Shown here: positions 1 to 64,000 of the stretch, one piece after another
How the letters are laid out: the number at the start of each line of letters is the position of its first letter
Position numbering within the stretch: the stretch's first letter is position 1
NCBI RefSeq assembly: GCF_037975245.1
Contig: NC_092579.1
Coordinates: forward strand, 5,641,001 to 5,705,000
Source: Apostichopus japonicus
Lineage: Eukaryota; Echinodermata; Holothuroidea; Aspidochirotida; Stichopodidae
Length of the DNA: 64,000 nt
Direction of reading: 5' to 3'
Notes under the pieces: generated by a model
The model's database searches: none
What the model was told of the DNA's origin: nothing
What the model saw: the letters and a program-made list of their open reading frames with translations, nothing else
Made by a program: the position numbers and the translations under genes

Positions 1-4
1 CTAC

Positions 5-3000
5 CTCTGTTAGTCCGACACGAGAGGAGTGGCTCCAGTTTGACAGGACCTCCAGGGTAACGTGAGAGGTGCGAGTGGAGGCTGTCTTTGGCAGGGACGC
101 TGCACTCTGTTCAGGGTAGAGGTGAACAACGGAAAGTTTGATTAAATTTTAATATCTTATATAATTGTAAACAACGATAACCATATTTTTAATGTCACTA
201 GACACTGACAGAACAATAGTATCCCAAATGATACTACTTCATCACTAATATTGCATCATTACTGAAAATACATTTTTTTCAACTTAAATGCAATTCTAGC
301 AATAAATACAAACTAATGTATTGGGTGATAAACAAATTATCTACATTTTTTGCTTGCTAACATCGATCAGAAATGACTTACCTTTCGAACAGTATATGTT
401 TATTTGTTCATGGAAATATATTTAACCTTTGGATACAAATTGGCATTTATCAATTTGCTGAACGTAGAATCTTTGTTTTTGTCTTTTTAATAAAAAGGAG
501 CAAATGGCTTGTACTGGTATCACATAATACAAGGCCATAGCCTACATACTAGGCACGCAAGAGCTAGCCTAATGGATGTTCACTGTTGCGAATGTGTGAT
601 CAAAAATGGACAACTCTTTTGTAAAGCGGTAGCAATCTTGATACAATTAATAGTGAGACGTATATATAGTAGGTGATAATATATTCGATATATAAGGCAA
701 TGGAAGAATGAATGGAAATATGTATACATGCTTTGTCAATAGAATTTGAAAACTGATTGTTACCGTAAGTTAACAGTACTTGGAATCAATAACACTAGGC
801 CTCCAGACTGTTTATTAATAGTGGGTGTCCAGTTTGGAAAATTGGGGGTTCGGATGAAAGGGGTTCGGATAATCAGAATTTTACTGTACCTTTGCTCGTG
901 GAGCTAGCTTAGGGGTGTTAAAGAGGGCCAACTCCTCAGCTGAGGGGGTGCTACTGATGACACTGGTGGTTTTCTTTGGAGTCTTTTTAGAATTTGTTGA
1001 TTCCTCTACTCTTTCCAATTCTCTTAAGAGTTTCTTTTGTGACCTGTGTAATAGAAAATGTTATTGAGGAGAAAAAAAAGTAATTATTAGATCCAAAAAT
1101 GTCATTCCAGGGACAAAATACAGGAATATAATTTTTTTTTTTATTAAACTGAGTTAAATATCCCCATTTCTGGATTAAATAGTAAACTCTTTAATCTCAG
1201 TCAAGACAACAAACCATGAAGCTGTTTGATGGTGAGATTGTTTAGTATTTACAAATTCTTAACTTAATTCTGCTCACGACACAACAGCATTTTTTGTGAA
1301 ATTTAAAAAAACCTCCAGCAAACACTAAGTGACATGACATTACTGTTATTTAATTTATATCAATATAAAATAATATATATATAAATAAACATTGGAAAAC
1401 AAGAAAAAGAACTCAACGAAGCATTTCTATTTCTATAAAACATCTTTAATATATGATTACCTCTACGACAGCTAAGCAAGACAACTCCAACCTATCAAGG
1501 CTTGATAGAGTGAACTATTTTTACATCGCATTGTTGAATGAATAAAACTCAAATTACTCGAGTGCAGGCAAAACAGACATCTGGAAACTCACAATTAAAA
1601 TCGACAGATTCATCAGTTGGGATATAATGTTCCTATTCTTCAAATAGAGGTCTCGCAAAACACAAACACATGGGGGTTAGAAACGACTCAGTCGGCCCAA
1701 ACCAATCACCAATTGTCCCTTCACTGCCCCTAAAGATGCTTGTAGGAGCATCTGGTTAGTCATTTGGGCCAATCCAATTCAGAAAAAGTTTGCTGTTTGT
1801 AGCTGACTTACTTGGCATCCATTTGTTTCACTTTATCGACGACCATCTCCATCTTGTACTGATCCAGATTCTGTGATGTCATCAGATTAGATGGGATCTC
1901 CTCGGGGGTGTTATCTTCCCTTGGAGAGGCCCCAGAGGCGGCAGGTTTTGTGGGTAACTCTCTGGGAGAGCTGGTCTGCTGGCTTTCTCCTGCAACAGGT
2001 TTGAACTTTGCATCATCCTAAAAAACAAATTAAAAATTTCATAACATTAATTCTGTGAGGAGGGAGAAAGCCATCTGGAGAAAAACAGGAATAAATTGAT
2101 AAATTCTTATACAAAACCAGAGTTTAAAAATTTAAATAGTAATAAAGACGATAAGGGGGATAAGACGACGGAGTTTTATTCAAAAGTTTTCTACGACATT
2201 TATAACTTAAGACTGAAAAATATGCTTAGAACAATTAGAGAATACAGAGTTAAACTTAACCATGAGTTGATATTACTGTGCTCACATCTTTAACTCTACT
2301 TGCTGCTTCACTTGGGGTCTGTTGCAATACCACATCCTGATTTTGAGATGTCAAAGAGCTATTCTCAGCTTGCATGGCTCTCTGAATCTCTTTCAGGTCA
2401 TCCTCCTGCTGCCTCCATTGGGTACCATCTTTCTTCTTCTGAGAGGAGAGAGAACGACTGTTTCGGGGAGTTGGAGCTTCAAGTGTAAACAAAAACAGAA
2501 AGAAGGAAAATGTACATTAAAAGGAATAAGATTTGCTCATCTTCATCTAAGCCCTACAATCTTTACTCTTAAAATGGTCACTTTTTTGTCATCTGTATCG
2601 AACAATACTAGTTCTGTTTTGGTGACATATTTGCCTTATGTTAGAGATCAACTTGATTCTAACCAACTCGAAGTCATTTGTGATTCCTAATGCCAGATCT
2701 CGAAAGGGATACTTTGAACAGACTTTATGTTAATGAAATGGAAGTAAACGACAAAGGCAAATGAATATATATAAATGAAAATCGTAATGAGTTGGAAAAT
2801 CAAGAACAGAAACTTCCAGTCTCCACCAGGATTCGAACCCAGGCCTCTCGCTTTATATGCGGACACCCTAACCACTAGTCTATGGACACTGATTGTATGT
2901 CCAGAGGTTCTAAACCAGTAAGGAAGGTCTTAAGTCCGCTGTTGGCGTACATATATATATTTTTATATAGATATATATCTATATATAAACATTTCTCTCA

Positions 3001-6000
3001 AGGTTCAATAAATGTTCTTGACTCTTAACTTACTTGCAGATAAGATAATATCTGAATCCGTTGATGATCTGTTGACAGGCATCTGCTGAGGAGAGGCTCC
3101 AAGAGAGAATTCCTCGGCATCAGGTTTTCTTCTGAAAGGTCAAAGTATGAAGCAAAAGGAAATTAACAAGGAAATTATCACTTTTTTCTTCCTTGAAAGC
3201 AGACAGTCTTACTGTGACAAACATACCGAATTGAAATAGTAATTGTACACACATGAAACTGAAAATTGTAATTTTTGGGGGGGTTTCAACAGAAAAAGAG
3301 TTTACACTGGTTTCACTTTCCAATGTGAGACAATAATTATGCAAGCATTGTGGTCAAGTGGTTAAGGCAGTGGACCTGGGATCTAAGGCTTGCAGGTTTG
3401 AGTCCTGGCCAGATTGTTACGTTGTGTCCTTGGGCAAGACACTTCATCTCCATTGCCTCTCTTCACCCAGGTGTATAAATGGGGACCTGTGAGATAACCT
3501 GTCAGTTTACCATGTGGAGGGATTGTCTCTATGTTTGGCAGGTTATCATTGACCAGGGTAATATCGTTATGCACCTTGAGCCTTGGATATATCTGTGCTT
3601 TATAAATCCTCAATATTATTAATATTCTTTTTATTATGCCTCAAAGGATCTTTCTTTAAAGTTGTCAGAGAAGTTGAAGGATGTTCTACTTGTTGTAATT
3701 CAAAGTAGTGAAGAAAAGAAAAAGTTGTCTTAAATTTTGTCACTTGTTCATAAAGTTTGCAAATACTCCATAAACTATTCAAGCTGTCTGTGCTTGGAGG
3801 TTGCCTCTAGCTGGTCTTTTGTTTCACAGAAATTTACAAAATTGAAGGAATAATAGTCATAAATCAAGGACAGACTTCTCAGACAACTTAACGATAGTGA
3901 TGTGCTGATCACTTGTAATATAATTGTGACGCCCACGTAGAATTGTGCTCAATTCAACGTGCTGCTCGACCACCTAAAAATCCCCCGGGGGCATTCCACA
4001 GGGTGCTGCCATGACCCGGCACGTGCAACTATATTTTACAAGTGGCCTCACAGGTGAGGATGGTCAAATGAGATTTAAAGCGCCTCGCTTGAAGGACACA
4101 CAAGCTCATCCACTCGAACCTGCCAGCACCCAAAACTGCAATTCTTAGATTTGTAAGTCATATCGTCTTAACCAACACTTGACCGCCCAAAGTTAATATC
4201 TGACCACGAAGATGACTTACTTGGCTGAAAGATTTTGTCCTTGCCTTCTGCTTGCTGTAAAGGTAATAAGAGTAATATTAAACATATTAAAATACTTCAA
4301 AGAAACAACACACTTCCAAAAAAATTACTCTTTTCCGTACTTTTCATTTCTGTTTTTTTTAGCTGTCTTAGTTTGACAAGGCAAAAAAAAACAACTTCAT
4401 GTGGTAGTCTAGGTGACAGATGAGGAAAACAAATTTCAACTAAATTCTAAAGTGCTTTTTCTTCCCTTGTACAGAATATTTCAATGGTAGAACGACTGTC
4501 ATTTTTAATGTTAAGAATCTAACACATAACCCCACACACACCTGGATTTGGAGCTTTATACTCTCAATAGTCCTAACGAACCAGCAACAAGGGACAATTC
4601 TTCTCCAAGAAGTGAATATTTTATATTACTTTTCTAATTGACATGCTAGTGATAGTTATATTAAACAGCTAACGTTTACACATTGTTTGCTTAAAACCAG
4701 CTTATTTGGTGAAACTTATCCTTGTGGTATTTTTCCCTCTCAGATTAGACAACTTTTTTATAATAAAGCTAAAATAAGATGAATTCCACACAGTTTAGGA
4801 CCAAACCAAACCGTAATATTGTTGGTCTTTACATGGTTTACTTGATTTGTATATTCTTCATATAGACCACTATTCATATTTTTCTCCTCTTCTTAGAACC
4901 CACCTATATAAAAGGATGAAGTAAAGCATATAATTCCCCTCACAACAATGAACTCTAATTAATATATTTAATTAATTAATTACAGTATGAATTGAAGCCA
5001 GTACCTCTCTGATCCAAACCGAAGTCAAGTACAATCATATCTCCGGGTATGATGTCACACTTTTCCAAATCAGATCCTCTCGCATCGATCGCTTCAGGCC
5101 TCTCGATCTCTTCGGCGATTTCATCGTCAGAACTTGAAGTGGAATCTCTTCCGTTGCCCTGCAGAAGAAGAAGAAAACGAATAAAATACAAACTTGGGAA
5201 ATACAAATATGTTATTTCATCTATCACACCAATCAGACATAGAAAAGTAAAACTACAATGACTCCATTTGTTAATCTTCTGAACTTGAATGATGATCTTT
5301 TCCCATTGTCTTGCAGACTAAATACAGAAAGCAAAATGAAAAGCAGACTGTAATCTGAAGCAATCTCATTGGCCAGACACATTTTCAAAAGTGGAAATTT
5401 TTCCCAAGTTCTTAGCCTCTTTCCATCATTTGACATTACACTTGTACAGTACTAGCATTAATTTACAAGTGAATAACCTGTGTTGTCATGTGGCTGTACT
5501 TTGTAGTGGCATCAGAAAATGGAACAATAATTAACTCTGAAAGGTTGTTTCTAAGCTGCTGGTTTGGTTGTCATTATCTATTCTCTTGCCATGCACACAC
5601 ACTTTAGTAAAAATACATTGTTAAATCCTTGAATTGCACAGCAAATATGTGAGAATTATGTTCATTTTAAATTTCAAAACCGACACCCCTGATTATTATA
5701 CATACACCCAGTCCCTTTACGTTCTCTAAGACCATTCTCTAACTTGTTGGAAGTAGCTATTGTCATACGCCGGCCGATCCTAATTAACAGATCATTTTTC
5801 TTTTCTGGGTAAAACAAAATACTTCATAGCAAATATGCAGAACATTGCACATGATTTACTTTAGAGAACTTGATGGCGCCTTGACTTCCATTATGCAAAT
5901 TTTATATGTAAATGGCTGAAATGACACTGACTGCCCTTTATTAAACAAACATAACTTCACAGTTATCTAGCTTGCTCGCAGGTTAGGACAGAATTACCAT

Positions 6001-9000
6001 ATAGTTTAGAAAACAAGAAACATTTCCTTGGAAAACTTAAAATAGGAAACATTAATGCAACAAAAAATGAAACATTGAGGTTATACCTTCCGTGCAATGC
6101 TGTGTCTTATCTCTGCGTTAGCTTCCAGGCTTCTTCTCAAATTCTACGAAAGGAATTAGAATTAATAGATGTGACAAACGAGAAGGCACTAAAACAAGAT
6201 TACACCTCATGGAGCTCACTTGGCCAAAGCTGCTTTTAACAATAGCTGTTCCAACTTTCCAGATTTGTGAACCAGAAAGCCAAAAAGACTAAGTGATTCC
6301 TTGCCACACTTTGATAGGAGAACAGTCAAAAGTAACCCTGCGCCCCAGGATTTCTAATTGCTGACCATTATTGACTTCAAGTAGTCAGAGAGGTTCTTGT
6401 GCAAATGCTGAAGCATACGAATCAACCATCGTAAAGATTGCGTCTGCCTTCGGCATGTATTTAAAACAGACTGAAATATGAAAACCACAATTTATGTTGA
6501 TATAAGGCATAAGAAATGGTCAAGAGCTAATTACCATTTGTCTGGTACCAATTACCGTTAAACCAGTCGATCATATATTATCCTCCTCATCTCCCCCTCC
6601 TCCTTCTCCTCCCTTGTCCGCCTCCCTCTCCTTGTCCTCTTGTCTTCAACCTGTTTACCCTTCACTTGTTCTCTCAATTCCTTACCTTTACATCTTCCAA
6701 GCTCATCAACAGTTGTCCATGTATGTTCCCTTCATCGATGCAAGCTTCATCATCCTCTCCCACCTCCATCTCCTCCTCCAAAGATTCTTTGTTAAATTCC
6801 CCCGCATCGACCTCTATGTCACTTCCACCACCGTCACTGCCCTCCAAAATCATGGTCATATTTTTGTGGATCTTCATTGAAAAAGGAAAAAGGAAAATAA
6901 ATACAAATTGAATAGTGTTGCATTGGTATGACAGCTTCATGTAGCCTACTCATGGTTGCCATACTATTGTGCATTGTAACAGACATAGCCTAGCTATTGA
7001 TATAGCTTGTAATTTCATAAAAAAAGTAACTGATTCGTTACCGGAGGTGACAAAATAGCCAATGTAATCCGAGGGAGCAGAGCAAGAATGATACCTTCAT
7101 TGTTGATCGTAGAGCATATGTAAATGAGACAGCTATAGAGAGGAATAAACTTTGATGTAGCAAAAAGTCAAAATCCATATTCATGTGATCTTGTAAATTG
7201 CCTGGCAGAAATGTTACATTATATAAATGGTCACGTCATGACTTACATCCTCCAAATCTGAATCGTCATCGCCTTCTTCCTCATCTTTCTTTCCTGTTTC
7301 TCGCCAGGCATGGCCCGTCTGCTCCTCAAGACTGTCATAAACTTCAAAATCATCAGAATAATCTACAATGGGGGGAGGAAAAAAAGGCCTCAAAAGTAAA
7401 CAGAAGAACTTCAGCACTTGATAAACTTCATAACTTGACAAACATGCCTTAAATGGCTCAAAGGGAGATTCACACAAGTGACCATTAGGATACCGACTTT
7501 TTGCATATCTCACCTGCTACCTTGGTCCTTGATTTCACTTTAAGCTTTGATCCTTTATTTGTCTTGATATCCACTGAAGCCTATGAGAATAGAACATGGA
7601 AGAAAAAAATTCAAAATTGTTAAAAAAAAAGTATCTCCACAAAGTGAATGAAATCTCTAAATTATATGATAAAGTACCAAACTTGAAGTATGGGTACAAC
7701 AGCAAGGGTACAGTATGGGTATGACTAAAATGCCCCCTTGTTATGAGTACCAGTGCGGGTACAAGCATCTAAGCTCGGGTATAAGAAAGCATCAATTCTG
7801 AGTTTCTGACTAACCTGCTGCCAGTTCCTTCTCTGCACTTTACTCGGGGCTGTCTTTGCTCTTTCCTCCAGATCACTTTTAAACTTTGGCATCTGACCAA
7901 TCAGTTGTCTCCTTGGTCCATCTGCTAAAATAACGAACGTCAAGATTACTGATTAAACAGGGCCAGTAAATTGTGGCATCGAGGTCATAGTAATTCATGT
8001 CTCATTTATAGACTCGCTAGGTCTCACTGACATAAGACGTTATGAAGTAAAGTTGATGATATCTGGTAAAAATTTTGGTAATGTATACAAACCAGCGACT
8101 ATTTGTAACGTCTCATGTTTGGTTTGTCATTTAAAGGACCGACACACACAAGAAAAAAAATATTCAGGAAGGTACAATGGACATGGCCCCTTTAAGGCCC
8201 TATATTGTTAAATACTTCTTTAAATGTCAATTTGGGCTTCTTTGAAAAGGACTAAAAGATGATCAATGGAAGTATGACATGCCTGGAGTCTGGGAGAAGA
8301 AAAAGACACCAGGTGCATAGAGAGTGTTACCAGAACTTGATATGATGCAAATTAAGGACACTGTTAATATTCATACATTAATATGGATTGTACCACAATG
8401 ATGTATGCGTAAAAGAAGAGTTTTACTTTAAATACAGTAACGTTTAATAAGGTAACAAGCCTGAAAAAGTTAGCAAATGAGAAACACCATAACCATGAAT
8501 ATATTACTACTGTAGCTCTCTTAAAATCTGACATTTACCCTGACATGAAGACTGTTAGGCTACTGCATACAGTAGGAATGCACTTACTGTATGGATACTG
8601 AATGCAACGTTTACTCCACATGTGTTTTGTTGACATAAATTTACATTACATTTTAATATCAACACAGACTGGTATTGCATGATCAAGAAGGTACTGTACG
8701 CAATGTAAGTAAGGCATTAAGTGTTATCATTCATCTTTTGAAAACTGGTTTCCCTTTCCGGAGAATTCAAAAACCGTTTGTGAAACTGACTGCAATGAGG
8801 CGTTACTCCATTATGTGCTGTATATACCATTAAAGGGGCAAATTTTGAAACATAAATTCTGCAGAGATATCCATGTCAGATTCCCCTGCCCCCACCACAA
8901 TGTAGCTCATTATAGCTTTATAACTGTTTGAATTAACTATCAAGTTTCATTTCAAATGATCAAAAAGGAAAGGAAAGGAAAGGAAAGGAAAGGAAAGGAA

Positions 9001-12000
9001 AGGAAAGGAAAGGAAAGGAAAGGAAAGGAAAGGAAAGGCAAGGAAAACAATTTCTTTTGCCATAGATCCGATTCATTGCTCACTTGGACGTCAATGTAAG
9101 TAATACAAAAAAGCAACCTCTTGGCTATAACTTTGTCATTTTGCAGTTTACTTGCTGTTTGGCAAACTACATACGCTAACAGTGTGTTCATTTGGATGTA
9201 ACACAAGGTACTGAAAATGAGCCCAACATTATGTTAAACTCTAATCCCCACTTTTCACTCTCTCCCCATCTCTCCCCCCCCCCCCCTCACCCCACTCTGT
9301 CCATCTAGGAAATTCAAAGAACCTTCTTCAAACCCTAGCACAGACCAACTTAAAGTACTGAAATCATTTGTGAAGTCAGATTGATACTTACCATGAAATT
9401 AAAGGAACAGGAAGCACAATATAACATCATTGACTAAACACAAAACTGTCTTTAGTTTCGTATTCAAACAGGTTTAATAAGTTACAGGAAACTGTTGGCG
9501 TTTAATAACATTTTGTCCAAACAGAGCAATATTTGTAACTCAACAGTATGGTATATATATATATACTGTACGGTTCAACACTCTCAGAATTGAGCACTGT
9601 GTCTGCAATGTTTCACAACATAACTCAGACATTACAAAATAGCTAGTAAAAATTGTGAAATACTGTAGAATTGTAAAGGTGGAAGAGGTTACTTAAAAAT
9701 GAACATATTCAACATTTGGGAATTTGTAGTCACAGTGTGTTCATGCAGACAGGACAGCACGTTTCCTCCCTCTACAATGGAAAAATGTGTCAAACATTGT
9801 ATTAAACTCTCACCCCCAAACTCCAATCCCTGCCCTCATCTCATTCCTTTGTCCATAGATCTAAGAAATTCAAACAACCACTTTAACACCTTAGCACAGA
9901 TCAAGTAAATAGTACCGATAATGATACATGTGAAAGCTAAATTGATACTTAAAAGTAACATTTGGAGAACGGCAGGTATAACATCATAGATAATAAATGA
10001 CATTGCCTTTGGTTTCATATTACAATTAGCTAAAAACAGGTTCAACAGTAAACTGACTTCCTGGTACCATTCACAATGTATGGTAGTCGCTGTTTGTCAA
10101 TGTACCCAGATGTTGCTTCCGCAATGTACCCAGATGTTGCCCAATACATGTACCCAGATGTTGCTTCATTTGTTTAATATTATTATATTATTTATATCAT
10201 TTTTACTCACCTCCTGCAGTCTTTGGCTTATTTGTGGTCGGTTTCCTGGGAGAATATTTCATGTTTTCTAAAGCTTTCAGGTTTTCATTCGCTCCATTAA
10301 CATACAATGAAAAGCCTTGTTCCTTCCTTTCCAATTCAATCTGGTCATCATCTTTGGCTTTCAACTTCTTCAGCACTCTTTGTAAAATAACAAAAACCAA
10401 ATTAGTAATGTTCAAACGATTATGCATAACAGAAAATACCGATTACCGATTATTTTTTTCATAATCGTACCGATTCCGATTATTTGAAAATGAGACAATA
10501 TCCCGTTTATACGAAATCGGCAATCAAGTTTGTGATAAAAACAATTATTGTTGTGATTTTCCTCCGTTTCCTTTTGCTTCGTTGTAATACAAGGCTCTTA
10601 GGTATCCTTTTGTATGTACCAAATAACCTCTGGAGTTTCTCGGAAAGAAAAAAAAAATTTTTTTTTTTAATTTCCAAAATACAAAAATATGACATCCTAC
10701 ATGTACCTAGTCAGCACTGTGCTAAGCGAAAGGCCTAAACACCTCAATGTGAATGTCACCTGTTAATGGCTTGAAATGGGCTAAGAATAGTTACTCAAAA
10801 TATCCATCTCAAAATGTATCTCAGACAAACCATCCATCTTCAATCTTTACCAAAGTGTAAATTTTAATTACATATTGCCTTCATTCCGACATTATTTTGT
10901 ACTTATTTTCAGTATGATACCATTTATGAACAAATAGAAATGTTACGAACCTGAAGTTAAACATACCTATTCGTTACCTATTTAACTCCATTCAGGTTCA
11001 ATTAGAAAATGTAAGCTTAGGCCAATCAAACTGAAAAGCAAATTGTACCATCGTAACTTGTTTAAAATTACTGTAAAATGTTACCAGATTGATGTAAAGA
11101 AACAGTGGCGTAGGAAGGTACTTTTGAGTGGGGGGGCTGAAGACTGATGGCCGGCCTGGGGGAGGGGAAATTTTTTGCATTTCCAGGTGGCCTCAGATGC
11201 AATTTGGTGCAATATAGCACTCTTCAACCCACCCACTCCATTTTGTAAATAATTTTGCATTTTCACCTGGCCTTAGATGCAATTTGGTGCTCCAAATGAA
11301 ATTTTTTTCTCATTTGAAAATGAAAAAGGGGTTTTCTGACTTGCAAAGCGGGGGGGCCGAATGATACTTCCGCCCCTCCACATTTTTCACTGGGGGCTGG
11401 TGCCCCCCCAGCCCCCCCGGTTCCTACGCCCTTGTAAAGAAATAATAACAACTAGAAACTACTCCAATATAAAATATAACATTCCCTCTTTAAGACATAG
11501 CTCATACTGTACCTTCCAAACAAATGCCGATTTCCAGCAAATTGAAAGTTGTAAACTAAGCTACGCATTTTTTGGGGCAAACCGATGGTTAGGCTACATT
11601 TCCCATTGACTTAGTGTAGTTGTTAGGCTAACATGTGGTCAAGATTGCAGTTTACATGGATATTTTTATTTTTTATTTGCGACACAACTAGAGCAAATAA
11701 ACAGATGGCAAGGTTAGATTTCCATGCAGTTGACTTAGTGTGAAGTAAGGCTACCATGTGGTCGGAGATTTGTGGGGATTTTAGGTTATTGTCGCTGGTA
11801 CTGAAATTGCTTCGTGTAGGCCGTAATTTGCCAGTCACTCTGTGGGAAATTCCCGGTGATTGTGCGTGACCCTCCTACACTGCTTCAAATTTGATGCGGG
11901 ATGTGAGAACTGTTTGCGCGATTCGCAACTGCAACTGCAATTCCTTATTCGCGAAATTGGTATTGCTGCCATGCTTACTGTGCCGAGAAATATGAGGGTC

Positions 12001-14244
12001 ACTAACCACGAGGGAAGCAAAATTGGGGACCCTGGCAGTCTAATTTGATGAAATTACATTGTGAAAGACGTATAGAGGGTGTCTTTATTTTAATATTTCG
12101 TAGTAAAGGAACAAACCTAATACATCAGTTGATATTTTCAACTTCCATATGTTTTTGAATAATGATATTTTCACCTTCCATATGTTTTTGAATAATCGGT
12201 ATGACATAACTGGTATTCACCTAAGTTTACCGATTCCGATTATGTTCCGTTTATGCAATAATCGTACCGATTCCGATTAGGTTAATCGTTTGAACACTAC
12301 AAATTAGTAATTAATACAAAAAGCATTTGTCCATAATTTAAAGTTCCATTTGCCAACTAGATTATAATCTTCAAGTCTTCACAAAAATCCAGAAAACAGT
12401 CATTTTAAGTTAATCCATTTCAACTATAAAAATACACAAAAAGATCAAAGGAAATTGGGGTGGGGGGAGTGGGGGTGAAAGGATAAGAAACTGTACCTGT
12501 TTTTACGTTGAAGCTGTAATAAGTATTCATCATATTTATCAGGACCTTCAGCGATGGTGTTGGTGGCCTTAAATATGAAGAAAAGACAAGTAATTAAAGA
12601 CAATGAAATTGGAACTGAATAGTAGAAAGTTAAGCCTCAGGAATGAACACTAAATTGAGCCAAAGTCAAGCATTAAGTGTGACATCAGATATTGTTTGTG
12701 TGTGCCTATATTTCATTTATAAGAGTTCTGTTCAAAGTATCTCTTGCAAGATCCAGCTGTAGGATTCAAAACTGACTTTGAGTTTGTCAGCATCATGATT
12801 GATCTCAAGAGTAAGGCAAAAGATGTCAACAAAACAGTCGATACAGGTGGCAAAAGCCGATAGTGGATTAATGATCTTCCTTTCTTCTTTTTTTCCAACG
12901 CCGATAGTGGATTAATGATCTTCCTTACTTTTTTCTTCCAACCTGGACAGATAATCTGTGTCCATAGCCTAGTTGGTTAAGTTGTCAGCATATAAAGTGG
13001 GGAGGTTCGGGTTCAAATCTCAGTGGAGGCTGGAAATTTTTGCACTGTTCTAACTCATTACCGTTTCAAATATATATATATTTTATATATGAGATGAACT
13101 CAGAGAGAAACCGCATAGTATTGACCAATATGGTATACTGAAATTTTATTAGGGAAGTACAACTTATAAAATCCAAGTAATCCATAGTGGTCAACGTTGT
13201 TTTACGTATATTATTATTGAAACTTGTATACAGTATGTGGATTCTTTCTATAATATGTAATAGAAATATATTCTTTCAGCTACTTTAAAGGCTCTTCTTC
13301 CACTGTATAACAATTATCCACTTCTCCACAAATATACACTCACCTACAGTAATATTTATGTAATTGGGACATTCTAAACTAGAACTATTATTTTTTTTGT
13401 GGTCCATTTGTGCAGTACTGTTTGTAAGAGGAGTTCAACATGCAGGATTGGGGTGGGGGTGGGGTGGGGGGAGAGGGAGGCACTTTTCTGTTTTTTTGTG
13501 CAATATCTTCATTTTTTGTGTCTTATTTATTGGTTCCCTAGTTTTTTCCATTCATTGTGCAATTTTTCGTCTATAGGGCCCCATTGGAAATGGGCCGACG
13601 TTCAGTCAGCCTAATGGGTTTAGCTCCTGTTACTCTTTTTGTTCTTTTCTTTTCCGTCCTTTTTGTCTATTTTGTCTTTGTAATAGTTTTGTATTTTGAA
13701 CAATCTGAGTGCGAATAAAATCAAATCAAATCAAGGATGGGGCAAGTACAGTACAGTACATGTTGTAGGCAGAGCTGCCCGGCTACTTCCAAGGTAAGGA
13801 CAATTTGGTACACATGTTTATTTTCTGCATAAGGGCACATTATAGTCTGACTCCAGTACTTGAAAGTTGTTTATTACTTTACTATACTGTACATATTAGG
13901 CCCGGTCAAGTAGCTTCTATTAGATTTTTTACAAAATATATATAAAATTAAAATGTCTATATGTTTATTTATCACAGTTATTTTGATGTTTTGGTAGTTT
14001 TTTTTGTCTTGTCATAAAATAAATGACCTTTCTCCCACTTCCTGTCTTGGAGGCTGTGACAACATTGCTGACATATTAATAATAAATTAAGAAAATGATA
14101 TAAAACGCATCCTACTGTCATGTATGCATACAAATATAACTGGCAATGTGAGTCTAGTATGTAAGTTACTAAACCAACCTACCTGTGTCTCAGCTATTGA
14201 ACCTGCATATCCCTCCTTTGACCAGTGGCCTCTTTGTCCTCTTC
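5..14244 (-). CDS. KATNIP: KATNIP (KIAA0556) katanin-interacting protein, partial, 15 exons
   Basis: Coding exons in gene order: 14183-14244, 12497-12567, 10211-10377, 7815-7924, 7514-7580, 7247-7362, 6686-6871, 6087-6143, 5005-5158, 4221-4254, 3034-3131, 2286-2476, 1812-2017, 890-1043 and 5-106. All have AG/GT borders and every junction keeps one reading frame, giving about 590 residues. Recognised from the N-terminal run DEYLLQLQRKNRVLKKLKAK, then EQGFSLYVNGAN, DYSDDFEVYDSLEE and SLEANAEIRHS. The last exon has LEVLSNWSHSSRVGLTE, which opens the first C2-like KATNIP (DUF4457) domain. KATNIP is a large ciliary basal-body protein that binds microtubules and katanin; the human gene is mutated in Joubert syndrome. 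The middle is acidic and low in complexity. The start codon lies upstream of 14244 and was not found. The C-terminal two thirds lie beyond base 1. The 7815-7924 exon may instead end at 7921 (alternative AG). Family call is firm; single borders could be off by a few bases. Confidence 0.9.
2745..2890 (-). mobile_element. tRNA-derived SINE, family B
   Basis: On the minus strand a tRNA-like head reads GTGTCCATAGACTAGTGGTT, then a box-B-like GGTTCGAATCC, then a body with CCAACTCATTACGATTTTCA and an AT-rich tail. The tRNA part has no good acceptor stem and continues into non-tRNA sequence, so this is a retroposon. A second copy lies at 12955-13095. It is within a KATNIP intron. Confidence 0.7.
3340..3612 (+). 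mobile_element. tRNA-headed SINE with V-core-like body
   Basis: The head contains TGGTCAAGTGGTTAAGGCAG (box A-like) and GGTTTGAGTCC (box B-like). The body has CCTTGGGCAAGACACTT, CACCCAGGTGTATAAATGGG and an AT-rich end. The CCTTGGGCAAG block is typical of V-core SINEs of fish and marine invertebrates. It sits in the KATNIP intron between exons 3034-3131 and 4221-4254. Confidence 0.75.
8963..9048 (+). repeat. (AAAGG)n microsatellite
   Basis: About 16 uninterrupted AAAGG units end in a slightly degenerate AAAGGC copy. It is intronic in KATNIP, in the 2.3 kb intron upstream of the exon at 7815. Confidence 0.95.
9180..10055. repeat. Diverged direct duplication of about 300 bp
   Basis: The blocks at about 9180-9490 and 9750-10055 share, in order: GTGTGTTCAT, TTAAACTC, AAATTCAAA, TTAGCACAGA-like, TTGATACTTA, TATAACATCAT and an AACAGGTT-like end, with about 30% visible divergence. 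This is an old tandem duplication inside a KATNIP intron. Confidence 0.6.
10097..10168 (+). repeat. Short tandem repeat, three units with ATGTACCCAGATGTTGC
   Basis: Three copies of GTACCCAGATGTTGC, spaced 22-27 bp apart, lie just downstream of the KATNIP exon at 10211-10377 in gene order. Confidence 0.8.
10211..10377 (-). CDS. KATNIP: KATNIP exon with the most conserved N-terminal motif
   Basis: This 167-base exon begins and ends with split codons that fit the exons at 12497-12567 and 7815-7924. It encodes VLKKLKAKDDDQIELERKEQ followed by GFSLYVNGAN and a basic SPRKP stretch. It is the diagnostic exon for the KATNIP call. Its acceptor AG (10378-10379) lies only 28 bases from the end of a hAT-like transposon. 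Confidence 0.9.
10401..10407 (-). promoter_or_regulatory. Branch-point consensus TACTAAT at a transposon junction
   Basis: Read on the minus strand, TACTAAT lies 24 bases (branch A at 10402) upstream of the acceptor of the exon at 10211-10377. Its last five bases come from the target-site duplication and its TA comes from the terminus of the hAT-like element at 10406-12299. The same heptamer is also present at the far flank (12303-12309), so the empty site had it too. Confidence 0.6.
10406..12299. mobile_element. Non-autonomous hAT-like DNA transposon, 1.9 kb
   Basis: The ends are inverted repeats: TAATGTTCAAACGATTA on the left, and TAGTGTTCAAACGATTA as the complement of the right end (16 of 17 match). 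An exact 8-bp target-site duplication, CAAATTAG, lies at 10398-10405 and 12300-12307; that length is typical of hAT elements. Subterminal copies of ACCGATTCCGATTA occur near both ends. No transposase reading frame is visible. The element makes up about 1.9 kb of a 2.1 kb KATNIP intron and contains a second, nested hAT MITE plus a 36-bp internal duplication near 12130-12200. Confidence 0.85.
11103..11434. mobile_element. hAT-type MITE nested inside the larger hAT-like element
   Basis: It begins CAGTGGCGTAGGAA and ends with the complement of CAAGGGCGTAGGAA. An exact 8-bp duplication TAAAGAAA flanks it (11095-11102 and 11435-11442). It is 332 bp, rich in G and C runs and has no coding capacity. 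Because it sits inside the 10406-12299 element, it is the younger insertion. Confidence 0.85.
12854..12945 (+). repeat. Tandem duplication, two units of about 49 bp
   Basis: GCCGATAGTGGATTAATGAT followed by CTTCCTT and a T-rich stretch occurs twice in a row. It is in a KATNIP intron. Confidence 0.8.
12955..13095 (+). mobile_element. tRNA-derived SINE, family B (second copy)
   Basis: Same order of blocks as the copy at 2745-2890: TCCATAGCCTAGTTGGTTAA, GCATATAAAG, box-B-like GGGTTCAAATCTC, GTGGAGGCTGGAA, CTAACTCATTACCGTTTCAA, then an ATATAT tail. The match across both head and body shows a dispersed family. It lies in the KATNIP intron upstream of the exon at 12497. Confidence 0.7.
13560..13737 (+). 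mobile_element. 3' tail of a non-LTR retroposon with (TCAAA)n end
   Basis: A pyrimidine-rich stretch leads to GAGTGCGAATAAAATCAAAT and a short TCAAA repeat. A very similar end is found at 14966, so this is a family of 5'-truncated insertions of the CR1/L2 style, with a microsatellite tail instead of poly(A). The class is inferred from the tail only. Confidence 0.55.
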
Positions 14245-14769
14245 CTAAGAGGAAAGAAAATGATGTGGTTGATAAATAGAACAAACTCATGTGAGAAATA
14301 GATTAGAAATAGAGAGTTAAAATTCACTTTAAAACTTGATTTATATTTGCCAAAAGTATTCCCTTCTTTTCTTGTGTATCAAATCTTTATTATTTCCAAT
14401 TTGACTTAATTTATCACTAATATTATCCTTTTTTTTTTACTCCAAAAAAATCAAGTTCAATTTATGCTCATTTTTAATAAATTTTACAGAAGTTTCATTA
14501 TGAAACACTTAGTTAGATACAGGCTACTTTAGGGGACTTAATTTGAGGATGGCTTAAATAAGTGTGCCATCATATATCACAGCGTTCACTACATTAAACA
14601 GTTATGTCAGATCATCCAAAATCACTGGGGTTTATAAAACGTTTTGATTTCACACTCCTTAGTGTACTAATGCAAACTGTCTCGAGGGCATTTACACTAG
14701 TTGACCTACTGTAGTTCATATTTAGACTATACATTGTGAGCTAAGAAGGTCTAAGCTAGGTGCAATTCT

Positions 14770-14968
14770 CTTGGTCCGTAATTACGGCATGCACAGTGGG
14801 TGCCGTCTTCTTTTTTTCATGTATTTTCATGTATGTTTATAAGGACCACAGTGGAAGAAGTCTGCTTGTCGGACTCTTCCCTGCACTTTGCTGTTGTTCC
14901 AATTCATCATGTTTAAATATGTCTACATTGGTTTGATTGTTGTGCGAGTAAATCAAATCAAATCAAGG
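14770..14968 (+). mobile_element. 3' tail of a non-LTR retroposon with (TCAAA)n end (second copy)
   Basis: It ends GTGCGAGTAAATCAAATCAA, the same closing block as the copy at 13560-13737. The upstream part has GCATGCACAGTGGGTGCCGT and GGACTCTTCCCTGCACTTTG. Confidence 0.55.
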
Positions 14969-14970
14969 CC

Positions 14971-15230
14971 GTGGTTATTCTTACGACAAGTCGTAACAAT
15001 TATTTATAAGCTATTCTTACGACATCAGCGAATTCAGGCGAATTCAAAGTAAATAAAGCAACTGCGCATGTATTAAGGGTAACCCTAACTCTAACCCTCA
15101 ATCCAACCCTAAACCTAACCGGAAATTATTGTTACTCCTGGTCGTAAAAATAGTACTCGTAGTCGTAAAAATAGCAACTGCGCATGCGCAAAAGGGAATT
15201 ATTGTTATGACTAGTTGTAAGAATAGCCAC
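14971..15230. mobile_element. MITE with about 34-bp inverted repeats and telomere-like core
   Basis: The left end GTGGTTATTCTTACGACAAG matches the complement of the right end, GTGGCTATTCTTACAACTAG, and the match continues through about 34 bp. The centre holds a degenerate run of CCCTAA-like units (15076-15120) and two copies of GCAACTGCGCATG. No target-site duplication is evident. Intergenic. Confidence 0.7.
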
Positions 15231-16038
15231 TTTGTCAAATCAATGCCCAACTTAAAACCATTTGTGTATACATACTAGGCCTAGTAACTTGGACACTCCA
15301 TGCTACTGTTATCAGTGACAATCTGTTGAATAGATTAGGCAAGCAACTTGTTAAGCTAACGTTGTTGGTATGATAGTATGCTGACATTAGTCTGTAGTCT
15401 AACTGTCGTCCACCGTTATCCCACTGTCTGCAGCCTAAGTGAGGCCTAACAGATAACTTACATAGACTGTGTTAGAGTTAGACATAGCCTAGGCCTATGC
15501 CTAAATAAACGTTATTTACAATACGAGGATGGTAATTTGTATGACATAGCCTACCTTGCATAATTAGTTTGTAAGTTAATCGTAAAAAGCTGTTCGAAAC
15601 ATAGTGATTAGTTCCTCCAAACTTTTGTTCTTGCTGAGTGCGAAGACCTACAAATATTTAGATTCTAGAACATTTTATTTGGCCGTAATAATAAATTTGT
15701 TGTTATGTGTCCTAGACACTAAGTTCAAAGGTCAAATATTCAATATTTGTAACCAATTTACGTGAACAAAATACGGCTAAAATGACAAGCCCTTTTAACA
15801 AAGTGGTAGGTTCATAGAAATGGAGAGGAGTTCGGTAGGCTACACTAAAGTACCGATGATACAAATCTCACAGACGTGTGTTCATGTAATGGTGGTTTTG
15901 AGAATGAATTTCCATTTTCAATCTTTGGTGGTGTAAAAAGGCTATGTATCTGATAGCTTCATTGTAAATTTGTAATAATATGAGTCAAGAAGTTAGCCAA
16001 TATAAGATTTATAAATCTTAAGTTATAAACTTCATAAG
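15231..16038. other. Intergenic, no feature seen
   Basis: AT-rich sequence upstream of KATNIP. No reading frame looks like conserved protein and no repeat is obvious. The missing 5' exon or exons and promoter of KATNIP should lie somewhere to the right of 14244 but could not be located. Confidence 0.5.
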
Positions 16039-16278
16039 CAGAGGCGTCGCCAAGGGGGCCTTGCTTGGGGGCTAATTCTTGATCATAAAGTTACTTCAAG
16101 TTGCAAAATATAGCACCCGCAGATTGCATCTAAGGACCCTTAATTAATAAAATATTCTCAAAGGGAGGAGGACACCCCTCCCCTTAGACCCCTTCCAGGA
16201 CGAGATTCACAAATAAACATTGTGCCACCCCAAGGGCCTCCCCCCCCCCCAATATTGAAATCTCAGGCGATACCACTG
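16039..16278. mobile_element. hAT-type MITE, 240 bp
   Basis: It starts CAGAGGCGTCGCC and ends with the complement of CAGTGGTATCGCC. The flanks TTCATAAG (16031-16038) and TTCACAAG (16279-16286) match at seven of eight positions, a slightly decayed 8-bp target duplication. No coding capacity. Confidence 0.75.
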
Positions 16279-17772
16279 TTCACAAGGAAGTAGCCTAGCT
16301 ATACAGTGTACGGTTCCAGGCTATAGCAATTCGAGATATAGGCATCGTAGGAATTCTGACTATAGGAATCAGCTTAATTGTCTGTAGTCATGATTGTCAA
16401 CAGAATAGTCGGTGACTAAGATATGTTTTACTGAAGCTCAAATAAAAGCAAATAGTCTATTCTCAACCACCTTATTGGAAACATAACAAGAATATTGGCG
16501 AACGTATAACAACAAAAGTCGCGGGGCTATTTTGTGTGGTTTCCCACTACAGGGGCTCAGAAAGAGCATTGAAAATGTAATAAAGTAAATAGAGTAATCT
16601 CAATTAAGGAGGGGGAGGGGAAGGGGGGTTGGAAAGCCTACTACTAGGCTCCTCCAGTCAGCTTCAATTAATTAGGTAGCCACATTCTTGCTCTGAGTAA
16701 AAATCTCATATTGTGTTACACACGATAACGAAAGGTTACAAAAATGGCAGTGCTTGTTGCGAAATACAAAATATTAATGACCTTCATCAATTAGTACAAG
16801 TAGGCTGATAGACCTACTATACGTTTTCCTGTCATAAGCCAACTTGAGACAGCTACATATATATCCAATACATTTGCCAAATGGCAGTATTTGTACATTT
16901 CTTTTCGGACACATCCAAATGGCTTTCAGTAACTAGTGTGATAACGACTGGAATTCAGTTGTATTTTAAGTGGAACTGAAAACGAAAGCACTTGAACTTT
17001 GTAGCAGACAGTAGAGTATTCTGACATCAGTTTCGGAAAGCAGGCAGTCAAAGGAAAGAACATTGAGTAGGCCTTTAGGAATCGATCACAAAGCTTGGAG
17101 TCACGATAAATGAAAGAAAAGCATATCCATTTGTTGGCAAACAAGGAAATATATATATTTCAGCATTAGTAATGGTAAAATAGAAATCGGTTATAAGAAC
17201 TGCATAATAGCTTGTGTTAAGTTCACGCTGTTGTTTAAGTAAGACATCAAGATTCCCAAGCAATCGTTTGTCATATAATGGGCTAGAGCAGGGTTTCCCT
17301 AACTTTATCCCCTACGACCCCCCCCCCCCCCCGGGCCCCCGTGGATGTCAGAGTTGTCCACGAATCCCCAACTTTTCGAAACACGATCTTAGTCATTATT
17401 ATGCTAGCTATAATACGCATAACAGTGCTTCGTAAAAGATCAAGTCATGGCATAGTGTAATATTGTAATGAGAAAAAAACAAGAGATGAACAAATATTTA
17501 TTTGGAAACTTCAAGATCAGATCACGAATTGTACCACGCATAGATCACCCATCACACACGATGGTACATCATGTTATAACAAGCTACTGGATGACTGCAT
17601 GGTGTCACTCAACAACAATTTTCAAGCATGAATTTATGCTAACTTTGCTTTGTGTCGGGCAAAATGGAGGTCATCTGGAATTTCCAATAAAATAGTAATT
17701 AATATGGCCAACCTCTCAGTTACTTTCTCAGCTCTTTATCTTTACGACATTCTGTCATGCGTACACCAACTT

Positions 17773-18334
17773 CATGGGCGCAGATCCTGCATGGGGACAG
17801 CAGACGCGTCCCCACCAACTTTTTCAGTGGTGGGGACATGATATACCGTGTCCTCACCAATTTGTCTTGACCAAACGCTGCATTTCAAATTCTCCTGTAT
17901 TGAACTTTGGCGCAGTTTGATCCAGCATTGTGCAAATGACATGCAGCAGTTCTCAAGTTATTATATTTATCCACAGTTGTTAAATATTGGACGGAAATCG
18001 CATAAGCTGTAGTCTATGATTGTTTTCTGGGAGAGGACCCCATGACCCGTCGTATACAAAAGTCTACTTGGATTATTTGTCCCCTGATTTTTTTGTTCTG
18101 CAGACGCCCATGTGTTTCCCCCAACTAAAATTTCTAAGCCATGAGATTTCAAATTTAAGGAGGTTTTGGAGCATTATTGGGTCTGGGAAGTGTTATTTCC
18201 GGCGATCTGGGAGGTATATTTGCCCAAAAAATTCTTGTACGCTATACGCGCGAACCAATGGTCGCGCTCCGCTTAGATAGTATCAGAGAACAGATACGCG
18301 CCCCACCATTATCCAAGACTGATCTGCGCCCATG
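17773..18334. mobile_element. MITE-like element with perfect 14-bp inverted ends
   Basis: CATGGGCGCAGATC at 17773 is repeated as its exact complement ending at 18334. The right half (about 18150-18290) carries, in reverse orientation, the GCGCCACCATTGG / TACAAGAAAATTT core that recurs at 32.7, 33.7 and 35.1 kb. No target duplication was recognised. Confidence 0.6.
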
Positions 18335-20050
18335 AGACGGACCGCATCCGTAATGAAATTTGGTATATACACAAAATATCACGAAGCGCGCGAACAATTT
18401 TGGGGATGTAGTTGCTACACGCCTGCACCCAAGCAAATGTCCCCGCAATATTTGAAACAAATCGCCGCCCCTGCTCACCTCAACCTCAGCCTCCAGTCCC
18501 TGTGCAACATGGGAACTGCTTCAGACCATGTCATCTTAAAATTCATTTACCACAGGACACACTTTCACACTGAAATAACTTAAACCTTTTACTGCCGATT
18601 TCAGTGGTTGTCAGAGAACACGATTTAGGAAATCCCCCTAAAGTATTTTATTGATTGCTTTGCGTATTGAATTAATTGCCGATGCTAATTATTTAGCCAT
18701 GGTTTTGTGCATCCTTAAGCGTTACGTAATAATGTCTTGTCAATAGAGTATCGGAATTCGGCATGAGCAGTATATTAGTATACCGTATAGCCATATGCTC
18801 TTTCCCTTTTCTGTCTCGGGTTTGTTTTATTATGCAAAACTTAGGTAAAATTTTAGTTCAAAAGAAAGAAAATCAGTCTATCCACTGTCATTGTGACTCA
18901 TTACTTTACGCATTCAATTGGTTGTTTTGGTATCTCTATAGATGGCAAAAGAGGCAAGGAGGGGGGGGGGGGATCCATGCCTGAACGAGAAACAAAGAAA
19001 GAAAGAAAACGTAAATACTAAGGCAGAAAGCCGACGCTCATATTGAGGCATACATAGAAAAGGAAGAAATCTATAATATAAAGAAATATGATTCTAACTG
19101 TAATTAATTTTTTGTTGTTGCTATAATTATATTTCACATTGAAATCACTTATACTCTCTCTGTCCTTCTTTACGGCCCTGTCGACTGCTCTCTGCAAAGA
19201 ATCCGTGACAGCTGTATTGGACAGTTAAGCTTTGGAGTTTCTTATCAAGAAAAATACAATTAACAAAATCGGATTTGGGTGGTGAAAGATGTACAATTCA
19301 GGGGGTTCGAGTCCAAACACCTCATTGAATAATAACTACGTACGCCAACAAGCTTTTTGAAAAGCCCTACTTTTACCGTAACTGTCAATTTCCACAAACA
19401 AGCATTGATCAATTCCGTTCACTGGCAAGCGGCATTATATATACAAAGGGGATAGTATACGTCGTACTGTCCATTGATATAAAGTAATGTTCATTCGTCA
19501 ATTCTTTCAATCGGGCCCGATAAACCAACCAACTGAATTTAAGCCCTTGCCAGAAAATCGTCGGCGGATTTGTCATCTCCAATTGTCAAGAGATTACCGC
19601 TGCATTTGGGAGTAAATCTCCATTCCTGCTGCACACAATGCTGTTACACTCCAAATCGTAAATAACAAACAACACTCGGAGCCTACTTTTTGCATGTTAG
19701 CAGAAATTATTATGGCATAGGAATCATATACATGTTAATTCATGTATTAGCTATAATTGTTTATAATCACAAAAAACGTATCATTGGTCAGAAAAAGAAC
19801 AAGTTTTCATGGGCCTATAGCTCTCTGCTAGTGTAGCGTAAGTGTCTAAGAAAAGTTCCTCTTTCACTAATAGGGGTGGTGTACATATAATAAGCATAAA
19901 ACTAATTAATAATATCAGTGGTGTGCACAGTGCATATGTTGCAAAAATTTCTAATACCGTTGCATGGTTATTTTTTAATCTGAGTATAGTTTCTGTTGGT
20001 AATTCGGTTTTACACTCAAGAACAAAATATAAAATGATTCATGCATTGCG
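18335..20050. other. Intergenic, no feature seen
   Basis: Apart from a 13-base G run near 18960 there is no repeat or conserved reading frame that I can support. Confidence 0.4.
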
Positions 20051-20408
20051 TTAAAGGCATTAGAGACTCGCCCAAACCGCGTGCCGCGACCTGAAAAAGT
20101 TAACTTTCCGTTGCTTGCAAGTGAATTTTTGTTCTTGTCGCTACAAAATGCAGACAGTAATGAAACTTGATATACCTTGCTATCTTTTATCTATTGACCT
20201 GAGATGTCCATCGCTGCTATGTACACTGTTTTGTGGGTATTGACCGTAGCTGTATGTATTGACTGTACACTAGTGTCTAATTACCGACGGTAGTAAGCTG
20301 TGTATGTATTTTCTGGGATCGATGGTGGTGTCTAACACCTCATGTTTCACCTCATTCGAAACTAGGTCAGAGACGTTTCTTTTGTGCGCGAGTCTTCACA
20401 CCCTTTAA
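20051..20408 (+). mobile_element. TTAA-ended MITE (copy 1)
   Basis: The ends are inverted repeats, TTAAAGGCATTAGAGACTCG against the complement of the right end, TTAAAGGGTGTGAAGACTCG. The element starts and stops in TTAA, the target of piggyBac-type transposases. The same element, inverted, is present at 42044-42380. No coding capacity. Confidence 0.75.
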
Positions 20409-22026
20409 GCTGTATGAATCATACACCTGCTCACATGTGTCGTATCTATTGAGGCTATTGATTGTACATAACTCAACCAAAAGATATTCTTTTAAAGGTC
20501 TAGGACACCTATATGAACAACATTGTCCCAATCACTCTAATTAGAAGTCATGAAAATAGTTGCAACTCACATCAAAATCAATCAAAGATTGACCATTTTA
20601 TAAGTCTTTCCCTAATTCTATAGTTCATTGTACGAACAAAAAATTAGCTAATTATGCACATTAATGATGTAATGGGAAGTGACTGCCTAATTTTCTGTCA
20701 TGTTATTCCTTTGTTTTTACAACCTTCATTTCAAGGACACTGAACACGGGTTTTGTGGCCTAAGGAGATGTTTTGAAATATTTGTTAATGTGTTCTTTGA
20801 AAATAGGAACATCCCATTATTCAAATGACATAGGCCTATGTAGGCTGGTAATTAGCTAGGGGTTAAACTTTTCAGGCCTAATATAAGACATGTTGATAAT
20901 TGCAACACTCCACATTTTGAATGACTTCACCAAGATTTAAGATTTAGATTTAAAAAAATTCAAATGTGTACATCTTGGAAACGAAAAAGATTTTCGACAA
21001 ATTTCAACAGATATTGAACGAGATTATCACACTCACACACAACAAATGGACTGAAATTGAATGTAGGTCCAATTGGCTAGACATGTCCGTAGTGTTTCAA
21101 CTTCACATGAACAACAGAGGTGTCATTTGATGACATTCAACGCACTTTGTCTAATTTCTGACAAAAAGTTGTAACACATTATATAAGATGCCATTGAGAC
21201 AACAAGTGCCTTTATATTTTTCCCGTTGAGTTTTGTGTTGCATCTGAAGAACTGATCTAAAGATCTGTGTATTATAAGAATACAAAGTCTAGTCACTTTA
21301 ACTGATGAACCGCAGCCCAAAGGGTAATTCCTCCCAAAAAATAAATCTGGTATAGATATATGTAACCTGAACTGATTACAGTGTTGTTGAACGGTCTTCT
21401 AAATAAGTAAAAAAGTAAAATTTTGTGCCCAACCGATCCTTTAAATTTAACGTATTTTAGCCTTTTTAAATTGATTGATTCTAACATCTTCATCTCGAGG
21501 CTCGACGTGTCATTTTGTATACATTTTAAACATATGAAAAAGTTGATCAGACACATACTATACAGCGTGTTACAGAGTGACGAAAATGGAGTGTTATATG
21601 CGATCTGACCTCTGTTGATCTTAAAATAAATCAGTTTAACCTTCTTTGGAAATTTTACCTGTATCTATGTAAAGTTATAATTGCCAGTGTGTTATGACAT
21701 GATCATTCATTTCCTGAAAACGAGGAGTCGTGACTTCCTGATGTGACGAACTTAACAATACGCATATAAGCCTATATATTTGACACGAAACTTTCGTTTT
21801 GCTCTTGTTTCAAAGTATGAGCCATGATCTGTTCCAGCATCACATCTCAATTTCTGAATAAAGTATTTTCAAAAGTTTGGTCTTCCTTATATTTCAATAT
21901 ATAATCATCAATATTCTTGTTGCAATTTTATATTCTTTTCATTTTATATGATCCATATAAGGCATAAGGTTCTCATTCCTTTTTCGTAAAAGATACACAC
22001 ACACACACACGCATACACACACGCAT

Positions 22027-22206
22027 GTTTGTATTACATTCCAACCGAGGACCCATTGTATTTTCCATTGTTCAAATCCACGTACCCTAACCTTAACAAT
22101 ACCCCATATAATAGAATTCTTCCGAGGACGTGGTGATTCTTTAGAAATCACAACCGAGGACCTGGAATTCTTTTGTTCAAGTCCTCGGTCAGAATACAAA
22201 ACAAAC
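22027..22206. mobile_element. Short inverted-repeat element between two CA microsatellites
   Basis: GTTTGTATTACATTCCAACC followed by GAGGAC at the left is mirrored at the right by the complement of GTTTGTTTTGTATTCTGACC plus GAGGAC. Both outer edges run directly into (CA)n tracts (about 21996-22022 and 22207-22232). The middle has a small palindrome, GTGATTCTTTAGAAATCAC. Confidence 0.55.
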
Positions 22207-22727
22207 GCACACACACACACACACATACACAAAGGAATTTTTCTGTGGTGTTCCTTGATATTTATCCTGGTCCCTTATTCCACTCTCCACACCCCTTAGC
22301 GTCGTAAACTGCGTGAAGACGGATAGAAAACCGTTGTTTCGCGTTATTCGGTTATATTTTTGAACAGAATCATAAGCAAAATAATCTCGTTTCAGGTACC
22401 GACCCGGCCACCACTGGTACCAAAATATATATGACCTAAAGTATACTTGCATTCAGGGCATAACTTCAATTATATATTTATGGGAACCCACTGCTTTTCA
22501 TTATGGGAGGGAGATACGGACAGAACCTATTTTCTAACCCTCTTTGGGGTTGGCCAGACAAACGTTTGGAGGAAGGCATATGGGCCCCCTGCCACCCCCC
22601 CCCTCACCTCTCGTAGCTACCCCATCGTTTGCATCGAGTGGGTACCGATGAGATACTTCGAACTCTTTAGAATAAAACTGAAAATCATGTGTACTTTCTT
22701 GCGATTGGGAAGGGGAATGGAGAGGAG

Positions 22728-22778
22728 TGTGGGGTGGGGTTGGGTTGGGTTGGGGTGGGGTGGGGTGGGGTGGGGGCA
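22728..22778 (+). repeat. (GGGGT)n G-rich minisatellite
   Basis: About nine consecutive GGGGT / GGGTT units. Four or more G runs of three or four bases make a G-quadruplex possible on the plus strand. Confidence 0.85.
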
Positions 22779-23032
22779 TGCAGGATATGGTAGCTATTAT
22801 AGTATTCGCAATAGATTTTATTCATCATTCAATATCTTACAATATAGTTAGGTGTGAAATTCTCATGTTGTCCATAGCTTACAGTGCTTCATGTTATGAT
22901 CCGGATGTCCTCAGGCTTCCCTGACCCACACTCGACCTCTCAAACCTCACACACCTCTATATAGTTGACCCCGTTGGTATATGAGTTCTGAAAGATCATA
23001 AGTTCAGTCGCGGAGGTATCTCGGTAAGATTG

Positions 23033-23378
23033 CAGGGGCGTATACGTATAATTGCAGGAGAGGGGCCTGACTTTAACCCCCTCTCCAGAAGAAAATCATA
23101 GAGGACCAGCCCCTCCCCCTGATCCTGGCAGACAGCATATTACCACAAATCCTAGTATACAGTACATGAAAATATAATCATGTTTATGTGGTACAACCTA
23201 AGCAGTCGAAAATTCTTCAACATCGTTTCGAAAGGTCCAAAATATTGCATCAGTTTGCATCTAAGCATCCTCCATTTAACCAAAACTCTTCAAATGGGAT
23301 ATTATACCCCCTCCCCTGGAAGACTTAACAACTAAGCACCCCCCCCCCTAGCTTACCAAACAGGTGATTACGCCCCTG
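23033..23378. mobile_element. hAT-like MITE remnant (CAGGGGCGTA ends)
   Basis: The left CAGGGGCGTATAC and the complement of the right end, CAGGGGCGTAATC, form terminal inverted repeats. No clear 8-bp target duplication remains. Confidence 0.5.
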
Positions 23379-24058
23379 AATAGTTAGTACGTGTTTCTTT
23401 ACTAGTTCTTGTATTCCCATTGCAAACTATTGAAATATAACAATATTGCATTTGGAGAGGGCGATACGTCTAAGTTGACCTTGATAAAGCATACTACTTT
23501 CAAAAATTTCGTTCAAATTCTTCAATCCAGCAATGATTGCTAATTTCTTTGTGGGCACACTCATTTTAAATGACATCGTCAACGTCACAGGTTTGGCGCT
23601 TTGCTCTAAGGTAGGTGTATACTTCCGTATTGTGTTCCTCGAGAACTGATTCCCCCTCCTCCTCGCTCCCCCTCACTACCCCTACCTCCCTCCCTCCCTC
23701 CACTCCCCATCCCACATTCCTCCTTACGTTCATTCCGGAAAAAAATAGGAAAAGGTATATACAGAAAATAGAATAAACAACATTTTTCTTTCCATGGTTT
23801 TATCAAAAAACACGTTACTTGTATGTATAATTCTTTCCAAATTAAAATAAAGTGCTACTCTACTATGTTACACCGAACACTATACCATTAAATTTTCTGT
23901 AATTTAAAATATGATCATGAAAATATTATTACGTTATACAAAATGGTAATAGTAAAGCTGCTTGTCTTGTCGCCATCAGCGTATGCACCTGTAAACAATT
24001 ACGTGTTACATGTAAGGAGGTATGAAATTATGCCATGCAGGCTAGAAGTGTTGTCATA

Positions 24059-24068
24059 GGGAATTTCC
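24059..24068 (+). promoter_or_regulatory. NF-kappaB consensus GGGAATTTCC
   Basis: An exact match to the GGGRNNYYCC consensus. A second, weaker site, AGGAATTTCC, is at 24299-24308. Both precede a TATA-like TTTAAAAG (24352-24359) and a strong splice donor (24537). A similar stretch ATTTCCATTTTCAATC also occurs at about 15911, so part of this sequence may belong to a repeat. Confidence 0.3.
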
Positions 24069-24379
24069 ATTTTCAATCATTGGTTCGGTCGTAACATTCT
24101 AGATAAGGGGTTATTATGAAAATTGTCGAGCCCATTAATACGTAATGTGAGCTTATTTTTTTAACGATAATTGATTATATTAAATATACTAAATTTTGAA
24201 AGAATACTTTCAAAATAATTATAACAATACTGGAATAGCAAACTTTTGAATTAGCTTAATAAATTATTGATACCTGTGCACACGTGGTCTGCCGCAGAAG
24301 GAATTTCCGTTTCTAATAATAGCAAACATTTCTGCGGCCTTTGCTCTTTCATTTAAAAGCTCAAAGTGATCGTGTTCAA

Positions 24380-24536
24380 ACACTCACTGCAGCAATGTAC
24401 ATCACTAATGTGAAATCCTCGCCAGCTACGTTCTTGTCAGTAAAGACCACCAATGTATCAAATTCGCAAGCGATTGTGACAGCAAGAACTTTGGTTATTT
24501 TTCTGTTCTTTGTGAAGACGAGGCTGATTATACTAG
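24380..24536 (+). other. Possible non-coding first exon of the TLR gene
   Basis: A TATA-like TTTAAAAG lies at 24352-24359 and the region ends in a consensus donor TACTAG/GTAAGAAC at 24537. A strong acceptor with polypyrimidine tract lies at 28080-28081, just before the TLR start. The link is inference; no transcript evidence is available. Confidence 0.25.
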
Positions 24537-25244
24537 GTAAGAACAAGTTTCCTTTTTCTTTTTCATTTTCTTGACTCACATCCATCTAATCAAACTAAAA
24601 GTAATTTAATAAATCAAGACAAACATAGGCTATTGTACATAGAACATATGCTGCGCACCACATTAGAAAGCTATAGGCCTATGTTGAGATGATATAGGCT
24701 CCATATAGCATACAAAAGCATTGATTGTATAGGATTTTCATACTGCCTGCAGCAGAGATATTTTTCCGTGACATCTAGGTTATCCATTCTCTGTGAATGA
24801 AAATGAAATAGCCCACCAATTGTTTGTTCGTGACTTTATTTAGGCTAGGGTATATATATGTATTACATTAATTGTGGGCGATGTATGGGATATCACTTAT
24901 TCGGTTGGTGAATTATCCACGGATTGGTTATATCCAAGCAAGACGGCCGTCTTATACCGGTATACTATATGGTTACTAAGCATACATCGTCGAACACTCA
25001 AGGACACTGTGTGCACTACTGTGTAATTGAAAGACTGCCGGCTATACAGGTATAATTCCAGGCTTGGAAGCCCGATAAAAATACCAATGGGAAACATTGT
25101 GCAAATTTATATTTATGCTTACTATAGAAATATATTGGGGAAATTCCTTTACTATAAAACTGCAATTTGTTTGTTTGGTCAGATCTAACTTAGGCCACAT
25201 AAGAGTAGTAACTTATGAATGTGTAACTACTAATAATATAATAA

Positions 25245-25295
25245 ATTACATTTATATAGCGTTTAATGCACTGGGTTTCAAAGCGTTTTACAAAG
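25245..25295 (+). repeat. Fragment of a widespread ATTTATATAGCG / AAAGCGTTTTACAA repeat
   Basis: ACATTTATATAGCGTTTAAT, then GGTTTCAAAGCGTTTTACAA, resembles a short dispersed motif seen in many animal genomes. Only this fragment is present. Confidence 0.35.
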
Positions 25296-25299
25296 TAGG

Positions 25300-28081
25300 A
25301 AAGAGACAAAGGACAATAAGGGGAAAAAAGAAACTAGGAATCAAAAAGAAATGTTTCAGTTGTCTCTTGAAAATAGAAAGGGAGGGAGAGTCACGTGAAA
25401 TGGGAGTTCTTTCCAAAGAGAAAGCGCAGCGACAGAAAAGGCATGCACGATCTCCATAACGACATACTATTGTATTGCATTTATACCTACATGGTTATAC
25501 TGATCTTTGGTATGTCACCTTATAGATAGCCTACACATTAAACTGCCTGTTAGCATACAATACTTTGGAAATATTAAGTGGAGATTTCTGAAGTTTGATA
25601 GTCAAATTCAAAATGAAGTATTAAAAGATTTGACAAGAAGTATTTGACAATAATTAAGCTGCTATTCCATTTATGCGACAACATGGTAACATATCTAATG
25701 GGACAATTTTACATAAAAAGGGGGGGGGGTGCAAAATGGGAAAGGAGTGCGACAGTTGTAATCATGTTATAACGTATATGTTATCTTAATTTATATTCTG
25801 ACAATTTTATATATCAGGTGAAAATAATCTTAAAGGAACATTTCACATGTGTTAATTTCCAACCATTATCACTATATATAATGGGGCGTATATAGTCTGT
25901 AGCTCGGTAGAGGTGGAACTCTCGTTGCCCCTGTGTAAATTATTTGGTAAATTGTATTTCGTATAAGCCTATGGCTCCAAGAAGCTCCACTCAAATAAAT
26001 GATTAAATATAGTTCTGTTGATTTCAAGATGATTTATTCCGTGAGTATTTAGTCCTTGGCAATTATACAAGTTCAATTAAACGTTGTAAACTTACTTCCA
26101 GATACTGATTGGAAACAATAATAGGTATAAAATTATTTGGCTATAATATACTAATCGTGAGTACTGGATGATGCTTTTGGTCACACATGATGGGGCATCT
26201 GATCAATGATTGGTTCAATATTACCTATAGTTCGGAACATCATTAATATTCATCAAATTTATCAATGAATGAATTAATCATGAGTAAGAAATAAAACAAC
26301 ACGTGGTCCTACTTTTTGGTTATGTTTTCTACGGTCTGAAAATAAGGGGTCCTAACCTAACCTAAAATGGACCGAACAATTTCTAATGTATTTCTTTATT
26401 TGGAAACCGTGGGAATTAACGTAACGAGGGGGAAACTTGAAGATCAAAAGTGCAAAGGTTTAAAGACCAAGCAGGAGTTTGATAGGAACTTAAGGAAGGC
26501 TTAATATCACGCCACGGCACTATACCCGGCCTAGAGAACAATAAAGAGCAACTCTCCCCACTACCAACTAAATATATTTCCACTTGGTTAGGGAGAATAT
26601 GTTTTAACTGTAATTCCCAGCGCTAACACATGAGGACATGAACAAGTCTATAAATGACACCGCAGACTCTCCAACATTGCTTCAATTAAGTTAAGATATT
26701 TCCTTTGTTCACAATACGGTATTATCCTTAACAGAGGTGGTCATTGACGTCATAATAATAACGAAGTTTCTATTACCCAGTAATTACCTGAAACTTATTG
26801 TCAAAGGTAGTAATGCCACTACTTACTTTCACATTTGAACTTTTAAACGGTAGGGAACTTATTAAGAAGTTCTACTTTCAAGTGACCATATATGTAGTAT
26901 GTCATTATTATGATATGTAAAGGAAATACACACAAAGTAGAACTCCTGATATTTTTTCAATTCTAGGCACTTATACAGAGAATCAGTGACAGGTCAAATT
27001 GAGTAATGGATAAGAGGTTTAATGTCACCCATAATTGGATGGTTTATGGATAGATTGTAAACAAACTAATTCCATTTGACAAATAGACACCTGTTGTGGA
27101 GTATCAATATAAGGATATAACAGTTATGACACAAAATGGCAGCCCCTTCTTCTCCTGGCATGAACATGAACATGAAAGCACGATACCTCTCAAACGGGGA
27201 CAGATACTGTTTGGCTTTTTGATGGAGCCGTTCATCATATGCATCCCAATGACACAGCCTATTATATGGCAGAATACGGTAATTTCGCGTGTCCCCTAAA
27301 ATATGCGTACTGTGTTTATACATGCATATATTATATTACTGGCACCGATGGACACTGGATATATGTTGTTGTGTTCGTTGGTCAAATTGCAACAACCTTT
27401 CTCAACCACAATTTGAATCTACAAAGCCTTAACGAAAACAGCAAAAATTCCCACAGAGAAACAAGAAAACATCACTTTTGTATTCTGAGACACGTTCGTC
27501 GATTATTTCATTCAATTTAGCGGAATTATACATGTAAACGTCAACGCATGCGGGGAAAATACCGAACTTTACAAGTATAAATGTACTGTATTTACGGTGG
27601 AAGATGCATGGTCAAAACAGTAAATGAAATCACATTGCTATAAGGGATAGCACTTAAAATTAACCAAATCAGCAAGATCATCATCAATGCTATCCTTTAC
27701 ATGCACATTTATCGCGAATTTACCGTATACCATCATATATTCAAAGATCATTTTGGGTTGTACATCTCCTTCACTTGTAAAAAAAAAAAATGAATGTAAT
27801 AATCAGCAGTTATTTTTACGACGCTTAAGCGACCACAAATGTGGGAGAAACCCGCTAGGGCTCATGGATTTTAACTTACACGTCGGGTGGCTTCCACGAT
27901 TCAACATTTTACTCAAATTTGGAATCTTGGAATATCATAACTATCGAAGAATTACCTGCACTTAAAGTTTTCTATTTTTTAACAAACACTTAACTTTCAC
28001 AGTGTCTGTACTAAAGTTCATCCTGTAATGGCTTGTAACTCTAGCATATTTTGTTGATTTGTTGTCATTTATCTCTTCCAG
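25300..28081. other. Intergenic or 5' intron of the TLR gene, no coding feature
   Basis: AT-rich sequence without recognisable conserved reading frames. It ends in the acceptor TTATCTCTTCCAG at 28069-28081, which would start the TLR coding exon at 28082. Confidence 0.5.
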
Positions 28082-28108
28082 CTTGATCAACTAGTAAACT
28101 CTGGTAAC

Positions 28109-30784
28109 ATGTGGGTAACTCTGCCAATGTCCAAGATGGATGAATCATTCCGCTGCTCATATTTTCTGGTCTTGCTGTTGTTAACCACATCGACAGCGAT
28201 CATGGGGAACTCTGTCAAAAGTGAATTTCCGGAAGCTCTTAGCAGTCCTGCAGAAACTACTTCCTGTAGTAACATGGTGGATGGTAAGGTGGATTGCAGT
28301 CACCGAGGCTTGACGGCTGTTCCAAAGAATATACCAACAACTGTCCGAATTCTGGATCTAAGTCATAATAAGTTAAGCACGGTAACCCCAGATGCGTTCG
28401 ATGGTCTAAAGAAGCTTCAGATACTTAGCCTCTCATATAACACAATATCAAGAAAATCGATCGTGATGGAGTTGTTCAAGGACTTGGCAAACTTGGAGGA
28501 GCTCTACTTAAATCACAACCAGGTTAACAAATTTTATGAAAATGTCTTTACCAATCTAGGAAATTTAAAAATCTTAGATTTGTCAGACATGAATAATGGA
28601 ATCGTAAAACCAATTCCAAGAGAAGTCTTTGCACCGTTGAAGTCACTTACTGATTTGAGATTGAATAATGATCTTCTACCCTCCTTCAACTTCCTTCCAG
28701 AAGGAGCGTTACCAAAACTTCAGAAGTTGGAGTTAGCGCGAAACGGAATTTCTATCATCGCCGAAGGGGATTTTAAATACTTAGAAGGGACCAGTATTGA
28801 TAATTTAGACCTATCCGGAAATGACCTCACTAGTATAGATCCCTCTTGCTTTTCAGGTTTGAAATTATTAAATTTTATTAATCTTAAACAAGCAATCCAC
28901 AGTGAAGATGCAATTGCCCAAGTTGGGACTGCATTGAAAGAAGTCCACGTGACCAATATGAGCCTCTCAATGATCGGTTTAACAAACCTAACCGATGATA
29001 CATTTAATACGTTTGAAGGAGTTCCGCTTGAAGCGTTGGATTTGTCCTTAAACAATATCAGCCACATTGCTGGTGCACCCTTCCAATATTTGACCCAACT
29101 TGGGGAAATTAATTTGTACAAGAACTTTATCTCCAACATCGGTCCAGATGCCTTTAGTCATCTCGGGAATCTGAGAACCCTTGATCTTTCTAATAACTCC
29201 TTGACCAAACTCAACGAAACTACTTTCCAGAGTTTGACAGAATCAGTTCTGCGAGTACTATATTTGGAAATAAACCGCATTGAAACCATCAAGGCTGGTA
29301 CTTTTCATGGTTTGGGTCAGCTTGAGTTTTTAAAATTATCTAGAAACCGACTGACACAAACAATTTTAGGCCCGGAATTGGAAGGGATGCCTAAATTGAA
29401 AATTCTGGATCTTGGACTCAACAATGACATTTCCATCGGTGAGGATGCTTTCGCAAACGTCACGTCCTTAACAAAATTGTACTTGAACGTGATTGGATTA
29501 AAAACCATGATGGCGGGAAAGTCTCCTTTTCGACATCTGGTGAACTTGGAAATGCTCGATCTTAGCAACAACTCAATGAGTCGTATACTGGCGCCAGATG
29601 TCTTCAAAAGTCTTACCAAACTACAGGTATTATATCTACAACACAATAATTTGTACCACCTATGGGAGGACTCTCAGACACCTGTGGATTTTCTAACAGG
29701 TTTGACATCATTGCGGAAAGCCGATTTATCTTATAACGGATTTCATAAGATACCAGATGGTGCTTTTAAGAATACAACTCGTTTGCAGATTCTTCTTTTA
29801 GCACGCAACCAAATTGCCAATTTGACATCGTCATCTTTTGAAGGATTATCTTCCTTACGTGAACTACAATTGCATCATAATAACTTAAATGTTATCAAGG
29901 AGACCAGTTTTCATCCATTCCTGGAAAGCCTTCAGTCTCTGAGCATTAAAGAAAACCCGTGGCTGTGCAACTGTGAGTTGGAGTGGTTCCGCAAATGGAT
30001 TGATAAAACTGACGTCAACATCACCGATCTTGGAAAGACGACATGTGCGGACCCCCGAGGTACCTCCTTGCTTGATTTCTGGCCAAGTCCCTATGTCTGT
30101 GATGGAAAATTACGCCCAATGTACTATTACATAATTGGTGGCAGTGTTCTATCTGCCTTGCTTCTTGTGCTACTTCTTTGGTGTTGTCGCTGGCGTATCA
30201 GATACTGTTTACTGAGAGGCAGAGCTAGGCAGCGTTATCGGCGACGGGATGGGTACCGCATACTTCCGGGGAGAGATTCCGCTTACGAGTCTGATGTCTT
30301 CATATCTTACAGCAGCCTAGATAAAGGTTGGGTTGAAGGTATCCTCAGGCCGCAGTTGGATGGTACCGGAGCCGACCAAGAACGCTTCCATATCAATATT
30401 CATGATGAAACCTTTGTCGCCGGTGAGTCCATTATCGAGAACATCACCGGCGCTATCGATACCAGTCGAAAGACACTCTGTATCATCTCGAGAAATTACC
30501 TGGCAAGTAATTGGTGTAAATACGAACACGATGTAGCGATGTTTAAGCACTTTGGTGATAGAAAATGTCTTATTTTGATCCGTTTGGATGACGTCAACAA
30601 CAGTGAGCTTAAACAGCACGACCTTATCTACCAGGTAACTCAGCAAGATACGTACCTCAAGTGGCCAGGCGAGAGGGCCTCGTCCATTGAAAAGAAAGTA
30701 TTTTGGGAAAAGTTGAAGGAGGCTGTCGCCAAAAGAGAGGCGCCGAGATGTGGTAGTGGTTGTTGCTGCTGCTGCTGTTGTTAA
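28109..30784 (+). CDS. Toll-like receptor, complete, coding region in one exon
   Basis: 891 residues from the first ATG; M10 (28136) gives a tighter signal peptide (hydrophobic core about residues 18-32). A short cysteine-bearing N-cap (C53, C63) precedes about 20 leucine-rich repeats, then one LRRCT beginning NPWLCNCELEWF (from about 616). The membrane span is about 672-694, followed by a basic juxtamembrane segment. The TIR domain starts at about 726 (YESDVFISYSS, box 1), with NWCKYEHDVA in the middle and box 3 FW at 865-866. It has a single LRRCT next to the membrane, the vertebrate-type layout. Expected role: pattern recognition at the cell surface or endosome and signalling through TIR adaptors to NF-kappaB. 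Odd points: the BB loop reads HDETFVAG, lacking the usual RD and Pro, and the C-terminus ends in seven cysteines from a TGC repeat. Orthology to a named TLR cannot be assigned. Confidence 0.95.
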   Translation: MWVTLPMSKMDESFRCSYFLVLLLLTTSTAIMGNSVKSEFPEALSSPAETTSCSNMVDGKVDCSHRGLTAVPKNIPTTVRILDLSHNKLSTVTPDAFDGLKKLQILSLSYNTISRKSIVMELFKDLANLEELYLNHNQVNKFYENVFTNLGNLKILDLSDMNNGIVKPIPREVFAPLKSLTDLRLNNDLLPSFNFLPEGALPKLQKLELARNGISIIAEGDFKYLEGTSIDNLDLSGNDLTSIDPSCFSGLKLLNFINLKQAIHSEDAIAQVGTALKEVHVTNMSLSMIGLTNLTDDTFNTFEGVPLEALDLSLNNISHIAGAPFQYLTQLGEINLYKNFISNIGPDAFSHLGNLRTLDLSNNSLTKLNETTFQSLTESVLRVLYLEINRIETIKAGTFHGLGQLEFLKLSRNRLTQTILGPELEGMPKLKILDLGLNNDISIGEDAFANVTSLTKLYLNVIGLKTMMAGKSPFRHLVNLEMLDLSNNSMSRILAPDVFKSLTKLQVLYLQHNNLYHLWEDSQTPVDFLTGLTSLRKADLSYNGFHKIPDGAFKNTTRLQILLLARNQIANLTSSSFEGLSSLRELQLHHNNLNVIKETSFHPFLESLQSLSIKENPWLCNCELEWFRKWIDKTDVNITDLGKTTCADPRGTSLLDFWPSPYVCDGKLRPMYYYIIGGSVLSALLLVLLLWCCRWRIRYCLLRGRARQRYRRRDGYRILPGRDSAYESDVFISYSSLDKGWVEGILRPQLDGTGADQERFHINIHDETFVAGESIIENITGAIDTSRKTLCIISRNYLASNWCKYEHDVAMFKHFGDRKCLILIRLDDVNNSELKQHDLIYQVTQQDTYLKWPGERASSIEKKVFWEKLKEAVAKREAPRCGSGCCCCCCC
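30284..30720 (+). other. TIR domain of the TLR with degenerate BB loop
   Basis: Residues about 726-870. Box 1 (YESDVFISYSS) and box 3 (FW, 865-866) are intact. Box 2 reads HDETFVAG at 765-772, where the family consensus is close to HxRDFxPG; A771 takes the place of the proline known from mouse TLR4 as a signalling-critical residue. Confidence 0.85.
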
Positions 30785-30966
30785 CATGTATAAACAGCCT
30801 CGCTTGTTTTGCTTGTCAAAATTTAAGAAAAACATGATGATGACGTAATTGGTGTAGGTCTTCTATTTCCGTTTTAGCATGACTACCATGCAACATATGT
30901 AGCTTACCTACAGCCTATACCTATTGTGTATATAAGCATATGGTAATATTACCATACTAAGGATTA

Positions 30967-30968
<2 letters not shown>

Positions 30969-31023
<55 letters not shown>
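30969..31023 (+). repeat. (AT)n microsatellite
   Basis: About 27 uninterrupted AT units lie in the presumptive 3' UTR or flank of the TLR gene. The following CATCTGAAGAAGTGAAGACA and TTGTCACGGCCGGAGCG could be the end of a retroelement, but too little remains to classify it. Confidence 0.95.
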
Positions 31024-31026
<3 letters not shown>

Positions 31027-31175
31027 TCTGAAGAAGTGAAGACAAGTTGTCACGGCCGGAGCGCATTGAGTCTAAGTTGAGGGATGCTTTGTATCCTTTC
31101 AGGGGAAAACCTTTGCATTTTGCACTATTATTTTGGCATTATTGATACAATTATTTGCTTTCCCTCAATGTAACT

Positions 31176-31181
31176 ATTAAA
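31176..31181 (+). terminator. Candidate polyadenylation signal ATTAAA for the TLR gene
   Basis: It lies about 390 bases after the stop codon and is followed by a GT-rich stretch, GTGTTGTGTGCTTTATTTT. No closer AATAAA was seen. Confidence 0.35.
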
Positions 31182-32057
31182 GTTTCAGTGTTGTGTGCTT
31201 TATTTTCTGATTTAAATTTGATTTATTATACTTCCGTTTCATTTGACGCTTCCCACAGTTAAACAGTGAAAGCAAAGCATGTTTTGATTTTTTTTTATAT
31301 TATTATCAAGTAAGTATGTCAACGAACATCAAAATGATTAGAGCTGAAATGTCATTTGAGTTCTCTGAAGAATTGTTAACTTAATGGAATAAGGAACGAA
31401 TGAATTCTGTTTAATGAAATTTCGACGTTCAAGTTTGAATAAATATTGCAAACTACAAACTTTCCATTCTTCATAAACAAGTTGTGACATCACTTACTCT
31501 GAAATTTTGTAACAATGATTTCCAACAGATGAAAGAAACAAACAATTTGATAAAGCTCGATGTGCGTGTAATGTGGTTGGGGTTGGGGCAGTTGGTGCGT
31601 GGTGACCATAAATGAGAAACATTCTAAAAAAAAATCTAAGTAATACCTCTTTGTGGCATGTACTTGAAAATCGCTTCCATTGAATCGCTGCAGATAACAA
31701 GTAATATTTGAAACTGATTTTGCATCTGAAGGTTTTTCCTCTAAGACTTCATGACCTCAGTCAACAACAGCTTAACCCCTCCCCACTCCCACCTCCCCTT
31801 GTTCATTAGAAATATGCTACTTTTGCTCTGATGTGTGCGCGTGACTCCATTGAAGTAGTGGTATAGTTGATACAAGTCAACTTTTGGATAACAAAATAGA
31901 GGGCGGAATTGGGAGTGTCACTCTTCTTTTGGAAATAAAAATTAGGATTTCAAAGTCAACTGTTTGCGCAAAGCGATGCAATATGTTACTCGCAAAAATA
32001 GTTTTTCGAGCGCAGTACGTCAGTGCTGTAAATGATTAACATCGCACTTTTCTCTGT

Positions 32058-32200
32058 ATTTCATTTTATTTCATTATATATTTGATCCAATCAAAAAGCA
32101 GTATACAAACAACAAAGTACGAAAACACAAAGCGGATCAGGATGTACAAAAGGAAACCAAATTCCTGTAGCCCGGAGGCCTGTGCACCCTTACAATAAGA
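32058..32200 (-). mobile_element. Possible retroposon 3' end
   Basis: Read on the minus strand, GGCCTCCGGGCTACAGGAAT leads to TTGATTGGATCAAATATATA and a degenerate ATGAAATAAA tail, resembling a 5'-truncated LINE insertion. Confidence 0.35.
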
Positions 32201-32678
32201 GACTTTGAACTAAAATAAATATATAATATTCACAAATAAACCATAAGAAATATAAGAATTAAAAATGACAAATTACACATGTAATAAAGCTAAGAAATAT
32301 TCCTTAATATTGAACACAAATGACTGGTAAGAACCACCACACAAGACTAAATTCCTGGTCTCAGGGGTTCATTCCAAATCCTAGGAAATTGGTTAAAAAA
32401 AATCATTTTTAAAACATTTGTTCTTGCAAAAGCATGATTAAAAAGTAAATTATCAGTGTGGCGGGAATTTACAGTGATGTTTACAATATAGCAGGACAAG
32501 AAAATTTACCCAAAAGGCACTTTGTAACAAAAAGAACCAAGAGAAGTTAATAACGATAAGTGAAAGAATACCAACTAAGAATACTTAAACGAGTACTACA
32601 CTCCATTTCTTGTCTCCTTTGTCCTCCTTTGTCCTAAAATAAAACGCACTCCTCTGGACCCCGCCAGTCTACCTTTAT

Positions 32679-35193
32679 CAGGGGCGTATCCAGGATTTTC
32701 TAACCCGGGCGCGAATTACTATCTAAGCCGAGCGCCACCATCGGTTGGCGCGCAGCGTACAAGAAAATTTCTGGTTTTGATACCCCCCAGGCCCCAGATC
32801 ACCGGAAATGGCACTTCTCGTGCTTGAAAATGACGAACCAGATGCACACTTTTTGCCTGAGAACCAAGTATTTCCCAATAGTTTTTTTTCCCATCCATAA
32901 CCTTTTTGTAGATTGTCACCAGTCACACATCATGTTCGACCTAATCGCATGTCCTGTGGGTCATTGCTTTTGTAGGTGATTCTACGGTCGCGGCCCACAA
33001 TACCCGTCAGCCCTACTTTTCAAGGTTTTAAGCGCATTCTTTGTTCAGACAACCAATATAGAAAAACCTCCTCCAACCCCTACCAGAGCGGTCAAAATTG
33101 CACGAGTAGAGGGAAGTGTGATGAAGAATGTTGGTCAGGGAATTTTCGAAAATTCAGATACAGTTAATTTAATATTAAAATAATATTAAAGCTTCTTATA
33201 ACGGCTATTATGAAACTTGGTTGAAGGAAATGAAAAAATAGCAGATAATTCCGAAACCGAACACTACATACATAGGCGTAGGAGGCAGGGGGGGGGGCTG
33301 GGCCCCTAATTCGCCATTACTAATGTAAAAGAGAGTTATGACATAATTGGACCTCCATACTTTTTGCTCCATCTGCATAAGACATTTCGTTGTTTACATT
33401 AGCATCCCGCGGTATACTGCGCAACTTTCACGGACTGTATACGTACACGGTGACATACGATGTAATAACCGATGCTTGCTTATATGATATTGGCATTAAC
33501 ATGTTGAACGCGCGCGGAGCGCGCGAAAATTTATGGTTATTTTTTTCGGGCAAGTCAGGCAGTTTTGAGGCTGTTCATCCTGGAACGCCATTTTCATGCT
33601 AAATGATATGATGAGATATCTGCTGTTTGCTTTACAAATTCGAACAGGTGCGTAGCGAGGAATTTGGGAGGGAGTCAAATTATCTTAGCGTAGCGCCACC
33701 ATAATTTGGCGCGAAGCGTACAAGACAATTTTGGCCGAAAATGCCTCCCAGATCGCTGGAAATGGCACTCTTTTGTTGGCGCGAAGCGTACAAGCAAATT
33801 TTGGCCAAAGTGCCTCCCAGATCGCTGGAAATCACACTTCCTAGGCCTTGTAAGTTGCATCTAAGTATTTTCTATTTTGAAATTACAAGCGATATCATAA
33901 AGAAACATGAAGGGGGGGGGGCGGTCGCCCCCTTCCCGAAATGCGTCATGTTCCCCGACGACTCGGTCGAGTTCGAGACAAGCCACAGTTGGTTTCATAG
34001 CACAATTCTACAATTTTTTAAGGCGTATATACACACACACGCGTTATAATAGACCATATATAGTATATATATATAGATCATTAGTGAGAGAGGAAAAATA
34101 GAAACGTCAAAAATGGAGTTGTCGGTGTAAGGGGTAGGGTGAGGCACACGCCCCCTTCGAAATCATTGATCCGTCACTGGCACCCTGTATATATAATAGG
34201 AATCAGCGCTGTAATGATGTCACTGTTCCTCTTTCTCTTCCCGGTGTCTTGGCGTTTTTCTTCTACTCCCTCCTTTCTCCTTTTTCTCTTTCTTCTTTTT
34301 CTTTTCCCTTCCTTCCTCTCCTCCTCCTCTTTTTCCCCCTCTGTTTTCCTTTTTTCTTCTTCTTTATTCTCTCCTTATTTTCTTACCCGGGGGGCGCGCC
34401 TGTTCATGAGTCAGATTCTGGGGTCCCCAGGCAGGTAAGCCATAATCTAAAACAGGGACCACCAAGGATTTAAAAAGCATAAGGCGAACCGTGCTGCTCA
34501 GACCAGCTGGAACCAGTAGCGGCGGAACCGGGGGGGCTTGGGGGGGTGAAAAAGTTGAGGGGGCAAATGCATGATAAGCCCCCCCCCAATATTTACCAAG
34601 GCTCCGAAACGTGCATCTGCCCATTTTTCAATGCATACTTGTCGATCTGTCCGATGCACACATATACTATATAGGTGTAATAATTTTAGTAATTGCTGGG
34701 GGACCCTGGTCCCTCGGCCCGTCCCCTGGCTATAGACCACATTGTCACCCCAACCGCGTCATCACACCCCGTGAAAAGTGGAAGCAGTGAGTGTGAGTAC
34801 CGGTAAGCGTAACACAACTTCGTCTTAGGCCAATGACTTGCCTCATTTCAGCCAGTTCTCCAACATCGCCTTACTTAGCCTTGCTACACTCAAAAACGTC
34901 TTTGCGAGTACACTACGAGTAATAGCTACTCTCTTAAAACACCATCGAATATACAAGTTACAATGTTTTTACAGACTTTTACGTGCAATCTGAGAAATTG
35001 CAGGCTTGAGACCCATATTTTAGGGCTAGGTATTTGCAGCATAAAACACTCGGGAAGTGCCGTTTCCGGCCATCTGGGGGTTTGAAAAAACCTAAAATTT
35101 TCTTGTATGCTCCGCGCCAACCAATGGTGGCGCTCCGCTTAGATAGTCTCCACACATTAGCCCCCCCAATAATTTTTCCGTTCCGCCGCGCCT
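32679..35193. repeat. Cluster of CAGGGGCG-type repeats with a shared 110-bp core
   Basis: The core has GCGCCACCAT, TTGGCGCG, then a TACAAG block followed by an A-rich stretch and TTTTGG, then CCAGATC.CCGGAAATGGCACTT-like sequence. It occurs at about 32700-32860, twice in tandem at 33680-33850, inverted at 35040-35150, and inverted again at about 18150-18290. Nearby termini include CAGGGGCGTATCC (32679), CAGGTGCGTAGCG (33646), and the pair CAGTAGCGGCGGAAC (34511) / GTTCCGCCGCGCCTG (35193), which frames a further 680-bp element. These look like nested non-autonomous DNA transposons. A pyrimidine-rich patch lies at 34230-34385. Confidence 0.5.
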
Positions 35194-36163
35194 GAATTCA
35201 TAATCATGGACGTTAAATATGAGTCTAAGAGACTGACTTCGGTCAGCTTGCAACTTTGATAAGCCAATGATGGCTTCTTCGCGAGTTCCTGCTTGCAGGA
35301 AGATCTAAAATACATACATACATACATTTCGTCATTTTTCCAAGATCGTTGGAGCATGTAGATAGAAGTTTCCAGCTGGAAGGTCCTACTCACCTACCAT
35401 TTAATTGTTGAATGGTTGAACTCGGTGGCATGTAAAGGATTAGGAGGGTGAGGGAGGGGGTACGGGGAGGTTGGCAAATTTTATACTTCCCCAGAAAAGT
35501 CATGCTATGAAACATTATGGAATGGCTCAGAGAGGAATCAAGGATTGGATAAGGATTGGATAAGAGGTGACCATGGAGTCGTTGTGCCAGCCAATTCCAT
35601 GATAGGGGCTCTGGTGTCCCCCCTCCCAGGAAAAATCAGTTTAGACCTCAAATTGTGCGTTCTGACGCATGTTTATAGACTACGATTTTCACAAGCAGAA
35701 ACTTAACAAATTCAGCCTGAAACAAGATTAAAAATTGTTTTCATTTTTGTATTATATCCATCATAAATCAGGGACTTTGAGGGTACATTTGCCTACATCC
35801 CAGAACACAACCATACGTTAAATGGTTCTGTTATGATAATGCCGATATGCATGAATCTATTCGTGTGGCATGATATTAAACATTTTATGTGAGTGAAACT
35901 ACAGTTTGGACATACTGTACTCAAGCCCACTTCACAGCTGACTACAAAATAAAAATCATGAGACCTCTAATAAGTTGATATATCTGCTGTCACAGAATCA
36001 CAGAATGCCCATCTGAAGTGATTAATTCTAAATACATCCCAAAATGATTCATGAGAGATTGACTTTTGAACGAGGTAACTCTGATGCCAAACGTGGACCC
36101 TGCCCGTTCCTTTCTCCCGGTAGATTAAAATTCCTCCTGGAAAGAGTTATTGTTTTAATATCA

Positions 36164-39100
36164 TCAAGTATCTGGTTCAAGAAGTTTTGTTCCTTCTCCT
36201 ATTCTACCTTCTCTCTCTTTGCTCTCGGTGTTATTGTCAAAGAGGTTGAAGATGACGGGTAACCTGGCCAAGTGGGGATTATCCTCCTGGAGCTTCTTGA
36301 TCCAGAGATTTAGCCTCTCCTGGCTTCCATTACTGGTCATACACATGGCATAGACAGAACCCTCCAACTGGTCCTCAGATGGTGGTTTCATGTTTCTCAT
36401 GTTATAATCAGCTTCAAATTCTTCATCCTCGTCTTTGACTGAAAGCAAAAATAAAAACAAGGAAGATCAAGCAGGCTGAGTGAATGCAGATGTAAATCAA
36501 AATAAAACGGTTAGTAAACTGCTTATACACTAAAGAGCCTATGTGAGAGAATGTGTAAAAGTAAGTGGGCCTGACAGTCCACTTACTTTTACACATGATT
36601 GAAGATGTCACACTAGACTATTGCATCCTATCCCCCCATATCTGCTAAGTAATACTGTTATCAAATGAGGTCAAATGAGGTTGTGATTAACTCTCTACAA
36701 TGAGTTGCTAATATCCAATGAGGCTAAGTGAGGTCCTCAGTGACTATTTATGTCTATGATAGACTGTTACCTAATGTGGTAAAAGTGGGGTTCTCAATTA
36801 CTTTCTACTACAGACTGCTATCCAATGAGGTTACATGAGGTTCTACAATGAGGCTAAGTGAGGTTCTGAGTGACTTTCTATGTCTATGATACACTGTTAA
36901 CTAATGTGGCCAAAGTGGGGTTCACAATTACTTTCTATGACAGACTGCTATCCAAATGAGGCTACATGAGGTTCTACAATGAGGCTTAATGAGGTTCCCA
37001 TTGATTTTCAATGTTTATTATAGACTGTTACCCAATGGGGCTAAAGCAAGGCTCTCAATAACTTTCAATGGTTGACTGCTATCACATGAGGCTAAATGAG
37101 GTTCTCAATAACTTTCAATGTCTATTATAGTATGTTACCCAATGGGACTGAAGCAGGGCTCTTTCTATGGTAGGCTGCTATCACATGAGGCTAAATGAGG
37201 TTCACATTGACTTTCAATGTCTATTATAAACTTACCCAATGGGACTAAAGCAGGGCTCTTTCTATGGTAGGCGGCTATCACATGAGGCTAAATGAGGTTC
37301 TCAATAACTTTCAATGTCTATTATAGTATGTTACCCAATGGGGCTAAAGCAAGGCTTTCAATGACTTACTATGGTAGGCTGATATCACATGAGGCTAAAT
37401 GATGTTCTCAATAACTTTCAATGTCTATTATAGTATGTTACCCAATGGGGCTAAAGCAGGGCTCTTTCTATGGCAGGCTGCTATCACATGAGGCTAAATG
37501 AGGTTCTCATTGACTTTCAATGTCTATTATAGTATGTTACCCAATGGGGCTAAAGCAGGGCTCTTTCTATGGTAGGCTGTTATCACATGAGGCTAAATGA
37601 GGTTCTCAATAACTTTCAATGTCTATTATAGTATGTTACCCAATGGGGCTAAAGCAGGGCTCTCAACGACTTACTATGGTAGGCTGCTATCACATGAGGC
37701 TAAATGAGGTTCTCAATAACTTTCAATGTCTATTATAGTGTGTTACCAAATAGGGCTAAAGCAGGGCTCTCAACGACTTACTATGGTAGGCTGCTATCAC
37801 ATGAGGCTAAATGAGGTTCTCAATAACTTACAATGTCTATTATATTTTACCCAATGGGGCTAAAGCAGGGCTCTTTCTATGGTAGGCGGCTATCACATGA
37901 GGCTAAATGAGGTTCTCAATAACTTTCAATGTCTATTATAGTATGTTACCAAATAGGGCTAAAGCAGGGCTCTCAACGACTTACTATGGTAGGCTGCTAT
38001 CACATGAGGCTAAATGAGGTCCTCAATAACTTTCAATGTCTATTATAGCATGTTACCCAATGGGGCTAAAGCAGAGCTCGCAATGACTTACTATGGTAGG
38101 CTGCTATCACATGAGGCTAAATGAGGTTCTCATTGATTTTTAATGTTTATAATAGTCTGTTATCCAATGGGGCTAAAGCAGGGCTCTCAACAACTTACTA
38201 TGGTAGGCTGCTATCACATGAGGCTAAATGAGGTTCTCATTGATTTTCAATGTTTATGATAGTCTGTTATCCAATGGGGCTAAAGCAGGGCTCTCAACGA
38301 CTTACTATGGTAGGCTGCTATCACATGAGGCTAAATGAGGTTCTCATTGATTTTCAATGTTTATGATAGTCTGTTATCCAATGGGGCTAAAGCAGGGCTC
38401 TCAACGACTTACTATGGTAGGCTGCTATCACATGAGGCTAAATGAGGTTCTCATTGATTTTCAATGTTTATGATAGTCTGTTATCCAATGGGGCTAAAGC
38501 AGGGCTCTCAACAACTTACTATGGTAGGCTGCTATCACATGAGGCTAAATGAGGTTCTCATTGATTTTCAATGTTTATGATAGTCTGTTATCCAATGGGG
38601 CTAAAGCAGGGCTCTCAACGACTTACTATGGTAGGCTGCTATCACATGAGGCTAAATGAGGTTCTCATTGATTTTCAATGTTTATGATAGTCTGTTATCC
38701 AATGGGGCTAAAGCAGGGCTCTCAACGACTTACTATGGTAGGCTGCTATCACATGAGGCTAAATGAGGTTCTCATTGATTTTCAATGTCTATTATAGACT
38801 GTCACCCTATGGAGCTAAAGTTCTCAAGGCTGTTATCCAATGAGTCCAAACGAGATTCTCATTGCCTTTCTACAATATGTTGCCATCCAATGGAACCATA
38901 TGAGGTATTCAAAACTTTCTATGATAGACTGACTGTTACACAATCTGGCCAAGTTGGTTCCTCAATGTTTTCTATGATAGGTCAATGTCCACCTTGACCC
39001 CATTTCTGCATTAATGGATACATTAAGGCACTTTAGGACAGAGATACACAATTTTTTTTTTAGTCCACGAGGACTGAGCCATGACCTACCAGACCCACGG

Positions 39101-42100
39101 ACCCCTCAGAATTGATGTTCGGAATCCAGGAAAGTTAGTTTGGACCATTTATTTGTTGTTATTAAAAGAACTTGTTGGCAAGTTCTGAAAATGGTACATA
39201 TATATTTTTGGACACATGAACAAATCCTGTAACACACCCATCCACCCACCCAATTGGGTAGTGGAAGCCCCCCCTTCCACCCCCACATAGTTTGCAGAAA
39301 GTCACTTAAGGATACACCCATGCCTCATATGACATGTACATATACCCATTAAGTAACAATAAATTCCATCTACAAGTCACTTACCTATATCACCTTCTAA
39401 AGATTTCAGATATATTGCATCTGATCGTAACACATAGTAACCCAACTTGATATCCCGTAGCCATAGGTTGAAGGGCCCTTCAACAAATAGAGGTCGGTAT
39501 GGAGGATGCTGGGACAAAAGATCCTTCTGCTCTGGGCTTTGCGAAGATGTAAGGAATTCATTGGCATTAGTATCGGAAGATGAATCGTCGAACTGGAGAA
39601 CAAGAAAAGAAGGTGAAAACAGGACAAGGTGAGTAATCATCAAGATCAAGATTTTTTTATTAAAGAAATTGGAAAATTACAAACTTCAAAACACTGACAG
39701 GAAAATTTAACCAAGGAGAAAGAAACTTCCAAGAAGCATAAAAGCATCACCAGAAGGCTAGCATAGAAGCTACTTATCTATACCAGTGTAACTATGGTTA
39801 CCTTATGTACTAATGGAAAATATGAAATTTAAGTATGGAAATTCAATATAGGCAGCTTAGGCAATGTCAACAAACTAATATCTCTTAAGACCTAAGCAAA
39901 TTTTTTTTGGAGAAAAATTAGATTTTTGAAATAGAAACGTAATTCTGATGAGAACTTCACACAACCTCCTTATCTGGGGAATGCATTAATGTTGGTGTGC
40001 ATTCATGTCAAAACACACGTTTAAATACCTCAAGAGACTGTTAATGTTAAAGGTATGCATCGACACTTCGTCTAGCCCTACAATATGTTTATTACAGCCT
40101 TAACAAGCTCACACCTAATTTGCATACAAACATTTAGGCTGTCATTGCAATTATCATCATCAAGCAGTACTACTGGGATGGTTTAATTCGTCTCAGGTTA
40201 ATACCTCCTTCACAACGGTCAACTCTGCCTCGTATTCACAGATTCTCTTCAAACCAAGCTCTGATAACAGGACGGGGTCAGAAGGCAATTCAAATGGCAG
40301 TGGGAACGGGTTGATGTTCCTGAACTTGGGGAACCAATACATGATCCTCTGGTATTTCTTCACTGGGTGAGATTGACGGCCAAACACATCCAACAAAAGC
40401 TTCTTCGTTTCGTTGTTTGGCATAATTTCTATGGTTGAAAAGTCAAAGTGTAAGAAAAGGAAACTTCCATGAAAGAGAAAATGGCGAAGGATTTCGTATG
40501 AAATGAGATTGTGTTCCGGAAAAAAATATAGATCTCTCAAGCTACAGAGACGTCAACAGGCTTTTATTCTATTCTTTTCTTTTTTTGAAAGGATACTGAA
40601 TTCAAGTGATACAAGAGACTTCCGAAATTAATTAAGATTATACAAAGAATGGTTTGTAGGACTTAAAGACCTTCTTTATTGGCTCCAATTTTAACATACT
40701 ATAGCTAGGAAAGTTTGGAAACCTACAGCTAGGAAAGTTTGGGATAACGTAATCGACCTGCCACGGTCGTAAATCGACCTCAGGCGCTAACAATTACCCT
40801 GCATACAGTAGCTTCTTAACACCATTAAACACTGTGTGGAAATATGTTCCTGTCTACAGTGTAGTTAACCATACAGAGTTAAGAGAGGTCATATTACGTT
40901 CACGGCAGATCGATTATGTGATCTCAAGAAACTTTATCATGATAGCGTGCTTTAGTTGGGGCCTGCACAGCAGACCTTTAACAACTTTGTTCTACATTGA
41001 TTTATGCTCTCTGTGTATTAAAAACATTCTAAAACTGTATGAATGATTTTACAAGTGACTTCATAGCAGATTCAAACTTACTATTATCTTCCAGTTTTTG
41101 TAAAACCTTCAAGGCCACTGTCTGTTGTTCTGGGAAATGGTTAAATATCACTTGCCAGACGTTCTTAGCGACGTAAACCCCCTTAGGGAAGATATCCAAT
41201 AATTTGTTGTAGGCGTTAATGTCTTTTTCCACATTAAAGTGAGGCATGTACTTCAGAGCCGTCTCGATGAACTGCAAGTGACCCCTCCTTCTTTTATCGA
41301 CCTCACCAAATGTCCTAATAAGTTGGTAAAATGTTTCCTTGTCAGCAGATTTATTAGCTGCTTCTTTGAATAGGTTTCTAGACAGCGAGAGAGTTCTTTT
41401 GCTCTCGGCTGATAAATGACTTTCCTCTTGTTGTTGTTGTTGTTTAGACCCTGTTGCATCTTCCTGAGATAAGATGGTGGAGGTATGAAGTTCCTGCCTA
41501 AATGTAACCTGCAGGAAGGAGTGAAGTAATGAAACATAACAATTGTATAATATACAATAAATCAATTCATTTCAGTGTCCACAGATTTGTAATGACCAAG
41601 TTTTACTTTAATAACGTAGAATGTGAGGTTTTCAATGGCTGCAATTTACTTAGGCAATTAGTTATTTGTTGATGATTTGTTAATTGTCAGAAGTACATTA
41701 CAAAATGTTATATTACATTTCAACACATGTACTGTATGTGAAGGGCCTATGTACAGTAGTATTGACTAGCAATGCTTATAGTAATGAAACTTTAGGAATA
41801 TTTGCGAAGTAGACCACTTTTGCCACACAAACAACAAAAACAGTACTGAATAAAATCAAGACATTGAGAATATGTGATGTCCTCATTACAACTGCTCTTG
41901 TTTTCATTTTGTTGTCAACATCTCTATCATGGTTCCTGTTACTCATTCTTGAAATATTTTGAAAACAACATGAAACTGGCTAATTAATGTACTGCATTGT
42001 ACCTTGTATTGTAATTTCAGCTTAAGTTTATTCTTACTGTAAGTTAAAGGGTGTGAAGGCTCGCGCAAAAAGAAACGTCTAATGCTGGTAATCTGACCTA

Positions 42101-42598
42101 GTTTCGAATGAGGTGTAACAAAAGTGTTAGACACCACCATCGATCCCAGAAAATACACACACAGCTTGCTATTTGTCGGTAATTAGACACTAGTGTTCAG
42201 TCAGTACATACAGGCAGCTGCGGTCAATACCCACAGCACAGTGTACAAACGATACAGCGAGGGACATCTTAGGTCCAGCTAAAGATAACAACGTATCACC
42301 TTTCATTACTGTCTGCATTTTGTAGCGACAAGAAGAAAACTTCACTTGCAAGCAACGGAAAGTTAACTTTTTCAGAGTGTAGTATGAATTATTAAGTAAT
42401 GGGTATTTAAAATCCTTGAGTCTCTATATCCATATCACATTTGAATACGTTTACATACATACATGTACTTACCTTTGCACAAGATTCTACACAAGCTGAA
42501 TATAGTGGAGGTCTCCTGAAAGTACCAAATGGTAAATAACAGACACGGCAACCATGATTTAACACCAATCGATGGAGTAGCCTTGTGCAGCTTGCCAT
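36164..42598 (-). CDS. ECSIT: ECSIT, Toll-pathway signalling intermediate and complex I assembly factor
   Basis: Five coding exons: 42473-42598, 41082-41508, 40205-40428, 39385-39592 and 36164-36438 (stop at 36164). All borders are AG/GT and in phase, giving 419 residues against about 430 in mammals. The N-terminus ([16 protein letters not shown], several Arg, no acid) looks like a mitochondrial presequence. The conserved core includes [60 protein letters not shown] and RNINPFPLP; the last two exons hold [16 protein letters not shown] and [25 protein letters not shown] bridges TRAF6 to MEKK1 downstream of TLRs and, with NDUFAF1 and ACAD9, assembles mitochondrial complex I. The presequence argues for the mitochondrial role here. 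Intron 4 carries a 2.3 kb satellite array. Divergent from ADPRM; convergent with the TLR. Confidence 0.95.
36551..36596. repeat. Perfect 18-bp hairpin with 10-base loop
   Basis: ATGTGTAAAAGTAAGTGG (36551-36568) is followed after ten bases by its exact complement (36579-36596). It is in ECSIT intron 4, about 110 bases from the last exon's acceptor. Confidence 0.9.
36655..38985 (+). repeat. Satellite array of about 107-bp dimeric units in ECSIT intron 4
   Basis: Roughly 20 units. Each has a half beginning TATCACATGAGGCTAAATGA and a half beginning TATCCAATGGGGCTAAAGCA; the two halves are themselves related, so the unit is a dimer of an ancestral monomer of about 53 bp. Units in 38100-38780 are nearly identical, whereas both edges are strongly diverged. 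Some central units lack about 10 bp (CTCTTTCTATGG form). Confidence 0.9.
42044..42380 (-). mobile_element. TTAA-ended MITE (copy 2, inverted)
   Basis: It matches the copy at 20051-20408 along its length in the opposite orientation (TTAAAGGGTGTGAAGGCTCG, GACACCACCATCGATCCCAG, GCAAGCAACGGAAAGTTAAC). Its right terminus is degraded. It is in ECSIT intron 1, about 95 bp from the first coding exon. Confidence 0.75.
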
Positions 42599-44121
42599 AC
42601 TGAGTAAGTTTCAACACACTGGTTGTCCAGATGCATAAGATAATTCAATGATCTGTTGAGAAATATGGAGCAATTGATATAGAAAATTACTAGTTGATTT
42701 TATTTATACTAGCCTATTGCTTGAGAAAACTTCTGGGTCAAGTAACTTTTGGAGATGACAGCATATTAGGACTTCAAGTTCATACAGTACTTCAAGTTCC
42801 ATGATGTAGTACCAATCCGACACTACTGTAGATGGATTCTAATGTCAACAGTAAACTGATGATGAATGAAAAAATCAATCATGAAAGCTTCTCTCCCAGA
42901 CATAAGGACTGTGTATCCAATGCATACTGAAGGACCAGTTTCACGAAAAATGTGTTACAGGTTAGGACGAACCTTTTTCTCTCTTACGTGATTATTCAAT
43001 ATAATGCTGAATGAATGAAGACAGCTAAAAAGGAAATTACCTTTCATCAATGAAGGAGCATTATCAAAATGGATGTTGGTCACTTTCGGCTTAATGTCAT
43101 TACTAGCCTAAACGACTTCTGCGAACGTCTTTCCGCAACTTCACTCAGTACTAACAAGTGTATTACATAACATTTGCATCATCGGCACGAGAAGATATAC
43201 GTGACCGGTACCGCGAAAGCCTAAATCGTTACCTGATTTACCTGTTTGTTTTCTTTAATATTGTACCCCCTAAAACAAAAAGGAACGTCAACGTCAGAAT
43301 CTTTGAAAATTAATGGTAAGTTTGGAATTACAGGTACTTTCTTCACGAAACGTTTGTTCAAATGTGTTGTAAACTTGGAAATATGAAATGTGTATCATTT
43401 ATACAGTACGCTTAGGCCAGGTCTACTTTTGTAACCGAAGTACTGTAGCTAAGTACAGTAATGTTACCTGTTGTTAAACCTACAGTAACATTATATGTAT
43501 TGTAACATCTAGCCTAAGTTGCTTAACTGGGGTTAAAACATTGGTTAAAACTTGGAACCAATCAACCACAGGCGCAACCAACGAACAGTATCAATATGCA
43601 TCAAAAGTGACTAAAATATGACAAACCTTAGCCTAACACAGAAACAGTACCAATTGATTAATTTGTAATATGTTTGACTCACCTGCACCATTTCCATCAA
43701 CAAGTTTAAGATTTGCATAACCTATGGAGATTAGGAGAGATTTGACTGGATGATACCTAAAACCCCGACTGCTACAGTAGAGAGTTTAGAGATATGACAA
43801 TTGAAAGTCAGTTGCTATACAGGAAGTCTGTGTTGAACAAACATGGTTTGCCACAGAACTAACTTTGATTTGTTTTTGCTGTGATCCCAAATTCTTTCTG
43901 AACAGATTGTTGCCATGCCAAGTATCATTGACTTTCAAGTTTTTTATCAAGTGATATCAAGTTTCTCCCATTGCCTTGAAGTAACTACTAAGTAACAACA
44001 AGTCTTTTAAACACTTTCTTTTTGTGCATGGCATTAATTGTTGAAAACTAAGATCATGTTATATTTGCAGTGCTGTATCTGATGTAACTTAAAGCATGTT
44101 ATCTTTCGTTTCTTTCTTCAG
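42599..44121. promoter_or_regulatory. Divergent ECSIT-ADPRM intergenic interval
   Basis: The 1.7 kb between the two start codons probably serves both genes. A consensus donor, TTAATG/GTAAGT, at 43315-43316 and a strong acceptor, TTTCTTTCTTCAG, ending at 44121 suggest that ADPRM has a non-coding first exon ending at 43315. No TATA box or CpG-rich core stands out. Confidence 0.4.
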
Positions 44122-44342
44122 AATTTCATTTGGACAACCGTTTTGACATATTCAAATATTTCTTACATTCATTTCCCCCAAGTTACATTTTGAACTTTCA
44201 AAATATTATTCAGACTTATCAGCATACATACATATATGAGTATATATGTATGTTTTCATATGTAAGAACTCAAATTCACAAAGGAGTTCAGTTTTGCAGA
44301 CCGTGGAAGTTGCTATTACAAAATAGAATTTACTGGGTAGTA

Positions 44343-46061
44343 ATGGAGGCTAGGAAGTCGGAACCTTCCCAGGAAGTCCAGCGATTGTTCTCCTTCGGGT
44401 TAATAGCCGACGTCCAATATGCTGATGTCGATGATCGATATAACTTCACCAAGACTAGGATGAGATACTATCGGAATGCTTTAAATTTGCTTCGGGAAGC
44501 GGTGAGTTCCTGGAAAGAGTCTCGCGAAGAAGTCAACTTTGTAGTCCAACTGGGAGATCTGATAGATGGATTTAATTCAGAAAAAGGCCAAGCGGAATCA
44601 GTGGCTGCATCCAGGCTTCTATTTTCCGAGCTGGAAAATTGTGCCGTGCCAGTTCACAGTGTGATAGGTAATCACGAGTTTTACAATTTCAATCATAAGG
44701 GACTCTTTGAGTGTGGGTATTTCTCGGGCTACGAACTGAGCAAGAGAGGTAAAGACTACATCAAATTTTCAGCTAAATCACAAAGTGTTTCAAATCAACA
44801 TAATGAAGTGAAGCCAAACGAGCAATCTTTTGATGAGTTTTGCAGACTTCTTGGGGTTCCATCTTCTGGTTACCCTTCCTTTTACCACTTTTCTCCATGC
44901 GATGGTTTCAGGGTTCTTTTTCTCGATACCTACGACTTATCTGTTCTCGGGTATGACACAGAGAGTGAAGTATACAAGGAATCTGTTAAAATATTGAGAT
45001 CTGTGAACAAAAACCAACAGTGGAATTCTCCAGAAAACTTGGCAAATCATGAAAAACATTTTGTTGCGTTTAATGGGGGTGTTGGCCAGAGACAACTTGA
45101 TTGGTTGAAGAAACAGCTGACAGAAGCCACTGAGAAGGACGAAAAAGTCATTATCTTTGGTAAGCATTTTGGTAATATTCTTCTTGGTTTTGTGGTACGT
45201 GGGTGGTTCTTTTGGCAGGATCCAATATAGTATGTGTGCAGCAGTTTTTAATACTGACAAATTCAGATTGCTTTAGAAAGTAAATACCACCCAATAGGTA
45301 AAAATATAAATAAAGTGGTATCACACTCCATAACTTTGGAGATTTTGCAATAATACAAATATAGTGGTAGGCATATGATCCACCCGAAGTGGGAGTTTTA
45401 CTATCCCGAAGCTGGTGCTCTATTCAACAAAACGACACAGCTCTGCTATAGTGTAAACATTAGTCATTTTTTGTTATTTTGCCACACTTTTTGGGCCAAC
45501 CAAATTCGCTGTTTGGACGACCAAACAAGTGTGACCTGATTGTCGTAGGACAACCCGAATACCGCCTTAGAAAATTTGCCCTGGTGGTAATACTTTCCAC
45601 AGTAGCATGTGACCTGGAAGGTGAGGGTGGGGAGGTGGAAGGGTAAGTTAGTGCTCTCATCAGCTGGAACATATGCCCAGCTTTCCATTTGTCAATTCTG
45701 ACTAAAACATCAAGAGTTCTCTGCAGTGTCCTCAAAGTAACCAAGGACTACTCTATCTTGTATTTCAGCCCACTGCCCGTTCTACGGTAAAGTCTCTGAT
45801 ACAATCTGCCTTGTATGGAACCACCAAGAGGTCCTTGCCCTCATTCACCAGTTTAACACCGTGGTGGCCACTTTCTGTGGACACACTCATCTTCAGGGTT
45901 ATGCAGTTGACGGCCATGGGATACATCATGTGGTCTTGCCCGGCATCATTGAGACCCCTCCCGGTCAGAATGGGTACGCTACGGTCCATGTCTATCCAGA
46001 TCGACTGGACGTCCGTGGTGTAGGACTTATGCCGTCTTTGACACTAGATTTTAAACAATAA
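44343..46061 (+). CDS. ADPRM: ADPRM, Mn-dependent ADP-ribose/CDP-alcohol diphosphatase
   Basis: Two coding exons, 44343-45159 and 45769-46061, joined at a phase-1 GT-AG intron; 369 residues, close to the usual family length. A calcineurin-like metallophosphoesterase that hydrolyses ADP-ribose and CDP-alcohols (and other nucleoside diphosphate compounds) with Mn2+. Metal-site motifs in order: GLIADVQYAD, QLGDLIDG, VIGNHEFYNF, FAHCPFYG (spanning the splice junction) and CGHTHLQGY. LDTYDLSVLGYD and FNGGVGQRQLDWL are further family signatures. ATG 44343 (MEARKSEPSQ) starts a protein of normal length. An in-frame ATG at 44250 would add 31 mostly basic and hydrophobic residues, so an alternative, possibly organelle-targeted, form cannot be excluded. 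The second exon starts immediately at the catalytic His segment. No visible breaks. Confidence 0.95.
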
Positions 46062-46194
46062 GCAATATTCAAATGTTTTATTTCTAAAGAGCAGGGGGGA
46101 TTCATATAGCACTGAATTTAAGATTTTGTTTTCATACCAAAATATATGCAAGATATTTGTGCAAATGCAAAAACAGTATTACAAGATTCCAAAA

Positions 46195-46200
46195 AATAAA
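46195..46200 (+). terminator. Candidate polyadenylation signal AATAAA for ADPRM
   Basis: It lies 134 bases after the ADPRM stop codon, on the right strand. Confidence 0.45.
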
Positions 46201-48820
46201 ACGGGCGAGGCACAAATCCGTTGTCTTTACAGAGCAGTCTTGTTTACTACTTACGTTTTGCCAAGCATATTTCAAACAGCAATGTGGCCTTGCTAATTAA
46301 ATCAATTAATAAAACTAGGAAGTTCTAAAGTACATAATTAAATAAAAAGTTACACATAGATTTGGCTTTAAAAACAGATTTTATTCCATCATGCAAGTCA
46401 TTACCTATTAAAAATGTCATAGCCAATAATCCACAGTATTTATTTTTAAGTTTAATATTTTAACCCTTTTGTTTTATCCCAGCACTTGATATTTCAGTTT
46501 TTTCAATGCTATTAAAACTATTTGTACATAACTTTAAAGTTTGAATTTAGCTCAATGCTAATTACCTGAAAAGACACGCAAGATTCGTTGCTGAAATAGA
46601 ATGGAAGAGGTCAAAATGAGGGGCTGGGTAGGGTTTGAGTGAGTCATTTTCATGTGAAGAACAATGAATTTTAGGACAATATTTGTTCACTTGTCAAAAA
46701 TCAACTCAAATTATTCCTATTCTCTTAATTATTTCATTGCCACAAATAAGCGTTAAATATCTTGCCAGCACTTTTGTCAGTCCAGTTGGCAACTAGCTGC
46801 TGTATATACTTTAGATATGAACCAAGAGGGTATTTATTCCATCACCACTTTTCGATTAGCTCCCAAGGGTATAGGTTTTGAGGAGCCCAACAAATCCTAC
46901 TTTTACGTTGTTAAACTCTCGAGTTTCAATCCACAGTAGTGAACTGAATACGGGATATATACAGAATTTTTTTATTCCCCCTCTCCATAATGGCTTTTTG
47001 TGATTTGCTTATCCTGTGTGTATTCAAAAGAGACATTTGGGGAAAACTTCATTCACTGGTCTCTTAAAGTGTAACTTTTCAATAATATTTTAAGTAAGAT
47101 AATATTCAGATAATATTTGATAATATTTATCAGGAGTAGAGTTGGGATTCAGAAGGATTTTGTTGCGACTGTGACATTAAGTTCGGGAACATTTAAGGGG
47201 TATTGTGAGCATTTGCCAAAATATGCTAGAGTGACCAAAGTTGGTCAGTGGTCCAACTGTAAGGCTTCTTTCACTGCTACTGTGATGACATTTAATTTCA
47301 CCTTCCAAACTTTGGTGAGTTCGAATCTCAGTAAAGTGTTTTTCCGGGTAACAAATTCAGTGGCAATAAAGATGTCTAAGCATGTTAGAAGCAGGTAGTT
47401 TGGTTTTATTCTTTTAAATTTGGAAGATATTTTATGTCTTTAGATAATTTATTTGTACAATGCATGAAAGAATAATTCATTTTCAGATATTATAATTAAG
47501 AGCTTGCAATAAAAAATTTAAAAAATACCAAAGTAATATTTCAACTTTTCTGAGAAGGTATTATTTGTGTAAGTTGTACATGTTTGTCCAAAACAAAAGA
47601 AAGACTGCTTGCAAATGAGTGGACAGTACAGGAGTATTTCTTTATCTAATGACATAACGATTAGGTTTCTCAAGCTCCATCGAGATGGAAGTTATGCAGG
47701 ATGTTTCAACTCCATTATGAAGAATATTATAAAGAACTTCCTCTTATTATGCAGATTAGTTGACAAATTTTACATCTCTATAATAAATGAGTATTATTTT
47801 GGAAAAAATTCCTGAAGCTTCTCGTCTGAATGTAATAAAGCAAAGAGTGATTGCCTGTAAACTACTCGCAATTGGATTGGATGATTTTCTTGCATGCTTT
47901 GAATCCCGTCAGCGATGACTGTGCACTCGAGAATGTAAATATCACAAACGATGAGGCTTGTTGTAATTTGTATCAAAGAATTATTTGTACATCAAAAAAT
48001 ACAAAACAGGATGATGAAAGGAATTGTTTGAGAAGATACTGTCTACTCTGGACAGCTATGTGTAATCATTGATACGGGATATTCAAACACATAGTTCATA
48101 ACGAACCGTAACCCGATAAACAAAATCATTTCTTCAAGTGAATATATTGCACAACAGCAACTGTATGAAAGCAGCAAACATATCTTGGGTAATAAGACAA
48201 TGTTTACAGTACTTTACAAATAGGACAATAACGAGAAAACATATTAATACATCAAAATCAAACAGAAACTATTGAAATAACAGGGAAAGCCCCAACCATC
48301 ATTTTAGCCTGAAGTGACTTTTAATACAGCCCAGCCATGAAATAAACCCAACACAATAAAGAGACTCCTTTCTTTGGGGGTGGGGGGAATCTTGTGTCTT
48401 AAATGTTGTGTGTCACAGGGCTCCCATGTGTTTCACTCGGATATCCCATTATGAAAGCTTTGAGTTGAACTGTTCTTTCCTTCTTTTCGCCCTTATATTT
48501 TGTAAAGACTCGGGGCGGGGGAGGGCTGCTGTTACTGAAACATTGCTAGGGATAAGGGAAATGTCTAAGCCATCCACACACACCTACACACACACAAAAT
48601 GATGTTTCCAAAATAAAACATTTCAAAACTTTGACAAATCAATTAAGTAAAGAACTAGAGTAGCAATGCTACAGAATCTCAATACTACTGCAGTTGTTTT
48701 ATTTTGATGTGTATTGGTAGGTATTACAGATTGAGGTTATTTGGGAAAGTATGTTAAGAGATGAAGTGACAATAGCAATGCCAAATAATACTGAATGACA
48801 ACATTGGCAAGATGCAAGCA
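46201..48820. other. Intergenic, no feature seen
   Basis: AT-rich sequence between the convergent ADPRM and BTB-UBA genes. I see no conserved reading frame. A short CA-rich tract lies at about 48575-48597. Confidence 0.5.
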
Positions 48821-48823
48821 ATT

Positions 48824-49488
48824 AATCACCTTCAACTTCAATGCCACCAAATGATCCCTAATTGTACTTTCAAAAGTATTCCAAAAATCTGGCAAAATTG
48901 GATTCTTTCATAAAACAACACATGGTCACTGTTAGCAGTGTAAGATAAAAGCAATTATACAACACCTAATTGTATTCTGGTCATTTGATTGGTCAATTGC
49001 TCGTTGATTGCACGCAAAATCCGCTCTATTCCACTCTATGAAATAGAACCATGGGTTATACTTTTTTGGTAGCACTTTTTTCAATGGTAAGAGAGCAGAG
49101 AAACCTGTCTGTTCAAAACAATCTGTTGCATGAGTGCATTTTACCCATCTTAATATAATATGTTGTATAAAACAAATAATGAATGGTTTCCATTCGTGCA
49201 ATAGTGCAAAGATTTCATTCGTTGAAAGATGTAATTTGTTCCATTCAACTCGGCTGCGCCTTCCATTCAACTCGGCTGCGCCTCGTTGAATGGAACATTC
49301 CATCTTTCAACTCATGAAATATTTGCACTATTGCACTCATAACCATTCATTATTTATATACTAATCACCTTCAACTTCAATGCCACCAATTTACCAAATG
49401 ATCCCTAATTGTCCTTTGAAAAGTATTCCAAAACTTTGGCAAAATTGGATTCTTTCATAAAACAACATGGTCACTGATAGCAGTGTTA
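48824..49488. repeat. Direct repeats of about 120 bp around a fold-back element
   Basis: Blocks 48824-48942 and 49363-49488 both begin AATCACCTTCAACTTCAATG and continue through CCAAATGATCCCTAATTGT and TGGTCACTG.TAGCAGTGT with few differences. Between them lies an inverted repeat at 49174-49355. Confidence 0.8.
49174..49355. mobile_element. Fold-back element
   Basis: The two arms, about 85 bases each, start AAATAATGAATGG at both outer ends. They share GTGCAATAGTGCAAA, GTTGAAAGATG and GTTCCATTCAACTCGGCTGC-like inner segments, with a TTCCATTCAACTCGGCTGCG duplication at the centre. A long hairpin would form. Class unknown; a MITE is likely. Confidence 0.65.
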
Positions 49489-50732
49489 CATAGCTCCTTG
49501 CCATGATATTCTGGCCAGGTGACAATCTAATCTATTACACAAAAATATCACAAGTCGATACTTCTCACTCTGACTGCTATTTTGTAATTTTTCTCAGCTT
49601 AGGAACCATTTTATGTCTTCCAAATAACACTCCTGTCAATAAACAAATGTACCCCCCCCCACACCCAAAACTCTCCAAATTTATTAGTACTTATTCACAA
49701 GTCTGAAGGGTCCTGCTCAGGTGCTTGAATACGTTGACCCTTGGCTACGTATAAACAAAAAGAATAGCGACTTTTGCTAATGAAAAATGATAATTTACTG
49801 CACAAACATTAGCCATGTCTTACATTGAACCTTGGTACATCACTGGTTCATTGCCTAATAAATCATAATTGTGCCAAGTCATGCTCAGTTGCATTTTCAC
49901 ATTTATTTCAGAGGTCAATAGGTCAAACAGTGTTGAAGTTTTGTCACCAGAAATTTTAAAGGTTATTGCATGCAACCTCCAAGGTTTAGCCTGATTTAAA
50001 CTTGCTCAACAAAAGAAATTGAAATTCCTTTCCTGAAGGTTTAAAATACTAAACTTATTTCCAGCCATTGATGAGACAAATAAATTAAAATATATTAAAT
50101 GCTTCAAGGCTTTGAGAGTGGTAATAACATGTAGAACGAACATTTTTTTGTACTAACAGCCATATTTAGAGGCGATAGTAACCATCCATCCTTAATTGAA
50201 GACATGCCAACTCCCATCTCTCTCTGTTCATTCTTTGCTCATTTCATAAATATTATTTTAATTCACCACCTTGTAAGGATGGTGATCCAGATCAAGCACT
50301 CACTTAAGTCTCATTACTGCTTTGTTGTTCCAGAGCTATTTCAAACATTACCCCTAAAACTAATAACCGATATGGTTTCCAAGGTCTGCCACAATACATG
50401 TATATATGCCGCCGTATACAGTCGACAAAAGCATAAATACGGTACTAGAATCTCTTCAGAATTAGAAAAAGCTTTGTAGAAAATAAATATACAAAGTTAT
50501 CTTCTTTCTACATCGTTGTTGATCAACAGACACGATTCTCTAACAAAACTAGACTTCTACCTACTTGGTAAGGTATTCTGTTTATCACAGGACATTTCTC
50601 CAACTCCCCCCTCCTCCCTCCCCCTCCCCCCTCCCTCCCTCCCTCCCTCCCTCCCCCCCACCCACAGACTTTCACTCCGCATCTTCGGCAGAACAATGTA
50701 CAAAGTTTTTAGATGCCATAAATGAATTAGTC
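49489..50732. other. Presumptive 3' UTR or flank of the BTB-UBA gene
   Basis: No conserved reading frame. A CCCTCCCT pyrimidine tract (50606-50657) lies just below the stop codon in gene order. A minus-strand AATAAA (plus-strand TTTATT at about 49904) is one possible polyadenylation signal. Confidence 0.35.
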
Positions 50733-50954
50733 TCAGCTGGTGACGTTAAAGAAGAAGTTGACGGCTCTGTTAACGTCATAATCAGCTGCTCTGGCCAATC
50801 TCCTAAGTTCCTCGTTGGGTATTTCTTCTCCGAGGACCTCTTTAAGTTGTTGGACAGTTTCTTCCAGTCTGGACGCGTCCACGTGGACGCTCTCGCCCCC
50901 TGCGACCTCCTCATCAGATGAGCCCGAGTAACTTGGCAGCTGAAGAGGTGCAAT
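50733..50954 (-). CDS. Last exon of the BTB-UBA gene: UBA-like domain
   Basis: 73 codons plus stop. An acidic lead-in (GSSDEEVAGGESVHVDASRL) precedes a three-helix pattern, LEETVQQLKEVL, NEELRRLARAADYDVNRA, VNFFFN. The spacing and the final AVNFFF are typical of UBA/CUE-type ubiquitin-binding folds. Acceptor AG is at 50955-50956. Confidence 0.75.
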   Translation of the reverse strand: MAPLQLPSYSGSSDEEVAGGESVHVDASRLEETVQQLKEVLGEEIPNEELRRLARAADYDVNRAVNFFFNVTS

Positions 50955-53900
50955 CTGAAAGGAAATACACAGGAAACGTGTTTAGTTTCATCCCTTCTTT
51001 ACTACTCATGACAACACAACAGATCACGGCAGCATTCTCTGATTATTTCATGCTTTAAGTCCACTGAGTGGGAGGAGAGGAGATGGGGGGTGGGGGGGGG
51101 CTGGGTGTTACTTGTTATCAGAAAATAATACACATCCATTCTTAGCAAAGCAAACCAATAATGACTACCAGCTATAAAGCATACAGCATCTTTACTTTCC
51201 TGCTGAGGTGTTTTAGATTTGTGCACTAGAAGATTACTTCATAACTCATACAGAGAAGAAAGTGGCGGGGGATGGGTGAGGGGGTAACCCCATGTCATCT
51301 ATCTTATGACCATAAATTAGTTGGACAGTAGAAAGGTGTAAACTGTGATAACTTTGAAAAAAGACTTAGCGCTATCAACTGGGTGATTTTGTAATGTCAA
51401 CTTCATCTATTAAATGTGTTTAAGCCTAAACGTCTAGCAGTCCATCAGATATATCGTCTTTATTAGTAAAACTCATCATCCAGTTGCCTAATAAATGCTT
51501 TTAGAGTTACCTGTATGCAGGTAATCAGTTGCAATGGATTTAATTTCTTACACATGGTCCAGTAATCTACTACATATATCATATTCTTATTCCTGGTCCA
51601 GCAACTTTATCACATGTATCTCATACTTACCTGTAGTCCAGTAACTTATTGCAATGGATTTCAGTTTTTACACATGGTCCAGTAATCTACTATATTCTTA
51701 TACTTATTCATATTCTTATTCCTGGTCCAGCAACCTTATCACATTTATCTCATCATACTTACCTCTAGTCCACTAACCTATTGCATTGGTTTCATTTTAC
51801 ACATGATCCAGTAATCTACTAATTATATCATATTCTTATTCCTGGTCCAGCAACCCTTCTACATGTATCTCATACTTACCTCTAGTCCAATAACCTATTG
51901 CATTGATTTCATATTTACACATGGTCCAGTAATCTACTACATATATCATATTCTTATTCCTGGTCCAGCAACCTTATCACATTTATCTCATCATACTTAC
52001 CTCTAGTCCAGTAGCCTATTGCATTGATTTCATTTTACACATGGTCCAGTAATCTACTACATATATCATATTCTTATTCCTGGTCCAGCAACTTATCACA
52101 TTTATCTCATCATACTTACCTCTAGTCCAATAACCTATTGCATTGATTTCATATTTAAACATGGTCCAGTAATCTACTACATATATCATATTCTTATTCC
52201 TGGTCCAGCAACCTTATCACATTTATCTCATCATACTTACCTCTAGTCCAGTAGCCTATTGCATTGATTTCATTTTACACATGGTCCAGTAATCTACTAC
52301 ATATATCATATTCTTATTCCTGGTCCAGCAACTTATCACATTTATCTCATCATACTTACCTCTAGTCCAGTAACCTATTGCATTGATTTCATATTTACAC
52401 ATGGTCCAGTAATGTACTACATATATCATATTCTTATTCCTGGTCAAGCAACCTTAACACATTTATCTCATCATACTTACCTCTAGTCCACTAACCTATT
52501 GCATTGGTTTCATTTTACACATGGTCCAGTAATCTACTAATTATATCATATTCTTATTCCTGGTCCAGCAACCCTTCTACATGTATCTCATACTTACCTC
52601 TAGTCCAGTAACCTATTGCATTGAATTAATAATTTTAAGTCCAGTACAGTAATCTACTACATATATTATATTCTGATTCCTGGTCCAGCAACCCTTCTAC
52701 ATGTATCTCATACTTACCTGTAGTCCAGTAACCTATTGCATTGATTTCATTTTTACACATGGTCCAGTAATCTACTAATTATATCATATTCTTATTCCTG
52801 GTCCAGCAACCCTTCTACATGTATCTCATACTTACCTCTAGTCCAGTAACCTATTGCATTGAATTAATAATTTTAAGTCCAGTACAGTAATCTACTACAT
52901 ATATTATATTCTGATTCCTGGTCCAGCAACCCTTCTACATGTATCTCATACTTACCTGTAGTCCAGTAACCTATTGCATTGATTTCATTTTTACACATGG
53001 TCCAGTAATCTACTAATTATATCATATTCTTATTCATGGTCCAGCAACCCTTCTACATTTATCTAATACTTACCTCTAGTCCAGTAACCTATTGCCATAT
53101 GTTACGTTACTACTAGTGTTTCATTGATCTATTTCATGTATCAAACACTTGGCTTTAGTCCTACAAACTGTTGCAAAAATATTACATTATTTAAACATAG
53201 TCTATTAAACCTAGTTTATGTATCACACAATTACCTCTAGTTCAATAATCTACCCTAATTATTACCTTATCACACAAGGTTCAGTTACTTATTTTTATAT
53301 ACCACACGCTTACCCCTGGTCCAGTCCTGAGGTCCATTAAGCCCGAAGCTAAACCCTGAACGTCACGGCTGTAGTCTGAAGAATCGGAAGAATCAGAGTC
53401 GTACTGGAGACCCTTGTACCTGTGCACTGGATCACAACTATCGTCTTGTCTACAAGTAAAGAAAAAAAATGCTACATTTCAGCTATTTCAAATTTTGTTG
53501 GAAGTCTTGTATATCAGCATCAGTTAAGTCACAAACAAATTGTTCTTTTATGTAGACTGTTCCCGACCTACATTCCAACTTGAAGTAGATTATAAGGCAC
53601 GGTAGAACTGGTGCTAAGGTTGTGAGGAGACAGGTACGCGAGGAGCAAAGTTAATTCCAAGAATGTGTTATGGTTGAGATTTCCATTGCCACACATTAGA
53701 GCAGGCGTTCTCAATTAATTTTCTATATATAAGAAATACACCTTGAGAGAGAAATGTAACCTCACACCCAGATGAGCAATGTGTGCGGTAAGCCAGAAGG
53801 CTACTCATGCCATAAGCTAAATGGTCTACTTGCCATATCAATGCAAGATTGTGGGCCGACCCTTTTCTTTTGTGCAGGCAGAATTAACCTTTTTCCTCGG

Positions 53901-56900
53901 TTTCTGAGTATGACCTATAGGCTACCTAAGGAAAACATCTGTGTCAGTGAGAGAGACACTGCATCTTTTGTATAAACACACAACTGATGGAACTTGAAAC
54001 AATAGGATAATTACTCTAAATCCCATACCGCCATATCTATCTATTAAGAACAAACGTACCACTACAGTCACATCACTGTAAGCTTGTGGTCGAGCCCTGC
54101 GTTCTGTTTATGTTATTTGTCTAGTACAAGTCATGGCAGCTGATTTACAATTTTTTTTTGGTATAACGCAAGAGGGCTCAGGTAGGCTAAGAAGCGCAGA
54201 CAACTTTTTGCATATCTTCATATGCGTAAATCAGAGTTCATATTTATTCATAAAACGCACGGTTGCATTGCAGATCAAATATATTGGCCGCATGAATTGA
54301 TTTCGTTTAAACAGTCCAACTGAGAATTTTGGTAACCAATTCATCTGGAATAATTCCTTTATTCCTGTAGATGATGCGTTGGTTATGTATAATCTTCTGT
54401 TTAAGAGGAATGTATTATATGTCAGCGACCTGTTTGATCAGTATGGTAATCCAATGTCGTATGATAGGTTCATGCCCCGATTTCAGATTAATAGATTCCC
54501 ATTATCTTTATACTTTGGTTTAATTGATTGTATTCCCCTGGATTGGAGAAGGACTGGCTGTATAACAGCTGACTCTATTAATCACAACTGCAATTGGTTA
54601 AACTTGTATTACCAAGAAACCTGCACTTGGTTTAACTTGTATTACCAACAAACCGACAGTATTAGTAAAATGGAATAATGCTGTTAATGATTTACGGAGA
54701 ACGACTGGAAAGGTTTTCAAATGCCGAGTCATAGCCAGTGTTCCTTCTGTACAACACAGGTTGAAAGTCTGGAGAACTTATTTTGGGATTGTCAGTTCAC
54801 GTGAAATTTATTTTAGAAGTGGAAAACTGATTTTTAAGAAAGCAATTTTTCTTCCCAAAAAAAGATATCTTTTAAGGCTTTGGAAATGGATGTATCCATT
54901 CATATACATTTTTATGTGAAAATTCTACATGTGAAAAATTCTATTTACCAAACTAGTCACAAGAATCCTTGTATCGAGGAATTCTTTCTTAAATTTAAGT
55001 TTGCAATAAACGTTGAAAAGTACCTCAAGTCTCCTCAGTTTAACTGAAGTCAACAAAGAAGAATTAGAACAAAGTTAATTTTATGCAAGTTCAAAATGCT
55101 TTCTCTAATTTTGTTGATCTATTTCATTAGCTGTTGTTTCATCTATTTTTTGCATAAATAATGATTTGCATGTCCATTCAAGCTTTTGGCTGTGCCTCTT
55201 CCTGTGAGTTATAATATTATAAATATTAGTATTACGATATTTTTCTATTTTCATTCTGTACCAGAAAGCAGATTTCGAATAAATAAAGGGAAACAAAGAA
55301 AGAGGGATACCAATTTGAATGCCATTCTGGTCACAATTTTCCTTGTTCTTTATACTCCTTGGAGCACACATCAAGAGAGAAACATATTGTCAGACCCAGA
55401 TAAGCAATGTGCAATGAGGTAGGCTAGAAGACCACTCATGCTTAAAACATAACGGGCACACTTGTCAGAGTAATGCAAAATTGTGGGACACTGCATCTTT
55501 TTTTACAAAGACACAAAGTACTGGTACTTGAACCATATGAAACTTTCCTTGCGCTTCCCAAGGTTTGTTCATAATTTCAAAATGCCTCTCGGACACAGTA
55601 ATAAACTCATTTTCTCATTGTAGTTAAAGCAGCCTATTGCATCCAGTTTGAAGAACACTCTCTAATATTTGAAAATAAAATCTCACACTAATACATACCA
55701 CTAGGTTGACTATGAAAAGATTTATCTCAAATTTTTATAAACACAGTGAATACTGGCTAATGAAGGTTCACTTTCTGGAGAAAATGTATTTCAGTTCAAA
55801 CGATTGGCATCTAATTTGTGGTACTGCTTGGTAGGTACATTTGGTAAATATGGCCACTACACACATTTATTTCTGGTACTTAAACAACACATGCAAAATG
55901 GTTTTCCAAACTTCTTTGAGTGGCAACAGCCCAGCCTGATACAGACCAGCTAGATACAGACCAGCCTGATACAGACCAACCAGATACAGCCCAGCTAGAT
56001 ACAGACCGACCAGATACAGACCAGCTAGATACAGACAGGACAGATACATACCGGCCTGATACAGACTGGCCAGACAGACCGGCCAGATGCAGACTGGCCA
56101 GATACAGACCAGCTACATACAGTTAGATACAGACTGACCAGATACAGCCCAGCTAGATACAGACCGACCAGATACAGACCAGCTAGATACAGACAGGACA
56201 GATACATACCGGCCTGATACAGACTGGCCAGACAGACCGGCCAGATACAGACCACCTAGATAAAGACCGGCAGATACAGACCAGCTAGACACAGACCAGC
56301 CAGATACAGACTCGCTAGATTAGGACCAACTAGATACAGACCAGCTTGTGAAAAGTGACCACTTCAATCTTGAAAATGTCTTCTGGCTTCATTCAGAGCA
56401 TTCAATGTAGTTGTAAGACTTTCCAAACCTACCTGTGGCGGCTGACCAGTTTTGTGACTTCGTTTTGTAAATTTTCTGGGAGTTCCTCAAAGTCCTCTGC
56501 TTGAACCACCAATGGATGCTCGATCACATAGCTGATAGATGCTTCCTAGGCAGAGAAAAATAAAGAAAATGGAGAAAATATGATCAATATAAACCTAGGG
56601 AATAACTTAGACTTCCAGTTTTGTGTAGCAGTTTTTAAGTCTCTGAATTATTTCTCATATCGCGCACTATCGCACTATGGTTCCTGTCTACAAACAGCAC
56701 TATGCAGCTTTACTTTGGTATAGCATATTTGCCTATATATTGTACAGCAGAGTTGCACTACTCCCTCAAGTCTTCGCTTCACTAGCATTCCTTACTATGC
56801 TATAAGTTGTCACGTCACCCTTCGGGACTGTGAAAATTTACTTTCGTAAAACAGGAGTACTGCTAGAAAGATAGACTCACCTGTGATCAACCTTGCTCAT

Positions 56901-59900
56901 GTAACATTTGGGATCACCCACTGAGTCTTTCTTTTATCTCAAACACATTTGATTGTCTATTTTAGCAAAAAAAAATCTCTCCTGCAGCTTGTAGGGGGGT
57001 GGGGTGGGGGGTCAGATCAATTTGTGGTACAACACAAGAGTTGTATTCCCAAACGATTATGGCAGGAATAAATGTTGAAAATTCATCGGAAAACTGGCTC
57101 CTTTTGTTCAGAGGGGGAGACCAGGGAGATGAAGATATGAGAATGAAGGAGTTTATCTTACTCTCAGCGTAGATGCATGGAATTGATCAGCAACGCTGAG
57201 AAGAAATAGAACAGACTCCTCATCTAGCCTCGATTTTAGAGCACCTTCGCAGACTTTCTTCAAGTTATCCATCTGATGAGGGGAAAAAAACGAAAACCAA
57301 AAAAACCCAAGTATCAAATCAGGGATGAATCAGTTATGATAAAGGACATTGATATGACTTATTTTCTGTTTTTGTTTTCCTCCAAAAGTATTGAGAAAAT
57401 GATGAAGACAATATTTGAAAATTTGACCTGTTTTGGTGTAGGATATGGGATTTGAATGTGACAACCTTATTTTGAAGAGAGACTTTTTATTTATTCTGAT
57501 AGTTTCCCCGCTTCATTACCTCATTATCTATTGCTAACAGCCATCATATCTCCAAACTGGTGTATAAGTTTAAATAACTGATCTTTCTTATTTTGGTATT
57601 TTATATTCTAATACAGTTTTCCCCTTGTCATTACCTCATATCTATTGCTAACAGCCATCATATCTCCAAGCTGGTGTAAAATTTTAAAATTACTGATCTC
57701 TCTTATTTAGCTCTTTTATTCTGATACAGTTTTCCCCTCTTCATTACCTCATATCTATCGCTAACAGCCATCATATCTGCGAGCTGGTCTATGCTCATAG
57801 CACCGGTGTCTAGCTGACCGCTGTAAAGGTATCGAACAAACTGCACAAACAGGTCTGGATCTATATCGTGCACTTCTATTTTCCTGCAGAGGAACGAAGC
57901 AAATGACAAAGAAAAACAAAATATGTAACAATTCAGATTTGGCTAACGTACGACAAGCAAAAACACATCCTGTACATGACGTCCATTATCAAATTCACAT
58001 TTATCTTTGCATTAAAAATTAAATTCCAGGCTAGTATAAAAGAACCAAAAACTTCCCACAAACTGATGGAAAGTCACTCCTCATCAACATTCAATGGGCA
58101 TTCTTTCATAGTGACATGTTCTCTGGTAAAAATGATGACCCATAAATACTTGCTAAAATAATTATTTCTATTCCTAATCATCTTTTCACTGGTTAAATAT
58201 AGAAATGAGATTTCTGTCAGTATTTGTAAATTTACCGGTATCCATGGCCATAGGTGAACACTTACTTTCTTTCCTAACCATACAATTAAGTGGACGATAT
58301 TGATATGGACAAATACGTACTTTTATTTGCATAATCATATCGTTTCACTGGTACAGATAAAGATGTTGACCTGTCTTTGTAAACATAGATTACCTGGTAA
58401 AGATGGCGGTGGGAGACCATTTTTCTTTTCTTAATCATACACTTACCGATAAACATTGAGATGTGCTATTTTTTCTCCCGGTAATCATAATTTGACAGAT
58501 GGAATTTATTTGTTATTATTCATTTATTGCTAAAGACTGAGATGAGGGCAATAGATACTTCCTATTCATGATAGTAATTTTCACAGATAGCATTTCTATT
58601 CGTAATCAATCTCTTAGTGGTGAACACAAGAGATGTGAGACTCCTTACTTGTCTATAGATTCTCTCATGCCACTCATTAAGGCTCTCCTAAACCAGTCAC
58701 ATCTGGCTGCGATGATTGCACGATGAGCTTTCAGCACTCTGACTTCTTCTACCCTCTCGCTACCCTGCGTCTCCACCGGCGTACCACCCTGAGTGTGATC
58801 CACGATTATGTCTGCTGGCTCCTCTGAAAGGATTTTACCAGAAAAGTTCTCCGTAACAATACCTGCTCATAATTAGAATATATTTCTCCTACCCTGGACA
58901 TGATAGCAAAGGAAGGTGCTGCACATCAAGAATTTTAAACCTTCTAAGAAAATAAATTAGGTGAAAGTGATATAAATTGTCACAACACAAAGCAGCCAAC
59001 AGTGGTCTAAAATCAAGTCAAACTTTGATCAGATTGGTTTAAGCAGCAGTACTGGAAGCCACCAAAATGAGAATCTCAAATAAAAATTAAGAATCTATTT
59101 ACTTGAGATTAGAATCAATTTATTTGAGATTAGAATCTATTCACTTGAGATTAGAATCTATTTACTTGAGATTAGAATCTATTTACTTGAGATTAGAATC
59201 TATTTACTTGAGATTAGAATCTATTTACTTGAGATTAGAATCTATTTACTTGAGATTAGAATCTATTTACTTGAGATTAGAATCTATTTACTTGAGATTA
59301 GAATCTATTTACTTGAGATTAGAATCTATTTACTTGAGATTAGAATCTATTTACTTGAGATTAGAATCTATTTACTTGAGATTAGAATCTATTTACTTGA
59401 GATTAGAATCTATTTACTTGAGATTAGAATCTATTTGCTTGAGATTAGAATCTACTTATTTGAGATTAGAATCTATTTGCTTGAAATAAGAATCTATTTA
59501 CTTGAGATTAGAATCTATTTACTTGAGATTAGAATCTATTTACTTGAGATTAGAATCTATTTACTTGAGATTAGAATCTATTTACTTGAGATGAGAATCT
59601 ATTTACTTGAGATTAGAATCTATTTACTTGAGATTAGAATCTATTTACTTGAGATTAGAATCTACTCACTTGAGTTAGCACATGACTCCTTGAACCTCTC
59701 ACGATGTATTAAAATGGATGATGAAAAGCTCTTAAGCAAAAGTGAGAAAGAAAACAAAAATTTCTTGTTTCTGGACAAGAAGGGGGGTGCGTGAGAGGTA
59801 CTTACCTTTGACCTGAATTATTTCAAAGACCATGTCTGTGTCTTCCCCAGAATCAAAGAGGTCTGATAAAAGTCTGGCTAACCTGCTCTCTCCTGAGGTT

Positions 59901-62900
59901 GGGGGAGTCTTCCATGACTCCACCCCTGAATACTGTCAAAGTTGGGAAAGAAAAATAAATTAATTACAATTTGGAAGCATTTTTCTACGGGCATAGGTGG
60001 GTGTGCGATTAATCCTGCAGGGCACAGTGAAATTTTGCACCCAATCCGTGGGTGTTTAATGACACACAGATGTTCCTACTCCCGTGACAAGATATTGTCA
60101 TTGGAAATATTTACATAGGAAAGTAAAGGTCTGCCTTTAATGTTGAAATATTCTATAACAAGCAGCAGGCCTGATACTTACAAAACTCTCCACAAAATAC
60201 ATATTCCTGTCAAATGACTGAATTATATTTCTGTGATATTATAAGGTTCCACATGAAGCATTAATGGCACTTAAGACCTTGAAGGCCACAGGAAATTTTA
60301 CACAGGGGCCCTATGTTGCTCACCAGTGCTCGATGGGGTGGTCCATTATATGACCTAGGGGCATATCAAGTTATCGGCCCTTCTCGGCAAGACCACTTTA
60401 AATACCGTTTAGGGGTAAAATTTTCTTAGTTTACTCATATTCGCATGTGGCATAAACCCAATACGAACAACCCCAAGATGTAGGGATTTTCATAGATAAG
60501 AAAATCGTTAAATTCATCAATCAATGAATCAATCACAAAATTGTTGACAAGCCTTAAATACATGAAAGAGGTAAGACATACCAAAAGAGCATCACTGCTT
60601 AATCTATCTCCACTGCCACCAGGTGAGGCTCCTTCATGGCTGGTACCTGGTTTGTGGCCAACAGGTTCCAATAGGCCCAACGCTGAGGCAGTCTGGGAGA
60701 AAGAATCTCGATGTACAAGGTCACAGCACTTTTTAACGACAGGTTGCAGGAAGGCTTTATTGGCAGATGCTTTCTGGAGTCCCCAAGCCTAGGGTAATCA
60801 AATAGTAGTGTTGTGCTGATATTGCTAATATCGGTTTTGGCCGATATCTGACACTCCAATCCCGATATCGGCCTGATACCGATACTTTTAAACGGCCAGA
60901 ATGAAGGTCAAATCACACTTTAAGTCATGCATTAATACATAAAGTATCAAACATTATAATCGGGTATAGTAAGTTACTATCGTTTGTACAACTCACAAAC
61001 AGTAACCACTTGTATGACTCTCATTTCCGGAATACAGTTAGTAAATTAGGAAAAACCAAAAATAAGTGCATATTCTATAACACTAGTCCCTAACCTCTTT
61101 TTAAATCAACGATCATATTCCCCACCAAGTTTATATGCTTGAAACTGTGCTACCATGTTTTTTTTTTTTGTGGAATAACACAAGCCTATCCTTCCTGTCA
61201 CATCCGTTGTATGATTATGACTCTGTTTGACCAAATATGTTCAAGACTGCAAGTTTTATACAAACTGTCATCAAGAGGAGCCACCGATTTCTAAGCAAAA
61301 ATGTTAAGGCATGACACCACGATGAATAAAAGTGATTTCATGTAGATATATGGCGTCGGTTGACATGATGGGTGGTAGTACCTGTCTATCCATGGTTGAG
61401 ACTTCACTGTAAATATTACACTGTACAATTAAATATTACAGTAGGCAAGAAATCAATACTGAAAAGATGGCATAGGTTAAAACATTGTGGGTACCCCATT
61501 AGTTCATGACTATGAGTAACTCACTGGGTTTTCAAATATTATAAAACGCCCACCTATTGGGTTGACAGATATGACAGAGACAGACTTAGTGGGTCTTAGT
61601 GGGGACATCTGCTAACCCAATGACTGACTATACCTACTAGACAATGTATGATGGTATGCTGTATATCAGTACTGAAAGAGATGGCATGACCTGTACCTAT
61701 CTATCCATGATGGGAGACCAGACTAAATGAAATGAGACACGAAAACGTCAAACAATGAAAAAAGAAATTCTCACCACTTTTGATGTGGCCATCTTGAAGT
61801 AAAACTTCCACTTTCTCATTGGTAGATTTCCATAGGCCTCACTTAATCTATTAGCTTTTGATAAAACCAAAGGAATCTGAAATGTACGGAAGACAAAGAT
61901 TTCAACAGTAAATTAGTCAAACAAAAAATTAGCACATATATATATATGCAAATGTCGTCATCTTTTGTAAACTAGGGGAATGTAAGACTAAAAGCAGGTC
62001 ACACAAAGTCAGTGTGATGTCTTTATAGTCACATGACCACTTGAAACAAAACTTCATTGTTAACTTATTGAATGATTTAACATTTGCTGGGTAACAATCA
62101 AACATGTGAAATCTTACAAGGAGTAGATACAGTAAAAGTTATTTTATGAAAGCAAACATGTAAATTTCATTTCATTTCATTCATCATTTCATTGACTGAG
62201 GTTGTGGTCTAGTAGTTAACTCAATGGACTGGCGACTAAGGATTATAGTTGAGCGTAACTGTCTCTCTTCACTGAGATGTATACATGAGGACCAGATTGG
62301 TAACTTGTAAATGAAGCTGTCTGTGCTGGATTGTAGCTGTAACCTATGGGCCATCTCTCAGGGGGAACATAATGGACATGGTGCACTGTAGTGTCCTAGG
62401 AGAGACTCTTCCAATTGTACACACTACCAAGCACGAATGTGACAAGTTGCAAATGGCAAGGAAATAACTTTAGTACAGTCGTGTGAAGCGGCCTTGGTCT
62501 TAGCCTTGAAACCTTCACCTTTGTAACTTGCTCGTCCTGTGAGGGTGCCTTGCAAGAATGAATAAAACCGCATCAATGATGCAGTATCTCAATACTGGAA
62601 GTTTTCATTTTGATTCCTAATTTCAAATCTTCTCTGTCTCTACAATTATCAATATCAATCATGGTACAACAAATACATAACTTGCATTTTTGCTACTTTG
62701 CCACGAATAGTCTCTGCAGGTTACACTTAATCCTGCTAATCTTGCCTTTAGCGCTCATTGCCTGTTAGTCGAAAGAACGACATTGCAAGGTTTAGTAATG
62801 TCACAGAATACCTAAGAACTTGTTTTTTATGTGGTATCCTTCATCTTAGGTCAGTCTCTGTTGGACTTTTTGGTCATATAGTTTGACGTCAATGACAACA

Positions 62901-63720
62901 GCCAAATTAGAAGAGGCGCATAACTCGACCATATTCTTGATGCCTGCCTTGAGAGCTAGGCCTATTGACCTATGTATGTTACTGTAGTGGTGACTACCAT
63001 CAAAACTGTGTCCATTTCTAGATATCAAAACAACCCACGTTTTTCCATCTCAATTTTTGGACATGAAGATTTCATGGATTTATGACTTGGAAAAAAATAA
63101 TGTAAAAGAAGATTACAAGTTTTTATATGCAAGTGATGGGTGGCCTCCTCTTCCCCTAATAGCCACCTCAGTTCCTCTCCATTTTGTTATTTTATTTTAA
63201 TTCTTTGTACATTTGATGTCAAACATTACAGGTTCAAAAGAAAGCTAAACATACTTCATATAACCTTATACATCTTATATCCTTATAAATAAAACATAAC
63301 CTTATACAATTTTTATAGTCTTATAAAAGTTGTGATGCTATGGCCGGCTCCTCTTTTATACGTACCCATCAAACAAACTTACCCTGGTCCTTCCTAGGAA
63401 AAGCTGTCTGAACACCAGTACAATGCTAATGTGGCTATCACTGAAAGCCTAATAGGCCTAGGCTTATATATATATATTTTTTAAATGCACTAGGCCTACA
63501 GTAAGTAGCCTTCAGAAATACAAGAATGTGTATAAGTAATTATACAAAATACATGAAGGGCAATCAAACAAACTTATCATGGCCCTTACTCTGAAAAGCT
63601 ACCTGAACACCAGTACTATCCTTAAATGGAATTCAGCAGTACAGAATGTAATTAGCATGCAATACACTAACACCTCGCGTGCCTAACTACACTACAGAAA
63701 TTGGTCGCGAGCGTAGCCAT
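50733..63720 (-). CDS. BTB/POZ protein with C-terminal UBA-like domain, 11 exons
   Basis: Exons in gene order: 63674-63720, 63383-63407, 61775-61876, 60582-60788, 59806-59932, 58649-58823, 57748-57883, 57162-57272, 56433-56545, 53314-53449 and 50733-50954 (stop at 50733). Every junction is AG/GT and in phase; 466 residues. The BTB domain is at about 158-273: DTDMVFEII, a 25-30 residue insertion, LKAHRAIIAARCDWFRRAL, VQFVRYLYSGQLD. A BACK-like helical stretch follows (LADMMAVSDRYEMDNLKKVC, about 262-350), then an acidic Ser/Asp linker (QYDSDSSDSSDYS). The UBA-like end is at about 423-463 (LEETVQQLKEVL, LARAADYDVNRAVNFFF). BTB proteins often recruit substrates to CUL3 ligases and UBA domains bind ubiquitin, so a ubiquitin-linked adaptor role is likely but inferred. 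No named orthologue recognised. The first two exons are the least certain. Confidence 0.8.
51490..53335 (-). repeat. Minisatellite seeded from an exon-intron junction, with decoy donors
   Basis: Monomers of about 40 bp share CTGGACyAGrrgTAAg and are arranged in 120-bp trimers, about 13 trimers in all. The array runs directly from the 3' edge of the exon at 53314-53449, whose end GACTGGACCAGGG/GTAAGC has the same motif. Monomers next to the exon are most diverged. In each trimer one monomer reads CTAGAG/GTAAGTATG, a near-perfect donor sequence. Confidence 0.85.
53735..55535. repeat. Direct duplication of about 200 bp flanking LINE debris
   Basis: Blocks at about 53741-53995 and 55363-55535 share GAGAGAAA, CCCAGAT.AGCAATGTG, GGCTA..AGACCACTCATGC-like, TGCAA.ATTGTGGG, GACACTGCATCTTTT and GAACTTGAAAC-like segments in the same order. 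The LINE remnant lies between them. Confidence 0.6.
54311..55030 (+). pseudogene. Tx1/L1-type LINE ORF2 C-terminal remnant
   Basis: A broken frame reads LLFKRNVLYVSDLFDQYGNP, then YDRFMPRFQINRFPLSLYFG, LIDCIPLDW, the post-reverse-transcriptase region of marine-invertebrate L1/Tx1 LINEs. Near 54730, in another frame, a knuckle-like CSFCTTQVESLENLFWDC follows, with the usual His replaced by Asn. Stops and frame shifts show it is dead. It is antisense inside an intron of the BTB-UBA gene. Confidence 0.7.
55930..56340 (+). repeat. Tandem array of GATACAGACCAGC-like 14-15-mers
   Basis: About 27 short units alternate GATACAGACC with AGCCT, AGCTA, AACCA or GACCA spacers. A block of about 110 bp starting at 55983 is repeated almost exactly from 56137, so the array also grew by block duplication. 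It lies in the 3 kb intron between exons 53314-53449 and 56433-56545. Confidence 0.9.
57484..57800 (-). repeat. Exon 3' edge and donor triplicated, period about 114 bp
   Basis: The 3' end of the exon 57748-57883 (encoding QLADMMAVSDRYE, then donor GAG/GTAATG) is followed in gene order by two further copies in the intron, with donors at about 57634 and 57518. They encode QLGDMMAVSNRYE-like sequence and keep the donor but have no acceptor of their own. Confidence 0.85.
59095..59672 (+). repeat. 21-bp minisatellite TTACTTGAGATTAGAATCTA, about 27 units
   Basis: Units are nearly identical. Because 21 is a multiple of three, long heptapeptide-repeat reading frames (such as RLESIYL) appear in two frames, but they are by-products. 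AGATT/AATCT within each unit can pair. It is intronic in the BTB-UBA gene. Confidence 0.95.
60806..60900. mobile_element. Possible transposon terminus rich in CCGATATCGG palindromes
   Basis: TAGTGTTGTGCTGATATTGC is followed by four GATATCGG / CCGATATC motifs, a pattern of subterminal repeats similar in kind to the KATNIP hAT-like element. No partner terminus was found. Confidence 0.35.
62200..62500 (+). mobile_element. Diverged copy of the V-core-type SINE
   Basis: The head TTGTGGTCTAGTAGTTAACT and the block CTCTCTTCACTGAGATGTAT match the order of the copy at 3340-3612, but the CCTTGGGCAAG part of the core is deleted. It lies in an intron of the BTB-UBA gene. Confidence 0.5.
63383..63407 (-). 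CDS. 25-base microexon of the BTB-UBA gene
   Basis: AG at 63408-63409 and donor AGG/GTAAGT. It carries one base plus eight codons (QLFLGRTR) and makes the first exon (phase 2) compatible with the 61775-61876 exon (phase 0). A decayed copy of the same segment lies at about 63577-63601 with its donor GT changed to AT. Confidence 0.5.
63674..63720 (-). CDS. Candidate first coding exon of the BTB-UBA gene
   Basis: ATG in a good context (CGAAAATGG) encodes MATLATNFCSVVRHAR, basic and free of acids, then donor GAG/GTGTTA. It may be a targeting peptide or simply a short leader. CCAAT (63747-63751) and a GC box (63770-63780) lie just upstream, implying a very short 5' UTR. The start is inferred from frame compatibility only. 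Confidence 0.45.
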
Positions 63721-63746
63721 TTTCGTGTAGCTGTTATGAGTCATAG

Positions 63747-63780
63747 CCAATCTGCTACAAAACAGACTTGGGGGCGGGGC
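63747..63780 (-). promoter_or_regulatory. CCAAT and GC box near the BTB-UBA start
   Basis: GCCAATC and GGGGGCGGGGC stand out in an AT-rich neighbourhood, 27-60 bases upstream of the candidate ATG. They would fit a TATA-less housekeeping promoter. Confidence 0.4.
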
Positions 63781-64000
63781 TTAATCATCAAAAACGGACC
63801 TTTTTACTAATAGTAGAGGCGGCAGCTCAGTGTTGTTTTAAGAAAGAAAAATCATTTAACCATCAAATAAGGAAATAAAAGCCATAAAATGTCATATACA
63901 GGTAGTAAAATTCTTATTAATACCTACCTGTAAACACCAAATGAAAGTTTAAAATGTTAATAAAATATATAATACATAGGACCCTATCTTAGACGATACC

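Follow-up and report, generated by a model that had tools for sequence, protein, structure and literature searches.

The last intron of a BTB-domain gene contains a minisatellite which was probably born by tandem duplication across the exon-intron junction and which carries decoy 5' splice sites; these decoys would occasionally attract U1 but would seldom be used in splicing. We give this reading a probability of about 0.66. The homology between the exon edge and the repeats, their register, the number and strength of the decoys, the poverty of the array in acceptors and the stop codon met when the exon is lengthened are all observed directly. All sequence comparisons were made within the window, that is, the whole 64-kb stretch of DNA that was analysed.

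Host gene and exon models

Exon models were drawn by eye from reading frames and GT/AG signals and comprise 14 introns in three genes; they leave out an intron of the third gene (~ 6470 to 6087), the other genes and the upstream part of the BTB gene (60000-64000). The host gene occupies ~ 59935-50733 on the minus strand and encodes a BTB domain (PF00651, E 1.1e-10) and a C-terminal UBA-like region. The query for the BTB match was the peptide of the exon at 57748-57883 together with the preceding exon, including a few residues of read-through intron at both ends. The best solved-structure match of this gene is SPOP (2.3e-16), which spans residues 58-179 of the query with the inferred exon join near residue 131. 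In the last exon the match to Pfam UBA_Rad5 (E 6.7e-05, 23.4 bits) is under the curated cut-off of 27. In the exon model the frame of the penultimate exon is open and in phase with both the last exon (...GPG/IAPLQ...) and the upstream exon. The coordinates of the features are collected in Table 1.

By its gene content the window is animal DNA; the other genes encode a TLR-like protein (LRR + TIR), ECSIT (Pfam ECSIT_N, 7.7e-33) and a calcineurin-like phosphoesterase. The TLR-like gene (28058-30784) and the gene of the Toll-pathway protein ECSIT (36164-41571) are found ~ 6 kb apart on opposite strands.

Table 1. Features of the BTB gene discussed in the text, with window coordinates; a slash marks a splice junction
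Feature	Position	Strand	Basis or detail
Penultimate coding exon, ending ...GLMDLRTGPG/	53314..53449	-	Real donor GGG/GTAAGCGT directly after 53314
Exon-edge repeat unit, ~ 13 last exon bases and ~ 24 intron bases, A slot	53290..53326	-	Profile HMM, E 0.0049
Worn, apparently older block, five monomers read as C-A-C-A-C, 65-75% identity	53089..53289	-	Free-choice unit alignment; 53289-53096 against shuffles, z 8.5
Homogenised core array, A-B-C order	51524..53088	-	120-bp trimer, ~ 240-bp hexamer/superperiod
13 decoy donors	51623..53077	-	Base before GT: 53074, 52956, 52836, 52718, 52598, 52481, 52360, 52241, 52120, 52001, 51880, 51763, 51631
Degenerate distal array edge with weak CAG/GTAACTCT site (base before GT 51511)	51500..51523	-	Matrix score 4.51
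Last coding exon, C-terminal UBA-like region	50733..50954	-	Reading frame; Pfam UBA_Rad5
BTB-domain exon, 3' edge giving the second case	57748..57883	-	Real donor GAG/GTAATGA
Second exon-edge duplication in the BTB gene, 2.7 copies of a 113-bp unit	57490..57788	-	TRF; local alignment

Architecture of the array

The ~ 40-bp tandem repeat occupies ~ 51500-53326, on the sense strand, in the last intron (53313-50955) of the BTB gene. The preliminary description had placed it at 51490-53449, a span that also takes in the exon body, which is not homologous. Between 53088 and ~ 51524 we count 39 monomers of 38-48 bp, which fall into three types with 13 copies each: type A contains CTGGACTAGAGGTAAGTAT, type B CTGGACCAGGAATAAGAAT and type C CTGGACCATGTGTAAAAAT. 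The mean identity of the 13 A copies is 85%. TRF reports a period of 120 at 51701-53095 and of 238 at 51548-53095, in line with the homogenised 120-bp trimer array proposed earlier.

The stretch between the exon and this core has a different character. Slot identities, taken outward from the exon, are 0.65, 0.65, 0.75, 0.71, 0.65, 0.66 and then 0.95. The monomers were first thought to decay with distance from the exon, but these values describe a uniformly worn block followed by a sharp step to 0.95. In the C-A-C-A-C reading of the block the fourth slot (53167) is assigned by a narrow margin, A scoring 22 and B 18. We read the worn block as an older A/C dimer array, adjoining a younger and homogenised A/B/C array. 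At the distal end, the sequence from 51521 to 51327 overall hardly exceeds shuffles (z 2.1, 2/60).

Homology between the exon edge and the monomers

A profile HMM of the 39 monomers finds its top match outside the array at 53325-53309, that is, at the exon edge, while the runner-up in the window has an E of 4.6; with this profile no further copy of the monomer family was found elsewhere in the 64-kb window. Aligned with the tandem consensus, the sequence from 53330 to 53096 scores 100, a value reached by none of 60 shuffles (29.7 ± 5.5, z 12.8). The same alignment applied to DNA outside the array gave a z of 1.1 for the exon body, -0.7 for the upstream intron and 2.2 and -0.3 for two control introns. 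Hence, the homology of the 40-bp monomer with the end of the exon, on which the preliminary description was built, is upheld by both the profile and the consensus alignment. Furthermore, CTGGACCAGG has a single occurrence outside the array on either strand, and this is the exon edge at 53324.

When the donor letters are removed, 81 of 20000 random k-mers of the window score at least as high as the exon edge (draws falling inside the array, ~ 3%, were skipped). In a plain local alignment of the exon edge to its own intron, the score is reached by 1 of 100 shuffles. Considered by itself, the exon edge would thus count as modest, moderately significant evidence of homology; the case becomes strong because the register and the continuity with the worn block add to it. 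Indeed, the C-A-C-A-C alternation makes the exon edge fall in an A slot. The homology ends ~ 13 bases into the exon. The unit at the exon edge scores 14 against A, 16 against B and 8 against C, with GGTAAG in common with A and GGACCAGG in common with B; given the near-equal scores for A and B, it seems to be ancestor-like and not nested in one type. Just before the donor, at 53314-53340, a weak internal duplication can be read by eye, ATGGACCTCAGG followed by ACTGGACCAGG, which is possibly the first slip of the process.

Strength and position of the decoy donors

All 13 intronic decoys are found in A monomers, ten of them as GAG/GTAAGTAT and three (52956, 52718 and 51631) as CAG/GTAAGTAT, the latter complementary to the U1 5' end at 11 of 11 bases. 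The ten bases AG/GTAAGTAT, likewise complementary to U1, are present in 13/13 A monomers and absent from B and C. One monomer in each trimer was initially given as GAG/GTAAGTA; this fits 10 of the 13 trimers, the other three reading CAG, and the real donor was given correctly.

The sites were scored with a 5' splice-site matrix and by pairing with the U1 5' end. Matrix scores, which are relative only, range from 7.54 to 8.58 for the decoys against 5.35 for the real donor, and the U1 duplex has -12.6 (GAG) to -14.0 kcal/mol (CAG) against -9.2 kcal/mol. The earlier count of about 13 decoys stronger than the real donor is therefore matched. By duplex energy, all 13 decoys surpass all 14 inferred real donors of the three genes (best -12.0); in matrix score, the best inferred real donor (7.70) ranks above the GAG form (7.54), and the donor of the penultimate exon ranks sixth among the 14.

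The decoys are spaced 117-132 bp apart. Sites scoring above the real donor amount to 7.17/kb at 51500-53312, compared to 0.35/kb on the rest of the minus strand and 0.30/kb on the plus strand. The 10-mer AGGTAAGTAT occurs 13 times in the window, always within the array, and nowhere else in the 64 kb. In the worn block both A-slot donors are broken (GAG/GTAATTG after 53235, GCCAAG near 53150) and, with these two nearest donors lost, the real donor is followed by an intact decoy only after 240 nt. All 13 A monomers have the same donor block, a constancy that might reflect its being kept: 0 of its 10 columns vary compared to 9 of the 29 others; the homologous columns vary at 1 of 10 positions in B and at 6 of 10 in C. 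This column variation among monomers does not establish purifying selection on the block (p 0.08).

Predicted use of the decoys

In the array core, none of the 136 AG sites is preceded by at least 70% pyrimidine, the maximum being 0.53, while the 14 inferred real acceptors range from 0.63 to 0.89. Outside the core, the worn block has 17 AG sites, the best of which (53160, pyrimidine 0.58) is just below the weakest inferred real acceptor at 0.63. Combined with the first decoy, this weak acceptor could delimit a pseudo-exon of 87 nt. Apart from it, and given that the core has no pyrimidine-rich acceptor, a decoy could only lengthen the real exon. Lengthened to the first decoy, the exon measures 376 nt, which is not too long for exon definition, and its frame closes with a stop 31 nt past the exon (53283), which leaves 209 nt up to the first decoy junction. 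According to the rules of exon definition and nonsense-mediated decay, such lengthened products should be rare and short-lived.

Masking of the decoys by RNA structure was considered and rejected. Their predicted unpaired fraction is 0.50 on average compared to 0.43 with shuffled flanks, and a 696-nt piece is predicted to fold less stably than 30 shuffles (z +1.7). The real donor, for its part, has a predicted unpaired fraction of 0.33 and so would be less accessible than the decoys, an advantage for the decoys that speaks against their silence. Of the three alternatives put forward earlier (a trap for U1 snRNP, a source of alternative donors, suppression of the decoys), the last is best supported, in a passive form with an acceptor-poor array and a real donor that comes first; structural masking falls away. 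Since the array is without a pyrimidine-rich acceptor and decoy use meets a stop, the decoys would most likely be mostly silent. Some rate of decoy use is possible, by analogy with what is said of the downstream units of IFI6.

Other exon-edge duplications and minisatellites

We compared 28 inferred exon edges (14 donors and 14 acceptors), each with its own intron and with the 13 others. A score of at least 34, a threshold picked after the scores had been seen, is reached by 3/28 own-intron pairs and by 0/364 pairs of an edge with another intron; at 32 and above, the numbers are 5/28 and 2/364. The edge of the main array scores 34 in this survey, barely above the rest.

The second case is found in the same gene at exon edge 57748, with a local score of 116 against its own intron (shuffles 19.8 ± 3.3, 0/100). 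The intron holds two further copies of the last ~ 41 coding bases together with the donor, the exon-derived part being identical at 38/41 and 36/42 positions. The donor 10-mer GAGGTAATGA is present three times in identical form, as the real donor at 57748 and as intronic copies after 57635 and 57520, so that the three donors are 113-115 nt apart. Copying went from exon to intron: BTB sequence is encoded by the copy in the exon, with the SPOP match extending across the junction with the following exon, whereas translation continued from the exon into the repeat runs into a stop, and an indel is present in the third copy. In sequence terms, this second case is a young instance of which the direction is clear. 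Together with homology and register, it makes the growth of the main minisatellite from the 3' edge of its exon, as the preliminary description had it, well supported.

The third case is an acceptor edge (5158) in another minus-strand gene, with a diverged copy at ~ 5342-5271, ~ 184 bp upstream in its own intron (local score 48, 0/100 shuffles). Weak own-intron signals were observed at donor 6087 (32, 1/100), acceptor 7362 (28, 3/100), acceptor 50954 (26, 4/100) and donor 40205 (26, 5/100).

A 107-bp minisatellite is present in an ECSIT intron at 36716-38820, with 13 GTAAGT on the sense strand and 0 on the antisense strand. Eleven of these sites read CCATA/GTAAGT, and the 9-mer ATA/GTAAGT is also the inferred real donor of the upstream ECSIT exon (41082). 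An exon-edge origin of this array was not detected from edge 39385, of which the best local score (32) is reached by 8/100 shuffles and the match, near 36627, falls outside the array. At 36551-36596, not far from the ECSIT acceptor inferred at 36438, two perfectly inverted 18-bp repeats flank a 10-bp loop; they may form a small hairpin or be what is left of a short mobile element. Two more minisatellites are found in introns of the BTB gene, at 59090-59678 (21-bp x 28) and 55926-56346 (15-bp, 158-bp superperiod), and neither contains GTAAG on either strand.

An enrichment of arrays at exon boundaries in the window was also considered and rejected: 2 of 13 arrays overlap a boundary, compared to a random mean of 1.26 (P 0.36). 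The 13 arrays were hand-picked from 34 TRF rows by merging overlapping rows and leaving out the remaining short-period or simple ones. As this overlap is at chance level, the simplest view is that a minisatellite-rich region sometimes seeds an array on a splice site. In an exact search, the 21-mer of the A monomer gave 0 matches in viral and 0 in bacterial/archaeal contigs, which says little as it covers viruses and prokaryotes only. For relatives of the BTB gene in viral contigs, 16 pattern matches were obtained, none of which was confirmed.

Discussion

In the origin that we propose, the founding step would be the tandem duplication of a ~ 40-bp segment spanning the 3' edge of the exon and the 5' splice site. 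Growth would first have taken the form of an A/C dimer, present today as the worn block beside the exon; a B monomer would then have been gained and the 120-bp A-B-C trimer would have spread and been homogenised deeper into the intron. That each core A monomer carries a donor would follow from the founding unit having held one, and these copies would have drifted to, or kept, a near-perfect match to U1 while the real donor is mid-range. U1 would bind the decoys at times and splicing to them would be rare, with the real donor first and no pyrimidine-rich acceptor that would allow a decoy to delimit a separate exon. As decoy use lengthens the exon into a stop, products that leak would be truncated or degraded. 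We infer the order of growth, the silence in vivo and the decay of leaked products. The direction of copying in the main array rests on the ancestor-like unit and on the analogy with the second case.

It is rather unlikely, in our estimation, that the array works as a functional multi-donor array of the IFI6 type, in which some decoys are spliced, the exon is lengthened and array length or splicing factors tune the output of the gene. Either a truncated protein with the tail VSVWYIKISN would be made, or the mRNA would be marked for nonsense-mediated decay. Such a function would agree with 13 decoys that are all intact and outscore the real donor, with their greater predicted openness and with a stop that precedes any decoy junction by at least 209 nt, as expected of a poison extension; it also has a precedent in the two downstream repeat units used as donor sites in IFI6, according to the part of the source cited (PMC4526556). 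However, 240 nt separate the real donor from the closest intact decoy, the two A-slot donors in between are broken and the core has no pyrimidine-rich acceptor. The reverse direction, in which the minisatellite would be older and the exon end would have moved into its first unit, adding the last codons (TGPG), appears unlikely. The unit at the exon edge is not nested within a single type of monomer and the second case in the same gene went from exon to intron, although the halt of the homology ~ 13 bases inside the exon would suit such a shift, as would the Pfam matches, which start at residue 68 at least of the two-exon peptide and leave the exon end uncovered.

Other proposals give the U1 sites a role of their own. 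That the array is maintained as a U1-binding device, a graded reservoir of competing donors made up of the 13 near-perfect U1 sites, the two nearest A-slot donors being broken, in which repeat number sets the balance of full-length product and poison extension and length polymorphism tunes the BTB gene, we hold to be quite improbable. We consider very improbable a docking array that would retain U1 snRNP on the last intron and prevent premature polyadenylation (telescripting) or assist in exon definition, with splicing at the sites being of no account. The 10-11 bases of U1 complementarity at 13 sites and nowhere else in the 64 kb would fit docking, and so would an AATAAA at 51464, 167 nt past the last decoy; yet one AATAAA (with ATTAAA at 51544) is unremarkable in an A+T-rich intron of 2.4 kb, and selection on the donor block reaches only p 0.08. 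Least credible of all is that the decoys silence the real donor and lead to regulated intron retention, in the manner of the pseudo-5' splice sites of the Drosophila P element. The precedent exists (PMC7776569), but in the cited part of that source the pseudo-sites are upstream of the intron and act with PSI and hrp48, whereas here the decoys are located downstream, the closest intact one at a distance of 240 nt. Birth by tandem duplication at the exon edge, with decoys rarely spliced, is hence the reading that we retain.

The choice of one donor among many strong candidates is an open problem, for which this intron is a natural experiment: 13 donors that score above the real one are present on the same strand and in register, without a pyrimidine-rich acceptor among them. 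A second experiment is provided by the same gene, with its three donors of identical 10-mer placed 113-115 nt apart. The host gene is thus suited to testing to what extent donor strength yields to position and exon context. Furthermore, the two arrays seem to be an early and a late stage of minisatellites founded on an exon edge, and the main array seems to show how such donor-carrying arrays start and grow.

Comparison with known systems

The human IFI6 (6-16, G1P3) minisatellite is described by the title of Turri et al. (1995) as providing multiple splice donor sites. Two of its downstream repeat units serve as splice donor sites in the account cited (PMC4526556), and minisatellites are said to interfere with gene splicing with reference to the IFI6 work (PMC3618361). 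The preliminary description, which knew of no described system of this form, has to be corrected on this point, as the kind is already known from IFI6. The IFI6 repeat unit is of 12 bp and spans the exon end. In both systems the unit contains a splice-donor consensus (here in 13/13 A monomers) and the array includes or abuts the gene's own exon donor (here through a homologous exon-edge unit in register). Unlike in IFI6, the unit here is of ~ 40 bp in trimers of 120 bp, only one of the three monomers carries a donor, the intact decoys begin at 240 nt from the real donor and they outscore it. A search of open-licence full text found no other description of such an array, which may exist in print.

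Intron gain by tandem genomic duplication, as presented in the part cited (PMC4974935), resembles the present case in that splice signals are copied inside a gene. No new intron from tandem duplication is evident here, and no usable acceptor was found in the array core. In the AGGT model, the duplicated unit supplies a donor and a usable acceptor and gives rise to a new intron, whereas the units described here have no pyrimidine-rich acceptor (0/136 AG) and the decoys pile up in an existing intron. The third intron of the Drosophila P element is preceded by two pseudo-5' splice sites for which protein partners are named, in the portion cited (PMC7776569). In both cases donor-like sequences could bind U1 without splicing, but here the sites are 13 in number, intronic and repeat-borne. 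The intronic VNTRs of hTERT, with units of 36 to 61 bp and a divergence of ~ 10% among the 61-bp repeats, are minisatellites of a similar kind, and an exon-edge origin is not mentioned in the cited part of that source (PMC2915984). Compared to the kind known from IFI6, the array described here stands out by its higher-order structure, by decoys that exceed the real donor in strength, by the worn stretch that separates them from it and by the apparent presence, within one gene, of two stages of a single process.
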